From Brevundimonas naejangsanensis (GTDB taxonomy: Bacteria > Pseudomonadota > Alphaproteobacteria > Caulobacterales > Caulobacteraceae): a stretch of 64,000 nt of DNA. The notes beneath the pieces are model-generated. The model was not told the DNA's origin. It did not search any database and worked only from the letters and a program-made list of their open reading frames with translations. Of the stretch, positions 1-64,000 are shown one piece after another; the stretch's first letter is position 1, and the number at the start of each line of letters is the position of its first letter. The DNA is taken from positions 669,501 through 733,500 of the forward strand of contig NZ_CP032707.1 in assembly GCF_003627995.1 (NCBI RefSeq), written 5' to 3'. The position numbers were made by a program, and so were the translations under genes.

Positions 1-2407
1 CGACGAACATGCCGTTCAGGCCGCCCGTCTCGGCGATGAAGGGGATGATGGCGCCCGGACGCGCGGCCAGGCCGCGGTTGATGGCGTTGGCGGTGTCGGT
101 GCCGCCGGTGAAGGCCACGCCGTCGATGCCCGGATGATTGGTCAGGGCCACGCCGACCGTCTCGCCGCGGCCGGGGACCAGGGCCAGCAGGTCGGGATTC
201 AGACCGGCCTTGTGATAGAGGCGCACGGCTTCGGCGGCGATCAACGGCGTCTGCTCGGCGGGCTTGGCCACCACGGCGTTGCCGGCGGCCAGGGCGGCGG
301 CGATCTGGCCGGTGAAGATGGCCAGCGGGAAGTTCCACGGGCTGATGGCGGCAAAGACGCCGCGGCCGTGCAAGACCAGTTCGTTCGTCTCGCCGGTCGG
401 GCCCTTCAGGATCTGGCGGCCGCCGAAGTCGCGCTCGGCCAGCAGGGCGTAGTAGCGGCAGAAGTCGGCGGCTTCGCGCACCTCGGCCACGCCGTCGTTC
501 AGCGTCTTGCCCGCTTCGCGCGACAGCAGGGCGACCAGACGGTCCAGCTCGGCTTCCAGAGCGTCGGCCATGGCGCGCAGCACCGGGGCGCGGCCCGCGC
601 CGCCCAGACGGTCCCAGGCGACCTGGGCTTCGGCGGCGGCGTTGACGGCGGCATCGACATCCTCAGCAGAGGCTTCAGAGACATGGCCCAGCACGCGGCT
701 GCGGTCATAGGGGTTGGTGACGTCCTGCGGATTCACGCCGGCGCGCAGCTTGCCGCCGATGATCGGGCCGGCGGTCAGCTTCTCGCTGTCGACGCGCTCC
801 AGGGCCTGGGCGTGGCGGTCACGGTCAGCGGCCTGCGAATAGTCGCGGCCGAGGGAGTTCTGGCGGTCACCGTAGATGTTCATGGGCACAGGAATCTTCG
901 GATGGCGGTCGGGCTGGGCCTCGACGGCGGTGATGGGATCGGCGGCCACGTCGGCCGCAGGCACGCGCTCGTCCAGCAGGGCGTGGACGAAGGAGGAGTT
1001 GGCGCCGTTTTCCAGCAGGCGGCGCACCAGATAGGGCAGCAGTTCCTCATGGCCGCCGACGGGGGCGTAGGCGCGAACGACGACGTCGCCCCACTCGGCC
1101 CGGGCACCGTCATACAGGGCCTCGCCCATGCCGTGCAGGCGCTGGAACTCGATGGTCACGCCGCGATCGGCGGCCATGCGGTGCACGGCGGCCAGGGTGT
1201 GGGCGTTGTGGGTGGCGAACTGGGCGAAGATGTAGGGCGAGGCCTCGATCAGCGCCTTGGCGCAGACCAGGTAGTTCAGGTCGGTCGCCGGCTTAGTCGT
1301 GAAGACCGGATAGTCGGGACGGCCGTTGACCTGGGCCAGCTTGATCTCGGTGTCCCAATAGGCGCCCTTGACCAGGCGCACCATCAGGCGGCGGCCCGAG
1401 GACTTGGCCAGTTCGGCCAGCTTGGCGACGGTCTCGGTCGTGCGCTTCTGATAGGCCTGAACGGCCAGGCCCAGCCCCTGCCACTCGCCCAGCGCCGGCT
1501 CGCGCGCCAGCCGCTCCAGCAGCTTCAGCGAAAGAGCCAGACGGTCGGCCTCTTCGGCGTCGATGGTGTAGTTGATGTCGTATTTGGCGGCGATCAGGGC
1601 CAGGCGCAGGATGCGGGGATACAGCTCCTCCCACACCCGGTCCTCCTGCACCGACTGATAGCGCGGCGACAGGGCCGACAGCTTGACCGAGACGCCGTGG
1701 CCGCGCTCGGGGCCCTCGCCCTTGGCCGTCTGGCCCACAGCCTCGATGGCGTCGGCGTAGATCTTCTCATAGCGTTCGGCATCGGCGGCGGTGCGGGCGC
1801 CCTCGCCCAGCATGTCGAAGCTGCACAGCCAGTTTTCGCGCTCCGAGCGCTTGAGGGCCGCCTCGATGGTGCGGCCGACGACGAACTGCTCGCCCATGAT
1901 CTTGACCGCCGTGGCGACGGCCTGGCGGATGACCGGTTCGCCCAGGCGCCCGGCGATGCGCTTGAGGAAGCCCGGCAGGTCGGCGCGCGCCTCCTCATCG
2001 ACGTCGACCAGCTTGCCGGTCAGCATCAGCCCCCAGGTCGAGGCGTTGACGAACAGGCTGTCCGACTGGCCCAGGTGCGAGGCCCAGTCGGCCGAGCCGA
2101 TCTTCTCGGCGATCAGCCGGTCGCGCGTGCCCGCGTCCGGCGTGCGCAGCAGGGCCTCGGCCAGGCACATCAGGGCCAGGCCCTCGCGGGTGCCCAGGCT
2201 GAACTCCTGCAGGAAGCTCTCGACCACGCCCTGACGCTTCTGGCTCTTGCGCGCGCTCTCGACCAGGCCGACGGCGTCGGCCAGCACGGCCGCGCGGCCG
2301 GCCGCATCCAGAGGCTGGGCGGCCAACAGTTCGGCCACCACCGCCCGCTCGTCCCGGAACTTGTTCCGGTCCAGCTCGTCCCAATGCTTGAGGTCGGTCG
2401 GCGTCAT
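1..2407 (-). CDS. putA: Bifunctional proline dehydrogenase / P5C dehydrogenase PutA, C-terminus outside the window
   Basis: PutA oxidises proline to glutamate using FAD and then NAD. Translating the minus strand from the ATG at 2405-2407 gives 802 uninterrupted codons running off the window edge. The proline dehydrogenase part shows YTIDAEEADRL, RLVKGAYWD, FATHNAHTL and APVGGHEELLPYLVRRLL. The aldehyde dehydrogenase part follows with SPWNFPLAIFTGQ and AETGGLNGM; its catalytic Cys would lie beyond base 1. The N-terminus (MTPTDLKHWDELDRN) has no ribbon-helix-helix domain, so it is the bifunctional rather than the trifunctional, DNA-binding type. A perfect inverted repeat lies 30 bases upstream of the start. 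No putR-like regulator gene is adjacent. Confidence 0.96.
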   Translation of the reverse strand, partial: MTPTDLKHWDELDRNKFRDERAVVAELLAAQPLDAAGRAAVLADAVGLVESARKSQKRQGVVESFLQEFSLGTREGLALMCLAEALLRTPDAGTRDRLIAEKIGSADWASHLGQSDSLFVNASTWGLMLTGKLVDVDEEARADLPGFLKRIAGRLGEPVIRQAVATAVKIMGEQFVVGRTIEAALKRSERENWLCSFDMLGEGARTAADAERYEKIYADAIEAVGQTAKGEGPERGHGVSVKLSALSPRYQSVQEDRVWEELYPRILRLALIAAKYDINYTIDAEEADRLALSLKLLERLAREPALGEWQGLGLAVQAYQKRTTETVAKLAELAKSSGRRLMVRLVKGAYWDTEIKLAQVNGRPDYPVFTTKPATDLNYLVCAKALIEASPYIFAQFATHNAHTLAAVHRMAADRGVTIEFQRLHGMGEALYDGARAEWGDVVVRAYAPVGGHEELLPYLVRRLLENGANSSFVHALLDERVPAADVAADPITAVEAQPDRHPKIPVPMNIYGDRQNSLGRDYSQAADRDRHAQALERVDSEKLTAGPIIGGKLRAGVNPQDVTNPYDRSRVLGHVSEASAEDVDAAVNAAAEAQVAWDRLGGAGRAPVLRAMADALEAELDRLVALLSREAGKTLNDGVAEVREAADFCRYYALLAERDFGGRQILKGPTGETNELVLHGRGVFAAISPWNFPLAIFTGQIAAALAAGNAVVAKPAEQTPLIAAEAVRLYHKAGLNPDLLALVPGRGETVGVALTNHPGIDGVAFTGGTDTANAINRGLAARPGAIIPFIAETGGLNGMFV

Positions 2408-2436
2408 GAAACTCACCCGAGATCACATCCTGCGAT

Positions 2437-2456
2437 TTTCTGCGTATATGCAGAAA
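2437..2456. promoter_or_regulatory. Perfect 7-bp inverted repeat upstream of putA, candidate regulator site
   Basis: TTTCTGC-GTATAT-GCAGAAA is a perfect dyad with a 6-base AT-rich centre, 30 bases upstream of the putA start. A second short dyad, TGCAGTGCA, lies at 2468-2476. The layout suits an Lrp/AsnC-type activator such as PutR, which controls putA in several alphaproteobacteria. That link is inference. Confidence 0.45.
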
Positions 2457-2580
2457 CTAACCGAATGTGCAGTGCATGACAGCCCGTATTCGCAAGGATC
2501 CTTCGGCCCACGCCGCCAAAACCCCTGCAAATTCGCCAGCCAAGCTCGCCCGACGCCCGCCGCCTCGTGAACGCTGCCGA

Positions 2581-3456
2581 TCAGGCGAAAGGATGGCTCC
2601 GGGCGACCACGAGATCACAGGGCGTCAGCGTCGGCAGACGCGCCAGCTCGACCGCTTCCAGTTCACCCGTCGTCATGATGCGCCAGAACGAGAAGCCCAG
2701 CCCCTGCAGCCAGCGCGCGAACTCCGCCGGATCGGCGCGAGAACGCATCTGCACGACGTCCCATTCGATGCAGAGCACGACATCGGGTTTTCGCAGCAGC
2801 GCTTCGGCCCCGCGCAGGATGAGCGGCTCCGACCCCTCGGCGTCGATGCGGATCAGCTTGATGGCGGGCAGGTCCAGATCATCGATCCGCACCGCCTCGA
2901 CCTGAATGACCTCGGCGTCCGGCCCCAGCGCGCCTTCGCCCACATAAATGTGGCCGCCGCCCGCGAACTGGCGCGACACGGTGAAGCGCAACTGGCCGGC
3001 CTGATCGCTGACCGCCTGCTGACGCACGTCGACCCGGGCGCCGAAGCCGTTGAAGCGGACCGACCGAGCCGCCAGCGCCGCCAACCGGGGGTTGGCCTCG
3101 AACGTGGTCACAGAGCCGCGCGGCCCCACCGCGTCGGCCAGGCCCAGGGTGTAATAACCGACGTGCCCGCCGATCTCGAGGACGTGGTCGCCAGGCTGGA
3201 CCAGCCCCATTACGACCCGCCTCGCCCAGGGCTCCCATTCGCCGCGGGCGATCAGGTGCGAACAGACGCTTTCCTCAAGCGGGTCCACAAAGATGAAGTG
3301 GCCACTCTTCAACCGGGCGAGACCCATCCCGTCGCCGAGATAGAAATACTCCCGGGGCGCGGGCGCGGGCGCGCAAGCGGGCATGGGCGCGAGCGTGACG
3401 ACCGGATCCGGATAGGGGCGACGACGGCGGCCGAAAATCCGAGGCAACAGCTTCAT
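2581..3456 (-). CDS. FkbM-family SAM-dependent methyltransferase
   Basis: This 291-residue protein has the Rossmann SAM-binding motif VLEIGGHVGYYTL (residues 92-104), an acidic ribose contact in FEANP (119-123) and the family's DAEGSE (205-210). Those features fit FkbM-type methyltransferases, which often methylate sugars or secondary-metabolite hydroxyls; the substrate here is unknown. The divergent neighbour at 3678 is a glycosyltransferase, which hints at a surface-glycan substrate. The first 35 residues are basic and then Pro/Ala-rich, with no signal peptide. It reads toward putA but is separated from it by 173 bases containing a regulatory dyad, so it is probably not in the same operon. 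Confidence 0.85.
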   Translation of the reverse strand: MKLLPRIFGRRRRPYPDPVVTLAPMPACAPAPAPREYFYLGDGMGLARLKSGHFIFVDPLEESVCSHLIARGEWEPWARRVVMGLVQPGDHVLEIGGHVGYYTLGLADAVGPRGSVTTFEANPRLAALAARSVRFNGFGARVDVRQQAVSDQAGQLRFTVSRQFAGGGHIYVGEGALGPDAEVIQVEAVRIDDLDLPAIKLIRIDAEGSEPLILRGAEALLRKPDVVLCIEWDVVQMRSRADPAEFARWLQGLGFSFWRIMTTGELEAVELARLPTLTPCDLVVARSHPFA

Positions 3457-3677
3457 GACGGTCTTTCATGGCTACGTTCGGCCACTAACGGCAGACTTAG
3501 CCTTACCGCCATGTTCGGCAAGCCGAAAGGCCTGATTAGTTGTTCATCCACTGACGATTAGGCTAGGCGGTCGCCAGGCGCGACGTTTCCGGCCGACATG
3601 ATGGCGTCTCGCCTTCGTCACGCGGAGCGTCTAGAACTTCATACTCGACGAAACGGCTCAAAGGCCCAATCGACTTC

Positions 3678-4763
3678 ATGCGCATTGTTCTGGTCACCGA
3701 CGCCTGGGAGCCTCAGGTCAACGGCGTCGTCCGCACCCTGACCCGCACCGTGGCCGAGTGCCGCGCCATGGGCCATGAGGTGGAGGTCATCGAACCCAGC
3801 CAGTTCAAGACCATCCCCTGCCCGACCTACCCGGAAATCCGCCTGGCCCTGGGCGCCGAGGAGGAGATTCGCGAACGCCTGCGCGCCTTCGAGCCCGAGG
3901 CCGTCCACATCGCCACCGAGGGCCCGCTGGGCATCGCCACGCGGCGCATCTGCGTGGAGTGGAAACTGCCCTTCACGACCAGCTACCACACCAAATTCCC
4001 CGAGTACGTCTCGGCCCGTTTCCCGATCCCGGTGCAGGTCGGCTACGCCTACATGAAGTGGTTCCACAAGCCGTCGGGCCGATTGATGGTGGCGACGCCG
4101 ACCCTCCGCGACGAACTGGTCGAGCATGGCTTCAAGAATGTCTCGCCCTGGTCGCGCGGCGTGGACACTGAACTGTTCCACCCCGACCTTCCGCCCATCT
4201 ATGACGAGTTGGGCGGAAAAGACTGGCCCCGCCCCTTCTTCCTCAACGTCGGCCGCGTCGCCGTCGAGAAGAACATCGAATCCTTCCTCAAGCTGGACCT
4301 GCCGGGGACCAAGATCATCGTCGGCGACGGTCCGGCCCGCGCCGAGCTGGAAGAGAAATATCCCGAGACGAAGTTCCTGGGCGCCCGGTTCGGCGAGGAC
4401 CTGGCCCGCTGCTTCGCCGACGCCGACGTCTTCGTCTTCCCCAGCTGGACCGACACCTTCGGCCTGGTGATCCTGGAGGCCATGGGCACGGGCACGCCGG
4501 TCGCCGCCTATCCGGCCCACGGCCCGATCGACCTGATCCCCGGCTCGGGCGCGGGCTTCATCGACGACGACCTGAAGACCGCCTGCCTGAAATGCCTCGA
4601 GCTCGACCGCAAGGACGTCCGCGCCTATGCGGAGAAGTTCAGCTGGCGCGCCTCGGCCGAGCAGTTCGTCGAGAACCTGCAGCCCTATCCCGAACCCGCG
4701 CGCGGCCGTTTCTGGCGCCGCCTGCGCCGGGTAGCGCGGCTGCGGCGACGCGCGGCGGCGTAA
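3678..4763 (+). CDS. GT4-family glycosyltransferase, GT-B fold
   Basis: The 361-residue protein begins MRIVLVTDAWEPQVNGVVRT, the glycine-containing N-terminal loop of retaining GT4 enzymes. FLNVGRVAVEKN opens the nucleotide-binding domain. The E-x7-E type signature appears as DTFGLVILEAMGTGTP (about residues 259-274). It resembles the MgtA/PimB-like alpha-mannosyl or glucuronosyl transferases that act on membrane lipids; the exact donor and acceptor cannot be read from sequence. The C-terminus is strongly basic (FWRRLRRVARLRRRAAA), suited to membrane-surface association. It stands alone, divergent from the FkbM methyltransferase across 221 bases in which no clear motif was seen. Confidence 0.88.
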   Translation: MRIVLVTDAWEPQVNGVVRTLTRTVAECRAMGHEVEVIEPSQFKTIPCPTYPEIRLALGAEEEIRERLRAFEPEAVHIATEGPLGIATRRICVEWKLPFTTSYHTKFPEYVSARFPIPVQVGYAYMKWFHKPSGRLMVATPTLRDELVEHGFKNVSPWSRGVDTELFHPDLPPIYDELGGKDWPRPFFLNVGRVAVEKNIESFLKLDLPGTKIIVGDGPARAELEEKYPETKFLGARFGEDLARCFADADVFVFPSWTDTFGLVILEAMGTGTPVAAYPAHGPIDLIPGSGAGFIDDDLKTACLKCLELDRKDVRAYAEKFSWRASAEQFVENLQPYPEPARGRFWRRLRRVARLRRRAAA

Positions 4764-4802
4764 GCGCCGAACCTCTCCCTCGCCGGCGCCCCACACCCCT
4801 TG

Positions 4803-4835
4803 CCGTCATCCTCGGGTCAAGCCCGAGGATGACGG
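4803..4835. repeat. REP-like extragenic palindrome
   Basis: A perfect 14-bp inverted repeat (CCGTCATCCTCGGG / CCCGAGGATGACGG) with a 5-base loop lies between the convergent glycosyltransferase and pstS genes. Palindromes of this type (tcatcctcggg...) are common extragenic repeats in alphaproteobacteria. It may also help terminate the glycosyltransferase transcript, though no T-run follows. Confidence 0.6.
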
Positions 4836-4870
4836 TGGCATGAGGGAATAGAGCGCCAACTCAAAGCAAA

Positions 4871-4896
4871 GCGCCGCGATCCTTCGATCGCGGCGC
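4871..4896 (-). terminator. Rho-independent terminator after pstS
   Basis: An 11-bp perfect stem GCGCCGCGATC / GATCGCGGCGC with a 4-base loop is followed on the minus strand by TTTGCTTTG. It sits 29 bases after the pstS stop. Confidence 0.75.
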
Positions 4897-4924
4897 TTGC
4901 CGTCAAACGTCTGGGGCCTCGGCC

Positions 4925-6001
4925 TCAGTTCGGGCGGGACATCGAGGTCATGGCCGCCGCCTTGGCGCGTTCAACCGCCAGCTGCTCGGCCTGCAGCGGC
5001 ACCAGGCCGCGGTCCTGCAGATAGCCGCCGCGGCCGGCGGCGCCGTCCGACATGAACTCCTGGACGAACTGCTCCAGGCCCGGCGTCACGCCGATGTGGG
5101 CCTTCTTGACGTAGATGTAGAGGCTGCGCGCCAGCGGATAGGAGCCGTCGGCGATGGTGGCGACCGAGGGGGCCACGCCGTCGATGGTCTCGGCCTTCAC
5201 CGTGTCCATGTTCTGCTCCAGGAAGGAGAAGCCGAACACGCCCAGCGAGCCCGGGGTGCGGGTCAGGGTCTGGACGATGGCGTTGTCATTCTCGCCCGAG
5301 TCGATCCAGGCGCCGTCTTCGCGCAGGGTGTGGGCGATGGTCTCGAAGCGGGTCTTGTCCTGCTTCTCGACGGCGGCGACGGCCGGGATCAGCTTGGCGC
5401 CCGGCGCCATGCCCAGCTCCAGGAAGGCGTCGCGCGTGCCCGAGGTCGGCGGCGGGCCGTAGACCTGAATGCGGGTAGCCGGCAGGGCCTTGTTGACCTC
5501 GTTCCAGGTCTTGGCCGGATTGGCCACGAACTGGCCGTCGGCGCCCGGCACGTCCTTGGCCAGGGCCTCGTAGAGGTCGTTCAGCTCGAGGTTGAAGCTG
5601 GCGCCGGTGCGGGCGGTGGCGATGACGATGCCGTCATAGCCGATCTTGAGCTCGACGATGTCGGTGACGCCGTTCTCGACGCAGCGGTCGAACTCGCTCT
5701 GCTTCATCGGCCGCGAGGCGTTGGCGATGTCGGGGGTCGAGGGGCCGACGCCGGCGCAGAAGGCCTGGATGCCGCCGCCCGTGCCCAGGGACTCGATACG
5801 GGGGCTGGAGCCGGCGCCGCCGTTGCGGGCGAAGGTCTCGGCCACGCGCGTGGCGAAGGGGAAGACGGTCGAGGAGCCCGCGGCCCAGATGCCCGTGCGG
5901 GCCTTCTGCGAACCGGGGGCGGCGCCCTCGTTATTATTGCCGCAGGCCGCGAGGGCCAGGAGGGCGGCCGCGCAGGCGGTGAACTTCAGTGTGCGGATCA
6001 T
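4925..6001 (-). CDS. pstS: PstS-like periplasmic phosphate-binding lipoprotein
   Basis: The 358-residue protein starts with a lipoprotein signal peptide and lipobox LALAAC (Cys20). The mature part has the PstS pattern GSSTVFPF near residue 44, ESLGTGGGIQAFCAGVG, IANASRPMK and SGTRDAFLELG, which form the phosphate pocket. It should deliver phosphate to an ABC permease. No pstC, pstA or pstB is in the window; the upstream transporter genes are phnCDE. The 78-base gap after phnE carries CTGTCAC-type half-sites, so pstS may have its own PhoB-dependent promoter as well as read-through. A strong terminator follows. Identification as a PstS-family protein is firm. Confidence 0.9.
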   Translation of the reverse strand: MIRTLKFTACAAALLALAACGNNNEGAAPGSQKARTGIWAAGSSTVFPFATRVAETFARNGGAGSSPRIESLGTGGGIQAFCAGVGPSTPDIANASRPMKQSEFDRCVENGVTDIVELKIGYDGIVIATARTGASFNLELNDLYEALAKDVPGADGQFVANPAKTWNEVNKALPATRIQVYGPPPTSGTRDAFLELGMAPGAKLIPAVAAVEKQDKTRFETIAHTLREDGAWIDSGENDNAIVQTLTRTPGSLGVFGFSFLEQNMDTVKAETIDGVAPSVATIADGSYPLARSLYIYVKKAHIGVTPGLEQFVQEFMSDGAAGRGGYLQDRGLVPLQAEQLAVERAKAAAMTSMSRPN

Positions 6002-6050
6002 GGCCGGACCTTCTCCAGTCGTCAGTGCACGACGCTTAAAGCAGGAGAGT

Positions 6051-6079
6051 GTGACGGTCCGGCCAGACCTTTGTGACAG
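6051..6079 (-). promoter_or_regulatory. Candidate Pho-box half-sites upstream of pstS
   Basis: On the minus strand, CTGTCAC (6079-6073) and CCGTCAC (6057-6051) are direct repeats 22 bases, or two helical turns, apart. The intervening 11-bp register (GTCTGGC) matches poorly. PhoB boxes are 11-bp direct repeats of CTGTCAT-like units, so this is a partial match placed directly upstream of pstS. Confidence 0.4.
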
Positions 6080-6907
6080 TCAGAGCAAACGTCGACGCAT
6101 CGCCTGCGAAAGGAAGTCGATCAGCGTCACCGCGACGATGACCACGATGACCACGGCCGAAACGTCGCGGAAGGCGAAACCGTTCATTCGGTCGAACAGG
6201 ACCTGGCCGATGCCGCCCGCTCCGATCAGGCCCAGCACGGTGGCCGAGCGGCTGTTCGATTCGAAGCGGTAGAGGGCGAAGGAGGTCCACAAGGGCGCCA
6301 CCTGGGGAATCACGCCCCAGACGATCTCGTGCAGCTTGGACGCGCCGGTGGCGCGCACGCCCTCGACCGGACCCTTGTCGATCGACTCGACCGCCTCGGA
6401 GAACAGCTTGGCCAGGACGCCCGCCGTGTTCAGGGCGATGGCCAGGACGCCGGCCAGCGGGCCCAGGCCGACGGCGACGACGAACAACAGGCCCATCACG
6501 AGGTCGGGAATGGAGCGCAGCATGTTCATGATCCAGCGCACCGGCTGGACCACCCAGACCGGGGCGATGTTGCGCGCGGCGGCCAGACCCATGGGCACGC
6601 CCAGGAAGACGGCCAGGAAGGTGCCCCACAGGGCGATCTGGATCGTCTCCCACATCTTGCCGACGAACAGGCGCCAGTCGGCGAAGTTCGGGCGCAACAG
6701 GTCGGCGGAGAAGTTCTGGATGTTGGCCGAGTTGGTGATCAGGCGCGACAGATTGCCCAGATCGACCGCGTCGATGCTGATCAGCAGCAGGATCGCCAGG
6801 CCGCCCCAGATCAGGATGTCGAGGGCCCAGGCGCCGGCCGACTTGGCGGGCGCCTGGGGGATGGCGACGGCGGCCGGAGCGGCGCCGGTAAGCGAAACGT
6901 CGGTCAA
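6080..6907 (-). CDS. phnE: Phosphonate/phosphate-type ABC transporter permease PhnE
   Basis: The 275-residue integral membrane protein has about six hydrophobic segments. The inner-membrane permease EAA loop reads EGVRATGASKLHEIVWGVIP, followed by the PhnE-typical GLIGAGGIGQVLFDRMN. It forms the channel of the PhnCDE importer, known for phosphonates, phosphite or, in some bacteria, phosphate. Its start overlaps the end of phnD by 4 bases (ATGA), showing translational coupling. It is a single permease of normal size. Confidence 0.92.
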   Translation of the reverse strand: MTDVSLTGAAPAAVAIPQAPAKSAGAWALDILIWGGLAILLLISIDAVDLGNLSRLITNSANIQNFSADLLRPNFADWRLFVGKMWETIQIALWGTFLAVFLGVPMGLAAARNIAPVWVVQPVRWIMNMLRSIPDLVMGLLFVVAVGLGPLAGVLAIALNTAGVLAKLFSEAVESIDKGPVEGVRATGASKLHEIVWGVIPQVAPLWTSFALYRFESNSRSATVLGLIGAGGIGQVLFDRMNGFAFRDVSAVVIVVIVAVTLIDFLSQAMRRRLL

Positions 6908-7917
6908 GGCTGGACCTCACGCAGGCGGCGAAGGCGTTGCAGTTCGGCCTCGGCGCGGGCCGCGCCGGCCGTGTCGCCCTTGTCCTTGGCCTCGGCCAGG
7001 GCCTGGTCGGCGATCATCTCGCGCACCGGGTTCAGGTAGGACTCATCGGCCGGGTTGAAGCCGGAATAGTTCAGGTCCTGGAGGATCTTGCGCTGGCGCT
7101 CGGCCTCGGCGCCTTCGCCCCGCCCGTAGGACAGGAAGAAGCCGCGGATCTTTTCCTTGATCGCCGGGTCCAGGTCCTGGCGGATCACGATGCCGGCCTC
7201 GGGGATCGGCGGCGAGCGCCAGATTTCCTCGAGCTGGGCGGCGATCTGCGGGTTCGAACGGCCGATGAACACGGTGTTGATGGTGTTCGAGGTGGCCACC
7301 TGCACCAGGCCGTTGGCCACGGCGAAGGAGTTGGCCTGATGGTTGGCCGTCCGCACCGTCTTGAAGCACTCGTTCGGCACGACGTGGTTCGGATTGAACA
7401 GGAAGGTCATGGGCGCCAGCGTGCCCGAGGTCGACAGGGCGTCGCCGATGCCGAAGTCATACTTCTTGCCGCAGGCCAGAACGTCCTGAAGCGTGATGCC
7501 CGAGCCCTTCTTGACGATCAGGGTCGACTGGTAGCTGTCCAGGCCGTTGGGATCGACGATGCGGGCGACGACTTCGCCGTTGGCGCGGTCGATGGCCTCG
7601 ATCGCCGTCTTGGCCGGGAACCAGGCCGCCTGGATCTGGTTGCCGCGCATGGCCTCGACCAGCACGGTGTAGTTGGAAGCGAAGTAGGGCTTCACCGGCA
7701 CGCCGACGGCCTTGGTCATGTCGTCCAGCAGCGGCTGCCACAGCGGGCCCGAGGACGCCTGGCCCTCGGCCGGCAGGATGGCGAAATTGATCTGCGTCGG
7801 CGCCCCGCCGCCGGCGGGCGTCGTCTTGTCGCCCGAACCGCAGGCGGCCAGGCCCAGGGCGAGAACGGCGGCGGCGGCCAGACCCAGGGCCCGGCGCGAC
7901 AGTTTGGAATGGGTCAT
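6904..7917 (-). CDS. phnD: Phosphate/phosphite/phosphonate ABC transporter substrate-binding lipoprotein PhnD
   Basis: The 337-residue protein has a lipobox LGLAAC (Cys26) after a hydrophobic signal segment. The mature part follows PhnD: NFAILPAEGQASSGPLWQPL, then VPVKPYFASNYTVLVEAM, then a second lobe with GIGDALSTSGTLAPMTFL around the ligand-binding loop. It should capture the substrate in the periplasm for PhnE. It overlaps phnC upstream and phnE downstream by 4 bases each. The substrate could be phosphate or phosphite as readily as phosphonate, because no C-P lyase or phosphonatase gene is present nearby. Confidence 0.92.
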   Translation of the reverse strand: MTHSKLSRRALGLAAAAVLALGLAACGSGDKTTPAGGGAPTQINFAILPAEGQASSGPLWQPLLDDMTKAVGVPVKPYFASNYTVLVEAMRGNQIQAAWFPAKTAIEAIDRANGEVVARIVDPNGLDSYQSTLIVKKGSGITLQDVLACGKKYDFGIGDALSTSGTLAPMTFLFNPNHVVPNECFKTVRTANHQANSFAVANGLVQVATSNTINTVFIGRSNPQIAAQLEEIWRSPPIPEAGIVIRQDLDPAIKEKIRGFFLSYGRGEGAEAERQRKILQDLNYSGFNPADESYLNPVREMIADQALAEAKDKGDTAGAARAEAELQRLRRLREVQP

Positions 7918-8711
7918 GCCTTGGCTTCCCAGAACGCGTCCTCGTATTCGGGACCGTAGATTTCGATCAGGCGCTTGGTGTCCAGGCCCGTCGACGGACC
8001 ATCATAGACCACCTTGCCCTTCTGCAGGGCGATCACGCGGTCGCAGTAGCGGATGGCGTAGTCCACCTGGTGCAGGGTGACGATCACGCCCAGTCCGTCG
8101 CGCTTGTTCAGCTCGACCAGCAGTTCCATCACCTTGCGGGCCGAGACGGGGTCGAGCGAAGCGACCGGCTCGTCGGCCAGGATCGCCTTGGCCCCCTGAA
8201 GCAGGACGCGGGCGATGGCGCCGCGCTGCTGCTGGCCGCCCGACAGGGTGTTGGCGCGCTGGGCGGCGTATTCGGACACGCCGACGCGGTGCAGGGCCGC
8301 CATGGCCTTGTCCTTGTCCGCCCTGGGCCACAGGCCGATCAGGCCGCGCCAGGCCGGCAGGCGCCCGAGGCTCCCCAGCATGACGTTGGAGAAGAGGCTG
8401 AGGCGGCCGACCAGGTTGAACTGCTGGAAGATCATGCCCAGGCGGCCGCGAGCGCGGCGCACCGCGCCGGTGATGCGGCCGTTCTGCTGGACCGTTTCGC
8501 CGAAGACCTGGATCACCCCCTTGCCGGGGTCGATCGGATGCAGGCCGGTGATCGAGCGCAGCAAGGTGGACTTGCCCGAGCCGGACGGGCCGATCAGGGC
8601 GACCATTTCACCGGCGCCGACTTCGACGGACACGCCGTCGAGCGCCTTTCTGGCCCCGTAGGTCTTCGACACGTCGCGAACGGACGCGACGGCGGCGATG
8701 GAAGGACTCAT
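7914..8711 (-). CDS. phnC: Phosphonate/phosphate-type ABC transporter ATP-binding protein PhnC
   Basis: From the ATG at 8711 the protein is 265 residues, normal for PhnC. It has Walker A GPSGSGKST (residues 41-49), Q-loop MIFQQFNLVGRLS, signature TLSGGQQQRGAIARVL, Walker B AILADEPVASLDP and a switch His in VTLHQVDYA. It powers PhnE transport. The reading frame stays open to 8774, but residues before MSPSIAAV look noncoding (arginine-rich) and no start has a good ribosome site. First gene of phnC-phnD-phnE(-pstS). Confidence 0.92.
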   Translation of the reverse strand: MSPSIAAVASVRDVSKTYGARKALDGVSVEVGAGEMVALIGPSGSGKSTLLRSITGLHPIDPGKGVIQVFGETVQQNGRITGAVRRARGRLGMIFQQFNLVGRLSLFSNVMLGSLGRLPAWRGLIGLWPRADKDKAMAALHRVGVSEYAAQRANTLSGGQQQRGAIARVLLQGAKAILADEPVASLDPVSARKVMELLVELNKRDGLGVIVTLHQVDYAIRYCDRVIALQKGKVVYDGPSTGLDTKRLIEIYGPEYEDAFWEAKA

Positions 8712-8889
8712 GAACCCGTGGATGCGGTTGCGACAAAGGGGGCGCCGCATGACGCGAGATGAGCGCAAGGGCAAGTCTTAATGACATGTCTGCGGCGATT
8801 TCGTCCAGTGCACGACCGACTTCTGTCACGCAGGCCCACGGCCAGGCTGAGATTTTTCCACTTTACATGCAGGGCCAATGCCCTCATAT

Positions 8890-8973
8890 CGCGCGTTTCC
8901 GGCGGACCCCGTAGGTCCTACTTGCGCCGCTAACGCCGGGTCTGGGTTAACAATCATCAGGGGGTTACGTGAG
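8890..8973 (+). promoter_or_regulatory. Candidate structured 5' leader (speF-like) of the ornithine decarboxylase gene
   Basis: A nested hairpin can form here: CGGCG (8900-8904) with CGCCG (8925-8929), enclosing GGACC (8904-8908) paired with GGTCC (8914-8918) around loop CCGTA. A speF leader motif is known upstream of alphaproteobacterial ornithine decarboxylase genes. Position and gene match; membership of that family is not proven here. An AGGGGG ribosome site follows at 8959-8964. Confidence 0.4.
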
Positions 8974-10236
8974 TTGCGCACGTACCAGCTTCCCCTGGAC
9001 CTGGTCCGTGAGCGGTCCCCGGAGCGTCCGGTCGCACTTGTGCGTCCGCGCTCGGTTTCCGTAGCGGCGCGCTGGTTCCAGGATAATCTGAAAGCCGACG
9101 TCTTCTATGCGGTGAAGGCGAACCCGTCGCGCTGGGTCATCGAGACCCTGGTGGACGCGGGCGTCAACGCCTTTGACGTCGCCTCTCTGGCCGAGATCGA
9201 ACTGGTCCGTTCGGTCAGCCCCGACGCGCGCCTGGCCTTCATGCACCCGGTCAAGAGCCGCGGCGCGATCAAGGCCGCCTACGCCTATCACGGCGTGCGC
9301 ACCTTCGTGCTCGACAGCCATGACGAGCTGAACAAGATCCTCGAGGCCACCGGCTACGCCGACGACCTGAACCTGGTCGTTCGCATGGGCGTGTCGGCGG
9401 ACGGCGCGGCCTATTCCCTGTCGGGCAAGTTCGGAGTCACCCCGGACCAGGCCCCCGCCCTGCTGCTGGCCGCGCGCCAGGCGGTCAGGGACGGCCTGAT
9501 GGGCGTGTCGTTCCACGTCGGCTCGCAGTGCATGCGTCCCTCGGCCTATGAGGCGGCGATGAGCCAGGTCGGCCGCGCCATCAAGAAGGCCGGCGTCTTC
9601 GTCGACATCGTCGACGTGGGCGGCGGCTTCCCCTCGGTCTATCCGGGCATGGTCCCGCCGGACCTGCAGGAATACGCCGACGCCATCCACCGCGGCTTCG
9701 CCGAAATGCCGGTCACCCACACCACCGAACTGTGGTGCGAGCCGGGCCGCGCCCTGGTGGCCGAAAGCTCGTCGGTGCTGTGCCGGGTCGACCTGCGCAA
9801 GGGCGACGCCCTGTATCTGAACGACGGGTCTTACGGCTCGCTGTTCGACGCCACCCATTCGCGCTGGCCCTTCCCGACCAAGCTGGTCCGGGACGGCGAG
9901 TCCTCGTCGGAGCTGAAGCCCTTCCGCTTCTACGGCCCGACCTGCGACTCCATCGACCATATGCCCGGCCCGTTCTGGCTGCCGGCCGACGTCCAGGAAG
10001 GCGATTTCATCGAGATCGGCATGTTGGGCGCCTACGGCGTGGCCATGACCACCGGCTTCAACGGCTACGGCGAGCACGACATCGCCGTGGTCGAGAACGC
10101 CCCCATGGGTTCGATGTACGGCCTGGCGCCGCGCTCCATCCCGACCGTGCGCACCACGGCCGAGGAGACGGCGCGCAAGGTCGTCCGCCTGTCGCGGCCC
10201 AAGGGCAAGGCCGGCCAGCGTCGACGCAAGCGTTGA
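8974..10236 (+). CDS. Type III PLP-dependent decarboxylase, ornithine decarboxylase-like
   Basis: Fold-type III PLP enzyme that should decarboxylate ornithine (or lysine/diaminopimelate) to a diamine. PLP lysine is in YAVKANP (Lys48 with this start). The phosphate-binding motif is VDVGGGFPSVYPG; the substrate motif is WCEPGRALVAES; the active-site Cys is in YGPTCDSIDHM; GAYGVAM closes the C-terminal barrel. The frame is open from an ATG at 8878 (452 residues). I favour the TTG at 8974 (420 residues), which has AGGGGG ten bases upstream, while the 8878-8973 segment encodes nonconserved residues and contains a hairpin. A terminator separates it from the DHS-like gene. Confidence 0.9.
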   Translation: MRTYQLPLDLVRERSPERPVALVRPRSVSVAARWFQDNLKADVFYAVKANPSRWVIETLVDAGVNAFDVASLAEIELVRSVSPDARLAFMHPVKSRGAIKAAYAYHGVRTFVLDSHDELNKILEATGYADDLNLVVRMGVSADGAAYSLSGKFGVTPDQAPALLLAARQAVRDGLMGVSFHVGSQCMRPSAYEAAMSQVGRAIKKAGVFVDIVDVGGGFPSVYPGMVPPDLQEYADAIHRGFAEMPVTHTTELWCEPGRALVAESSSVLCRVDLRKGDALYLNDGSYGSLFDATHSRWPFPTKLVRDGESSSELKPFRFYGPTCDSIDHMPGPFWLPADVQEGDFIEIGMLGAYGVAMTTGFNGYGEHDIAVVENAPMGSMYGLAPRSIPTVRTTAEETARKVVRLSRPKGKAGQRRRKR

Positions 10237-10274
10237 CCGGCTGACCCAAAATCGTCTTCGGACGTTGGTACAAG

Positions 10275-10310
10275 CAGCGGCCCGTCGCTCCGTCCGGGCC
10301 GCTGTTTCAT
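10275..10310 (+). terminator. Rho-independent terminator after the decarboxylase gene
   Basis: A 10-bp stem CAGCGGCCCG / CGGGCCGCTG is followed by TTTCATTT, 38 bases after the decarboxylase stop and 45 bases before the next start. Confidence 0.7.
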
Positions 10311-10348
10311 TTGACGACGGGCGCTCAAATCCGAGGGAAACCACTGAA

Positions 10349-11401
10349 ATGAACGCTCCCGTTCAGTCGAACAAGAAGGCCGAACTGCTGGCCACCACCG
10401 TCGAGCACGTCGACATCACCGCCTACGACGCGCGCCCGGTCATCGATTCCATGCGCAAGATGTCGTTCAGCTCGCGCGACACCGCTCGCGCCGCCGACAT
10501 CTTCAACATGGCGCTGGAAGACGAGACCTGCTCGCCGTGGCTGATCCTGGCCGGTTCGACCTCGGCCGGCGGCTGCATGCACGTCTATCGCGACATGGTG
10601 CAGTTCAACATGATCGACGCCGTGGTCGCCACCGGCGCCTCCATCGTCGACATGGATTTCTTCGAAGCCCTCGGCTACAAGCACTATCAGGCTGCGGGCC
10701 CGGTCGACGACAACATCCTGCGCGACAACTACATCGACCGCATCTACGACACCTACATCGACGAAGAAGAACTGCAGGACTGCGACAACGCGATCTATGA
10801 GATCGCCAATCGCCTGGAGCCGCGCGGCTATTCCTCGCGCGAGTTCATCTGGGAAATGGGCAAGTGGCTGTCGGAAGGCAACGCCAAGAAGCCCGGCTCG
10901 CTGATCCAGACCGCCTATGAGAAGGGCGTGCCGATCTTCTGCCCGGCCTTCGTCGACTCCTCGGCCGGCTTCGGCCTGGTCAAGCACCAGAAGGAACGCG
11001 CCAAGGAAGGCAAGCCGTACATGATGATCGACGCGGTCGCGGACTTCCGCGAACTGACCGACATCAAGATCGCGGCCGGCACCACGGCCCTGTTCATGGT
11101 CGGCGGCGGCGTGCCCAAGAACTTCGCCCAGGACACCGTCGTCTGCGCCGAGATCCTCGGCGAGGACGCCGAGATGCACAAATACGCCGTGCAGATCACG
11201 GTCGCCGACGTGCGCGACGGCGCCTGCTCGTCCTCGACGCTGCAGGAGGCCGCTTCGTGGGGCAAGGTTTCGACCACTTACGAGCAGATGGTCTATGCCG
11301 AAGCCACCACGGTCGTGCCGCTGATCGGCTCGGACGCCTATCACCGCGGCACGTGGAAGGCCCGCGAGCCGCGCCAGTGGGCCAAGCTGTTCGGCAAGTA
11401 A
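10349..11401 (+). CDS. Deoxyhypusine synthase-family protein, probably homospermidine synthase-like
   Basis: The 350-residue protein carries the deoxyhypusine synthase fold signatures: ILAGSTSAGGCMHVYRDM, AVVATGASIVDMDFFEALG, CPAFVDSSAGFG and the catalytic-lysine motif EAASWGK (Lys306; EAVSWGK in eukaryotic DHS). Bacteria lack eIF5A, and bacterial DHS homologues are known that use putrescine as acceptor to make homospermidine. The upstream putrescine-forming decarboxylase supports that. The start at 10349 follows a GAGGG site at about 13 bases; the longer frame from 10265 runs through the preceding terminator and was rejected. A terminator follows. Confidence 0.87.
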   Translation: MNAPVQSNKKAELLATTVEHVDITAYDARPVIDSMRKMSFSSRDTARAADIFNMALEDETCSPWLILAGSTSAGGCMHVYRDMVQFNMIDAVVATGASIVDMDFFEALGYKHYQAAGPVDDNILRDNYIDRIYDTYIDEEELQDCDNAIYEIANRLEPRGYSSREFIWEMGKWLSEGNAKKPGSLIQTAYEKGVPIFCPAFVDSSAGFGLVKHQKERAKEGKPYMMIDAVADFRELTDIKIAAGTTALFMVGGGVPKNFAQDTVVCAEILGEDAEMHKYAVQITVADVRDGACSSSTLQEAASWGKVSTTYEQMVYAEATTVVPLIGSDAYHRGTWKAREPRQWAKLFGK

Positions 11402-11427
11402 GACAGAGCCTCGACAGAGGGCGGTCA

Positions 11428-11456
11428 GGGCCGGCGGAGCGATCCGCCGGCCCTTT
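11428..11456 (+). terminator. Rho-independent terminator after the DHS-like gene
   Basis: An 11-bp perfect stem GGGCCGGCGGA / TCCGCCGGCCC with loop GCGA and TTT tail, 27 bases after the stop codon. Confidence 0.85.
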
Positions 11457-11545
11457 CTGTTGCGCGGGCGCCAAGGGCGCGCATCCGAGCTTTCGGAACC
11501 TCCGGGCGGCGGAGCCGCTTGTCTTCAGCGAGCAAGGAGACGCCC

Positions 11546-11866
11546 ATGTCCGACCCCAAAGCCGAGAACGAAGAAGCCCGCGAGGCCGCCGCCATGGGCG
11601 AGAAGCCCGACCGGGGCCATGTCGAGGACGCCCTAAAGAAGGCCCTGCACGGCAGCGATTCCGGCTCGGACACGCGGGCGGGCTCCCTGCGCGGCGGCTC
11701 GGCCTCGGGCTCGGACATCGATCCCGACCAGGACGCGATCAACGCCGAGATCGCCCGCCAGGGCAAGGCCATGGCCGCCGCCAAGACCCGACCGGCGGGT
11801 GGCCCCGAACAGAGCGGACAGGCCGCCGCCCAGCCCGGCGACGACGTGGACGCTCCCACCGGCTGA
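11546..11866 (+). CDS. Small acidic, probably disordered protein of unknown function
   Basis: A 106-residue product (MSDPKAENEEAREAAAMG...) rich in Asp, Glu, Gly, Ser and Ala, without signal peptide or membrane segment, so likely cytosolic and largely unstructured. A good ribosome site, AAGGAG, lies 6 bases before the ATG and decides this start over an in-frame one at 11519. It sits between the DHS-like gene's terminator and an unrelated lipoprotein gene. I do not recognise the family. Confidence 0.65.
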   Translation: MSDPKAENEEAREAAAMGEKPDRGHVEDALKKALHGSDSGSDTRAGSLRGGSASGSDIDPDQDAINAEIARQGKAMAAAKTRPAGGPEQSGQAAAQPGDDVDAPTG

Positions 11867-11938
11867 ACCGCCTTGCTGCGGCCGCACGGATAGGCCACGG
11901 TGCCCGAGAGTCGTATGTAGAGTAAGGACGTAGGCTGA

Positions 11939-12421
11939 ATGAAGCGTAGCGTGGCAACCGTCGTCTTGGCGCTGAGCGTCGGCCTGGCGGCGTGCGATGA
12001 TCGCAGCGAGGCCGCTCCCGAAAGCGAATCGCGCGCCCTTGTCGCGGCGGACGCGCCGATAGCCGCTGCGCCCGACCCGAGCCTCGACAGCGCCGCTGCG
12101 GCCATCGAGGGCGCCCCCGCCTTCGCCGCCCTCTATCCCGGGGCCCGGACCGACGGCGCCCCCGTCACGGCGTCCGGTCCCGACGGCCCCGGCGGGCTGG
12201 TCACCTTCACCACCGAGGCCTCGCCCGACGCGGTCATCGACTTCTATCGCCAGCGCGCCGAAGGCGCCGGCCTGGCCTCCGTCATGGCCATGAACCAGGG
12301 CGACGCCCGCGCCTATGGCGCCGCCGCCCGCGCCGACAAGGGCGCGACCCTGCAGGTCGTGGCCTCGCCCGGCCAAGGCGGCCTGACCTCCGTTCAACTG
12401 AGCTGGAGCGGCGGCGCGTGA
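11939..12421 (+). CDS. Putative lipoprotein of unknown function
   Basis: The 160-residue product has a short signal peptide with lipobox VGLAAC (Cys19), then a low-complexity Ala/Asp/Glu/Pro linker. A compact C-terminal domain follows, with the pattern ASPDAVIDFYRQRAEGAGL. That pattern recalls small envelope domains in which a helix follows 'F..Y...' in proteins of unknown role. It is translationally coupled to the acid phosphatase gene: its TGA overlaps that gene's GTG start (GTGA). It may assist or anchor with that enzyme, but nothing in the sequence proves it. Confidence 0.7.
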   Translation: MKRSVATVVLALSVGLAACDDRSEAAPESESRALVAADAPIAAAPDPSLDSAAAAIEGAPAFAALYPGARTDGAPVTASGPDGPGGLVTFTTEASPDAVIDFYRQRAEGAGLASVMAMNQGDARAYGAAARADKGATLQVVASPGQGGLTSVQLSWSGGA

Positions 12422-13260
12422 AGCCCGGCCGGAGCCGCGTCGCCGCAGTCGCCCGGATCTCCGTTCTGGCGATGCTCGCAGCGGGGCCGCTCGCGGCCTG
12501 CGTCGGCACCCCGGCCGCCCTGCGCCCCGAGGCGACCCGGCTTGCCGAGGCGCCCGGCTATCTGGACGCCGCCGCCCTGCGCGGCCTGGGCGACGCCCTG
12601 CCCCCGCCGCCGGCGTCGGGCTCGGGCGTCGACCTCGACGACAAGGCGCGCTCGGCCCGCCTGACGGCGCTGGAGGACAGCGACCGCTGGCTTCTGGCCA
12701 CCGCCCACGCCGAACTGCGCCCGCCCCTGGCCCTGCAGCATTTCAACTGCGCCCTCGGCGTGCGGCTGGAGCCCCAGGCGACGCCCCAGCTGACCCGGCT
12801 GATGCAGCGCCTGTTCCAGGACGCCGACGCGGCCGCCGAGGGGGTCAAGGGGCGCGCCTTCCGCGCCCGGCCGGTCGGCGACGACCCGGCCCGCCGCTCG
12901 TGCCAGCGCGTCACCGAGGCGGGCCGACGCAGCGCCTCCTATCCCTCCGGCAGTTCGACGGTGGCCGTGGTCTATGGCGAGGCCTTCGCCGCCCTTGATC
13001 CCGAGCGCGCGCCCGAGATCCGGCGCATGGCCCACGAGATCGGTCAGAGCCGGCTGGTCTGCGGCATGCACTATCCCAGCGACGTGGCCGCGGGCGAGGT
13101 CCTGGGCCGCGCCGTCTTCGCCGCAGCCGCCGACCGGCCCGAGTTCGCCGCCGATCTGACGGCGGCGCGCGCCGAACTAGCCGCCATCCGCGCTCCGGAC
13201 GGCGGCGCCGCCCCCGGCTGCGCCTCCGAAGCCCTGGCCCTGTCCGCCGCCGTGCCCTGA
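12418..13260 (+). CDS. PAP2/class A acid phosphatase-like lipoprotein with altered active-site motif
   Basis: The 280-residue protein has a lipobox LAAC (Cys28). It shows the order of the class A nonspecific acid phosphatases: KGRAFRARP (K-x6-RP type), SYPSGSST, and SRLVCGMHYPSD (SR-x5-H-x3-D). In the family the second motif is PSGH; here residue 179 is Ser instead of His. The catalytic His of the third motif is kept. Expected role is hydrolysis of phosphomonoesters in the periplasm. Activity may be reduced or changed. The GTG start overlaps the preceding lipoprotein's stop, and its own stop overlaps the next start (TGATG). Confidence 0.8.
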   Translation: MKPGRSRVAAVARISVLAMLAAGPLAACVGTPAALRPEATRLAEAPGYLDAAALRGLGDALPPPPASGSGVDLDDKARSARLTALEDSDRWLLATAHAELRPPLALQHFNCALGVRLEPQATPQLTRLMQRLFQDADAAAEGVKGRAFRARPVGDDPARRSCQRVTEAGRRSASYPSGSSTVAVVYGEAFAALDPERAPEIRRMAHEIGQSRLVCGMHYPSDVAAGEVLGRAVFAAAADRPEFAADLTAARAELAAIRAPDGGAAPGCASEALALSAAVP

Positions 13261-14240
13261 TGAGCGTCCTACTGGCGGTCCTGGCCTTGACGGGCGCCGC
13301 CGAGGCGGGATCCCTGACCGCCGCCCGCCCTTGCGCCCCCGCCGAACTGGCTCAACTGACGGCCGAGGCGTCCACGCCCTATCGCCTGACCTGCCGCGCC
13401 GTGTTGAGGCCGGGCCAGGCCGTGCGCCGTCCCGTGTTGATCGAAGGTGCCGAGGCGTCCGGCGCGGCGCTGGATTGCGCCGGGGGCGCGGTCGGCCGGC
13501 CGGGCACCCCTGTCAGCACCCGCGCGCCGACCGTCGCCGTCTGGTCGCGCCGCATCGCCGCCGACCGCTGGAGCCGCCCGACCGACGTGCGCATCGAGAA
13601 CTGCCTGATCCACGGCTCGGTGCGGGTCTGGGGCATGGGGGCGGACGGGAGCTATGACGACCTGCGCGCCTCGTCGCGCACCGCCGGCCATGTCGCCGCC
13701 GCCCAAGCCGCCGCGCCCAGCCATGTGAGTCTCGACCGGGTCGTCATCCGGGGCGCGGGCTCCATCCCCCTCTATGTCGGGCCGGGCGTGACGCGCCTGA
13801 GCCTGACCCGCTCGACGCTGGAGGGGCGCAGCGTCTCGACCGCCCTCTATCTGGACGCTGAAAGCGCCGACAATCGCATCGAGGACAATCTGTTCCGCAC
13901 CCGGACGCAGCGCGAGATGATCGCCGTCGACGGCTCTGCGCGGAACCGCATCGTCGGCAACCGCTTCGAGCTGGGCGGGCGGCCGGGCGTCTTCCTCTAT
14001 CGCAACTGCGGCGAGCGCGGCGTGATCCGCCACCAGACGCCGTCGCACAACCTCATCGCCGACAACGTCTTCACCGGCGCCGCCCGCCTGCGCCCGCCCC
14101 TGGTGGTCGAGAACGCGCGCCAGGGCCGCCGCACTTACTGCGGCGACGACGCGGGCTACCCCTGGGGCAGCAGCGCCGACGACCGCGACAACGCCGAAGG
14201 CAACGTCATCGCGGCCAACGCTAAATCGGGCCGGTCCTAG
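13260..14240 (+). CDS. Secreted right-handed parallel beta-helix protein
   Basis: A 326-residue product with a short N-terminal signal (SVLLAVLALTGAAEAG). It then shows repeating beta-helix coils: DVRIENCLIHGSVRVWG, VSLDRVVIRGAGSIPLYVG, LSLTRSTLEGRSVSTALYL, NRIEDNLFRTR, NRIVGNRFELGG and HNLIADNVFTG. The spacing and N-R-I-x-x-N ladder match pectate-lyase-like or NosD-like helices that bind or cleave polysaccharide. No catalytic set is recognisable. It is the last gene of the lipoprotein-phosphatase-helix trio (1-base overlap) and ends 1 base from the convergent aguB. Confidence 0.75.
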   Translation: MSVLLAVLALTGAAEAGSLTAARPCAPAELAQLTAEASTPYRLTCRAVLRPGQAVRRPVLIEGAEASGAALDCAGGAVGRPGTPVSTRAPTVAVWSRRIAADRWSRPTDVRIENCLIHGSVRVWGMGADGSYDDLRASSRTAGHVAAAQAAAPSHVSLDRVVIRGAGSIPLYVGPGVTRLSLTRSTLEGRSVSTALYLDAESADNRIEDNLFRTRTQREMIAVDGSARNRIVGNRFELGGRPGVFLYRNCGERGVIRHQTPSHNLIADNVFTGAARLRPPLVVENARQGRRTYCGDDAGYPWGSSADDRDNAEGNVIAANAKSGRS

Positions 14241-14241
14241 G

Positions 14242-15107
14242 TCAGGCCGGGCGGCCCGTCGCCAGGGCGCCGTACAGGTCGGTGCGGCGGTCGCGGAAAA
14301 AGCCCCAGGCGGCGCGGTGGCGATCCAGGAAGTCCAGGTCGAAGGTGTGGACCAGAACGCCCTCCTCCCGGTCCAGGCTCTCGACCAGGTCGCCGCGATG
14401 GTCGGCGATGAAGGAATGGCCGTAATAGGTCTGGCCCGCCTCGGTCACCTGCTCATGGCCGATGCGGTTGGCGCCGACGACCGGCACGACGTTGGACACC
14501 GCGTGGCCCTGCATGGCGCGCCGCCACGGGGCGGCGGTGTCCAGGGTGTCGTCATGCGGCTCGGTGCCGATGGCGGTCGGGTAGAGCAGGATCTCCGCCC
14601 CTTGCAGCATCATGGCGCGGGCGGTCTCCGGGTACCACTGGTCCCAGCAGATGCCGACGCCGATGCGGCCGAAGCGCGTGTCCCAGACCTTGAAGCCGGT
14701 ATCGCCGGGGCGGAAGTAGTACTTCTCCTGATAGCCGGGACCGTCAGGAATATGGCTCTTGCGATAGACGCCCATCAGTTCGCCGTCGGCGTCGATCATC
14801 ACTAGGCTGTTGAAATAGTGCGGCCCTTCGCGCTCGAAGATCGAGACCGGCAAGACGACGCCCAGTTCCTTGGCCACGGGCTGAAGCTGGGTCACGGCCG
14901 GGTGCTCGCGCCACGGATAGGCGGCGCCGAACCACTTCTCTTCCTGCGAGACGCAGAAGTACGGCCCCTGGAACAGCTCCGGCGCCAGGATGACCTGGGC
15001 GCCCTTGGCCGCGGCGTCGCGGATGAAGCCGATGGTTTTGTCGATGTTCGCCTGCATGTCCTCGCCGTACGAGGTCTGGATGGCGGCGACGGTGATCTGA
15101 CGGGTCA

Positions 15108-15108
<1 letters not shown>
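14242..15108 (-). CDS. aguB: N-carbamoylputrescine amidase AguB
   Basis: Nitrilase-superfamily enzyme of 288 residues converting N-carbamoylputrescine to putrescine, CO2 and ammonia. The Glu-Lys-Cys triad lies in LAPELFQGPYFC, YRKSHIPDGPGYQEKYYF and GVGICWDQWYPE, all diagnostic for AguB rather than other nitrilases. The ATG at 15108 overlaps the aguA stop by one base and has AGGAG 8 bases upstream. An in-frame GTG at 15111 is the alternative start. It completes the agmatine route in the aguA-aguB operon. Confidence 0.95.
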
Positions 15109-16109
<1,001 letters not shown>

Positions 16110-16285
16110 GGGCGAGAACGTCCACAAAAAGAAGGATGAAGCACGAAGGGGGCCAGATAGGCCCTGACGCCCCCGGGTTCAATGGCGGCGGGCGTTTCAC
16201 GCCCAGTCCTCGAGCCGCGCGACGACGCGGTCAGGGCGCAATGGCCTCAAGTCGCGCGACGGCGCGTTAGGCCGTCTCAATAAAG

Positions 16286-16312
16286 AAAGGGCGGCCCGTC
16301 GCCGGACCGCCC
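16286..16312 (-). terminator. Rho-independent terminator after the TonB-dependent receptor
   Basis: On the minus strand, GGGCGG...CCGCCC with CCGG/CGGG inner pairs is followed by TTTCTTT, 28 bases after the receptor stop. Confidence 0.7.
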
Positions 16313-16339
16313 TTCCCGTCTTCAAGTGACGCCTGGTTC

Positions 16340-18712
16340 TTAGAACGAAGCGCGCAGGGTGACCATGGCCGTGCGCGGGGCGCCCAGCTGGTATTGGGCG
16401 GCGCCCGTGGTCGAGGTCGAGATGTCGCCCAGGTACTCTTCGTCGAAGAGGTTGATGACGTTCAGCTGGATGTAGGAACCGCCGGCGCCGACCGAAGCCA
16501 GGTTGTAGCGGACGTCCAGGTCGAAGGTCAGGTAGTCAGGCGCGACTTCCGTGTTGATGTCGTTCGAGAAGCGCTCGCCGACGTACTTGCCTTGCAGGCC
16601 CAGATCGAACTTGCCGATCGTGTAGGCGGCGCGGGCGCCGAACTGCCAGTCCGGGGTCTCGACCAGCTGGTTGCCGGCGATCTCGATGAACTGCGGCACG
16701 CCGCCCACCACGCCGTTCGGCAGGTCGTTCTTCACTTCGCTGTCGGTGTAGGTGAACGAACCGGTCAGGCTCAGGTTCTCCATCGGCGACCAGCCGATCT
16801 GACCGTCCACGCCCTGCAGGGTCACGTCGCCGACGTTACGCGTCAGGAACAGGCCGGCGGCTTCGTCGAAGGTGCGCACGATGCGGTTCGAGTAGTCCGT
16901 CTTCCACACGGCGACCGAGGCGATCACCGAACCCGACTGGTAGCGGTAGCCCAGGTCGTAGGAGTTGGTGGTTTCCGGTTCCGGGTTCACGTCGACGACG
17001 TCGTACAGGTCGTCGGTGCGCGGCGCCGAGAAGCCTTCGGCGTACGAGGCGTAGATCGACTGGTTCTCGGCGAACTTCCAGGTCACGCCGGCGTTCGGCA
17101 GGAAGGCGTCGTACTGCTTGTCGAACGAACGCGGCGCGCCGTACTCGTTGCTGGCGCTGCCGTTCATCGACGACTGCGGGAAGGTGACCAGGCCGTCGCC
17201 GTCCGCATCAACGCCGACCTGCGTGGTGCAGTAGGCGTTGAAGGTGTCGCGCTGATAGCAGAAGTTGTTCAGCTCGCGATCGAAGAACGGAGCGCGGGCG
17301 CCCAGGGTCACGTCGACCGTGTTGTTGAAGAACGAGCCGCGATATTCAGCCGCGATCTGGTTCAGCATGGCGTACGACAGACGGTCGCGGCGGCGCAGGA
17401 TGGTGCCGTCGGGCAGCTTGACCGCGCGACCGTTGCGACCCGCGAACGGATCTTCCGGGAAGCCGTTGGCGTCGATGAAGCCGAACTGGCCGGTCTGGCG
17501 GTGACGACCCCAGTCGAAGGTGTAGGCCAGGCGGAACTGGTGATCTTCGGCCGCATCCCAGATCAGCGAGCTGGTGACGCCGTAGCGATGCGTGTTGGTG
17601 ATGTTCGGACGGAACAGGGTCACCGTGTCGTTGAAGTCGCCGTCGCCGTTCAGGTCGACGCCGGCGGCCGACGAGTTGCCGATCAGCTGCGGATCGTTTT
17701 CGCGCATGTTCTGCGTGCCGCCGCCGTGCGCCAGGGTGTACTGGAACGACGGGTCGATCGTCAGCTTCAGGGTGTCGCTCAGGGTGAAGCGCGACTGGCC
17801 GCGGATGTTGCCGGTGTTCGACGGGTTGATCGCCGTGGCTTGCGAGCGGACGGTGTTGTAGTCGTCCTTGTCGTAGGCGCCGCCCTTGACGAAGTCAGCC
17901 AGACGAACGCGCGGCATGAACTCGTTGCGGTTTTCGTTGTAGTGGCCGGTCACGGCAACGAAGTCGCCGTTGTCGCCCAGCGACTGATAGATGCGGCCGT
18001 TCAGCTGCATCTTGTCGACGCCGCCGGCGCCCACGAAGTGGTCATAGACGGTCTTCGAGGCCGAGAACCACGCCGTGGTGCCCCACGGGCCGATCTCGCC
18101 CGTGTCCACCAGGGCGAAGATGCGCTTGTAGCCGTACTCGCCCAGCGAGGGCTGCAGGATGACGCCGAACTCATTGGCCGGACGACGCGTGATGTAGTTG
18201 ACGGTGCCGCCGGTGGCCGAGGCCGTCGGGCTGTCGACGTCGGTCGTGCCCAGGTTCACCGAAGCGCGCTGGATCAGTTCCGGGTCCAGCTGCTGGTTCG
18301 AATAGATGGCGTAGTTGCCGGTGTCGTTCAGCGGAATGCCGTCTTGCGTCAGCGAGACGCGGGCCGAATCGAAGCCGCGGATGGTCAGGTCGCCGCCGGC
18401 CGAGCCGTAGGCGTCGTTGTTGGTGAAGTTGACGCCCGGCAGCAGGTTGATCGAGTTCAGGATCGTCTGGCCGGCGGCCTGGGTGCCGATGAAGGCTTCC
18501 GTGATGGTCGCGCGCGACTTCGGATTGTTCTCAGCGACCACGCCTTCGATGGCGCGCGGACCGCGGGCGCCGGTGACGACCACGTCGCCGACTTGAGTGG
18601 CGCGCTCTTCCACAGCCTGCGAAGCCGTCGATTGGGCCGAAGCGGTCTCGGCGACGAAGAGGCTGCTCATCAGGGCGGTAGTCGCCCAGAAGAGCTGTTT
18701 GCGGATGGTCAT
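16340..18712 (-). CDS. TonB-dependent outer-membrane receptor, probably Pho-regulated
   Basis: A 790-residue receptor with signal peptide ending ETASAQS and a TonB-box-like stretch VGDVVVTGARG. The plug domain is marked by LLPGVNFTNNDAYGSAGG and LTIRGFDSARV; the barrel ends ...MVTLRASF with a terminal Phe. Two EF-hand-like acidic loops, DLNGDGDFND (about 350) and DADGDGL (about 500), are predicted in barrel loops. A near-perfect Pho box lies 111 bases upstream, so uptake of a phosphate-containing compound, possibly with a metal such as Ca2+, is the likely role. A 13-codon longer frame to 18751 lacks a signal-peptide rationale. Confidence 0.92.
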   Translation of the reverse strand: MTIRKQLFWATTALMSSLFVAETASAQSTASQAVEERATQVGDVVVTGARGPRAIEGVVAENNPKSRATITEAFIGTQAAGQTILNSINLLPGVNFTNNDAYGSAGGDLTIRGFDSARVSLTQDGIPLNDTGNYAIYSNQQLDPELIQRASVNLGTTDVDSPTASATGGTVNYITRRPANEFGVILQPSLGEYGYKRIFALVDTGEIGPWGTTAWFSASKTVYDHFVGAGGVDKMQLNGRIYQSLGDNGDFVAVTGHYNENRNEFMPRVRLADFVKGGAYDKDDYNTVRSQATAINPSNTGNIRGQSRFTLSDTLKLTIDPSFQYTLAHGGGTQNMRENDPQLIGNSSAAGVDLNGDGDFNDTVTLFRPNITNTHRYGVTSSLIWDAAEDHQFRLAYTFDWGRHRQTGQFGFIDANGFPEDPFAGRNGRAVKLPDGTILRRRDRLSYAMLNQIAAEYRGSFFNNTVDVTLGARAPFFDRELNNFCYQRDTFNAYCTTQVGVDADGDGLVTFPQSSMNGSASNEYGAPRSFDKQYDAFLPNAGVTWKFAENQSIYASYAEGFSAPRTDDLYDVVDVNPEPETTNSYDLGYRYQSGSVIASVAVWKTDYSNRIVRTFDEAAGLFLTRNVGDVTLQGVDGQIGWSPMENLSLTGSFTYTDSEVKNDLPNGVVGGVPQFIEIAGNQLVETPDWQFGARAAYTIGKFDLGLQGKYVGERFSNDINTEVAPDYLTFDLDVRYNLASVGAGGSYIQLNVINLFDEEYLGDISTSTTGAAQYQLGAPRTAMVTLRASF

Positions 18713-18822
18713 CTGTCTGTATCCCAGTGATAAAGGCAAAGCGCCGTGCAAGGCGGGCCGAAATGCGGCTGCCCGATGGCCTGCGCCTTAAGCCCGCTCT
18801 AGGAAGGTCGGGCGACACTTGC

Positions 18823-18840
18823 GTGACAGAAAAATGACAG
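18823..18840 (-). promoter_or_regulatory. Pho box (PhoB site) upstream of the TonB-dependent receptor
   Basis: The minus strand reads CTGTCATTTTTCTGTCAC: two CTGTCAY units in an 11-bp direct repeat with a T-rich spacer, the PhoB consensus arrangement. It lies 111 bases before the receptor ATG. Confidence 0.8.
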
Positions 18841-18891
18841 CCGCCCGAGGTGGCCGGGGCGCCACACCGAGTCGCAGGGAATCATCAGCGC

Positions 18892-20136
18892 CTATTTCAG
18901 GCGCGTCGCCAGGGCGTCCGCCACGCGGGCCGCCGTCGCCGCCATGACCCGGGGTTCGTGATAGTTGCCGTTGATCTGCGTCCGATCGATGACATAGGCG
19001 CGGAACGCCGCGAAAAGCTGGCGATCGGCCGGGCGCGGCGCCCGCCAGAAGGCGTCCAGCGGCTTCTGGTCCGTCAGTCCCTCGAAGTCGAAGAAGGCCT
19101 GTCCCAGCACCTTGACCGGCGTGCCGAAGCCCAGGGCCGACAGGGCGGCGCTGGAGTTGTTCACCACCATGCCCTCCGAGGCGCGGCACAGCTGGGCCAG
19201 GTTGCCGCCGTCGATGAAGTCGACCCGGCCCTTCAGTCCGCGCGCTTCGGCCATGCGGCGCGTCTCGCGCGCCAGGTTGACGAGGCCGGGATCGAGCGGG
19301 TGATTCTTGACGACCAGCCGGCTGTCGGGCGGGGCGCCGCGGACAAAGCTGTCCATGACGTGCGCCAGGAAGGACAGGTTGTCGTGTATCTCGGAATAGC
19401 GCAGCAGCTGGGCGTCGCCGTCCCGCTGCAGGCAGGCGATGAAGAAGGGTCCCTTCGCCCGCAGGCGGCCGGCGTCGTTGACGCGGGGCAACCGCATTCC
19501 CAGGCCGAGATAACGCCGCACATGGCCCAGGCACTGACGCCACGGCGAGGCCGTATAATGGTGGCGGTGATGGGGGAACATCAGCCGGCCGAACGGCTGC
19601 ACCGCATGGTAGAGGCTGATGTTGATGACGTGGTGGGGCAGTATCTTGCCCACAGGTCGGGAGACGGGAAGCTCGGGCGGCGGCGGCGGATACCCAGCGG
19701 CGGATCGCGGCAGAGCGCTTGAGCCGTTCACTCCATCGCGCTCGAGGGTGATCCAGTCCGGTCGGAAATAGCCGTTCTCCAGAACCCAGACCCGCGCGCT
19801 GAGGCTGGCCGCCTGTTCGAGAACGCCCTGATTATAGGGGCCGCCCTCGCCGAAAACGATGATGTCGGTGAAATCGGCAGCCAGTTCGGCCAGCCGCTGG
19901 CGCCACCCGGCGGCCTTCTCGCGGAAGGGCACGCCGCCCGAGCGTCTCCAGTTCGCCACGTCGCCGGCGTTGAACAGCATGCGCCGAACCTCGCCGCCAC
20001 GCGTCTCGATGGCGTGCGCCAGCACGCGCCCAAAACGCCCGAAAGGCGCGGACACGATGAGAAAGCGACGGCCGCTCAGATCAGCAAGGGTCTGGAAACC
20101 TGCGTCTGGCTGGTCAGGATCAAAGGGCGCAAGCAA
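18892..20136 (-). CDS. KpsS-like capsular polysaccharide protein (capsule synthesis family)
   Basis: The 414-residue soluble protein resembles the capsule synthesis/export family that includes KpsS, the transferase that builds the Kdo linker on the capsule's lipid anchor. Visible hallmarks are VFGEGGPYNQGVLEQA, VLENGYFRPDWITLERDGVN, DSRLVVKNHPLDPG and VVNNSSAALSALGFGTPVKV. It stands apart from other capsule genes, which begin 5.7 kb away with kpsF at 25827. A KpsC partner is absent from the window. There is no signal peptide or membrane segment, as expected for a cytosolic transferase. Confidence 0.85.
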   Translation of the reverse strand: MLAPFDPDQPDAGFQTLADLSGRRFLIVSAPFGRFGRVLAHAIETRGGEVRRMLFNAGDVANWRRSGGVPFREKAAGWRQRLAELAADFTDIIVFGEGGPYNQGVLEQAASLSARVWVLENGYFRPDWITLERDGVNGSSALPRSAAGYPPPPPELPVSRPVGKILPHHVINISLYHAVQPFGRLMFPHHRHHYTASPWRQCLGHVRRYLGLGMRLPRVNDAGRLRAKGPFFIACLQRDGDAQLLRYSEIHDNLSFLAHVMDSFVRGAPPDSRLVVKNHPLDPGLVNLARETRRMAEARGLKGRVDFIDGGNLAQLCRASEGMVVNNSSAALSALGFGTPVKVLGQAFFDFEGLTDQKPLDAFWRAPRPADRQLFAAFRAYVIDRTQINGNYHEPRVMAATAARVADALATRLK

Positions 20137-20232
20137 ACGCTGTTATCTTTCGGGAGGCAGGCCTTATTAATAGCCGGGCTCGATGCTTGGCAAGGCGAAA
20201 CCGGAGCTATTTACAACCCAAGCGCAAGAATC

Positions 20233-20267
20233 AAGGCCGCCGAACCCATGATGGAGTCGGCGGCCTT
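20233..20267 (-). terminator. Hairpin downstream of the OmpA-family gene
   Basis: AAGGCCGCCGA / TCGGCGGCCTT forms an 11-bp stem with a 13-base loop in the 185-base gap between the OmpA gene and kpsS. A second, overlapping pairing ATCAAGGC / GCCTTGAT is possible. The tail is weakly T-rich, so termination strength is uncertain. Confidence 0.5.
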
Positions 20268-20321
20268 TCGCCTTGATCGACTTTCAGGTCTCGGGGGCCG
20301 ATCACGACCGGCCCCTTGATC

Positions 20322-21475
<1,154 letters not shown>

Positions 21476-21681
21476 GGTGTCCTCACTCTCCTTGTTGATC
21501 CGAAAGCCTCGCGCTGCCGCGAAGACGCTCGTTGGGCCGAACGGCGTTGCAGCGCTGCGGTTCCCCTGGATTGTGCGTCGAATGTGGCGACTGTGGCGCC
21601 GTTTCAACACATGCGCTGCCGCCCCTTCGGCAATCGGAGGGGCGCGGACGCCCTCGGAAGGTCCCCCCGGCGTGCGTCGAA

Positions 21682-23073
21682 TCAGGCGTCGCCCGAGGCC
21701 GCCGCAGCCATCAAAGCCCGCACATAGTCGTCGCGCCAATGGGCGACGTCGGTGTCGCGGACGACCTGCATCAGGGCCTTCCATTTTCGGATGCGCTCTT
21801 CTCGCGGCATGGTCAGCGCCTTCTTGATCGCTTCGGACAGCTCCTCGCGGCTGAACGGGTTCACCAGCAGGGCCTCGCCCATCTGTTCGGCCGCCCCGGC
21901 GAAGCGCGACAGGATCAGCACCCCCGGGTCCTCGGGGTTCTGGGCGGCGACATATTCCTTGGCCACCAGGTTCATGCCGTCGCGCAGGGGCGTCACCAGC
22001 CCCACCTTGGCCGCGCGGTAGATGCCCGCCAGCTGATCCCGGCGGAAGGTGCGGTTCAGATAGCGGATCGGCTGCCAGTCCATGTCGGCGTAGGCGCCGT
22101 TGATGCGCCCGGCCAGGGCCTCGAGCCGCACCCGCATGTCCTGATAGGTGTCCACCTCGTCGCGCGAGATGGGCGTGACCTGGAGCAGGAAGACCTCGCC
22201 GCGCAGGTCGGGGTTGTCCTCTAGGAACTGCTCATAGCCGAGCAGGCGCTGCTCCAGCCCCTTGGAGTAGTCGAGCCGGTCGACGCCGACGATCATGGAG
22301 CGGAAGGCCGCCGAGGCGGCCATCCGGTCGTAGGTCCGCCGTCCCAGAACCGAGTTTCGCGCCGCCAGGAAACCCTCCACGTCGATGCCGATGGGAAAGA
22401 CCCCGGCGCGGACGCTGCGGCCGAAAGCCTCGACCCGACCGCCGCCCAGGATACGGCCCCGCGCCTCGACCTCGACGTAGCGCTCGAACAACCCCAGCCA
22501 CTCCCTCGTCTGAAACCCCAGCAGGTCGAAGTCGAACATCGACTCCACCAGGCGGCGATGGTGCGGCAGGGTCACCAGCAGCTGTCGCGCCGGCCAGGGG
22601 ATGTGCAGGAAGAAGCCGATGCGGTTCCTCACGCCCAGCCGCCTCAGGTCCCGGGCCATGGGGATCATGTGGTAGTCGTGGATCCAGATGACGTCGTCGG
22701 GTCGCAACAGGGGCTGCAGCACCTCGGCGAAGCGGCGGTTGGTCCGCTCATAGCCCTCGCCGTAGGAACGCTCATAGGCGGTCAGGTCGACCCGGTGATG
22801 AAACAGGGGCCACAGGGTCTTGTTGGCGTAGCCGTTGTAGTATTCGTCGACGTCCTGGGGCTCCAGGTCGACGGTGGCCACCGTGACCCCGGCGCGGTCC
22901 TCGATGTTCAGCTCGCCTGTGAACCGCTCGACCGTCTCGCCGGACCAACCGAACCACAGGCCCTCATATTTTCTCAGGGCCGCCGACAGGGCCATGGCCA
23001 GGCCGCCGGTCGAACCCGCCGCCGGATCGCGGGGCGCCGAGACCCGGTTGGAGACGACGATCAAGCGAGTCAT
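21682..23073 (-). CDS. otsA: Trehalose-6-phosphate synthase OtsA (GT20)
   Basis: This 463-residue enzyme transfers glucose from UDP-glucose to glucose-6-phosphate. It starts MTRLIVVSNRVSAPRDP and shows GSTGGLAMALSAAL, WIHDYHMIPMARDLR, GVDRLDYSKGLEQRL and RDGMNLVAKEYVAAQ, the donor-binding signatures of GT20. Length is normal. It is the third gene of otsB-GH15-otsA, starting 10 bases after the GH15 stop. Together with OtsB it makes trehalose, a stress protectant. Confidence 0.96.
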   Translation of the reverse strand: MTRLIVVSNRVSAPRDPAAGSTGGLAMALSAALRKYEGLWFGWSGETVERFTGELNIEDRAGVTVATVDLEPQDVDEYYNGYANKTLWPLFHHRVDLTAYERSYGEGYERTNRRFAEVLQPLLRPDDVIWIHDYHMIPMARDLRRLGVRNRIGFFLHIPWPARQLLVTLPHHRRLVESMFDFDLLGFQTREWLGLFERYVEVEARGRILGGGRVEAFGRSVRAGVFPIGIDVEGFLAARNSVLGRRTYDRMAASAAFRSMIVGVDRLDYSKGLEQRLLGYEQFLEDNPDLRGEVFLLQVTPISRDEVDTYQDMRVRLEALAGRINGAYADMDWQPIRYLNRTFRRDQLAGIYRAAKVGLVTPLRDGMNLVAKEYVAAQNPEDPGVLILSRFAGAAEQMGEALLVNPFSREELSEAIKKALTMPREERIRKWKALMQVVRDTDVAHWRDDYVRALMAAAASGDA

Positions 23074-23083
23074 GGCAGCCGGC

Positions 23084-24868
23084 TCATCGCGCGTCCTGCC
23101 ACGACCGGCTGAGCAGGACAGCGCAGTTGATGATGCCGACCAGGGAATAGGTCTGCGGATAGTTGCCCCACAGTTCGCCGTCCTGGATGGCGATGTCCTC
23201 GCTCAGCAGGCCCGCGTGCGTGCGCCGGCTCAGCATCTCGTCGAAGATGGCGCGCGCCTCTTCGGTGCGGCCGTTCAGATGCAGGGCCTCGATGTACCAG
23301 AAGGTGCAGAAGTTGAAGGCCGTCTCCGGCTCGCCGAAGTCGTCGGGATGGATGTAGCGGAACAGATAGGCCCCCCGTTTCAGGTCCCGCTCGATGGCCT
23401 CGAAGGTGCGCACCTGGCGCGGGTCGCGCGCATCGAGGAAGCCCAGATCGGTCATCTGCAGCAGGGCGGCGTCCAGCTCGGTCCCGCCGAAGCTGGCGGC
23501 GAAGCGGCCCTCGTCGGGCAGATAGGCCTCGGCCTCAATGCGCTCGCGGATGATGCGCGCCCGCTCGCGCCACAGCTCTTCGCGGTCGCTCAGGCCCAGG
23601 TGATGCGCCGCCTTGGCCAGGCGGTCGCACGCGGCCCAGCACATGACCGAGGAATAGGTGTGCACCCGGGCGATGGTGCGGAACTCCCACAGCCCGGCGT
23701 CGACCCGATCGTGCATGGCGAAGGCGCGCTCGCCCACCCACTCCAGGGCGCGGAAGTCCTCGATGGTGCCGGGGCGCAGCAGGCGATGGTCGAAGAAGGC
23801 CTGGACCAGGGGCAGGACGATCTGGCCATAGACGTCGTGCTGCAGGTGTTCGTGCGCCTGATTGCCGACGCGCACCGGCTTCATGCCGCGATAGCCCTCG
23901 ACGCTGTCGACGATGCGCTCGACGATGGCGGGCTCCAGCCCCACGCCATAGACCGGCTGCACATGGCCGCCCGCCGAGGCGTCGACCAGGTTGCGCAGAT
24001 AGCCGAGATAGCTCTCCAGGATGTCCACCGCGCCGAGCCGGTTCAGCGCCCGCACCGTGTAGTAGGCGTCGCGGATCCAGCAGTAGCGATAGTCCCAGTT
24101 GCGCCCGCTTTCCGGGAACTCGGGCACCGAAGTGGTCATGGCCGCCACGATGGCGCCCGTCTCCTCATAGACGCACAGCCGCAGGGCGATGGCCGCGCGG
24201 ATCACCGCCTCCTGCCACTCCAGCGGCAGATAGAGGGTGCGGGTCCAGTGCTTCCAGTGGGCGACGGTCAGGTCCAGGGCGGCGTTGACGCCCGCCACCA
24301 CCGACTGGTCGTAGCCCTCGTCCGGCCCCAGGAAGAAGGCCAGTTCCTCCTCCAGGCGGAAGGTGCGCTCGTTGAGCACATGGCTGACCGGGCAGTTGGT
24401 GGTCAGGCGCAGGGTCACGTCGCTGCACATATAGCGGATGTGGTTCGAGCCCGAGGTGCGCTCGGCCAGCCGCGCGCCCCAGTCGGCGGCGGGGCGCAGA
24501 CGCACGGTGATGCGCGGCGTCCCCGTCAGAGGGCGCACCACCCGGCCGAAGGCGATCGGGCGATAGATGCGCGAATGCTTCAGATGGCGCGGACAGAAGT
24601 CGATGATCTCGACCGAGGCGCCGTTCTCGGCCGTCAGCACGGTGCGCAGCACGGCGGTGTTGCGCACATAGGCCTGCTCGGTCGTCTTCAGCCCCTCCAG
24701 CTCGATCGACCAGAAGCCGTGTTCGGGGGCCTCGCCGTCCATCAGCGCCGAAAAGACGGGGTCGTCGTCGATGCGCGGGGCGCAGGCCCAGACGAACCGT
24801 CCCTGCCGGTCGATCAGGGCGCTGACCGAACAGTTGCCGATGGGCGCCAGGTCCAGGCTGGGCGTCAT
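23084..24868 (-). CDS. Glycoside hydrolase family 15 protein (glucoamylase/trehalase-like)
   Basis: The 594-residue protein has the GH15 alpha/alpha-barrel pattern: NRTF-like strand start ALIDRQGRFVWACAPRIDD, then SGRNWDYRYCWIRDAYYTV (first catalytic region), SAGGHVQPVYGV, and CTFWYIEALHLNGRTEEA near the end. In actinobacteria and some proteobacteria such proteins are trehalases or act on related alpha-glucosides. Its place between otsB and otsA, overlapping otsB by 4 bases, ties it to trehalose turnover. The start at 24868 (MTPSLDLAPIGN) matches the family; the open frame extends to 24916 only through Gly/Arg codons. Confidence 0.92.
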   Translation of the reverse strand: MTPSLDLAPIGNCSVSALIDRQGRFVWACAPRIDDDPVFSALMDGEAPEHGFWSIELEGLKTTEQAYVRNTAVLRTVLTAENGASVEIIDFCPRHLKHSRIYRPIAFGRVVRPLTGTPRITVRLRPAADWGARLAERTSGSNHIRYMCSDVTLRLTTNCPVSHVLNERTFRLEEELAFFLGPDEGYDQSVVAGVNAALDLTVAHWKHWTRTLYLPLEWQEAVIRAAIALRLCVYEETGAIVAAMTTSVPEFPESGRNWDYRYCWIRDAYYTVRALNRLGAVDILESYLGYLRNLVDASAGGHVQPVYGVGLEPAIVERIVDSVEGYRGMKPVRVGNQAHEHLQHDVYGQIVLPLVQAFFDHRLLRPGTIEDFRALEWVGERAFAMHDRVDAGLWEFRTIARVHTYSSVMCWAACDRLAKAAHHLGLSDREELWRERARIIRERIEAEAYLPDEGRFAASFGGTELDAALLQMTDLGFLDARDPRQVRTFEAIERDLKRGAYLFRYIHPDDFGEPETAFNFCTFWYIEALHLNGRTEEARAIFDEMLSRRTHAGLLSEDIAIQDGELWGNYPQTYSLVGIINCAVLLSRSWQDAR

Positions 24869-25647
24869 GCGCGCGTCTCCTCGTCCGTCGCGGCCGCAGC
24901 CAGGCCGCCGAGCCAATCGAGCACCGCCCCGACCCCCTCGAGCCGATAGCGGGCCGCCGTGGGCCGCTCCGGTCCGACCAGAACGCCGAACCCGCCCAGG
25001 GCCGCGGCCGCCAGGAACCCGGCCTCGTCGGTCAGGTCGTCGCCGACCATGACGGGCGTGGCGCCGGCGAAGGGCGGTTCGGCCATGAAGGCGGCGACGG
25101 CCGTGCCCTTGTCCGCGCCAGGCGTCTTGAGCTCCAGCACCATGGCGCCGGGCTGGAGCGCCAGTCCGGTTTCGTTGGCCAGGGCGGTCGCCATGGCCAG
25201 GGCGGCCTCGGCATGGTCCGGCGCCTGGCGAAAATGCAGGCCTGCGGACAGGCCCTTGTCCTCGACGATCACGCCGGGCCGGGCGTCGGCGAAGGCGGCG
25301 AAGGCGGCCAGGGCGGCGCGCACCGACGGCGCGGGCTTGCGCGCGGTCAGGGCGCCGTCGGCCCGGCGCCGCTCCAGACCATGCACGCCCGAGGCGGCGC
25401 GCGCCGCGCCGCCGACGATGCGGTCGATCTCGGCCAGGGTGCGGCCGCTGACCACGGCCACCCGGCCGTCCAGGGCCCTGGTCACCCGTTCGATCGTCGC
25501 GGTGCGGCGGGGTTCCGGGACGACCGCGTCCGGGGTCGGCGCCAGCGGCGCCAGGACGCCGTCTAGGTCAAGGAAAAGGGCCGCGCCGGTCAGACGGGCC
25601 GGCGGCGCGGGCAGTCGAGGGCTCGAAAGCCCCGGTTCAGATGACAT
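24865..25647 (-). CDS. otsB: Trehalose-6-phosphate phosphatase OtsB
   Basis: HAD-superfamily phosphatase of about 260 residues that dephosphorylates trehalose-6-phosphate. Motif I is ALFLDLDGVLAPL with the nucleophilic Asp; motif II is VAVVSGRTL; motif III/IV reads KGTAVAAFM and PVMVGDDLTDEAGF. The trehalose-phosphatase region GVHGLERRRADG is present. Start chosen at MSSEPGLSSP (25647); upstream codons to 25689 are possible. First gene of the otsB-GH15-otsA operon, divergent from kpsF across 179 bases. Confidence 0.94.
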   Translation of the reverse strand: MSSEPGLSSPRLPAPPARLTGAALFLDLDGVLAPLAPTPDAVVPEPRRTATIERVTRALDGRVAVVSGRTLAEIDRIVGGAARAASGVHGLERRRADGALTARKPAPSVRAALAAFAAFADARPGVIVEDKGLSAGLHFRQAPDHAEAALAMATALANETGLALQPGAMVLELKTPGADKGTAVAAFMAEPPFAGATPVMVGDDLTDEAGFLAAAALGGFGVLVGPERPTAARYRLEGVGAVLDWLGGLAAAATDEETRA

Positions 25648-25826
25648 CCGTCTCAAGGTTCTATTTTCTGTCCCCAGGACGTATTGCAACGCACGGCGGC
25701 CGCAATGGTTGTCATTTCCTTCGGCGTTTCCCCACCCGTCTCGCCATTGTGCCGATCCCCCGAATGGGGCATTTCCCTGTGCGCTACCAAGAGCCGCAGA
25801 AGCGACCCCGGCGCCTAGGAGCCGTC

Positions 25827-26822
25827 ATGACCGCAAATTCCGTTTCCTCTTCTCCCGAGCAACTCGCCGCCATGTCCGATCGGGCGCGCGAGGTCGTGCG
25901 CCTGAACATAGAGGCGCTGCAGGCCCTGGAGCGGTCTCTGGACACCTCGATCGCGCGCGCCGCCGACGTCATCCTGTCGCGGCCGGGCTATGTAGTGGTG
26001 ACCGGCATGGGCAAGTCGGGACACATCGGCGGCAAGATCGCCGCCACCCTGGCCTCCACCGGGACCAACTCCTTCTTCGTCCACCCGGCCGAGATGAGCC
26101 ACGGCGACCTGGGCATGCTGCGCCCGGACACCACCTTGCTGGCCATCTCCAATTCGGGCGAGAGCCGCGAACTGCGCGACCCACTGATCTTCTGCGCCCG
26201 CAACGACATTCCGGTCATCGGCCTCACCCAGCGGCCGCAGAGCTTCCTGGGCCGCCACTCCGACGTCTGCCTGACCATGCCCAAGGTGGCCGAGGCCTGC
26301 CCCAACGGCCTGGCCCCCACGACCTCGACCCTGATGACCCTGGCCATCGGCGACGCCCTGGCCATGGTGCTGATGGACCGGCGCGGCTTCACGCGCGAGG
26401 ATTTCGGCCTGCACCATCCCGGCGGCGCCCTGGGCATGAGCCTGCAGACCGTGCGCGAATGGATGGGCGACAACGCCGCCGCCCCCGCCGGCGTGCCGCT
26501 GGACGCCGACTTCAGCGCCGTGGTCTCGGCCATCACCGAGGGCCGCAAGGGGGCGGTCGCGGTCCTGGCGCCCGACGGGACCCTGGCGGGCATGATCACC
26601 GACGGCGACATCCGCCGCGCCTTCGCCCACGACATCTCGGCCCTGCGCGCCGAGGACATCATGAGCCGCAGCCCGATCACCGTCGATCCCGAGGCCCGCA
26701 TGAGCGACGTGGTCGACCTGCTGAGCGCCAACAAGATCAGCAATCTGTTCGTCGTCGACGATCGCCGTCCGGTCGCCATCATCCACATCGCCGAGTTGAT
26801 GCAGGCGGGCTACGTGTCCTGA
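25827..26822 (+). CDS. kpsF: Arabinose-5-phosphate isomerase KpsF/KdsD
   Basis: The 331-residue protein has an N-terminal SIS sugar-isomerase domain (VVTGMGKSGHIGGKIAATLA, HPAEMSHGDLGM, ISNSGESRELRD, APTTSTLMTLAIGDALA). Two CBS domains follow from about residue 205 (MITDGDIRRAF, ISNLFVVDD). It converts ribulose-5-phosphate to arabinose-5-phosphate, first step to Kdo for LPS and capsule. TAGGAG lies 6 bases before the ATG. The next gene starts inside its stop (TGATG). Location with a glycosyltransferase and a Wza-like exporter supports the capsule paralogue. Confidence 0.94.
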   Translation: MTANSVSSSPEQLAAMSDRAREVVRLNIEALQALERSLDTSIARAADVILSRPGYVVVTGMGKSGHIGGKIAATLASTGTNSFFVHPAEMSHGDLGMLRPDTTLLAISNSGESRELRDPLIFCARNDIPVIGLTQRPQSFLGRHSDVCLTMPKVAEACPNGLAPTTSTLMTLAIGDALAMVLMDRRGFTREDFGLHHPGGALGMSLQTVREWMGDNAAAPAGVPLDADFSAVVSAITEGRKGAVAVLAPDGTLAGMITDGDIRRAFAHDISALRAEDIMSRSPITVDPEARMSDVVDLLSANKISNLFVVDDRRPVAIIHIAELMQAGYVS

Positions 26823-28102
26823 TGCCTGAGGACATCCTGTTCGACGCCAGCCGGCTGCTCAGCCGCGCCGAGCGCAGCGCGCCGACCGGGGTGGACCGGG
26901 TCTGCCTGGCCTATGCGGAATGGCTGATCCGGCACCCCGTCTATCGGATGACGCCGGTCCGGGCGCGCCATGATCGGCTGGCGCGCGTCGACAACGACTG
27001 GTTCCGCGACCGGATCGCCGAACTGCGGGCGCGCTGGAGCGGCCCGGGCGCCGTCAGCGAACTGGGGCCTGACGCCCAGCGCCTGTTCGACGCCCTGCGC
27101 TCGCCCGACAACACGGTCTCGGTCATCGGCCACGCGCCCGACCCTGAAGCGCCGCCCAAAGGCATTCAACGACGCGTCTGGAAGCAGTATTTCCGCACCG
27201 GCAAGATCAAGGCGCCGCCCTCGGCCCGCGCCTATCTGAATGTCGGCCACACCAGCCTCAACACGCCCGACATCCTGACCTCCCTGGATGCGTGGAACAT
27301 CGAGCGGGTGGTGATGATCCACGACCTGATCCCGATCACCCATCCCGAATTCTGCCGCCCCGGCGACCGGGCCAAGCACGAGCGCCGTGTCGTCAATGTG
27401 CTGCGCCACGCCTCGCGCATCATCGTCAACTCCCAGCATACCGCCGACGAACTGCACGCCTTCGCCGATCGTTCGGCCCTGCCGACCCCGCCGGTGGACG
27501 TCGCCCACCTGGGCCTGGAGCCGAGCCTGAACGGGACGCTCGCCGTCGGCGCGGCCCACCCCTACTTCATCCACGTCGGCACCATCGAAGCGCGCAAGAA
27601 CCTGGCCTTCCTGCTGACCGTCTGGCGCCGCTTGCAGGAAAAGATGGGCGCCGAGGCTCCCCGCCTGGTCCTGGTCGGCCGCTACGGCTGGGAGAATGAG
27701 GCGGTGCTGGACCTGCTTCAGCGCTCGCCGAATCTGCAGGGGCTCGTCCATCAGGCCGAGGACCTGCCCGACTGCGCCTTGTCGGCCCTCATGCGCGGCG
27801 CCCGCGCCGTGGTGGCCCCCTCGGCGACTGAGGGCTTCGACCTGCCCGCCGTCGAGGCCAGCGCCATGGGCCTGCCCCTGATCGCCTCGGACATCGCCGC
27901 CCACCGCGAACTGGTGCCCCACGCCCGCCTGATCGATCCGCTGGACGGCCTGGGTTGGCTGGCCGCCATCGAGGACTGGACCCGCCGGGCGCCGGTCGCC
28001 CCGCCCTATTCCGCCCCGACCTGGGACCGGCATTTCGAGGTGATCGAGCAGCAGGTGCTGCCGCCCTCTGGCGACGCCGCCGCCCTGCGGGTAAGTATCT
28101 GA
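26822..28102 (+). CDS. GT4-family glycosyltransferase of the capsule cluster
   Basis: A 426-residue protein beginning MPEDILFDASRLLSRAERS, the N-terminus of a group of bacterial GT4 enzymes that read 'FD.SRL......GI/VDRV'. The acceptor domain includes VVMIHDLIPITHPEF and SRIIVNSQHTADEL. The donor domain has PYFIHVGTIEARKNLAFLL, LVLVGRYGWENE and PSATEGFDLPAVEASAMGLP with the E-x7-E pair. The start overlaps kpsF by one base, so the pair is co-translated. It probably adds a sugar to the capsule or its linker; substrate unknown. Confidence 0.88.
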   Translation: MPEDILFDASRLLSRAERSAPTGVDRVCLAYAEWLIRHPVYRMTPVRARHDRLARVDNDWFRDRIAELRARWSGPGAVSELGPDAQRLFDALRSPDNTVSVIGHAPDPEAPPKGIQRRVWKQYFRTGKIKAPPSARAYLNVGHTSLNTPDILTSLDAWNIERVVMIHDLIPITHPEFCRPGDRAKHERRVVNVLRHASRIIVNSQHTADELHAFADRSALPTPPVDVAHLGLEPSLNGTLAVGAAHPYFIHVGTIEARKNLAFLLTVWRRLQEKMGAEAPRLVLVGRYGWENEAVLDLLQRSPNLQGLVHQAEDLPDCALSALMRGARAVVAPSATEGFDLPAVEASAMGLPLIASDIAAHRELVPHARLIDPLDGLGWLAAIEDWTRRAPVAPPYSAPTWDRHFEVIEQQVLPPSGDAAALRVSI

Positions 28103-28122
28103 TCAAACTGCACAGAGTCGCC

Positions 28123-29262
28123 ATGACCAGAACCGCCGCCAGCCTGATCATCGTCGCCCTGCTTGCCGGGTGCTCCACCCTGCCGCGCGACGGACCGTCG
28201 GGCCTGAGCGTGGCCCAGGGCGCCTCCTCGCCCGAGCGCGAAGGCGACTATGCGATCGTCCCGCTCGATTTCGAGCTGAGCGAACGGCTGAAGGCGGCCC
28301 CGCCGCGGTCCTTCTCGAGCCTGGCCCTGGCCTCCAGCGAAGCCCCGACCGATGTCATCGGCGTGGGCGACACCCTGGTCGTCAGCATCTTCGAGCCCGG
28401 CGGCGGCCTGTTCGGCGGCGCCAGCGCCACGGCGGCCGGCAACCAGACTCTTCCGCCCCTGGTCGTGAACCGCAACGGCGCCGTCCCCCTGCCCTTCGCC
28501 GGCGAGGTCCAGGTCCAGGGCCTGACCCCGAGCCAGGCCTCGGCCGCCGTGCGCCGCGCCCTGGTCGGCAAGGCGGTCAATCCGCAGGTGATCGTCACCA
28601 TCTCCGGCAACGCCTCCAACGCCGTCACCGTTCTGGGCGAGGTGCGCAGCCCCGGCCGCCAGCCCCTGTCGGCCAATCACGACCGCATCCTGGACGTCAT
28701 CGCCGCCGCCGGCGGCTCGTCACGGTCGATCCACGACGTCGACGTGCGCATCCAGCGCGATGGCCGCACCTATGCGGCGCCGATGGCGATCGTCACGACC
28801 GAGTTCAACGAGAACGTGCGCCTGCAGCGCGGCGACCAGATCAACCTGGTGTACAAGCCGCGTCGCTTCAGCTCCTTCGGCGCTTTCAACGCCGTGGCGC
28901 GCAGCGAACTTCCGCCCGGCCCGCTGACCCTGGCCGAGGCGCTGGGCGGCGTCGGCGGCCTGGACGCCAACCAGGCCAACGCCCGATCGGTCCTGGTCTT
29001 CCGCTTCGAGCGGCCCGAGGTGGCCCAGGCCCTGGGCATCCAGCAGCCGGCGACCTCGCGCGGGGTGCCGGTCGTCTATCGCCTGAATCTGAACGAGGGC
29101 GAGGGCTTCTTCATCGCCAGCAATTTCCAGATCGAGCCGGACGACATTATCTACGCCCCGCGCGCCGGGGCCGCCGAGATGCGCAAATTCTTCGAGGTCG
29201 TGCAGAGCATCACCCGCGTGGTCTATGACGTCTCGGTCACCAGCACCCTGACGCTCAACTAG
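28123..29262 (+). CDS. Wza/KpsD-like polysaccharide export lipoprotein
   Basis: The 379-residue product has lipobox LLAGC (Cys17). It has a Poly_export domain (VIGVGDTLVVSIFEPGGG, VVNRNGAVPLPFAGEVQVQG, NPQVIVTISG) and two SLBB-like domains (VLGEVRSPGRQPLSANH, then GPLTLAEALGGVGGLDANQA). Such proteins form the outer-membrane channel for capsule or exopolysaccharide. The C-terminus ITRVVYDVSVTSTLTLN is the short amphipathic end typical of the family. Genes kpsF, GT4 and this one run in one direction with gaps of 0 and 20 bases. Confidence 0.92.
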   Translation: MTRTAASLIIVALLAGCSTLPRDGPSGLSVAQGASSPEREGDYAIVPLDFELSERLKAAPPRSFSSLALASSEAPTDVIGVGDTLVVSIFEPGGGLFGGASATAAGNQTLPPLVVNRNGAVPLPFAGEVQVQGLTPSQASAAVRRALVGKAVNPQVIVTISGNASNAVTVLGEVRSPGRQPLSANHDRILDVIAAAGGSSRSIHDVDVRIQRDGRTYAAPMAIVTTEFNENVRLQRGDQINLVYKPRRFSSFGAFNAVARSELPPGPLTLAEALGGVGGLDANQANARSVLVFRFERPEVAQALGIQQPATSRGVPVVYRLNLNEGEGFFIASNFQIEPDDIIYAPRAGAAEMRKFFEVVQSITRVVYDVSVTSTLTLN

Positions 29263-29267
29263 GCCTG

Positions 29268-29788
29268 ATGCTGGGCCGCTTCGGACGCCGTCGCGACGAT
29301 CACGCCAGTCGCGCAGCCGCGCCCGAGCGCCCCGGCCGTTCCCCCGACGAGGGCGTGGACAGCCTGCTCGTCGAGATTGCAGCCATGGAGGCGGCCGCGG
29401 CCGGGGTCTATGGCCGCCACGGCCTGCCCGATCAGCCGGGCCAATATCGTCAACGAGGCCGCGAAGGCGCGTGGGAAAAGGTAGCCGACGACCTCACGCC
29501 AGCCGAAAAATGGGCGATGATCGAAGCGGCGCCGCCGAAAGAAGGCTGGCGTTTCGCCTCGCTGGAGCATCTGGGCGCCCGCTCCCGGATTGCCGAGGTG
29601 CGGCAGGCCGCCGCCCTCCTGACCGCCTGCCGGGGCCTGCGCGCGCGGCTCACGGAGGAGGCGCCCATTTCGCCGCAAGACCTCGCCGACGCCATCCGCC
29701 TCGGCGCTTCCTGGCGCCGCCTGTCGAATCCCGGCGCTCCCCTGGACGCCGCCGGCCCGCTCCTCTTCCTGCCGCCCGAGGGCGACGA

Positions 29789-29792
<4 letters not shown>
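29268..29792 (+). CDS. Unknown protein at the end of the capsule cluster
   Basis: A 174-residue, mostly helical, charged protein without signal peptide. The start lies 5 bases after the exporter stop and the two probably share a transcript. The last codon overlaps the convergent LLM oxidoreductase by 4 bases. Notable segments are [35 protein letters not shown] and [21 protein letters not shown] recognise no family. A cytosolic role in capsule assembly is inferred from position alone. Confidence 0.65.
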
Positions 29793-30784
<992 letters not shown>

Positions 30785-30837
30785 CCGATCGATATGGGGC
30801 CGCGCCGCGGCGGCGCCATACCGATCAAATGATCAAA

Positions 30838-31506
30838 TCAGTCGAGGACGACGCCCGTCGTGCGCATGATCTCGGCGCGCAGCTCCGGCAGGCCGAAGCC
30901 CTTCTCGGACGAGGTGACGGCCACGTGCGGATAGGCCGCCGGCCGCTTGGCGATGGCCTTCAGCGTCGCCGCCTGGACCTTCTCGGCCTCGCCCTTCTTG
31001 AGCTTGTCGGCCTTGGTCAGGACGATCTGATAGGAGACGGCCGACAGGTCGAGGGCGTCCAGCGCCTCGTCGTCGACCTTCTTCAGGCCGTGGCGGCTGT
31101 CGATCAGCAGATAGACCCGCTTCAGCGTCACCCGGCCGCGCAGATAGTCGCGGCCCAGGTCCTGGAACTTCTTCACCGTGGTCTTGGACGCCTTGGCCCA
31201 GCCGTAGCCGGGCAGGTCGACCAGACGCATCCGGCCGTCCAGGTCGAAGAAGTTGACCTCGCGCGTGCGGCCCGGCTCGTTCGAGGCCCTGGCCAGCTTG
31301 TGCATGCCGACCAGGCCGTTGATCAGGCTGGACTTGCCCACGTTGGAGCGGCCGGCGAAGGCGATCTCGGGCAGGTCCGGGCTCGGCAGTTGCTCGATCT
31401 TGGCGCAACCCATGATGAAGGTCGCGGGGCGCGCGAACAGGACGCGCGCCGCCTCGATCTCGGCCTCGGCGTATTCGCCGACCTTGGGCTCGTCCGAAAA
31501 TTCCAA
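30838..31506 (-). CDS. engB: Ribosome biogenesis GTP-binding protein EngB (YihA/YsxC)
   Basis: The 222-residue TRAFAC GTPase shows G1 [15 protein letters not shown]2 within [12 protein letters not shown]3 [12 protein letters not shown]4 LTKADKLK and G5 near [11 protein letters not shown]. EngB acts in large-subunit assembly. The gene starts 4 bases after yidC and is the last member of rpmH-rnpA-yidC-engB. Size is normal. Confidence 0.95.
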
Positions 31507-31510
31507 GCGA

Positions 31511-33313
31511 TCAGGCCTTCTTGAAACGGGCGATGAAACTGTCGATCGGGTTCTCGGCCCCGAAGCGATGCATGATCACATACTGCTGGATGATCGACAG
31601 GACGTTGTTCCACGCCCAGTAGATCAGCAGGCCGGCCGCGAACGGGGCCATGATGAAGGTGAAGACGATCGGCATCAGCTGGAAGATCTGGCGCTGCATC
31701 GGATCCTGCGCCGGCGGGTTCATCGCCATCTGCAGCCACATGGTGAAGCCGTAGACCAGCGGCAGGACGCCCAGGTGCAGCGGGCCGTTCAGCAGGCCGC
31801 CCAGCAGCGGCAGGGTGGCCGGATCCCACGGCACGGCGCCGAACAGGTTCCAGATCGTCGACGGGTCGCGCGCCGACAGGTCGCGGATCCAGCCGAAGAA
31901 GGGCGCGTGGCGCATCTCGATGGTGACGAACAGCACCTTGTACAGGGCGTAGAAGACCGGAATCTGCACCAGCATGGGCAGGCAGCCGGCCAGCGGGTTG
32001 ATCTTCTCCCGCTGGTACAGGGCCATCATCTCCTGCTGCTGCTTCTGCGGATCGGAGCCGTGCTTCTTCTTGATCTCCTCCATCTTGGGCTGGAGGGTCC
32101 GCATCTTGGACAGGCTCTCGTAGGACTTGTTGGCCAGCGGGAAGAGGACCAGCTTGACCACGACCGTCAGGGCCAGGATGGCCAGGCCGAAGTTGCCCAG
32201 GACGCCGTAGAAGAACTCCACCACGGTGAAGATCGGGCGCGTCAGGAACCAGAACATGCCCCAGTCGATGGCATAGACGAAGCGCGGCAGGTCTAGGGAC
32301 TGCTCATAGCCCTTCAGCACCTCGGCGCGCTTGGCGCCGGCGAACAGACGCTGGGTCTCCTCGATCTGGCGGCCGGGCTGTATGGTGCGGGTCGCGCCCA
32401 GCATGGCGGCTTCGTGGATGTTCAGGCCCTGCGCGTCGCGCACCGAGAAGCGGCCCTCGATGGCCTCGTTCTGGGTCGGGATCAGGGCCGCCAGCCAGTA
32501 TTTGTCGGTGATGCCCAGCCAGCCGCCGGTCGACTCCTTCTGGATGCGCGGCTTCTTGGCCCAGTCCTTGTACTTGACCTGTTCGGTGGTGAATTTGTCG
32601 TCCGAGCCGAAGGCGCCGATGGCGCCCTCGTGCAGGATCATCTGCTTGCCCAGGTCGACCGGCACGCCCTGGCGCTCGACGCGGCCGTAGGGGGCGATGG
32701 CGATGGCCTGGGTCCCCAGGTTGGCCACCGTGTCCTTGACCGTGAACATGTACTGCTCGTCGATCGAGACCACGCGGATGAAGCGCAGGCCGGCGCCGTT
32801 GTCCCAGGTCAGCTCGACCGGCGTCGCGGGGGTCAGGGCTTCGCCCTTCGTCAGCTTCCACACCGTGTTCGGGCCGGGCACGCCGCCCGCGACGTTCGGG
32901 CCGCTCCAGCCGAACTGGGCGAAATAGGCGTGCTCCATGCCCTGCGGGCGGAACAGCTCGACCGGCGGCGAATTCTTGTCCAGCGTCTCGCGGTAGCGGG
33001 TCAGATACAGGTCGTCGATGCGCGCGCCCTGCAGCGAAAGCGAGCCCTTCAGGGTCGGGGTCTGGATCGGCACGCGCGCCACCGTGCCCAGGGCCTGGGC
33101 GCGATCCTGGACGAAGACGCCGGGCGCCGGGCCGGACGGCGTCAGGCCGGCGTCGGCCGAGGTCTCGCGCGCCTTCTGCTGCTCGGCGGCGACGATCTGC
33201 GCCTGGCGCCGGCTCTCGGCCTGCGGGCGCATCACCATGAAGTAGTAGACGCCCATGATCAGGGCCGCCAACACGAAGAAGATGATGGTGTTGCGCGAAT
33301 TCTCGTTCTGCAT
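31511..33313 (-). CDS. yidC: Membrane protein insertase YidC
   Basis: The 600-residue protein has an N-terminal transmembrane segment ([20 protein letters not shown]), a large periplasmic beta-supersandwich domain and a C-terminal five-helix insertase core. The core includes [40 protein letters not shown] and [20 protein letters not shown]. It inserts proteins into the inner membrane alone or with SecYEG. Its start lies 5 bases after rnpA; the yidD gene found between them in many bacteria is absent. Confidence 0.97.
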
Positions 33314-33318
33314 CGGGA

Positions 33319-33747
33319 TCAGCGGTCCTGGCCGGAAGGGCGCGGTTCGGTGTCGGCGCGGGCGGGCGAAACGACCCGGTCTCCCCCATCGGGAGCCGCG
33401 CGCGGGGTTGCGAGCCTTGTAAGGGCCGATTTCACATCGTCAAGCAAGCGGTCCCAGTCGCGGTCCGCCGTGCCCATGCGGGCGATGAACACATAGTCGC
33501 ACCCGGTCCGTCCGTGCAGGGGGGTCAGCAGGCGAGCGGCCTCGCGCAGGCGCCGCTTGGCGCGGTTGCGCACCACGGCGCCGCCGATCTTGCGGGTGGC
33601 GGTGAATCCCAGGCGCACCGTCGGGTCGCCGTCCTTGCGATCCAACTGCTGGACCACCACGGCGCCGCGGGCCTGGGAAACGCCTTTGGCGGCCGCCAGA
33701 AACTGGGGCCGCCTCAACAGGCGATCGATTTTCATCAGATCGGTCAT
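33319..33747 (-). CDS. rnpA: Ribonuclease P protein component RnpA
   Basis: The 142-residue basic protein binds RNase P RNA and helps process tRNA 5' ends. Diagnostic motifs: [34 protein letters not shown] and [10 protein letters not shown] (the RNR-type motif). The C-terminus is a Pro/Arg-rich extension. An in-frame ATG four codons in (MKIDRLLRR) is an alternative start. Directly downstream of rpmH. Confidence 0.95.
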
Positions 33748-33781
33748 GCGCCCCGCCCTGAAGGGAAATGGGCGCGTGACG

Positions 33782-33916
33782 TCAGGCCGTCAGGCGCTTG
33801 CGGCCCTTGGCGCGGCGACGCGCAACAATCTTTTGACCGTTCTTGGTGGCCATCCGAGAACGGAAGCCGTGACGGCGCTTGCGCACGAGTCGCGACGGCT
33901 GATAGGTCCGCTTCAC
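33782..33916 (-). CDS. rpmH: 50S ribosomal protein L34
   Basis: From a GTG at 33916 the product is the 44-residue L34: [18 protein letters not shown]... ending [12 protein letters not shown]. The start is set by the universal KRTYQPS N-terminus; the frame runs upstream to 34129 but that part is noncoding. First gene of the rpmH-rnpA-yidC-engB group. No DnaA boxes or dnaA gene were seen beside it. Confidence 0.96.
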
Positions 33917-34062
33917 GGTCGGCTCCGGGTTACTGGGGTTGGCGACAGACACAAGCGTCAGCCGCGAGAGAGGCGGGCGTATAAGCGGCGACAGGACGAG
34001 AGTCAACGCCGTAGCGGATCGAGAAAGCGGCGGCGCGGCCGGAAATCGGCTATGAAGGCGCC

Positions 34063-34827
34063 GTGTCGAAGATGACGGAGCACGGTTTGGACCGGGTGAA
34101 AAGATTCCTGCCCCTGGCCGTGCTCGCAACGATGATCGTCCTGATCTTCGGCATGGGATGGAATCGCTACCTGTCGCTGGACACCCTGCGTGTGCACGGC
34201 GCGGCCTTTCAGACCCTGACCGAGCAGCATTACGCCCTGATGCTGCTGGCCCTGATGCTGATCTTCGCCCTGCTGACCGCCAGCGTGGTGCCGGGGGTGG
34301 TCTTCGTCACCGTGACGGCCGGCTATCTGTTCGGGCCGTGGGTCGGCGGCGCCGCCACCGCCTTCGCCGCCACCATCGGGGCCCTGGCCGTCTATTATGT
34401 GGGACGCACCGCCCTGGGCGATTCCCTGCGTCGCCGGGCGGCCGCCGACACGGGCTTGCTGAACAAGGTCTGCGCCGGCGTGGACAGGAACACCTTCTGG
34501 TATGTGCTGGTCGCGCGCCTGGTGGTCACCGTGCCCTTCCACATGATCAATGTGGCGGGGGGCGTCATGGCCGCGCCGTTGCGCCCCTACATGATCGCCA
34601 CCTTCCTCGGCCTGCTGCCGGCCCACGTCATCTATTGCTGGATCGGCGACAGTCTGCACGACGTCCTGGTCACGAATCCGAATCCCGACATTCGGAGCCT
34701 GTTCGCGGAGTTCTTCTGGCCCCTGATGGGGGTGGCCTTCCTGTCCATGCTGCTGCCCCTGCTGCTCAAGCTGGCGCAAAGACTGATCGACGGCCGGCGC
34801 GCCCGCCCCCGCCAGGAGGCGCCATGA
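34063..34827 (+). CDS. TVP38/TMEM64 (VTT-domain) membrane protein
   Basis: A 254-residue polytopic protein with the VTT/DedA-like core: [22 protein letters not shown] (first half quoted in part), [17 protein letters not shown] and [20 protein letters not shown]. DedA-superfamily proteins are tied to lipid scrambling or envelope homeostasis. The GTG at 34063 or the ATG at 34072 could start it. Its stop overlaps the kinase start (ATGA), so the two are translationally coupled. Confidence 0.88.
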
Positions 34828-36314
34828 CCGAGCGCGAGGCCCTGCCCCCAAGCACCGCCGCCGCCACAATGGCCGCCGACGCCTCCCCGGCCCAGCCGCC
34901 CGCCCGGTGGGCCGCCTGGCGCGAGCGGCTGCGGCTGCGCGCCCCGGACGGCCTGTCCAGCCGCCTGCTGCTGCTGACGGCGGCCTTCACCCTGGCGGTC
35001 GCCGCCCTGATCATCGTGCCCAGCGCCGCCTCCTTCCAGGAGCGGTGGCTGATGGACCGACTGCAGGCCGCCGAACTGGCCTCGGTCGGGGTCGAGGCCC
35101 TGCCCTATTCCGCCGTCGAGGACGCCACCGCCGAACAACTGCTGAGCATCGGCGGGGTGCAGTCGGTCGTGGTCGGCGAACAGGGGGTGCGGCGCCTGCT
35201 GCTGCAGGCCCCCAACCTGCCGCGCGCGCCCGACCTGATCGACCTGCGCCGCCGCAGCCTGGGGGCGCGGCTGCTGGACCCGTGGAAGACCCTGTTCGGC
35301 CACCCCGACCGCTCGCTGAGGGTCCAGGCGACGCCGCGCTACCGCTCGGGCGACCTGATCGAGATTCTCGCCCCGGCCCAGCCGCTGAAGAAGGAGCTGG
35401 AGACCTTCCTGGTCAACAGCCTGATCATGTCGCTGCTGATCGCGGCGGTGGCCGGGGGGCTGCTCTACGCCGCCCTCTCCTTCCTGGTGCTGCAGCCGCT
35501 GCGCCGGGTCACCCGCTCGATCGAACGCTTCGCCGCCAATCCCGAAGGCCCGGCCCAGCCGCCCTCGGCCCGCCATGACGAGATCGGCCGGGTCGAGCGC
35601 GAACTGGCCCGGATGCAGGAGGAGGTGCGCCAGTCGCTGCGCTCGCGCGCCCGTCTGGCCGCCCTGGGCGAGGCGGTGGCCAAGATCAACCACGACCTGC
35701 GCAACATGCTGACCTCGGCTCAGATGGCGTCCGAGCGGCTGTCGACCTCGTCTGACCCCCTGGTGGCGACCGCCCTGCCCCGGCTGGAGCGGGCGCTGGG
35801 CCGGGCCTCGACCCTGGCGCGCAACGTCCTGGCCTACGGCAAGACCGAGGAGCCCGCCCCCCAGCGCCAGAAGATGCTGCTGGCCCGCGCCGTGGCCGCC
35901 GCCGCCGAGGATGCAGGCCTGGAGCCGGACGGGGTGCGACTGGTGCGCGACCTGCCCGCCCGCTTCGCCGTCAACGCCGATCCGGACCAGCTTCACCGCA
36001 TCCTGGTCAATCTGATGCGCAACGCCCGACAGGCCATCGAGGACGCCCCGGACCGCCACGGGAAGGGAGCCATCACGGTCAGCGCGGAGACCCGCGACGG
36101 CATGGCCGCCATCGGCGTGCGCGACGACGGGCCGGGCATTCCGCCGCGGCTGGCGGGACGGCTGTTCGAGCCTTTCGTCAGCGGCGGCCGAGCCGACGGC
36201 ACGGGCCTGGGCCTGACCATTTCGCGCGAACTGGCGGCCAACCACGGCGGCGCCCTGGTCCTGCTGGACACGGGACCGCAGGGAACGAGCTTCGAACTGC
36301 GGCTGCCGCACTGA
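34824..36314 (+). CDS. Membrane sensor histidine kinase
   Basis: The 496-residue kinase has a first transmembrane helix (LLLLTAAFTLAVAALIIVPS, about 45-65) and a periplasmic sensor. A second helix (LIMSLLIAAVAGGLLYAALS) follows, then a HAMP linker (LQPLRRVTRSIERFA), then the kinase core. The H-box is AKINHDLRNML with His290; N-box NLMRNARQAIE; G1 VRDDGPGIPP; G2 GTGLGLTISREL. No response regulator gene is adjacent, so its partner is elsewhere. Coupling to the upstream VTT protein suggests an envelope signal. Confidence 0.93.
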   Translation: MTEREALPPSTAAATMAADASPAQPPARWAAWRERLRLRAPDGLSSRLLLLTAAFTLAVAALIIVPSAASFQERWLMDRLQAAELASVGVEALPYSAVEDATAEQLLSIGGVQSVVVGEQGVRRLLLQAPNLPRAPDLIDLRRRSLGARLLDPWKTLFGHPDRSLRVQATPRYRSGDLIEILAPAQPLKKELETFLVNSLIMSLLIAAVAGGLLYAALSFLVLQPLRRVTRSIERFAANPEGPAQPPSARHDEIGRVERELARMQEEVRQSLRSRARLAALGEAVAKINHDLRNMLTSAQMASERLSTSSDPLVATALPRLERALGRASTLARNVLAYGKTEEPAPQRQKMLLARAVAAAAEDAGLEPDGVRLVRDLPARFAVNADPDQLHRILVNLMRNARQAIEDAPDRHGKGAITVSAETRDGMAAIGVRDDGPGIPPRLAGRLFEPFVSGGRADGTGLGLTISRELAANHGGALVLLDTGPQGTSFELRLPH

Positions 36315-36416
36315 GCCCCCGGGCCGCAGCCTTCCGGCCACGCAGACGTTGTTTCCTTTGAGCGCCGAAAGCGCCAAGCTTGCGACCCCGCCCGTCCGCA
36401 ACCGAGGAGAGACCCG

Positions 36417-36917
36417 ATGATTCGTCCCCTGGCCCTACGCACGGCGACGCTGGCGCTGCCCTTCGCCCTGACGCTGGCGGCGGCCGCCCTGGCGCCTCAC
36501 GCCCAAGCTCAACCCCAGACTCAGGCCCAACCGACGCAGAGCGACCCCGTGGCCGAGATGCTGCGCGCGCGCGGCGAGCGTTACCACCGCGCCCCCGATT
36601 CCGCCCAGAACCCCGACGAGGTGCGCCGCACCCAGGCCCTGAACGCCGAGATCGTCGCCCAGAACGATCTGGCCGAAAGCCAGGACCGTGCCAATCAGGC
36701 GGCCTACGCCGAGGCCCAGCGCCGCTATCAGGCCGAGATGGAGCAGACCCAGGCCGAAGCCCGCGCGGAGAACGAACGACACGAAGCCGACCTGCGCGCC
36801 GCCGACGAGGCCCAGGCCCGCTATGAGCGCGAAATGGCCGACTGGCGCGCCACCGTCGCCGCCTGCGAACGCGGCGACCGCGCCCGCTGCAACGCCGGAC
36901 GCCAGCCGCCGTACTGA
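36417..36917 (+). CDS. Periplasmic coiled-coil protein of unknown function
   Basis: A 166-residue product with signal peptide (cleavage about APHAQAQ) and a Gln-rich stretch. Residues about 70-145 form a long Ala/Glu/Arg/Gln helix (AYAEAQRRYQAEMEQTQAEA, then RYEREMADWRATVAAC) that should make a coiled coil. Two Cys near the end (VAACERGDRARCNAG) could form a disulphide. GAGGAGAG precedes the ATG. Function unknown. Confidence 0.75.
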   Translation: MIRPLALRTATLALPFALTLAAAALAPHAQAQPQTQAQPTQSDPVAEMLRARGERYHRAPDSAQNPDEVRRTQALNAEIVAQNDLAESQDRANQAAYAEAQRRYQAEMEQTQAEARAENERHEADLRAADEAQARYEREMADWRATVAACERGDRARCNAGRQPPY

Positions 36918-36927
36918 TCCCTCAAAG

Positions 36928-37075
36928 CCCTCCCCCTCGATGGGGGAGGGTTGGGTGGGGGTGGAGGCAGGCCGTTGCCGATGGCGCGCGGGAGACGGGG
37001 CGCGCCTCCTGCGTCCCCCTTGGGCGTCGCGTCCGCACCCCCATCCCCGCCCCTTCCCCCATCGAGGGGGAAGGG
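36928..37075. repeat. Paired G/C-rich palindromes, intergenic repeat
   Basis: Two hairpins face each other: CCCTCCCCC-tcgat-GGGGGAGGG (36928-36950) and CCCTTCCCCC-atcga-GGGGGAAGGG (37051-37075). Similar 'CTCCCC..GGGGAG' palindromes occur at 59362-59382 and 59822-59842, so this is a dispersed family. Confidence 0.65.
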
Positions 37076-37091
37076 AGAGGAAACCCAACAG

Positions 37092-37123
37092 AAAGGGCGC
37101 CGCCGACCTGCGTCGGGGCGCCC
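37092..37123 (-). terminator. Rho-independent terminator after nrdB
   Basis: Minus strand GGGCGCC...GGCGCCC followed by TTTCTGTT, 27 bases downstream of the nrdB stop. Confidence 0.7.
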
Positions 37124-37149
37124 TTGTTCATGTCCGGCCTCGGGTCGGA

Positions 37150-38196
37150 TCAGGCCTCGGCGGCTTCCGTGCGCCGCTTCAGCATGGAGTCGAAGCTGTC
37201 CCAGACGCCGTCGGCGCCGTGCCAGGCCCCTTGCGTCGCCGCCTTGGAGTATTCGGTGGCGCGCGCCTCGAAGAAGTTGGCGTGCTCCACGCCCGACAGC
37301 AGCGACTGAAGCCACGGCAGCGGGTTTTCCTTCACGCCATAGACTTCCGGCAGTTGCAGCTGGCGCAGGCGCCAGTCGGCGATGAAGCGGATGTAGGCCT
37401 TGATGTCGTCCGGGGTCATGCCGTTCACCGGCCCCATCTCGAAGGCCAGGTCGATGAACTTGTCCTCCATCTCGATCACCGTCTTGCAGCAGTCGACGAT
37501 GTCGTCGGCCACGGCCTTGGTGACGGCGCCCGTCTCCTTGTTGAAGGCGTGGTACAGCTTGATGATGCCTTCGCAGTGCAGGCTCTCGTCGCGCACCGAC
37601 CAGGACACGATCTGGCCCATGCCCTTCATCTTGGACTGGCGCGGGAAGTTCATCAGCATGGCGAAGCTGGCGAACAGCTGCAACCCTTCCGAGAAGCCCC
37701 CGAACATGGCCAGCGTCCGGCATACGTCGGCGTCGGTCTCGACGCCGAACTGGCCCATGAAGTCATGCTTGTCGCGCATGGCCTCGTATTCCATGAAGGC
37801 GCCGAACTCGCTCTCGGGCATGCCGATGGTCTCGAGCAGCAGGGCGTAGGCCGCGATATGGATCGTCTCCATATTGGCGAAGGCGGCCAGCATCATCTTC
37901 ACTTCGGTCGGTTTGAACACCCGGCCGTAGCGCTCCATGTAGTTGTCCTGCACCTCAATGTCCGCCTGGGTGAAGAAGCGGAAGATCTGGGTCAGCAGGT
38001 TGCGCTCGCCGTCGTTCAGATTGGCGGCCCAGTCCTTGACGTCCTCGCCCATCGGAACTTCCTCGGGCATCCAGTGGACCTGCTGCTGCTTCTTCCACAT
38101 GTCGAAGGCCCACGGGTAGCGGAAGGGCTTGTAGGCGGCCGAGGGCGTCAGCAGGCCGGGGGCGCCGGGACGAATGATGGTGGCGGGAGCGTTCAT
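37150..38196 (-). CDS. nrdB: Ribonucleoside-diphosphate reductase beta subunit NrdB (class Ia)
   Basis: The 348-residue radical-generating subunit shows the di-iron/tyrosyl set: an Asp/Glu ligand region (NDGERNLLTQIFRFFTQAD), METIHIAAYALLLE with Glu, His and the radical Tyr, and WSVRDESLHCEGIIKL with Glu and His. The C-terminal peptide FDSMLKRRTEAAEA would dock on NrdA. There is no ATP-cone. Two NrdR-type boxes lie 80-125 bases upstream. nrdA is 4 kb away in the other direction. Confidence 0.96.
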   Translation of the reverse strand: MNAPATIIRPGAPGLLTPSAAYKPFRYPWAFDMWKKQQQVHWMPEEVPMGEDVKDWAANLNDGERNLLTQIFRFFTQADIEVQDNYMERYGRVFKPTEVKMMLAAFANMETIHIAAYALLLETIGMPESEFGAFMEYEAMRDKHDFMGQFGVETDADVCRTLAMFGGFSEGLQLFASFAMLMNFPRQSKMKGMGQIVSWSVRDESLHCEGIIKLYHAFNKETGAVTKAVADDIVDCCKTVIEMEDKFIDLAFEMGPVNGMTPDDIKAYIRFIADWRLRQLQLPEVYGVKENPLPWLQSLLSGVEHANFFEARATEYSKAATQGAWHGADGVWDSFDSMLKRRTEAAEA

Positions 38197-38274
38197 CGAC
38201 AGGAACCTAGGCGAATCCGAGATGGGTGGGTTTCAAATCCACCATGCGACCACCGGCGCCCGGCGACAAGGGAG

Positions 38275-38321
38275 GACCACTATCTAGCGATCACATTTCA
38301 CTAGACCGCTAGATATGGTGT
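38275..38321. promoter_or_regulatory. Pair of NrdR-like boxes upstream of nrdB
   Basis: GACCACTATCTAGCGA (38275-38290) and, on the minus strand, ACACCATATCTAGCGG (38321-38306) have centres 31 bases apart, about three helical turns, which is the usual NrdR tandem spacing. The same ACACCATATCTAG word occurs upstream of nrdA. Confidence 0.75.
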
Positions 38322-38348
38322 TTTCATGACAGGAATCTGGGGGAGGAA

Positions 38349-38926
38349 ATGGGGATGGTTTTCACGCTTTACGGGGCTGCGGGCTCCGGCTCGGTCCCGG
38401 TCGAGGCCGCGCTGCGGCTGATCGGACTGGACTATCGCCGGGTCGAGGCCGTGACCTGGGAGGGCGAGGCCGAGCGCGACAAGGCGGCGGTCGTCAACCC
38501 GATGCGGCAAATCCCCGCCCTGGTCACGCCGCACGGGGAGGTGATCACCGAAAGCGCCGCCATCCTGATCTGGCTGGCCGATTCCCATCCCGAGGCGCGG
38601 CTGGCCCCCGCCCTGGACGATCCGCGCCGGGCGCAGTTCCTGCGCTGGATGTTCAGGCCGAGGTCAGGCGCCGCACCATCGAGCGCATCGCCGAATGCTG
38701 GCGCATCATGGACGCCCAGATCGCGCCGGGCCGCTTCCTGCTGGGCGAGGAGCTGACCGTGCTGGACCTCTATGTCGCCACGGCCAGCCGCTGGACGCCG
38801 CGGCGCCGCCGCTTCTACGCCGAGGCGCCTCGCATAGCCGAAGTTGTGCGCCGGGTCGACGCCCTGCCCGAACTCCAGGCCTTCTGGGCCGAGCGCTTTC
38901 CGTTCGAGCCCGGCTGGGAAGGATGA
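38349..38926 (+). pseudogene. Broken glutathione S-transferase family gene
   Basis: The N-terminal thioredoxin-like half (VFTLYGAAGSGSVPVEAAL, NPMRQIPALVTPHGEVITES, AILIWLADSHPEARL) ends at LRWM near 38653. The C-terminal helical half continues in another frame, in QAEVRRRTIERIAECWRIMD then FLLGEELTVLDLYVATASRW. The helices normally lying between them are missing, and total length is about 190 codons rather than 210-230. This is an internal deletion of a non-multiple of three. A sequencing error could explain the frame but not the missing residues. The gene is divergent from nrdB. Confidence 0.8.
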
Positions 38927-38929
38927 CCG

Positions 38930-41068
38930 TCAGGCAGCGTCGGCCGAAGCCCGGACGGCGGCCGCGCGGAAGGCCTGTTCGACGGCGGCGAACAGGCGTT
39001 CGTGCGTCAGCGGCTTGGCCAGATGGCCGTCCATGCCGGCCGCGAGACAGCGCGCGGCGTCCTCGGGCATGGCGTCGGCCGTGACCGCCAGGATCACCGC
39101 CGCGCTGGAGGGACCCGTCTGGCGACGGATGCGGCGGGTGGCCTCCAGACCGTCCAGGCGGGGCATGCGGACATCCATGAGGATCAGGTCGAACGCGCCG
39201 CTCGCCGCCTTGTCGACCGCCTCATAGCCGTCGACGGCCTCGACGGCCTGGGCGCCCGCTGCCTCCATCATGATGCGCAGCATACGCCGATTGGCCGGGT
39301 GGTCGTCGACGATCAGGGCGCGCAGGGGCCGGTCGACCGCCCCCGCCTCCTCCTCGGCTTCCAGGCGCAGCGCCTGCGCCTCCGACAGCCGCGCCAGGCG
39401 GGCGGTCAGGATGAAGACCGATCCGCCCGCCGAGGTCTCGCTCAACACCACGTCGCCGCCCATGGCGCGGGCGTGAAGCCGGGCCGCCGACAGGCCCACC
39501 CCCGCGCCGCCGTGCCGCCGCTGCAGGGAATCGTCGCCCTGGGCGAAGATGTCGAACAGGCTGGGCCGCAGGCTGGGCGCGATTCCCGGCCCGGTGTCGG
39601 CCACCTCGATGGCCAGGCGTTCGTCTTCAAGGCTTATCCGGACGCGAACCTGTCCCGAATCCGTGAACTTCACCGCATTGGACAGCAGGTGCCGCAGGGC
39701 GGCCCCGAGACGACGCCGATCGCCCAGCCGATGCTCGCCCGCCGCGCCCTCGAAGGCGAGATCGAAGACCAGGCTCTTGGCGGCGGCGGCGGCGGCGGCG
39801 GATTCGCAGACCTCGCGGATCAGGGGCTCGACCGCGATGGGTTCGGGCTCGGCCGCCTCCTGGCCGCGCGAGGCGTCCAGCACGTCCTCGACCAGCAGCA
39901 ACATGGCCCCGCCCGCCTCGCGGATCGCCGCGACCTGGGCCTGGGCGTCCGGGGCCAGGTCGCCACGCCTCGACAACAGGTCGGCATAGCCGCTGATGCC
40001 GTTCAGGGGGGTGCGCATCTCATGGCTCATCACCGCCAGGAAGCGCGACTTGGCGGCGACCGCCTCTTCGGCGCGCCGCCTCTGCTCCAGCGCCAGGGCC
40101 GTGCGGCGCGCCAACCGCGCCGCATTGGCGCGACGCTCGGCCATCAGGGCGCTGATGGGAAGGGCCGTCAGCGCCGCCACCAGCAGGAAGCCGTAGTAGA
40201 GCGGCATCTGCCGCAGCCTTAGGGGCGCCATCTCCAGCCCCGCCACATAGGGCACGGTCGAGGCGCTGACCGGGCCGGAGCCGACCATGGTCATCAGGCC
40301 GCTGATCGTCACCCCCGCCAAGAGCGTGATCGCCATCCACGGCGGCGACAACCGATAGGCCGCCAGCATCAGCGGCGGAAACACCATGAACAGGAAGGGC
40401 GACGACTGGCTGAAAACCACAATGAACGTCCCGGCCGTCAGGGCCAGGACGCTGACGATCTCCCACGGTGGCGACGCCTCGTCGCGGAACCTGTGCGCGC
40501 GCGCCAGCAGCAGCAGGCTGGGCGTCATGATCAAAAGGCCCAGCATCTCCATCATGAACAGATGACGCCAGGTGAAGAGCGCCCGCGTCAGGGAATAGTC
40601 TTTGAACCAGACCGCCAGCAGCACCCCGATCGTCGTGGTGGCGGCCACCGCCGGCCCCGCCGCCCCCAGGGCGAACAGCAGGACCCGGCGTGGACGACGC
40701 ATGTCCAGGGCCGCGCCGCACAGCCGCCGCGCCAGCAGCCCGGCGATGACGGCCTGCCCCAGGTTGAGCAGGGGATTGATCCAGACAAAGGGCGGTGCGT
40801 CGCCGCGCAATTCGGCGCTTACCAGATTCAGGCCGAAGCACAGCGCCAGGACGATGGCCGCCCGTCGGCGCGGCAGTTGCAGATAGGCGGCCAGAAGGAC
40901 CCCATTGGTCGGCCAGACGATCACGGCCTGAAAGGTCGTCGCGCTCCAATGGCCGATCAGCAGGCACAGCAGATACAGCAGCACATAGCCGGCCGCCGGC
41001 GGACCGGCCTCCAGACCCGCGTCATGCCGAAACGCGCGCCATCGCCCTCTCGTCGTTACTGCCGCCAC
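38930..41068 (-). CDS. MASE1-type hybrid sensor histidine kinase with receiver domain
   Basis: With a GTG start at 41068 the protein is 712 residues. An N-terminal MASE1-like sensor has about eight membrane helices (e.g. VIVWPTNGVLLAAYLQLPRR). A HisKA domain follows with VMSHEMRTPLNGISGY (His349), then an ATPase domain (HLLSNAVKFTDSG, VADTGPGIAPSL, GAGVGLSAARLHARA). A C-terminal receiver has LILMDVRMPRLDGLEA (Asp632) and Lys in HLAKPLTHE. The frame extends to 41212, but GGGGA precedes the GTG and an AT-rich promoter-like stretch fills 41085-41125. It ends 4 bases from the convergent GST remnant. Confidence 0.9.
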   Translation of the reverse strand: MAAVTTRGRWRAFRHDAGLEAGPPAAGYVLLYLLCLLIGHWSATTFQAVIVWPTNGVLLAAYLQLPRRRAAIVLALCFGLNLVSAELRGDAPPFVWINPLLNLGQAVIAGLLARRLCGAALDMRRPRRVLLFALGAAGPAVAATTTIGVLLAVWFKDYSLTRALFTWRHLFMMEMLGLLIMTPSLLLLARAHRFRDEASPPWEIVSVLALTAGTFIVVFSQSSPFLFMVFPPLMLAAYRLSPPWMAITLLAGVTISGLMTMVGSGPVSASTVPYVAGLEMAPLRLRQMPLYYGFLLVAALTALPISALMAERRANAARLARRTALALEQRRRAEEAVAAKSRFLAVMSHEMRTPLNGISGYADLLSRRGDLAPDAQAQVAAIREAGGAMLLLVEDVLDASRGQEAAEPEPIAVEPLIREVCESAAAAAAAKSLVFDLAFEGAAGEHRLGDRRRLGAALRHLLSNAVKFTDSGQVRVRISLEDERLAIEVADTGPGIAPSLRPSLFDIFAQGDDSLQRRHGGAGVGLSAARLHARAMGGDVVLSETSAGGSVFILTARLARLSEAQALRLEAEEEAGAVDRPLRALIVDDHPANRRMLRIMMEAAGAQAVEAVDGYEAVDKAASGAFDLILMDVRMPRLDGLEATRRIRRQTGPSSAAVILAVTADAMPEDAARCLAAGMDGHLAKPLTHERLFAAVEQAFRAAAVRASADAA

Positions 41069-41084
41069 GCGGATCCCCGGGTCT

Positions 41085-41125
41085 CTGACCAACGTTATAT
41101 TCGTAAAAGCGTAAACAAAAACTGC
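41085..41125 (-). promoter_or_regulatory. AT-rich promoter-like stretch for the hybrid kinase
   Basis: Minus strand TTTTTGTTTACGC then TTTTACGAATATAACG is unusually AT-rich for this genome. A TATAAC -10-like hexamer sits about 25 bases before the preferred GTG start. The -35 element is unclear. Confidence 0.3.
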
Positions 41126-41183
41126 GCAGCGAATCGCCGCCGCTAGCCTGGCCCCGACGTCGGAGGCGATGACGCCTCCCTTC

Positions 41184-41921
41184 CTAGGGATCGTCCCGCA
41201 GCGGGGCGTCATGCAGGCGCTGGCGGCGTTCGGCGGCGTAGGCGACCAGCCACAGGACCATCGACCAGGCCGCCCCCACGCTCCACCCGGCGAAGACGTC
41301 AGAGGCCCAGTGCGCGCCCAGATAGATGCGCGTCAGCCCGATCAGCAGGGCGATGACCACGGCGCAGCCCAGGACATAGGCCTTCAGCCGCTTGCGCGGA
41401 AAGGCGCGGGTCAGCATGACCCCCAGGGTCAGGTAGAAGACGGTCGCCAGCAGGGCGTGGCCCGAGGGGAAGCTCGCGTTCAGCGTCTCGACCGCCTGAT
41501 AGGCGGCGGGCGGTCGTTCGCGCTCGAACAGGGCTTTCAGACCCTCGCTCAGCGCCACCCCTCCGGCCAGGCTGACGACCAGCAGCAGGGCCGACAGCCG
41601 TTTTCTCATGATGAGCAGGAAACCCAGGGCGATCAGCGCGAACAGGACCAGCACCGCTATGCCGCCCAGCGAGGTCAGGTCCGCCGCCGCCTCCCGCAGC
41701 CACCACGGCCCCCAGGGGCGGCCGGGATCATCGGCGTAGGGCCGCACCGCCGCCAGCACCGCCCGGTCGAAGGCCTGGCCGCCCGGCTCCTGCATCTCAT
41801 CGGCCGCCTCGATGAAGACCAGCACCCCCAGGGTCGCCACCAGCAGGGCCGCGACGGCGGCGATCTCGGTGCGCGCAACCCGCAGGGCGCGCGTCAGGAA
41901 GGCGGTGGGATGAGGAGCCAT
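41184..41921 (-). CDS. Membrane PAP2-family phosphatase
   Basis: The 245-residue protein has about six transmembrane helices and all three PAP2 motifs: KALFERERPP (K-x6-RP), ASFPSGHALL (PSGH) and TRIYLGAHWASDVFAG (SR-x5-H-x3-D type). Such proteins dephosphorylate undecaprenyl or phosphatidyl phosphates at the outer face of the inner membrane. It shares the strand with the hybrid kinase and ends 115 bases upstream of that gene's start. In contrast to the acid phosphatase at 12418, its PSGH is intact. Confidence 0.93.
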   Translation of the reverse strand: MAPHPTAFLTRALRVARTEIAAVAALLVATLGVLVFIEAADEMQEPGGQAFDRAVLAAVRPYADDPGRPWGPWWLREAAADLTSLGGIAVLVLFALIALGFLLIMRKRLSALLLVVSLAGGVALSEGLKALFERERPPAAYQAVETLNASFPSGHALLATVFYLTLGVMLTRAFPRKRLKAYVLGCAVVIALLIGLTRIYLGAHWASDVFAGWSVGAAWSMVLWLVAYAAERRQRLHDAPLRDDP

Positions 41922-42099
41922 GGGGCGCTAACGGCGACGCTGGCCAGGACGTTCCCTGGCTCACGGGTCCACCCGCCGCTCGGGACGCAAAAAGTGATCG
42001 CCCGCCAATTCCCGAGTCATTTCCACAGGGTGCGGCCGACCGCCCACCGATTCGAAAGAAAAGCCTGCGTCAAGAGCTTTACGAGCGGTTAGGGATGTG

Positions 42100-42148
42100 C
42101 GCCCATATATGTAGCCGAGCATAGGAACCGAGACACCATATCTAGTGT
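42100..42148. promoter_or_regulatory. Pair of NrdR-like boxes upstream of nrdA
   Basis: ACACCATATCTAGTGT (42133-42148) matches the NrdR consensus acaCwAtATaTwGtgt at 14 of 16 positions. A weaker copy with core CATATATG lies at 42100-42115, 33 bases upstream centre to centre. Confidence 0.8.
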
Positions 42149-42191
42149 TTCAAACCGGCACGGTCTTCTAACGGATTTGTTCGGGGCAGTG

Positions 42192-44081
42192 ATGAAAATG
42201 GCTGGCGGCGAAGCTTTGCAGACGACGGAATTCTCAGCGGTTTCCTCGGCTCCGCCCGAGGGCAAGCCGCACCTGAAGGTGGTCACCGGCCTGCAGCTGG
42301 ACCGCTCGCGCGACGCCCTGCTGACCGATTTCGGCAAGAAGACCCTGGAAGACCGCTACCTGCTGCCCGGCGAAAGCTACCAGGACATGTTCGCCCGCGT
42401 GGCCACGGCCTACGCCGACGACGCCGACCACGCCCAGCGCGTCTATGACTACATGTCCAGGCTGTGGTTCATGCCGGCGACCCCGGTGCTGTCGAACGGC
42501 GGCGCCGATCGCGGCCTGCCGATCTCCTGCTTCCTGAACTCGGTCAACGACAGCCTGGACGGCATCCAGAACGTCTGGAACGAGAACGTCGCCCTGGCCT
42601 CGAACGGCGGCGGCATTGGCACCTACTGGGGCGGCGTCCGCTCCATCGGCGAGAAGGTCAAGGGCGCGGGCCAGACCTCGGGCATCATCCCCTTCATCCG
42701 CGTGATGGATTCGCTGACCCTGGCGATTTCGCAAGGCTCGCTGCGTCGCGGCTCGGCCGCCGTCTATCTGGACATCCACCACCCGGAGATCGAGGAGTTC
42801 CTCGAGATCCGCAAGCCGTCGGGCGACTTCAACCGCCGCTCGCTGAACCTGCACCACGGCATCAACATCACCGACGCCTTCATGGAGGCGGTGCGCGACG
42901 GCAAGCCGTTCGACCTGGTCTCGCCCAAGAACGGCGAGGTCCGCAAAACCGTCGACGCCCGCAACCTCTGGACCAAGATTCTCGAAATCCGGATGCAGAC
43001 GGGCGAGCCCTATCTGATCTTCTCGGACACGGTGAACCGGCAGATGCCGCAGCACCAGAAGGACCTGGGCCTGTCGGTCAAGCAGTCCAACCTGTGCTCG
43101 GAGATCATGCTGCACACGGGCCTGGACCATAAGGGCGTCGAGCGGACCGCCGTCTGCTGCCTGTCGTCGGTCAACGCCGAGACCTTCCTGGAGTGGCGCG
43201 AAGAGCCGCGCTTCATCGAGGACATCATGCGCTTCCTCGACAATGTGCTCGAGGACTTCATCACCCGCGCCCCGTCGTCGATGGCCGCCGCCGTCTATTC
43301 GGCCCAGCGCGAGCGTTCGGTGGGCCTGGGCCTGATGGGCTTCCACTCCTTCCTGCAGGCGCAGGGCGTGGCCTTTGAATCGGCGATGGCCAAGAGCTGG
43401 AACATGCGCCTGTTCAAGCACCTGCGCCGCGAGGCCGACAAGGCCAGCCGCACCCTGGCCGAGGAGAAGGGCCCCTGCCTCGACGCCGCCGAGCGCGGCG
43501 TGATGGAGCGGTTCAGCCACAAGCTGGCCATCGCCCCGACCGCCTCGATCTCGATCATCTGCGGCGGCACCTCGGCGGGCATCGAGCCGATCCCGGCCAA
43601 CATCTATACGCACAAGACCCTGTCGGGCTCGTTCGCGGTCAAGAACCCCTACCTGCAGAAGCTGCTGGGCGAAAAGGGCATCGACACCGAGGCGGTCTGG
43701 TCGTCGATCCTGGAGCATGAAGGCTCGGTCCAGCACCTGGACGCCCTGAGCGAGGACGAGAAGGCCATCTACAAGACCGCCTTCGAGCTGGACCAGCGCT
43801 GGGTCATCGAACTGGCCGCCGACCGCACCGGCGACATCTGCCAGGCGCAGTCGCTGAACCTGTTCATCCCCGGCGACGTCAACAAGTGGGACCTGCACAT
43901 GCTGCACTGGTCGGCGTGGGAGCGGGGCCTGAAGTCGCTGTATTATCTGCGCTCCAAGTCGGTGCAGCGCGCTGCCTTCGCCGGGGCCGACGACAAGCAG
44001 GAAGAAGAGATCGATCCGAACCAGCCGGACCTCTTCTCCATCGCCCGCACCGACTACGACGAGTGCCTGGCCTGCCAATAG
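42192..44081 (+). CDS. nrdA: Ribonucleoside-diphosphate reductase alpha subunit NrdA (class Ia, short form)
   Basis: The catalytic subunit of about 629 residues. It carries LPISCFLNSV (first redox Cys), ASNGGGIGTYWGGVRSIG, SNLCSEIMLH (thiyl-radical Cys), AVCCLSSVNAETF (second redox Cys), PTASISIICGGTSAGIEP and C-terminal redox pair CLAC (Cys625, Cys628). Typical class Ia enzymes are about 760 residues with an N-terminal ATP-cone; that domain is missing. The start lies at ATG 42192, with GGGG just upstream; TTG 42177 and ATG 42198 are alternatives. NrdR boxes and a terminator frame the gene. Confidence 0.96.
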   Translation: MKMAGGEALQTTEFSAVSSAPPEGKPHLKVVTGLQLDRSRDALLTDFGKKTLEDRYLLPGESYQDMFARVATAYADDADHAQRVYDYMSRLWFMPATPVLSNGGADRGLPISCFLNSVNDSLDGIQNVWNENVALASNGGGIGTYWGGVRSIGEKVKGAGQTSGIIPFIRVMDSLTLAISQGSLRRGSAAVYLDIHHPEIEEFLEIRKPSGDFNRRSLNLHHGINITDAFMEAVRDGKPFDLVSPKNGEVRKTVDARNLWTKILEIRMQTGEPYLIFSDTVNRQMPQHQKDLGLSVKQSNLCSEIMLHTGLDHKGVERTAVCCLSSVNAETFLEWREEPRFIEDIMRFLDNVLEDFITRAPSSMAAAVYSAQRERSVGLGLMGFHSFLQAQGVAFESAMAKSWNMRLFKHLRREADKASRTLAEEKGPCLDAAERGVMERFSHKLAIAPTASISIICGGTSAGIEPIPANIYTHKTLSGSFAVKNPYLQKLLGEKGIDTEAVWSSILEHEGSVQHLDALSEDEKAIYKTAFELDQRWVIELAADRTGDICQAQSLNLFIPGDVNKWDLHMLHWSAWERGLKSLYYLRSKSVQRAAFAGADDKQEEEIDPNQPDLFSIARTDYDECLACQ

Positions 44082-44112
44082 GCCCTACGCCGCTCATCAC
44101 GACCGCCTGACC

Positions 44113-44150
44113 GCCGCCCGGAGGAACCCTCTTCCGGGCGGCTTCGTTTG
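44113..44150 (+). terminator. Rho-independent terminator after nrdA
   Basis: A 10-bp stem GCCGCCCGGA / TCCGGGCGGC with a 10-base loop followed by TTCGTTTGT, 32 bases after the nrdA stop. Confidence 0.7.
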
Positions 44151-44238
44151 TCAGAAGGATTGTGGCCCAAAAGAGTCCGTTGCGGTTCACCGGCGTTCGT
44201 GCACAGTGGAGTCGTTAACGGATCGGGAGGGACCGTTG

Positions 44239-45108
44239 ATGCGACGCATGGCATGGGCAGGACTGGCGATCGCGGCGACCGCGCCGGCTGCCATGCCGAC
44301 GGCCGCGCTCGCCCTGCCGCAAGCCCTGCTTGAGGCCCCCGTGGCCGCGCGGGGCGGCGAGGCCGTGCGGTTCGAGGACGCCGCCGCCCGGATCGACAGC
44401 CGCCTGCCCTTCTCGGCCGAGCCCGACGCCGCCTTCGGGGCGCCGGTGCAGTTCAACGACGCCGCCCGCCTGAGCGCCGACCTGGCCGAACGACGCCAGG
44501 AGGCCTGGTTCGCCGGCGACGGCTTCACCGACCGGCTGCGCGTCACGACCATGGGCGAGTTGCGCCGCGCCGACGGCGGCCCCCTGCCGCCGCGCGCCCT
44601 GGATGCGGCGGGCTTCTCCGCCGAGAGCTACGACGTCACCTATACGCGCGGCTGGACGGCGGCCAGCGGCCGCACGGCCTCGGGTCTGGAGGTCTCCCTG
44701 ACGCCCCACGCGGGCTTCGGCGTCGGCAGCGACGGCCCCTCGGCCGAGGCAGGCGCCACCTTGCGCATCGGCGAAGGCCTGGACCGCCTGGCCCCCAACG
44801 GCGACGAGGCCTTCGGCGAACGCCCGCGCTGGTATCTGTACGCCGCGGGCTCCAAACGGGCGGTCGGCTACAACTTCGCCCGCACCCGCGACGGCGACTT
44901 CGCCCGCTCCGGCGTCAGCCAGGACGGCGGCTCCTACCTGGGCGACGCCTCCATCGGCGTGGCCTATCGCCGAGGCGCGGTTCAGGGCTCGTTCGGCATC
45001 GTCTATCGCGAGATCGAGGTCAAAGGCCTGCGCGGCTATCAGGGCATCGACACCGACGTGTCGGAGGGCCTGGCGGCCTTCCAACTGACCATCCGCCCGC
45101 CGCGCTAG
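44239..45108 (+). CDS. Outer-membrane beta-barrel protein of unknown function
   Basis: A 289-residue protein with a signal peptide ending near ALALPQA. GGAGGG precedes the ATG at 44239, which is why the longer frame from 44206 was not used. The second half shows alternating barrel strands: GLEVSLTPHAGFGVG, RWYLYAAGSKRAVGYNF, DASIGVAYRRGAVQGSFGIV and AAFQLTIRPPR. Strand order distantly recalls the C-terminal half of LpxR (lipid A deacylase, DUF2219), but the LpxR N-terminal catalytic motif is not visible. I leave the function open. Confidence 0.7.
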   Translation: MRRMAWAGLAIAATAPAAMPTAALALPQALLEAPVAARGGEAVRFEDAAARIDSRLPFSAEPDAAFGAPVQFNDAARLSADLAERRQEAWFAGDGFTDRLRVTTMGELRRADGGPLPPRALDAAGFSAESYDVTYTRGWTAASGRTASGLEVSLTPHAGFGVGSDGPSAEAGATLRIGEGLDRLAPNGDEAFGERPRWYLYAAGSKRAVGYNFARTRDGDFARSGVSQDGGSYLGDASIGVAYRRGAVQGSFGIVYREIEVKGLRGYQGIDTDVSEGLAAFQLTIRPPR

Positions 45109-45123
45109 GCCGCCCTGCCGGCC

Positions 45124-46896
45124 CTACTGCGTCCGCGCCACGCCTTCGCGGCGGCTGTCGGCGGCCCCGTCCCAGCGTCCGTTGCGCCACAGGCCGCCGT
45201 GCAGGCCCGAAGTCTCGGTGGTGTTGGGGCGCAGTTCGACGCCGCGCGCCGCCATGCCTGCGCGCACATCCGCCGGGAAGCCCTCGGTGTCGGCGCCGAA
45301 GCCGTCGCCCTTGGCCACCAGGTTGGGCAGATCGAAGGCCTGCTGCAGCGGCAGGCCCCAGGCCAGGGCGCCGATCAGGGCCTTGGCGTTGTAGGCCAGG
45401 ATGGAAGAGCCGCCGGGCGAGCCCAGGGCGCCGACCAGCCGCCCCTCGCGGTCCAGGATCAGGGCCGGAGACATGGACGAGCGCGGCCGCTTGCCTGCCG
45501 CCACGGCGTTGGCCGCGGGCGTGCCGTCGGCCGCCGCCGGGACCAGGGAGAAGTCGGTCAGCTGGTTGTTCAGGAAGAAGCCGCCCGCCATCCGGCCCGA
45601 GCCGAACAGGCTCTCGACCGTGGTGGTCATGCTGACCGCGTTCCCCTGGGCGTCGACCACGACCAGGTGCGAGGTGCCCGCCGGTTCCTGGGTCGCGTCG
45701 GCGCCGACCTTGGGCGCACCCGCCGGCACGCCATAGGGCGCCGCGCCGCGCAACGACGGCGCCAGGGCCGCCCGCTCAGCGACGTAGGCCGGGTCCAGCA
45801 GCCCCGCCACCGGCACGCTGACAAAGGCCGGATCGCCGAAATAACGATCGCGGTCGGCGTACATCAGCCGCTGAAGTTGGCCGAAGGCGGCCCAGGCCTC
45901 GGGGCTGTTCGGCCCCTTGTCGATGGCCGGCGTCCGCTCGGCCATGGCCAGCAACTCCAGGATCGAAGCCCCGCTGGACGGCGGCGGCGGCACGCAGATG
46001 GTGTAGATCTTGTAGGGGCCGCAGACGGCCTCGCGCACCACGGGGCGATAGCCGGCGATGTCGGCGGTCGTCAGGGCGCCGGGGCGCGGCCCTTCCGACA
46101 CGGCGGCGGCGATGGCCTCGGCCAGCGGGCCTTGCTGAAGGGCGGCCGCGCCTTCGCGCGCGATGCGCCGCACGGTCTCGGCGTAGGCTGGATTCCGCAA
46201 CGTCTCGCCCGCCCGATAGCGCGTGCCGTCCGCCTTGGTGAAATATTCGGTCGCCCAGCGGGTCTTCGACTGGGGCGCGTCGCCGTTGATCATGCCCGCC
46301 AGGCGCGGACTGACCACGAAGCCGTCGGCCGCCAGACGCTCGGCGTCGCCGAACAGCTCGGACCAGGCCAACGCGCCGTGCTGCTTCTGGGCCAGGGCCA
46401 GCATGGGCACCACGCCCGGCGCCCCGGTCGAGCGTCCGCTCAGCACCGAGTCCCCAAACGCCAGCGGCTTGCCGTTCTCATAGAAGAGCTCGGGCGTGGC
46501 GGCGGCGGGCGCCGTCTCGCGTCCGTCATAGACGGTGATCGCCCCGCTCTCGGCGTCGTAGAACATCATGAAGGCGCCGCCGCCCAGGCCCGAGGACTGC
46601 GGCTCGACCAGGCCCAGCACCGCCTGGATCGCCACGGCCGCGTCCACGGCCGAGCCGCCGCGCGCCAGCACCTTCATCCCCGCCTCGACCGCCAGGGGGT
46701 TGGCCGCGGAGACGAAGGGCCCCTTGGCGACGGAGGCCTGGACCGCCACTGCCTCGACCGGAACCGCCGCCTCCGCCTGGACGCTCGCCGTCGTCGCAGC
46801 GCAGCCGGTCAGCAGCAGGGCCGCGACGGCCGTCCCGGCCGCTAGAGACGAAATCCTGCGCGCAGGACGAGAATGGAGAAAGGAAAAGGCGCGCAC
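45124..46896 (-). CDS. ggt: Gamma-glutamyltransferase (lipoprotein form)
   Basis: The 590-residue Ntn-hydrolase cleaves gamma-glutamyl bonds of glutathione and related peptides in the periplasm. It begins with a lipobox LLTGC (Cys32). NPLAVEAGMKVLARGGSAVD and SSGLGGGAFMMFY mark the large subunit. Self-cleavage before the nucleophilic Thr408 in GTSHLVVVDAQG would make the small subunit, which ends with LGSPGGSSILAYN. PRSSMSPALILD is the conserved active-site strand. Monocistronic and convergent with the outer-membrane protein gene. Confidence 0.95.
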   Translation of the reverse strand: MRAFSFLHSRPARRISSLAAGTAVAALLLTGCAATTASVQAEAAVPVEAVAVQASVAKGPFVSAANPLAVEAGMKVLARGGSAVDAAVAIQAVLGLVEPQSSGLGGGAFMMFYDAESGAITVYDGRETAPAAATPELFYENGKPLAFGDSVLSGRSTGAPGVVPMLALAQKQHGALAWSELFGDAERLAADGFVVSPRLAGMINGDAPQSKTRWATEYFTKADGTRYRAGETLRNPAYAETVRRIAREGAAALQQGPLAEAIAAAVSEGPRPGALTTADIAGYRPVVREAVCGPYKIYTICVPPPPSSGASILELLAMAERTPAIDKGPNSPEAWAAFGQLQRLMYADRDRYFGDPAFVSVPVAGLLDPAYVAERAALAPSLRGAAPYGVPAGAPKVGADATQEPAGTSHLVVVDAQGNAVSMTTTVESLFGSGRMAGGFFLNNQLTDFSLVPAAADGTPAANAVAAGKRPRSSMSPALILDREGRLVGALGSPGGSSILAYNAKALIGALAWGLPLQQAFDLPNLVAKGDGFGADTEGFPADVRAGMAARGVELRPNTTETSGLHGGLWRNGRWDGAADSRREGVARTQ

Positions 46897-47047
46897 GCAA
46901 GCACTCCGGGACGTTGCAGAGAGGCTTTATGCCTAGGCCCGCAGGTCCCGGAGGCCAACCCCGCATTTTCTCACGATTTTCCGAGAAAACCTGTTGCCTC
47001 CCCGAAAGCGACCCGCTAGATACCCGGCCCTGCCCGCAAGGCAGTGC

Positions 47048-47124
47048 GCACCCGTAGCTCAGCTGGATAGAGCACCAGACTACGAATCTGGGGGTCAGGA
47101 GTTCGAATCTCTTCGGGTGCGCCA
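47048..47124 (+). tRNA. tRNA-Arg (anticodon ACG)
   Basis: A 77-base cloverleaf with acceptor GCACCCG / CGGGTGC, D-arm AGCTC-agctggata-GAGC, and anticodon stem-loop around CTACGAA with ACG at 47082-47084. The T-arm contains GTTCGAATC. The 3' CCA is encoded (47122-47124). Confidence 0.97.
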
Positions 47125-47196
47125 CTTTCCTTTCAAGGACTTAGGTCTTGGGGAAGACGAGCCGCGAGGCTTTCCATATTCCGATGACACACGGCT

Positions 47197-48708
47197 TTAC
47201 AGCGCCGCTTGAACTGGAGCCGCAACCGTGTCCGAGCGCGGCCTGACCGCTCCTTGTCGCGCGCGAAACGCCATGACGCCCAGGCCGCCGAGCGTGAACA
47301 GCGCCGTCCAGGGCAGCCAGTCGCCGAACCGCGCATAGAGCGTGCGCGTCCCGCGCGTCGGCGCCTCGACGACCATGACGCTGACAGGGGCGCTGGACCG
47401 GAAGTCGTCCATGGCGGCCAGAACCCGTCCCTGATGATCGACGGCCAGGCTGCGGCCGTCGTTGACCATCCGCACCAGGGCCGCCCCGTTCTCGATCGCC
47501 CGCATCGCCGCCATGTTCGAGTGCATCGGCGCCATGCCGCGGCTGTCCCACGACGGATCCAGCAGGATGTCGGCCCCCGCACGCCCCGCCTGGCGGATCA
47601 GGTCGTGGTAGTCGAAGTCATAGCAGATGGCCCAGGCGATGCGGCCGTAGGGCGTATCCATCACCGGCATCCGGCCGTCGCCCCGGACGGAGCGCTCGAC
47701 GGGAGTCGGCCGGCTCTTGAGGTAGGTCGAGCGCACGGCGCCGGTCGGATCGATGGCGACCATCTTGTTCTCCGCCAGCGGCCGGCCCGGCGTGATCGTC
47801 GCCATGGCCATGAACAGATAGATGCGCTCCGCCGCCGCCAGCCTGCCCGCCTCGGCGATGAAGCGCGCCTCGTCGTCCTTGAGCACCAGGGCGTTGGCCT
47901 CGCTCCACAGCACCAGCTTGGCGCCCGCGCGCGCCTCCTGCCGGCTGCGCTCGAGCAAGGTGCGCTGAAGAGCCTGCGTCAACGGGCGCGCCCGCTCCGC
48001 GCCCGCCGGGCTCAAACCGCCGGCCGCGTTGACCGGGGCCCAGGCCGCCTTGAACACGTCCAGATTCTCGGCGCTGATCCCGGCGATCCTGACCGTGGGC
48101 GCGGACGGCGCGTCCAAGGCCAGCCGCAGAGCGCCCAGGGCGATGATCGTCCCCGCTGCGCCGGCGAGAAGCAGGACCGCGCGGCGGGCCGTCAGGCCCT
48201 GGCCGCCCGCCTCCCAGATCAGGTTCACGACCGCGGCGACCCAGCCGATCAGGAAGGCGACGCCCCACAGCCCCGTCACCGACAGCATCTGGAGAAGCTG
48301 CAGGTCGGTCTGCGCATAGGCCGCCACGCCCCAGCTGCCGAGGCCGACGTTCGACCAGGCGAACTCCGTGAGCGCCAGGGCCGAGGGGAAGACCAGGGTC
48401 GCGGCGAACCCCTTGAGGCGCGGGGCCAGCAGGCGGTCGACGATGTAGGGCAGGAAGAAGACCGCCGCCACGCCCGCCACCACGGCGTGATAGGTCACGC
48501 CCTGGAAGATGATGGCGCCGCGCCAGGCGATGTCCTGGGCCACGACGAAGGCCGCCAGGCCCGCCGCCGCGCCCTGCCAGGACGACGACTGGCGCAGGAA
48601 GCGCAGCATGAAGATCGGGCCGAGCCACGCGAGCACCGGCGCCGTGAAGTTGCCGACCGAGAAGGCGGCGCACCCCGCCGCGATCGCCAGCCAAACGAAT
48701 CTGGACAT
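47197..48708 (-). CDS. Apolipoprotein N-acyltransferase-like protein (Lnt family)
   Basis: The 503-residue protein has about six to seven N-terminal membrane helices (e.g. SWGVAAYAQTDLQLLQMLSV) and a periplasmic nitrilase domain. The Glu-Lys-Cys triad lies in KLVLWSEANALVL, STYLKSRPTPVERS and RIAWAICYDFDYHDLI. The architecture is that of Lnt, which adds the third acyl chain to lipoproteins. Sequence is more divergent than a housekeeping Lnt (SEAN in place of PEsA, AICYDFDY in place of LICYE), so it may be an accessory paralogue. Divergent from a LytTR regulator gene across 116 bases. Confidence 0.82.
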   Translation of the reverse strand: MSRFVWLAIAAGCAAFSVGNFTAPVLAWLGPIFMLRFLRQSSSWQGAAAGLAAFVVAQDIAWRGAIIFQGVTYHAVVAGVAAVFFLPYIVDRLLAPRLKGFAATLVFPSALALTEFAWSNVGLGSWGVAAYAQTDLQLLQMLSVTGLWGVAFLIGWVAAVVNLIWEAGGQGLTARRAVLLLAGAAGTIIALGALRLALDAPSAPTVRIAGISAENLDVFKAAWAPVNAAGGLSPAGAERARPLTQALQRTLLERSRQEARAGAKLVLWSEANALVLKDDEARFIAEAGRLAAAERIYLFMAMATITPGRPLAENKMVAIDPTGAVRSTYLKSRPTPVERSVRGDGRMPVMDTPYGRIAWAICYDFDYHDLIRQAGRAGADILLDPSWDSRGMAPMHSNMAAMRAIENGAALVRMVNDGRSLAVDHQGRVLAAMDDFRSSAPVSVMVVEAPTRGTRTLYARFGDWLPWTALFTLGGLGVMAFRARQGAVRPRSDTVAAPVQAAL

Positions 48709-48824
48709 GAGAGAAGACCTGGCCTGTATTTGAAGTCACGAAAGAGGCGGGCAACAAACCCGGCGGCGAGGGGCGCCGCCATCGAGGTTTCGCCGTCGGG
48801 CCGAGACATTCGCAGGGGGGATTC

Positions 48825-49694
48825 ATGGCGGCGATTGAGCCCGCTCGCGAAGCGTCAACGGGACTGAGGGCGGCGCTGCGCGCGCGCATGATCGTGCTGG
48901 AGCTGGCCCTGATGCTGGCGCTGGCGGTCGTGCTGTCGATGCTCGGCCCGTTCGGAACCTATCTGCTCGGCCCCTGGCCCCACCGCCTGGTCTATTGGAT
49001 CCGCAGCGTCCTGGTCGGCTATCTGATCTACCGCCCCCTCATCCTGCTGGGCGCCCGGCAGGCTATTCAACTGGCCCTGCCGGAGTGGGCGGGATGGGCC
49101 GCCGGAGTGCTGGCGGGGGCCGCGCCGATGAGCCTCTGGCTCTGGTGGCTCGGCCCGGACGTCGACCTGGCGCGCCCCTGGCCCAGCGGCGCCGAGTTCG
49201 TCGCCACCTACGCGCAGACCGCACTGATCGCCGCCCTGGGGCTGGGCGCGCTCTGGCACATCGCCGGTCAGGCGTGGCCCCCCGCTCCCGAACGCACCGC
49301 CGCGCCCGTCGCGCCGCTGTCGGCTCACGAAGGGGCCGCGCCCCTTCCAGCCGGAGAGCCCGCGGCCGGCCAACGCCTGCTGGAGCGCCTACCCCCGCGA
49401 TTGGGGCGCGAGATCATCGCCCTGGGCATGGAGGACCACTACGTCCGCGTCTTCACGCGACGCGGCGACACCCTGATCCTGATGCGCATGGCCGACGCCA
49501 TCCATGAACTCGGCGCGCTCGAGGGCGCCCAGGTTCATCGGTCCTGGTGGGTGTGCAAGGCGGCGGTCGCCGGGGTCGAGCGACGCGGGCGCGGCGGATG
49601 GATTCGCCTCGACACCGGCCTCGAAGTCCCCGTGGCCCGGCGACGTCTGGCCGAGCTCGCCCGTCGGGGCTGGCCGATCGGCGGGGCGCGCTAG
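48825..49694 (+). CDS. Membrane-bound LytTR-type transcriptional regulator
   Basis: A 289-residue protein with about four transmembrane helices in residues 20-150 (LELALMLALAVVLSMLGPFG, APMSLWLWWLGP), an Ala/Pro-rich linker and a C-terminal LytTR DNA-binding domain. The domain reads IIALGMEDHYVRVFTRRG, RMADAIHELG, VHRSWWVCKAAV and ending in VPVARRRLAEL. LytTR proteins with membrane anchors often respond to envelope state. The divergent Lnt-like gene is a possible target. GGGGGGATTC precedes the start. Confidence 0.87.
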   Translation: MAAIEPAREASTGLRAALRARMIVLELALMLALAVVLSMLGPFGTYLLGPWPHRLVYWIRSVLVGYLIYRPLILLGARQAIQLALPEWAGWAAGVLAGAAPMSLWLWWLGPDVDLARPWPSGAEFVATYAQTALIAALGLGALWHIAGQAWPPAPERTAAPVAPLSAHEGAAPLPAGEPAAGQRLLERLPPRLGREIIALGMEDHYVRVFTRRGDTLILMRMADAIHELGALEGAQVHRSWWVCKAAVAGVERRGRGGWIRLDTGLEVPVARRRLAELARRGWPIGGAR

Positions 49695-49703
49695 CCGGTG
49701 AAT

Positions 49704-50180
49704 TCAGGCGGCGCAGGCGGCCAGGAATTTTTCGGCCAGCCCCTGGGGCGCCGTGATGGGGCCGGCGTTCTGATAGCCGTAGTTGACGTGAAGCGGCCGC
49801 CCCGAGGCCAGGATGCGCGCCGGATCGCCGGCCAGCGGGGCGACGCCGACGACCCGACTGGGCGCCGGCGAGCCCGTCACCCCGACCACCAGGACGGTCA
49901 CGTCCTCGCCCGCGCCCAGGGACATGCGTTCTTCGCTGGACACGACATGGAAGGCCCCGACCGCCAGGGACAGGCGCCCGTCGCGGCACGACAGATCGAC
50001 CCCCTCGGCCTCATGCTGAAGCATAGGCCGTCCATCTTCGGTCGTCGTCAGCCGCCAGGAGGCGGGCGGCGACGGCGGCGCCTCGACCGCGGGGACGGCG
50101 GCGCGCCGTTCGCTCGGCTGGCCGCACCCCGCCCCGAGGCCCAATAGCGCCGCCATCGCCAACGGCTTGATCGTGCGCAT
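49704..50180 (-). CDS. Small putative lipoprotein of unknown function
   Basis: A 158-residue product with lipobox GAGC (Cys19). The mature part contains ILHEAEGVDLSC-like segments (MLQHEAEGVDLSCRDGRLSL), VTVLVVGVTGSPAP and a C-terminal helix LAEKFLAACAA. GGAGAGAGG precedes ATG 50180, chosen over an in-frame codon at 50225. It converges with the LytTR gene and diverges from the Crp/Fnr regulator. I recognise no family. Confidence 0.75.
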   Translation of the reverse strand: MRTIKPLAMAALLGLGAGCGQPSERRAAVPAVEAPPSPPASWRLTTTEDGRPMLQHEAEGVDLSCRDGRLSLAVGAFHVVSSEERMSLGAGEDVTVLVVGVTGSPAPSRVVGVAPLAGDPARILASGRPLHVNYGYQNAGPITAPQGLAEKFLAACAA

Positions 50181-50373
50181 CCTCTCTCCTCCATCCCGTC
50201 GCCCGACGAGGGCCCGTCGAAGCATTTAACCTAAAATCAACGTTTCTGCGCCTTGGCAGGAACGTCCGCCGCGCCGTCGCCGTTTCCCGTCGTGGAGGAG
50301 CGCCTGAGATGGTGTGGGAGAGGGACGGAAACCGGAACGCCGGAGGGGGCTTGCTGCGCCTGCCCGACGGGGA

Positions 50374-51129
50374 ATGGTGACGCGCGCGGTCAGTGTGCGC
50401 CGCTCGACGTCCGCGTCGGGGGAACTGGCCGCGCTGCGCAATCTGACGGCCATGACCCGCCTGAGCGAAGAAGAACGCGCCCTGGTGCGGCGGCTGTGCG
50501 TCTTCCAGGAAGTCGTTCCGGCGGGCCAGCCCTTCGACCCGGACGGCCGGGCGGCCTCGCCGCGCCTGATCCTGAGCGGCTGGGCCTGCCGCCAGCGCAT
50601 CCTGGCGGACGGGCAGCGTCAGATCTTCGGCTTCCTGCTGCCGGGCGACTCCGTCGGCCTGAGCCTGGAGCCCCGCCCGCTGGACGAAACCTCGACCGTC
50701 GCCCTGACGCGGGTCGAATATGTCGACGCCCTGATGCTGAGGGAAATCCTGGCGCTCCAGGATCCTCGCCACGAACGCCTGCGCCGCGCCCTGGCGACGT
50801 CCCGTCGCTATGAAGAGGCCTGCCTGCTGAACCACGTGGTCCGGCTTGGGCGGCATTCGGCCCAGGCGCGCCTGGGCCATCTGCTGCTGGAGTTGCGCGA
50901 CCGCCTCCAGCGCGCCGGACTTTGCACCGGCGACCGCATGCACCTGCCCCTGACCCAGGAGACCCTGGCCGACGCCCTGGGCCTGAGCCTGGTGCACGTC
51001 AGCCGCACCCTAGGCCAGATGCGGCGAGGGCGGCTGATCGCCATGCAGAACGGGTGGGTGACCCTGCTCGACGAGGCCTATCTGCGCGCCGCCTGCGACT
51101 ACGGCGCCGAGGCCCCCCTTCTTCACTGA
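50374..51129 (+). CDS. Crp/Fnr-family transcriptional regulator
   Basis: About 251 residues. The N-terminal cyclic-nucleotide-type beta-roll reads RLILSGWACRQRILADGQRQ and IFGFLLPGDSVGLSLEP. A dimer helix and a winged helix-turn-helix follow, with LPLTQETLADALGLSLVHVS as the recognition part and RTLGQMRRGRLI as the recognition helix. It has no Fnr-type Cys cluster at the N-terminus. The start is unsure: ATG 50374 or an upstream GTG at 50314. Only 29 bases separate it from the FapF-like gene, so it probably controls the adjacent locus. Confidence 0.88.
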   Translation: MVTRAVSVRRSTSASGELAALRNLTAMTRLSEEERALVRRLCVFQEVVPAGQPFDPDGRAASPRLILSGWACRQRILADGQRQIFGFLLPGDSVGLSLEPRPLDETSTVALTRVEYVDALMLREILALQDPRHERLRRALATSRRYEEACLLNHVVRLGRHSAQARLGHLLLELRDRLQRAGLCTGDRMHLPLTQETLADALGLSLVHVSRTLGQMRRGRLIAMQNGWVTLLDEAYLRAACDYGAEAPLLH

Positions 51130-51158
51130 ACTGGAACAAGAGAAAGAGAAAGCGCGCC

Positions 51159-52496
51159 ATGGGCCAGCACAAACTTCCGTCTCAGCGACGCCGTCCTCCC
51201 GCTTCGGCCAGACGCGGACCCGCGCTTCAACTGTTGCGCGCGTCCGTCGCGGCCGTCGCCCTGCTCGCGCCGAGCGCCGTCCTGGCCCAGGACGAGGATC
51301 TGGCCGCCCGGGTCGCGCGGCTGGAGGCGCTGATCCTCGAGCAACAACGGCGGATCGAGGCTCAGGAGGCGCTGCTGGCCGAGCGCGCCGCGACGGCTCC
51401 GCCCGAGGTCGATCCCCGCTGGCGCGTACAGGCCGACGGCTCGGGCCAAGGCGTCTTCGTCGACCGAACCCTGGACGAACTGCGCGCCGGGCGACAGGTC
51501 GCGAGCACTCTCACGCCCAACGGCCAATCCCAGCCGCCCCCCATGGTTGACGCGCAGGCCCCGCCTTCGCCCCAGGAGGTGACTCGCGAGCAGCTGGCCG
51601 CCATTCCCGAAGGCATCGCCGTGCTGAGCCAGCCCGGAAAGCTGACGGTGGACCTCTCGGCCGAATACACCCGCTCCAGCGCCAATCGCCTGGTGTTCCG
51701 GGGCATTGAGATCGTGCCGGGCGTGCAGATCGGGGTGATCGAGGCCAATGAGGCCGACCGCGACACGGGCGTGGTCACCCTGGCGGCGAAATACGGCATC
51801 GCCCCCGGGCTCGAAGGGGAGATCCGCGTGCCCTACGTGTGGCGCAACGACACCATCACCACCGTGCAGCAGCGCGACGAGGCAGTGACCCGCACCATCG
51901 ACTTGAGCGGCGACGGCGTTGGCGACGTCGAGGCCGCCGTCCGCTACCAGATCAACGGCGGCGAACGCGGGCTCCCGATCTTCATCGCCGGCCTGAGGGT
52001 CAAGAGCGACACGGGCGAAGGCCCCTTCGACATCGACCGCGACGAGTTCGGCGTCGCCACTCGGCTGGCCACCGGATCGGGCTTCTGGGGCGTGGAGCCC
52101 AGCATCAGCTTCCTCTACCCCAGCGACCCGGCCGTCATCTTCGGCAGCCTGAGCTACTTCGCCCACCTGCCGCGCGACATCGACAAGACGGAAGGCGAGA
52201 TCCGCATCGGCAAGGTCGATCCCGGCGACGCCATCGGCCTGTCGATCGGCTTCGGCTTCTCGCTGAACCCGCGCTTCTCCTTCTCGCTGGGCTACAAGCA
52301 CAACTACATCCGGCCGACGTCGAGCCAGTTGAACGACATCACAGAAAAGTCGGACTCGCTGCAGGTCGGCGCCCTGCAGTTCGGCATGTCCTACCTGCTG
52401 AGCGATCGGTTCAGCCTCAACGGCAATTTCGAATTCGGGGTGACCGAGGACGCGCCGGACATGCGCTTCGTCCTGCGCGTGCCGATCGTCTTCTGA
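51159..52496 (+). CDS. FapF-like outer-membrane protein with N-terminal coiled coil
   Basis: A 445-residue protein with a long basic signal peptide ending ...SAVLAQ (about 44). A heptad coiled coil follows (ARVARLEALILEQQRRIEAQ; residues 46-79), then a linker and a beta barrel of about 12 strands ending DMRFVLRVPIVF. Order and length match FapF, the trimeric amyloid secretion pore of Pseudomonas. Barrel segments include LTVDLSAEYTRSSANRLVF, LGLEGEIRVPY-like strands and FSLGYKHNYIRP. It faces the peptidase and small secreted-protein genes across a terminator. Family similarity is by architecture, not a search. Confidence 0.72.
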   Translation: MGQHKLPSQRRRPPASARRGPALQLLRASVAAVALLAPSAVLAQDEDLAARVARLEALILEQQRRIEAQEALLAERAATAPPEVDPRWRVQADGSGQGVFVDRTLDELRAGRQVASTLTPNGQSQPPPMVDAQAPPSPQEVTREQLAAIPEGIAVLSQPGKLTVDLSAEYTRSSANRLVFRGIEIVPGVQIGVIEANEADRDTGVVTLAAKYGIAPGLEGEIRVPYVWRNDTITTVQQRDEAVTRTIDLSGDGVGDVEAAVRYQINGGERGLPIFIAGLRVKSDTGEGPFDIDRDEFGVATRLATGSGFWGVEPSISFLYPSDPAVIFGSLSYFAHLPRDIDKTEGEIRIGKVDPGDAIGLSIGFGFSLNPRFSFSLGYKHNYIRPTSSQLNDITEKSDSLQVGALQFGMSYLLSDRFSLNGNFEFGVTEDAPDMRFVLRVPIVF

Positions 52497-52501
52497 GCAT
52501 G

Positions 52502-52528
52502 AAAAAGGGGCCGCCCGGCGGGCGGCCC
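52502..52528 (-). terminator. Terminator at the end of the minus-strand Fap-like operon
   Basis: GGGCCGCC-loop-GGCGGCCC followed on the minus strand by CTTTTTC, between the convergent FapF-like gene and the last minus-strand gene. Confidence 0.8.
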
Positions 52529-52564
52529 TGAAATCCCTCCATCGAGACGCGGGCGCCCCGAACG

Positions 52565-53254
52565 TCAGAAGCCCGTCCCCCTGAGGCCCGCCCAGTCGAT
52601 GTCGCGCAGAATCTGCGAGCCGTAGTTCTGCATCCGACTGTCTGCCTGGATCGCAGCCAGGTCGGGCAGGAACAGGTTCAGCTCCATCTCCTGGCGGATA
52701 TTGCGGTTGTCGGCATTGTTGATGATCAGGTTCTGAAGCTGGCTGGTCGTGATGTTGTGCAGGATCGCCGTCGCGCCGTCGGAATCGATCACCGCCACGC
52801 CGCCGGCGTTCTGCAGCCCGCTGAGGTCGATGCCGCCGGCCGCCAGACCCTGCATGGCGCTGGCCAGATCCTGGACCCCGGGCACGCTGTGCTGGGTCTG
52901 CTGCGTCACGGGACCGGCTGGCGTCCAGGTCAACTGGGTCTTCAGCGCCAGCTGGCCGTTGACATAGGAGCGAACCACCGCCCCGAAGCCGAAGGTGAAG
53001 CCCCCGGCCGTCATGAAGCCGCCCCGCGCCTCGGCCAGGTCGTCGTCGGTCATGGCCTGGGGACCAGGGCCCGCCACGGCGGCGAAGACTTCCGGGGCGG
53101 GACGGTCCACGGGACGATCCAAGACAGGATCCAGGGCCGGATCGCCGCCGAGATCGGCGACAAAGCTGATCGCTTGAGCCGAGGCCGACGCCGGGACCAG
53201 GGCCGGCCCCAGGAAGATCATGGCGAGCAGCATACTTGAACGCGCGTTTCGCAT
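52565..53254 (-). CDS. Secreted protein with double-glycine leader-like motif, possible peptidase substrate (FapE position)
   Basis: A 229-residue product with signal peptide (SASAQA, about 27). At residues 68-79 MTDDDLAEARGG resembles the 'LS..EL..I.GG' sequence before which C39 peptidases cut. Beyond it come GFTFGFGAVVRSYVNGQLAL and an Asn-rich stretch (NLIINNADNRNIRQE). The size is close to FapE of Pseudomonas. The ATG at 53254 has GAGG 8 bases upstream; a GTG at 53263 overlapping the peptidase stop is an alternative. Function is inferred from the locus. Confidence 0.72.
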   Translation of the reverse strand: MRNARSSMLLAMIFLGPALVPASASAQAISFVADLGGDPALDPVLDRPVDRPAPEVFAAVAGPGPQAMTDDDLAEARGGFMTAGGFTFGFGAVVRSYVNGQLALKTQLTWTPAGPVTQQTQHSVPGVQDLASAMQGLAAGGIDLSGLQNAGGVAVIDSDGATAILHNITTSQLQNLIINNADNRNIRQEMELNLFLPDLAAIQADSRMQNYGSQILRDIDWAGLRGTGF

Positions 53255-53259
53255 GAGGG

Positions 53260-53991
53260 TCACCTCAGATAGGGATCGAGAGAGAAGCGAGTCGTCACCT
53301 GGTACAGGGGCGGCAACTCCCGCGTCAGTTCAGCCAGGGACAGGGGCTGGAGCGCCTGGCCCGGCCGCGACCGATTCCAGGGAAGCCATTCCTCGGCATC
53401 ATTGAAGGTGTCCGCCGGCTGGCGGACCACGAAGGCGACCCCGTTCCACATTGCGGAGAACTGGTCGCGCGAATAGATCTTCAGGCCGAGGGCGGGATCG
53501 CCGATCAGCACGCGGCCCGCGTCATCGCCCTTGAAGACCACGAAATGCTTGTAGCCGGCCGTGTCGATCATGACGATGGCCGGAGCGTTCATCCCGATGA
53601 GGTCATCGAGGCTGAGCCGGAAGCCGTCGGCGGCGTAGCCGTGCCCATCGAGATACCGCTTCATGTCCAGAAGCGAGAAGCCGACCCTCTGGATCGTGGC
53701 CTGATCGCCGGCGGCGTACATGGCCCGGAACACCTGCTCCTCGCCTACGTCGCGTCCGTAGTGATGACGCAGCAGGGTGGCAAGGGCCGCCGACCCGCAG
53801 CTGAAATCGTATCGCTGGCGCACCACGGTGCGGAACGGCAGGTCGCGATAGCTGACCACCTTGACCCGTCCGGCCACGGGGCCGTTATGCAACAGGATCT
53901 CCGCCCGCGCCGAGGTCGAGGGCAAGGCCAGCAGCCCGGCCATCACGGCCAGAACCGCGCCGACCGAAGCCTTGCGGACGATCGGCCTCAC
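53260..53991 (-). CDS. Secreted C39-family cysteine peptidase, FapD-like
   Basis: The 243-residue product has a signal peptide (STSARA, about 30) and a complete C39 peptidase domain: RQRYDFSCGSAALATLL with Cys65, AGYKHFVVFKGD with His149, and LIGDPALGL with Asp165. There is no transporter fused to it, so it resembles FapD rather than a bacteriocin exporter. It should cleave a partner in the periplasm, perhaps at a GG site. Its start overlaps the preceding small gene by 4 bases and its stop abuts the next one. Confidence 0.85.
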   Translation of the reverse strand: MRPIVRKASVGAVLAVMAGLLALPSTSARAEILLHNGPVAGRVKVVSYRDLPFRTVVRQRYDFSCGSAALATLLRHHYGRDVGEEQVFRAMYAAGDQATIQRVGFSLLDMKRYLDGHGYAADGFRLSLDDLIGMNAPAIVMIDTAGYKHFVVFKGDDAGRVLIGDPALGLKIYSRDQFSAMWNGVAFVVRQPADTFNDAEEWLPWNRSRPGQALQPLSLAELTRELPPLYQVTTRFSLDPYLR

Positions 53992-54386
53992 GGGTTCGGG
54001 GCCGTCGTCACGATGTTGATCGTGATCGCGCCTTGCAGATTATTGTTGTTGCCGCTGTTCATCACGAAATTGCCGATGCCGTTGAACCCGGCGAAGGCGT
54101 TGGCGTCGATGCGCAGGGCGCCGGTGGTCACGGTGTTGGCGTTGACGCTGTTGCCGCTGTTGGTCGCCTGCAGCAGTTGGTCGCTGGCGACGATGACGAC
54201 GGCTCCCTGGCGGCCGTGCAGGGCGTCGAGTTCATTCGTTTCCAGGGACTGCGGCCCGACGGGCGCATTCGACACGGTCGGCGCCTCGGGCGCGATGATG
54301 GGGGGCGGAGGGGGTGCGTCGGGCGCCGCGGCCGATTCCGGATCCGCCGCCCCCAGCAAGGCCAAGGCCGTCAAAATGCTGAACAT
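53988..54386 (-). CDS. Small secreted protein sharing the AFAGFxGI motif, possible amyloid nucleator
   Basis: A 132-residue product with a signal-like N-terminus (MFSILTALALLGAADPESAA) and a proline-rich linker. At about residues 48-60, SLETNELDALHGRQ is leader-like. An Asn/Ala/Gly/Ser-rich C-terminal region follows: AFAGFNGIGNFVMNSGNNNN (97-116), then LQGAITINIV. This motif recurs in the next upstream gene's product. The size recalls the minor Fap subunit. GGGAGGG precedes the ATG, and it overlaps the peptidase gene by 4 bases. Confidence 0.75.
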   Translation of the reverse strand: MFSILTALALLGAADPESAAAPDAPPPPPIIAPEAPTVSNAPVGPQSLETNELDALHGRQGAVVIVASDQLLQATNSGNSVNANTVTTGALRIDANAFAGFNGIGNFVMNSGNNNNLQGAITINIVTTAPNP

Positions 54387-54401
54387 GTTTCCCTCCCAGG
54401 A

Positions 54402-54433
54402 AGAAAATCGGCGGCCGGGAGAACCGGCCGCCG
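54402..54433 (-). terminator. Intra-operon terminator after the repeat-protein gene
   Basis: A perfect 10-bp stem CGGCGGCCGG / CCGGCCGCCG with a 5-base loop is followed on the minus strand by ATTTTCTT. It lies between the repeat-protein stop and the next start, so it could lower expression of the downstream peptidase operon. Confidence 0.8.
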
Positions 54434-54446
54434 AGTACAGAGCGAT

Positions 54447-55064
54447 TTACTGGCCGCCGTTGCCGAAAGTGACGTTGGCGTTGGCGCTGACCGCCGTCGC
54501 CGCTTGTCCGATCGAGGCCAGGCCCGAGTTGTTGCTCACGGTCTGAATGCCAGCGAAGCCCGCGAAGGCGCCGCCCCGTTGGGTGATGTCGCCGGAGCGC
54601 ATGTCAGCGTCCTGCCGGCCATCATGGTCTTCACGCTGATCGAAGCCGACGTCGCTCACGTTGGCGGAGAGCTCCTGGTAGTTCAGCGAAACGCGAACGT
54701 TCCAGTCATGGGTCGAGTTGTCAGTGTTAAAGGAGTTATTCGTATTGTTCGAATGCTCCGTATTGAAAGAATGATCGACGTCGGTGTCGTTGTCGTAAGT
54801 GCGGTTATCGTTGAAAGAGTTGGTGTTGTCGGTGTCGTACTTGCGATTATTGCTGAACGAGCTGCCGAGATCGACATTCGTGTTATAGGTATCGTTGTAC
54901 GAATCCGTGGTGTGCGAATGGTCGTTGAACGAGTCGTCAATGACCTTGTCGCCACCCTTGTCGTTCCTGTCGTGGCCACCGCCATAGGACTGAGCGTAGC
55001 CCGCGCTGGCGAAAGCCAGCACGCCTGCCAGCACCACCGCCGAACTCATCAGTTTGGTACGCAT
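54447..55064 (-). CDS. Secreted Asn/Asp/Ser/Thr-rich repeat protein, candidate amyloid or fibre subunit
   Basis: A 205-residue product with signal peptide (FASAGYAQS, about 24). Residues 41-120 are built of degenerate units with S-[FY]-N-[DT] at 45, 55, 83, 99 and 111, rich in Asn, Asp, Thr and His and almost free of hydrophobics. A segment WNVRVSLNYQELSANVS follows, then ITQRGG and the shared motif AFAGFAGIQTVSNNSG (166-181), ending with ANANVTFGNGGQ. No Cys. Codons are AT-richer than in the neighbours. I propose a fibre-forming structural protein; this is inference. A strong terminator follows it. Confidence 0.78.
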   Translation of the reverse strand: MRTKLMSSAVVLAGVLAFASAGYAQSYGGGHDRNDKGGDKVIDDSFNDHSHTTDSYNDTYNTNVDLGSSFSNNRKYDTDNTNSFNDNRTYDNDTDVDHSFNTEHSNNTNNSFNTDNSTHDWNVRVSLNYQELSANVSDVGFDQREDHDGRQDADMRSGDITQRGGAFAGFAGIQTVSNNSGLASIGQAATAVSANANVTFGNGGQ

Positions 55065-55392
55065 CTCTCTGCCTCCAATCTTATTGGGAACGGAGGCTCC
55101 TCCACCTCCGACTTCCGCAATCGCCAGAGCAACGCGGTCGTTCCTGGCAGTCGGGTCACGGAAATTTCTCGGAAATTCGTCGAGTTGGCCGCCTCATGCC
55201 GAGACTGGCGCTCAATTGGTGTGGACTCGCCAAGCGGCGGCGATGCAGACCTGCCTTTTGATCAAGAGGCCACCCGGAATAAAATCGGCGACAAGGTGAC
55301 TTTTTCGAGCCTGGATCGAGTCCGCGTCGAATCGGTCCGAGATCGTCGCTCCCGTGGCGCAATCGCTCCGGCCGTGCTACGCGCGCCGGACC
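55065..55392. other. 328-base intergenic region between the repeat-protein gene and lepA
   Basis: Divergent control region. It holds a direct repeat CGGAAATT at 55159-55166 and 55170-55177 (11 bases apart), part of which also forms AATTTC-tcg-GAAATT. A TTGATCAA word lies near 55258. No gene or RNA structure is supported. Confidence 0.5.
55159..55177. promoter_or_regulatory. Tandem CGGAAATT, possible regulator site of the Fap-like locus
   Basis: Two CGGAAATT units in the same direction, 11 bases apart, about 100 bases before the repeat-protein start. Dyad AATTTC...GAAATT overlaps them. No known factor is assigned. Confidence 0.25.
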
Positions 55393-57201
<1,809 letters not shown>

Positions 57202-57382
57202 GGGGCGGACGACCGCTTCTGGCTGGGAGCGGTTCTGAATGTCTGCTTCTAGGCGGAACGAGGGGGCGTGCGAAGGTGACGTTCCCCACAGCCGCGAGAG
57301 CACTGTGTGGCCTGACTGCGCGAGGGGAGGAATAGATTTGGCCCGCCATCCGCTACCGGCGCTGGTTGGCCCCTTCGGCGGC

Positions 57383-58552
57383 TTATCTCGTGATAGGGTG
57401 ATCCACGATAAACCGCGCTCTGTTCAGTAACTCGTCAAACGTTATAATTTCAGGTGACCGCATCTCACGCCGGAACATCTCGAACGACCGGAACTTTGGC
57501 TGGTTGATTCCCCTGTCCGACTGGAACTCACTTAGTTGACCGATCACCAAAAATGACTTTGGTTGAACGTTAAACAGAAGCTCGCCAGTCGGATCTCCGT
57601 CCGCATCGCTGACCGTGATTGCTCTTGACAGGCGATCTAAGGTGTCGGCTACCGTAGTCTGGACCTGAGCGACACCGCCGCTCAATTCCTTGGAGACGGC
57701 CCAAGCGCCTGAACGATAGGGCTTACTGCAATCCAGTAAATCAGTGTCGTGTCGTTTTACTTCTACAAAGCATAATGAACTGATGATCCCACGCGTTTTC
57801 ATAAGCGCATCTATCCGCTTTCCTGGGCCGGAAATATCGGCACCGCGAACGGTTTGCTCAAGCCGCTTCTCGTCGAGACCGGACAAGAACTGGTAGGTCA
57901 AGCCGTACCCAAATATCCAAGTGTTCTCTTCAAAAAACGCCTGCCAAGTGGCTTCCGGCGTCTTGTCGTAGCGGGCTTGTTCGGCAGCGAACGCGGTGCG
58001 GTCTGCCAGCATCTTTTCGAACCGATCGAGCTGACCGCGTCGATATCCTACGGCGATGAGGTCACGCTGGAGGTCCTCGCGCTCTGCTAGCTCGATGAAG
58101 AGATCTTGGTTTGTGCTAAAAATCTGATGGGCTTGGGCTGCGGTGAGTACGACGGTCCGCACCGCCTCACGGGACAGCTTGCCTTTGCCGTCTCCGCCGA
58201 AATCGATGGTCTTCACGCCTGCCATAAATTCTAGCAGGGCGTCGATCTCACGACCCAGAAAAGTGAAATGCACCTTGTCACTGGGGCCAGAAGCAGGGGT
58301 GAACTTCTGGATGGTGAGCGTCTCGATGCTCCGATCATCCTCAAGGACTGCTGCCTTGATCTCCACACGTCCCCCGGGAGTGGCGCGGAGTAGGATTTCA
58401 TCCTTTACTTTGGCAAAGCGCAATGCACCAGCCGTTTCAACCACGCTTGAGAGTATGCGCACGGGCTCACGAAACGGCGACACGATACGCTTGGAAAAAT
58501 AGGTCGTGTTTGGCTGCTTATTGAAATGGAAATCGCGTTCGCTGTCGTCCAT
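57383..58552 (-). CDS. Shedu-like defence nuclease, DUF4263 (SduA family)
   Basis: A 389-residue protein. The C-terminal half has the DUF4263 nuclease signatures: FEENTWIFGYGLTYQFLSGL, then a PD-(D/E)xK set in RIDALMKTRGI (Asp248) and CFVEVKRHDTDLL (Glu264, Lys266). The N-terminal 180 residues are a sensing region with mixed alpha/beta character. SduA is the single-gene Shedu anti-phage system. GC is visibly lower than in the neighbours, and codons such as ATA and TTA appear, which suggests recent acquisition. GGGAG lies 4 bases before ATG 58552. Confidence 0.82.
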   Translation of the reverse strand: MDDSERDFHFNKQPNTTYFSKRIVSPFREPVRILSSVVETAGALRFAKVKDEILLRATPGGRVEIKAAVLEDDRSIETLTIQKFTPASGPSDKVHFTFLGREIDALLEFMAGVKTIDFGGDGKGKLSREAVRTVVLTAAQAHQIFSTNQDLFIELAEREDLQRDLIAVGYRRGQLDRFEKMLADRTAFAAEQARYDKTPEATWQAFFEENTWIFGYGLTYQFLSGLDEKRLEQTVRGADISGPGKRIDALMKTRGIISSLCFVEVKRHDTDLLDCSKPYRSGAWAVSKELSGGVAQVQTTVADTLDRLSRAITVSDADGDPTGELLFNVQPKSFLVIGQLSEFQSDRGINQPKFRSFEMFRREMRSPEIITFDELLNRARFIVDHPITR

Positions 58553-58768
58553 CACGCTCCCCGTCGTTACAACATCAAGCTAGACGATTGACGACAGCAA
58601 TAAAAGCTACAGTAGAGACTGCTTCTGGGCGTTCGGTCCTAGGCGTCCGGGCGAGAGAATCGCCAAGCTAGACAGAGATCGGCGGCTTGGGCTGTTGGCG
58701 AACTGGGCCGGCACTTCTATGTCCACTCCGCGGCGAACATCCAATGTTAGCACTTGGTGCACCCGCCC

Positions 58769-59710
58769 TCAAAACCCCGCCCGCCACGTCTCCGCCGTCA
58801 GCGTCACCGCCGCCTCGAGTGGGGCCTTGAGCTGGAACAGTCCTGGCGCGGCGGCGAGGTCGTGGAGGCGGTAGAGGCGCCAGGCGTCGGGGCGTTCGGT
58901 CGCGACCTCGCGCTCGGTGCGGGTCAGGAAGAAGTCGGTGGCGGGGCCGCCGCGCGTGGCCTTGACCTCGATCAGGCGCTCGCGGCCCGCCGGGTCGAAG
59001 CTGCGGATGTCGTAGCCGGCGCCGTCGCCGCGCTCCTGGGACGTCCATTCGATCTTGCGCGCTAGGTCGGGGCGGTCGTGGGCGATCAAATAGGCGCGTT
59101 CATGGTGGAAGACGTGGTGCTCGCCCCACTGGCCGAGCGCGCGGTTGCGGTGGTCGCGGGCGGCGGGGTCGTATTTGCGGACGATGCGGGCGAGGCCGTC
59201 GGGCCGGGGCTTGCGCGCCGGGCCGAGCGGCGGCGGGGCGGAGATGGGGAGGATGGCGGGCGGCGGCGCGTCCGGCTGGCTCCATGGCGAGGCGAAGGGC
59301 CGGGCCGGTTCGTGAACTGAAGGCCCGCGTGGCGTCGGCCCCTCCACCGTTTCACGGTCCCCCTCCCCATTCCATGGGGAGGAAAGGGAAAGGCCGAGGC
59401 TCCAAGTCTCGGGGTGGGCGTCGAGGTAGCGTTCGACGGCGGAGAAGATCGCGCCCTGGATGTTGTCCTTGCGCTTGTAGCCGCGGATCGTCGGCAGGCC
59501 GAGGTCGGCCAGCACCGAGGACAGGTTCATGTGCTTGAACTCGACCGAGCGGTGCGACCGGCCCGTGCGCGCCATCAGGTCGCGCGTGTGATGCGCCTTG
59601 ACGTAGGGACGGCCCGACAGTTCGGCGGCCAGCATAGCGAAATAGGTCGCGACGATCGCGTCGAGTTCGTCGGCCTGCCAGTCGGTTCCTACCTTAGATG
59701 GGTCGATCAT
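58769..59710 (-). CDS. DUF3883-type protein with nuclease-like domain
   Basis: The 313-residue protein has an N-terminal helical part (GRSHRSVEFKHMNLSSVLADL, GLPTIRGYKRKDNIQ) of the type found in restriction-linked proteins. Its C-terminal DUF3883 (NO VEIN) domain reads GAGYDIRSFDPAGRERLIEV with Asp234, Glu248 and Lys250 as a PD-(D/E)xK-like set. Residues 110-145 are low-complexity (SSPWNGEGDRETVEGP) and are encoded by a dispersed G/C palindrome. It may belong to a small defence island with the adjacent Shedu gene. Role otherwise unknown. Confidence 0.75.
   Translation of the reverse strand: MIDPSKVGTDWQADELDAIVATYFAMLAAELSGRPYVKAHHTRDLMARTGRSHRSVEFKHMNLSSVLADLGLPTIRGYKRKDNIQGAIFSAVERYLDAHPETWSLGLSLSSPWNGEGDRETVEGPTPRGPSVHEPARPFASPWSQPDAPPPAILPISAPPPLGPARKPRPDGLARIVRKYDPAARDHRNRALGQWGEHHVFHHERAYLIAHDRPDLARKIEWTSQERGDGAGYDIRSFDPAGRERLIEVKATRGGPATDFFLTRTEREVATERPDAWRLYRLHDLAAAPGLFQLKAPLEAAVTLTAETWRAGF
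59346..59382. repeat. Double-hairpin palindromic repeat inside the DUF3883 coding region
   Basis: ACCGT-ttc-ACGGT (59346-59358) and CCTCCCCAT-tcc-ATGGGGAGG (59362-59382) lie back to back within codons 110-121 and keep the frame. The second palindrome type recurs at 59822 and, in another form, at 36928 and 37051. Confidence 0.7.
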
Positions 59711-59821
59711 GGCCCCTCCGCCTATCGGAGGTTAGCTTTGCCGTGGGAGCTTGGCCAGGCGGGGAGCGGGTGGAGCACCGGGCCCGGCCCGCCCCGCCCG
59801 GTCTCCGCTTCGCGTCGACCA

Positions 59822-59842
59822 CCCTCCCCATGAAGGGGAGGG
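59822..59842. repeat. Intergenic copy of the CTCCCC/GGGGAG palindrome
   Basis: CCCTCCCC-atgaa-GGGGAGGG in the gap between the DUF3883-type gene and the HTH gene; a GGTC...GACC arm sits just before it, like the in-gene copy. Confidence 0.65.
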
Positions 59843-59928
59843 AGAAGACGTTGAGCCTCGCATTGCGGGTTGGGGCCGGATCGGGGGGATCGGCGCGCCC
59901 TACCTTCCGGCGGCGCCATGCTGGGCGG

Positions 59929-60666
59929 ATGAGCGGGAAGCTGAAGGGCGGGCCGGCCCATTACCGGCTGTCGCGGGCGACGTGGGAGATCATCCTCGAC
60001 GAATATCGCAACGGGGCGACCGTGCCGGAGTTGAGCGAGCGGTGGCGGGTGTCGGGCCATGCCTTGCGCAAGCGGATCACGGTGCATGGCGCGACCAAGC
60101 GCGACTGGGGCGACCAGATCGCCATCGAGACGGCCAAGGCGCGCGCGGCGGCGCAGGAGGCGGCCGAAACGGCGAAGGCGGCGGCGGATGCGGCGGCCGA
60201 GGCGGCGCTGGTCCAGGCCCTGTTCGCGCCGCTGACGGCCGAGGGCGCGCACGAGGGCAAGGCGGTGGCGCTGGCCTCGACGGCGATGATCGCCTCGGGT
60301 CGGGCCATGCTGATGCGGCGGCTGCCGGAGGCGCAGGGCCTGGCGCGGCTGGCCGAGGTCTATCTGCGGCTGATGGACCGGCAGGAGAAGGCGAACACCC
60401 TCGAGAACACGCCGCTGGAGGTGCTGCTGGCGGCGCGGTTCAACGGCGAGATGATGAGCGCGCGCTTCGCCATGACGCCGGAGTCGAAATACGACGACCC
60501 CGAGTATGAGCTGAAATCCCTCTACTGGAGTCAGTTGGCGACGGAGAAGAACTTCCACCTGGACGAACTGATGGCCGCCCGGCGCGAGGCTGACCAGGCC
60601 GGGCGGGAGTTGCGGGAGGCGAAGGCGGCGCTGGAGGCGCTGAAGGCGGCGGCCGCCCGATCATGA
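59929..60666 (+). CDS. Helix-turn-helix protein of unknown function
   Basis: The product is 245 residues. The N-terminal HTH (WEIILDEYRNGATVPELSER, then WRVSGHALRKRI) resembles phage terminase small-subunit or homeodomain-like HTH modules. The rest is helical, with a long Ala/Glu/Lys region (AAQEAAETAKAAADAAAEAA) and a C-terminal coiled coil (ADQAGRELREAKAALEALKA). The ATG at 59929 lies after GGGCGGAT and before any conserved residue. No terminase large subunit or other phage gene is adjacent. Confidence 0.72.
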   Translation: MSGKLKGGPAHYRLSRATWEIILDEYRNGATVPELSERWRVSGHALRKRITVHGATKRDWGDQIAIETAKARAAAQEAAETAKAAADAAAEAALVQALFAPLTAEGAHEGKAVALASTAMIASGRAMLMRRLPEAQGLARLAEVYLRLMDRQEKANTLENTPLEVLLAARFNGEMMSARFAMTPESKYDDPEYELKSLYWSQLATEKNFHLDELMAARREADQAGRELREAKAALEALKAAAARS

Positions 60667-60756
60667 ACAATCTGTCATATAACGATGTGTCGCGTTGCCG
60701 GGAGCGCTCGCGCGGCTAAGGTTCGGCCCAGCATCATCCGTTGGGGACTGAAAACC

Positions 60757-63621
60757 ATGCGCCTTGCCGCCTCTTCCGTTGCGCTCGCCGCCCTGCTGGC
60801 CGTCAGCACGCCCGTCCTGGCCGCGCCCGCGGCGACCGCCTTCGTCGCGCCAACGACCCAGGCCGCGCCCCAGGCCGAGCCCCTGCGCGGGGCGCCGGTC
60901 TCGGAGCTGATCGCCCGCGTCGACATTCCGTGGAAGCGCTTTCAGCTGGACAACGGCCTGACCGTCCTGGTCCACGAGGACCGCAAGGCGCCGGTGGTGG
61001 CGGTGTCGGTCTGGTACAATGTCGGCTCCAAGGACGAGCCCAAGGGCTCGACCGGCTTCGCCCACCTGTTCGAGCACCTGATGTTCGGCGGCTCCGAGAA
61101 CTCGCCGTCCAGCCACATCCAGACCATGAACGCGGCGGGCGCCACGGGCCTGAACGGCACGACCTGGTTCGACCGCACCAACTATTTCCAGACGGTGCCG
61201 ACCCCGGCGCTGGAGTACACCCTCTATCTGGAATCCGACCGCATGGGCTATCTGCTGGGCCAGGTCAGCCAGGAGGTGCTGGATCTGCAGCGCGGCGTCG
61301 TCCAGAACGAGAAGCGCCAGGGCGACAACCAGCCCTACGGCCTGACCTACTACGCCACCCTGGAAGCCCTGTTCCCCGAGGGCCACCCCTATCGCCACTC
61401 GACCATCGGCTCGATGGCCGACCTGGACGCGGCCAGCATGGAGACGGTGCGCGACTGGTTCCGCCAGAACTACGGCCCCAACAACGCCGTCCTGGTGCTG
61501 TCGGGCGACATCGACGAGGCCAAGGCCCGCGAACTGACCCAGAAATACTTCGGCGCCATCGCGCGCGGCCCGGTCAACACCCCGGCGGCGGCGTCCGTGC
61601 CGACCCTGGCGGCGCCGATCGAACAGGTGCTGCACGACCGCGTGGCCCAGACCCGCATCAGCCGCACCTGGGCCGTGCCCGGCCTGGGCGATCCGGACTC
61701 GGTGCCGCTGAGCGTCGGCGCCGCGGTGCTGGGCGGGCTGGCCAGCTCGCGCCTGGACAACGTCCTAGTGCGCGACGAGCAGATCGCCTCCGGCGTCTCG
61801 GCCAACAATCAGGTGTTCCAGCGCCTCGGCATGTTCAGCTATCTGGCCGTGGTCAAGCCGGGCGCCGACGCCGACGCCGTGGCCCAGCGGATGGACGCCG
61901 TCCTGGCCGACCTGATCGCCAACGGCCCGACCCAGGACGAGATCGACCGCGTGGTGACGCGCTACGCCTCGCAGCGCATCCAGGGCCTGGAGATGGCCAA
62001 CGGCAAGGCCTCGGTCCTGGCCGAGGGTCAGCTGTATGCGGGCGATCCCGACTTCTACAAGAAGGAGCTAGCGGCCTACGCCGCCGTGACCCCGGCCCAG
62101 GTCCAGGCCGCGATGAGGAAGTGGCTGAGCCGCCCCGTCTACAGCCAGATCGTCATGCCGGGCGAGCGCGAGGCCTATGTCGAGGCCGCCGCCGCCCCGT
62201 CGGGCGCGACCCCGACGCCCGCCGCGCCGATCCAGCGCGTCGCCCGCGATCCCGCCCCGGCCATCGGCCAGGTCTCCAACGTCGACTTCCCGGCGGTGGA
62301 GCGCGCCGCCCTGTCAAACGGCATCGAGATCGTTTACGCCCGCTCGACCACCGTGCCGGTGACGCGCGTGGCGCTGGAGTTCGACGCCGGCGTGGCCGCC
62401 GACCGCGCCGACCGCCTGGGCGCCCACACCCTGATGCTGAACGTCATGCAGGAAGGGACGACGACGCGCGATTCCAAGGCCCTGGCCGAGGCGCAGGAGC
62501 GTCTGGGCGCCAGCGTCTCCGTCGGCTCCTCGATGGACCGCACCGTGGCCAATCTGTCGGCGGTGACCACCAACCTTCAGCCCTCGCTGGCCCTGCTGTC
62601 GGACGTGGTGCGCAACCCCGCCTTCGCCCCGGCCGAGATCGAGCGCCTGCGCGCCACCCGCCTGGCGGGCCTGGCCAATGAGAAGACGCAACCCGCCGCC
62701 CTCGCCGGCCGCGCCCTGCCGCCGCTGATCTATGGCGAAACCCACCCCTATGGCCGTTCGTTCAGCGGCACGGGCGACGAGGCGGTGATCCGCAGCCTGT
62801 CGCGCGACGACCTGATAGCCGAACACGCCCGCTGGATCCGCCCGGACAACGCCAGGCTGTTCGTGGTGTCCGACCTGCCGCTGGCCGAGCTGAAGCCGCA
62901 GCTGGAGGCCGCTTTCGGCAACTGGCGCGCCCCAGCGACGGCCAAGGGGACCAAGGCGTTCGACGCCGCCCTGCCCCAGACCGCGGCCCGCATCGTCCTG
63001 ATCGACCGTCCGCAGTCGCCGCAGTCGCTGATCTATGGCGGTCAGGTGCTGCCGGTGTCGGGCACCGACGACAACCTGACCCTGACCACGGCCAACACCG
63101 TGCTGGGGACGGACTTCCTATCGCGGATCAACGCCGACCTGCGCGAGACCAAGGGCTGGTCCTACGGCGTGCGCGGCACGATCAACCAGCTGCAGAACCG
63201 CGCGCCCTACATCGTCAACGCCCCGGTCCAGGCCAACCGCACGGGCGAGTCCATCGCCGCCCTGATCGGCCAGTACGAGCGCTTCCTGGGCGCCGACGGC
63301 GTGACGGCGGCCGAGCGCGAGCGCACCGTCCTGGGCGACACACGCGCCCTGTCGGGCAGCTATGAGACCTCGTTCCAGGTCCTGAACGCCCTGCGCTCCA
63401 ACGCCCTGTACGGCCGCCCGGACGACTATCAGGAGACGCTGGCGGGCCGCATCAACGCCCTGACGGCGGAACAGATGGACGCCGCCGCCCGCGCCGCCAT
63501 CGACCCCGCCCGCTTCGTCTGGGTGGTGGTCGGCGACGCCTCCGTGGTCAAGCCGCAGCTGGACGCCCTGGGCCTGCCGGTCGAGGTGCGTTCGGCCGAG
63601 GCGCCGACGACGGCCCAGTAG
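60757..63621 (+). CDS. M16-family zinc metallopeptidase (insulinase type), fused double-domain
   Basis: A 954-residue secreted protein with signal peptide (VSTPVLAAPA). The first half has the inverted zinc motif HLFEHLMF (His103, Glu106, His107) and the distal Glu region VVQNEKRQGDNQPYG. The second half repeats the fold without a zinc motif, as in fused M16B/pitrilysin peptidases, e.g. NGIEIVYARSTTVPVTRVAL. It is a periplasmic or secreted peptidase. Monocistronic, with a strong terminator downstream. Confidence 0.95.
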   Translation: MRLAASSVALAALLAVSTPVLAAPAATAFVAPTTQAAPQAEPLRGAPVSELIARVDIPWKRFQLDNGLTVLVHEDRKAPVVAVSVWYNVGSKDEPKGSTGFAHLFEHLMFGGSENSPSSHIQTMNAAGATGLNGTTWFDRTNYFQTVPTPALEYTLYLESDRMGYLLGQVSQEVLDLQRGVVQNEKRQGDNQPYGLTYYATLEALFPEGHPYRHSTIGSMADLDAASMETVRDWFRQNYGPNNAVLVLSGDIDEAKARELTQKYFGAIARGPVNTPAAASVPTLAAPIEQVLHDRVAQTRISRTWAVPGLGDPDSVPLSVGAAVLGGLASSRLDNVLVRDEQIASGVSANNQVFQRLGMFSYLAVVKPGADADAVAQRMDAVLADLIANGPTQDEIDRVVTRYASQRIQGLEMANGKASVLAEGQLYAGDPDFYKKELAAYAAVTPAQVQAAMRKWLSRPVYSQIVMPGEREAYVEAAAAPSGATPTPAAPIQRVARDPAPAIGQVSNVDFPAVERAALSNGIEIVYARSTTVPVTRVALEFDAGVAADRADRLGAHTLMLNVMQEGTTTRDSKALAEAQERLGASVSVGSSMDRTVANLSAVTTNLQPSLALLSDVVRNPAFAPAEIERLRATRLAGLANEKTQPAALAGRALPPLIYGETHPYGRSFSGTGDEAVIRSLSRDDLIAEHARWIRPDNARLFVVSDLPLAELKPQLEAAFGNWRAPATAKGTKAFDAALPQTAARIVLIDRPQSPQSLIYGGQVLPVSGTDDNLTLTTANTVLGTDFLSRINADLRETKGWSYGVRGTINQLQNRAPYIVNAPVQANRTGESIAALIGQYERFLGADGVTAAERERTVLGDTRALSGSYETSFQVLNALRSNALYGRPDDYQETLAGRINALTAEQMDAAARAAIDPARFVWVVVGDASVVKPQLDALGLPVEVRSAEAPTTAQ

Positions 63622-63648
63622 GCGCAGTCGAGCCGACATGAGGAAGAG

Positions 63649-63678
63649 ACGGCCGGCGGGACGACCCGCCGGCCGTTT
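63649..63678 (+). terminator. Rho-independent terminator after the M16 peptidase
   Basis: A 12-bp perfect stem ACGGCCGGCGGG / CCCGCCGGCCGT with loop ACGA, followed by TTTCCGTTT, 28 bases after the stop. Confidence 0.85.
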
Positions 63679-63771
63679 CCGTTTGGCCCAAGCTGAGCCT
63701 TTCAGGTAACGGTGTTGTCAAATTGCGCGCAACAGTGCATCGTGGATGATCACGCTGGAAGGAAGCCACCG

Positions 63772-64000
63772 ATGTTCACGATCGCCGCCGCCGTCCTTGC
63801 CTTGCTGGCCTCGTCGGCCGTTCAGAATGAAGAAGAGGCCCGCCCGCGCGTGGTCTCCAGCACCCCGTCGCGCGCCATCACGGCCCGCGCCCCGTCCCTG
63901 CCGGACGGCCCCACTCGAAGGGTGTGCGGCTACGAACGCGCAATGGACAGCAACATCCAGCGCCGCGTCTGCCGCCAGGTGCCCATCAACAACTCGGGCC
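63772..64000 (+). CDS. Small secreted protein, C-terminus outside the window
   Basis: Translation from the ATG at 63772 (GGAAGG site upstream) gives an open frame to the window end. It starts MFTIAAAVLALLASSAVQNE, a signal-type N-terminus, and continues with basic, Ser/Thr/Arg-rich sequence and two Cys (RVCGYERAMDSNIQRRVCRQ). Family not recognisable from the first 76 residues. Confidence 0.7.
   Translation, partial: MFTIAAAVLALLASSAVQNEEEARPRVVSSTPSRAITARAPSLPDGPTRRVCGYERAMDSNIQRRVCRQVPINNSG

Follow-up and report, generated by a model that had tools for sequence, protein, structure and literature searches.

A probable cassette for cell-surface fibre secretion and assembly in Brevundimonas naejangsanensis, related to the Fap amyloid system

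The window (the whole stretch of 64,000 nucleotides of Brevundimonas naejangsanensis DNA that was analysed) contains what is probably a cassette for the secretion and assembly of cell-surface protein fibres, representing a lineage that is sister to the Fap amyloid system; on sequence comparison, a probability of roughly 0.8 was assigned to this reading. A check of the window confirmed six open reading frames (ORFs) at 50374-55064, which encode a Crp/Fnr-type regulator, a FapF-type pore, a FapE-like protein, a FapD-type C39 peptidase, a small Asn-rich protein and a long Asn/Asp/Ser-rich protein.

Pore, protease and gene order

In the FapF-type outer-membrane pore (51159..52496, forward strand), a signal peptide and a short coiled coil spanning roughly residues 44-78 were recognised by eye; a linker and a beta-barrel (residues 159-445) follow them. 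The pore matched the NCBIfam FapF model (1.7e-37, model 121-420) at a score below the NCBI equivalog cut-off (129 versus 700 bits), and residues 159-445 matched the FapF crystal chains PDB 5o67, 5o65 and 5o68 (3.4e-29 to 1.6e-28). The FapF architecture recognised in the earlier note was thereby borne out and, since the barrel is of the FapF type, its assignment to an unrelated porin family fails. The C39 peptidase (53260..53991, reverse strand) matched NCBIfam FapD (4.1e-46), also below the equivalog cut-off (157 versus 330 bits). Residues C65, H149, D165 and Q59, which we take to be the catalytic residues, were invariant in all 14 aligned rows. A profile search found it to be the sole Pfam C39 match in the genome, and its gene holds no ABC transporter; a signal peptide recognised by eye suggests a periplasmic location, in agreement with the stand-alone, secreted, FapD-like peptidase proposed earlier.

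The regulator (50374..51129, forward strand; Pfam HTH_Crp_2, 3.6e-15), whose mechanical ORF begins at 50314, lies directly upstream of the pore gene and is the probable local regulator of the cassette. Its gene adjoins the pore gene in 10 of 11 other loci of the genus, the eleventh (L085) being truncated by a contig end. Wider comparisons were made with 80 named loci from the alpha, beta, gamma and delta classes and Nitrospira. They form the top 80 when 587 relatives are ordered by similarity to the window's C39, and counts from them therefore lean to close kin. Because a CRP-like ORF was present in just 9 of the named loci (best 80 of 587), the regulator was placed outside the core.

Among 131 genomes of the genus, all 12 strong C39 carriers held the five-gene cassette, and the five non-regulator genes followed the same order in 11/11 of the other strong loci. 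Of the 80 named loci (best 80 of 587), 67 have the small subunit, C39, FapE-like protein and barrel together, which argues that the cassette is neither a chance cluster nor an alphaproteobacterial speciality. The clustering reported in the earlier note is therefore real, given the gene order in the genus, recurrence in other genera and a dN below dS for all six genes in comparisons with two relatives taken singly (dN/dS about 0.12 to 0.50), while a restriction to alphaproteobacteria was contradicted by homologous cassettes in records from beta-, gamma- and deltaproteobacteria and in a single record from Nitrospira. Recurrence of the C39 gene without its partners would count against the association: a small or FapE-like gene lay beside C39 in 80/80 named loci (best 80 of 587), and in a wider set of 40 loci searched with the window's proteins as queries C39 was the only gene recognised in nine. 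On reading, two of those nine (L100 and L106) contained leader-bearing FapE-like and small proteins. Separately from these nine, L094 and L096 showed no barrel in the stretch examined. Matches to the FapE-like profile were obtained in 9 of 289 genomes of the class, each beside a C39, and in 14 of 349 genomes of the phylum, each less than 5 kb from a FapF-profile match.

Three hairpins were identified, all on the reverse strand. The first (52508..52528; 9 G-C pairs and a T tail) is terminator-like and lies where the pore and FapE-like genes converge; the number of terminator-like sites in the region (4) did not exceed that in shuffled sequences (mean 3.3). The second (54408..54434) is G+C-rich, with 11 bp and a T tail, and lies between the long and small subunit genes; a hairpin occupies this position in the window and 11/11 other genus loci with differing sequences (a count made without shuffle comparison), and it is possibly a partial terminator. 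The third, CGGAGGTGGAGGAGCCTCCG (55091..55110), is situated in the long-subunit mRNA leader immediately before the Shine-Dalgarno sequence; its six pairs were preserved in 12/12 genus loci, with changes confined to one side and therefore no two-sided covariation.

Subunits and their shared C-terminal module

The small protein (53988..54386, reverse strand; 132 aa) is Asn-rich and appears from its sequence to be a distant FapB-like protein. Its gene adjoins that of C39 in 74 of 80 named loci by a strict rule and 78 of 80 by a relaxed one (best 80 of 587). Towards its C-terminus is an Asn-rich hairpin module (residues 92-125, RIDANAF..GNFVMNSGNNNNLQGAITINI; 54012..54113, reverse strand), the proposed cross-beta unit; the predicted model was poor (pLDDT 70, pTM 0.32) and the hairpin in it very short. 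The long protein (54447..55064, reverse strand; 205 aa, signal peptide by eye) is proposed to be the major fibre subunit or a tether. It bears a corresponding C-terminal module (residues 164-200, GGAFAGFAGIQTVSNNSG..QAATAVSANANVTF; 54465..54575, reverse strand), and the two modules aligned in hhalign with a probability of 95.9% (E 5.9e-9). Homologues of the long protein of about 200-880 aa carry the same module, some of their ORFs being over-extended N-terminally. Upstream of the small gene, at a distance of up to 2.6 kb, 74 of 78 named loci (best 80 of 587) have a low-complexity ORF. It was picked by composition with no chance control; 25 of these 74 ORFs matched the long-module profile, and the others were judged by eye.

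With the canonical Fap repeat HMM there were zero matches in the window's subunits and zero among 4637 ORFs from the 80 loci (best 80 of 587), and FapC had no match in the genome. Compared directly with the canonical repeat, the module reached only 15-33%, and the long-subunit module about 1%. Two lines of evidence link the small subunit to FapB. All five matches of a FapB profile among the same 4637 ORFs were subunit-type ORFs, each weak (E up to 0.01; single FapB and FapE cross-matches were mostly at E about 1e-3 to 1e-2). In addition, locus L108 encodes one long subunit with the module repeated in tandem about 20 times, several of the 20 HMM envelopes being weak. The L108 repeat, profiled from 11 copies fitting a pattern set after the protein was seen, aligned at 94% with the small-subunit module (in a profile that includes L108's own small subunit) and at 81% with the canonical Fap repeat (score 23.9, against 14.5 for the best of 60 shuffles). 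The earlier view that the candidate subunits are unrelated to FapB/FapC was consequently revised for the small subunit.

These observations bear on an adhesin or S-layer-like coat, in which pairing of beta-hairpins would lock a disordered long tether to FapE and the small subunit, and no cross-beta fibres would form. The long protein is largely low-complexity with one module, which would have fewer stacking partners than three repeats. A coat is a real but minority prospect, about one chance in four; the tandem copies in L108 and the link of the module to FapB and the Fap repeat argue for a fibre instead.

It was also considered whether the cassette is merely a diverged canonical alphaproteobacterial Fap operon with an unrecognised three-repeat FapB/FapC architecture. 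The common pore, protease and FapE families and the retained order of subunits, D and E would suit this, yet each subunit has one module and the three repeats of about 39 residues in canonical FapB/FapC are absent, for which reason the cassette was classed as a sister system and not a bona fide fap operon. In a FapD tree of 58 author-chosen rows (including 35 of the 80 named loci, best 80 of 587), the 40 sister rows were set apart from the 12 canonical ones (100/97 and 98/97), the sister clade covering several classes. Within the window's class, three of the sampled genomes have canonical Fap loci with FapB/C repeats (L111, L112 and L113), and some genomes carry both kinds: G123 has loci L109 and L113, and G623 and G672 each have two FapF-profile matches, the lower-scoring one beside a FapE-like match. 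A diverged Fap operon is thus improbable, and the distinct lineage of fibre system, probably processed by C39, that the earlier note had envisaged is upheld by the tree and the lack of three-repeat subunits.

The FapE-like protein and the processing leaders

The FapE-like protein (52565..53263, reverse strand) comprises a signal peptide (by eye), a propeptide, a double-glycine leader and a folded beta domain. Its family aligned with canonical FapE in a profile-profile comparison (hhalign probability 86%, E 5.1e-6; score 46.5, best of 60 column shuffles 14.5), for which the trimming pattern overlooked the leader in several rows. HMMs of the two families matched each other reciprocally, and FapE genes only; against NCBIfam FapE, the window protein itself gave no match and 2 of 48 family members did. 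The FapE-sized secreted GG protein of the earlier note is thus a distant FapE homologue. In the predicted model (mean pLDDT 80, with blocks of 88-97 across residues 91-230) the mature part formed a compact 150-residue fold, not an obvious amyloid, and a fold search with this model returned no convincing relative.

Double-glycine leaders have a consensus of a hydrophobic residue at -12, an acidic residue at -8, L/M at -7, G/A at -2 and G at -1. The leader of the FapE-like protein sits behind the apparent Sec signal, and C39 cleavage is predicted after G82 of R80-G81-G82 (53018..53026, reverse strand). A literal RGG occurred in 70 of 79 unfiltered FapE-like ORFs from the named loci (best 80 of 587), that of L217 probably lying in an extension that was miscalled. 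Among the nine ORFs without it, seven had TGG, VGG or RAG, the remainder being L215 and L249. Alignments A2 and A3 covered 49/78 and 47/79 relatives, respectively, and the leader columns of A3 arise partly by construction because its rows were pre-filtered for [RTV][GA]G[FYMLI]. The same leader, ending in G-R or G-K, was present in all 13 canonical FapE proteins examined. A second leader (ELDALHGR), of a looser form, was recognised in the small subunit. In 50 small-subunit rows, not picked for the motif, position -7 was L/M in all 50, -2 was G in 41 and A in 9, and -1 was G in 23, R in 16 and another residue or a gap in 11. Cleavage of the small subunit is uncertain, as GG is replaced by GR in the window and by AR in L087-L089.

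Such leaders, and weak matches to a bacteriocin-like peptide family (0.095 for one FapE-like protein, 0.0082 for one of 50 small subunits), might suggest a secreted bacteriocin or microcin system with the small protein as a C39-matured peptide toxin, but this is very unlikely given the Sec-type signals (by eye), a C39 gene without an ABC transporter, the folded FapE-like domain, and the Asn-rich hairpin modules, long low-complexity partner and FapF-type pore, which suit a fibre.

For the fibre system, the following scheme is proposed. All products but the regulator would be exported from the cytoplasm by Sec, and the FapF-type barrel would be located in the outer membrane. In the periplasm, C39 would cleave behind R-G-G in the FapE-like protein and, probably, behind G-R/G-G in the small FapB-like protein, releasing a folded FapE domain as well as a short subunit with a stackable C-terminal Asn-rich hairpin. 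The long Asn/Asp protein would cross the barrel unfolded, and its matching C-terminal hairpin would serve to attach or seed it, its low-complexity stretch remaining as the hydrated body of the fibre. The analysis shows the homologies, the order of the genes, the leader pattern, the co-occurrence and the shared module; we infer the cleavage steps, passage through the barrel, the formation of fibres, the division of labour and a role in biofilm.

Comparison with known systems

Against NCBIfam models, the C39 and barrel also matched FilB (1.4e-40) and FilC (5.1e-17) of the Acinetobacter fil system, both under cut-off; these were the only Fil models matched in a scan of eight window proteins including these six, and at E up to 1 NCBIfam gave no match for the other three secreted candidates. 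The FapE-like leaders have the spacing of bacteriocin C39 leaders, but unlike those they follow Sec-type signals, and the stand-alone peptidase presumably cuts in the periplasm.

Among the closest known systems is Pseudomonas Fap (fapABCDEF), which has in common a homologous pore, a C39 protease, a FapE with a leader-like site, a FapB-like small subunit and the order of subunits, D and E. The differences are that FapB/FapC have three imperfect repeats whereas in the cassette a low-complexity long subunit carries one module at its C-terminus; that the FapE leader ends in GG in the cassette and in GR/GK in Fap, the cassette's small subunit bearing a second leader; that the cassette C39s form a FapD clade apart from canonical Fap; and that, unlike in Fap, 41 of 73 named loci (best 80 of 587) have the pore gene on the opposite strand. 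Homologues of fapD and fapF less than 5 kb apart have been described in five further phyla, in a section that mentions neither subunits nor FapE-like proteins nor leaders at these pairs (PMC6173800); the pairs may include loci like the cassette. The comparison suggests that surveys demanding FapB/C repeats (PMC12392863) would overlook the sister lineage, so Fap-type export is possibly broader than has been described. It is conceivable, at slightly under even odds, that the cassette typifies a widespread second Fap-type class in several classes of Proteobacteria and beyond, with two-protein fibres joined by one shared hairpin module and Sec-then-C39 maturation, in which FapD-type proteases would cut the leaders of FapE (and here of the small subunit) as FapD would at ..DxEMxxLRG(R/K)-(F/Y) of Pseudomonas FapE. 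FapD activity was required for FapC secretion, and the FapD substrate was described as unclear in 2017 (PMC5557850) and as still undetermined in 2018 (PMC6173800). The C39-type leader of the cassette proteins suggests what the Fap protease cuts, and the leader common to sister and canonical FapE allows an exact FapD site to be proposed, giving a testable answer on the substrate.

Gene order and the identity of the pore and peptidase

The cluster at 50374-55064 is a real, conserved and divergent cassette of Fap type, and holds six genes. Those for a Crp/Fnr regulator and the barrel are read rightward, and those for the long Asn/Asp-rich protein, the small Asn-rich protein, the C39 peptidase and the FapE-sized protein follow leftward in this order; a terminator-like hairpin (52508-52528) marks the point where the two sets converge. 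All six genes showed dN < dS in comparison with two relatives.

It had been proposed from the sequence alone that the barrel has FapF architecture and that the stand-alone C39 protein is like FapD. HMM searches bore out both assignments (NCBIfam FapF, 1.7e-37; NCBIfam FapD, 4.1e-46), yet both proteins score far below the NCBI equivalog cut-offs. The barrel also matched FilC of Acinetobacter (NCBIfam, 5.1e-17) and three FapF crystal entries (3.4e-29 to 1.6e-28, entire barrel covered), its sole Pfam match above cut-off being Phenol_MetA_deg (3.9e-07), and the peptidase matched NCBIfam FilB (1.4e-40). Residues C65, Q59, H149 and D165 of the peptidase were invariant among 14 aligned relatives. Across the genome (3.0 Mb), Pfam C39 matched this peptidase alone, and therefore no bacteriocin-type C39 transporter was found by this search.

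Because each junction among the small-subunit, C39 and FapE-sized genes is a four-base overlap (start codons as called), these three genes are probably translationally coupled. A G+C-rich hairpin between the long- and small-subunit genes was present in the window and in 11/11 other loci of the genus, as counted without shuffled-sequence comparison; its sequence differs among loci and it has a T-rich tail in several. Through this hairpin the long protein could become more abundant than the rest, as expected of a major subunit. The long-subunit gene has another hairpin ahead of its start, kept in 12/12 genus loci with one-sided changes only. In the window this hairpin is CGGAGG..CCTCCG (55091-55110) and stands before the gene's Shine-Dalgarno GGAGG; since CCTCC has two possible GGAGG partners, the element may act as a translational switch.

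Subunit modules and predicted C39 processing

The strongest result is a common leader, which renders the target of FapD directly testable. After the signal peptide, FapE-like proteins mostly carry a stretch like L-S-D-x-E-L-x-x-x-R-G-G-F, with a literal RGG in 70/79. In 50 aligned small-subunit rows unselected for the leader, position -7 was L or M in all 50, position -2 was G (41) or A (9), and position -1 was mostly G (23) or R (16). The predicted leader columns of the window's kind of cassette (the sister system) have the spacing of double-glycine leaders. In canonical, Pseudomonas-type FapE the same stretch ends in G-R or G-K before F/Y (13/13 examined, that of L111 included), and the FapE-like and canonical FapE families aligned at the leader (hhalign probability 86%). 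In the structure model of the window's FapE-like protein, the leader is covered by a short helix, and a beta domain modelled with confidence begins at about residue 90, shortly after the predicted cut. The relevant passages of one study report that peptides from the first ~70 residues of Pseudomonas sp. UK4 FapE were not observed, and its authors describe Fap proteins as being without a canonical C39 sequence and the C39 target as unclear (PMC5557850).

The long and small subunits share a C-terminal, Asn-rich module (hhalign, 95.9%), and the FapE-like protein ends in a stretch that resembles the small-subunit module (60.9%; score 27.5, the highest of 100 shuffles scoring 12.3). Direct comparison with the canonical Fap repeat was weak for the small-subunit module (23-33%) and gave 15% for the merged module profile and about 1% for the long-subunit module. 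To the earlier note the candidate subunits looked unrelated in sequence to FapB/FapC; this view gave way for the small subunit, since a FapB profile matched 5/4637 ORFs in the best 80 loci (E 7.5e-4 to 5.1e-3), of which four were small subunits and the fifth was a short ORF of long-subunit type. Run against canonical loci, the small-subunit profiles gave matches confined to FapB and FapE genes (E 6.6e-4 to 5.6e-3), and the long-subunit profile gave none. In L108, an alphaproteobacterial cassette of the sister kind, the long subunit (6167-10612, minus strand; at least 1481 aa, its start close to the edge of the retrieved DNA) contains about 20 module copies roughly 73 residues apart, the window's subunits having one each; the repeat match had a sequence E of 2.7e-26, individual copies often being weak. 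A profile built from 11 of these copies aligned both with the small-subunit module (94%) and with the canonical Fap repeat (81%). The FapB-profile matches and these tandem copies strengthen the tie between module and Fap repeat, and from the sequences we infer that the module may be a Fap-type stacking unit. The small-subunit structure model was poor (pLDDT 70, pTM 0.32).

Conservation and distribution

A strong C39 match (E < 1e-90) was found in 12/131 genomes of the genus, Brevundimonas, the window counted, and only weak matches in 11 more. The 11 other strong loci all had the long subunit, small subunit, C39, FapE-like and barrel genes; the regulator was present in 10, the eleventh being cut by a contig edge. 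Scanning a genome collection gave at least 587 relatives, and the best 80, ranked by similarity to the window's C39, were retained. These came from Caulobacterales, Sphingomonadales, other alphaproteobacteria and many beta- and gammaproteobacteria, with one Nitrospira and two records that carry a deltaproteobacterial title or placement. Among these best 80, the small subunit adjoined C39 in 74 by a strict rule and was found in 78 by a relaxed one, a FapE-like gene was present in 79, the barrel in 73, and all four jointly in 67. A low-complexity ORF lay at most 2.6 kb upstream in 74 of the 78 loci with a small subunit by the relaxed rule; its C-terminal end was similar by eye in most of them, and a profile recovered it in 25. 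Some missing genes fall at contig ends (L175, L194), others elsewhere. In one locus (L168) the small subunit, C39 and FapE-like genes are tandemly duplicated (524-2106 and 3388-4970) with equal lengths and scores.

In a wider set searched with the window's proteins, C39 alone was detected in 9/40 loci; the two of these nine that were read (L100, L106) had leader-bearing FapE-like and small proteins. The FapE-like profile matched 9/289 genomes of the class, each time beside a C39 from the earlier class search, and 14/349 genomes of the phylum, where a FapF-profile match always lay less than 5 kb away, that in G658 being degenerate. The G658 locus (G658:C10:548442-549297) is an apparent cassette remnant with a short, stop-containing FapF match and a short FapE-like match.

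Relation to canonical Fap and other C39 groups

The suggestion of a distinct lineage stood: in the FapD tree (midpoint root), 40 sister rows and 12 canonical Fap rows fell on separate, well-supported sides, the row nearest to the window being Brevundimonas sp. UBA4609. Both systems occur together in G123 (loci L109 and L113) and also in G623 and G672, each with two FapF-profile matches, of which the higher-scoring (about 373 bits) sits in a locus with FapB/C repeats and the lower-scoring adjoins a FapE-like match. A third stand-alone C39 group (L114-L119) lies apart from both in the tree; L114, L115, L117 and L119 have a barrel match too. One canonical locus (L160) has two FapD-type C39 genes (4807-5511 and 9719-10423).

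The sections consulted of a 2018 review extend the pairing of fapD with fapF to five further phyla (PMC6173800), and those of the 2025 surveys, where FapB/C repeat matches were required, report mostly three-repeat operons, spread over many families of Pseudomonadota and into some other phyla (PMC12392863; PMC12822426). A filter of this kind would probably drop sister loci, since the repeat HMM built here, as distinct from the published models, matched zero ORFs in the best 80 of at least 587 loci. Fap was first described, in the part of the 2013 report consulted, as confined to beta-, gamma- and deltaproteobacteria (PMC3792158); in contrast to that limit, three genomes of the window's class carry canonical Fap loci with FapB/FapC repeats (L111, L112 and L113).
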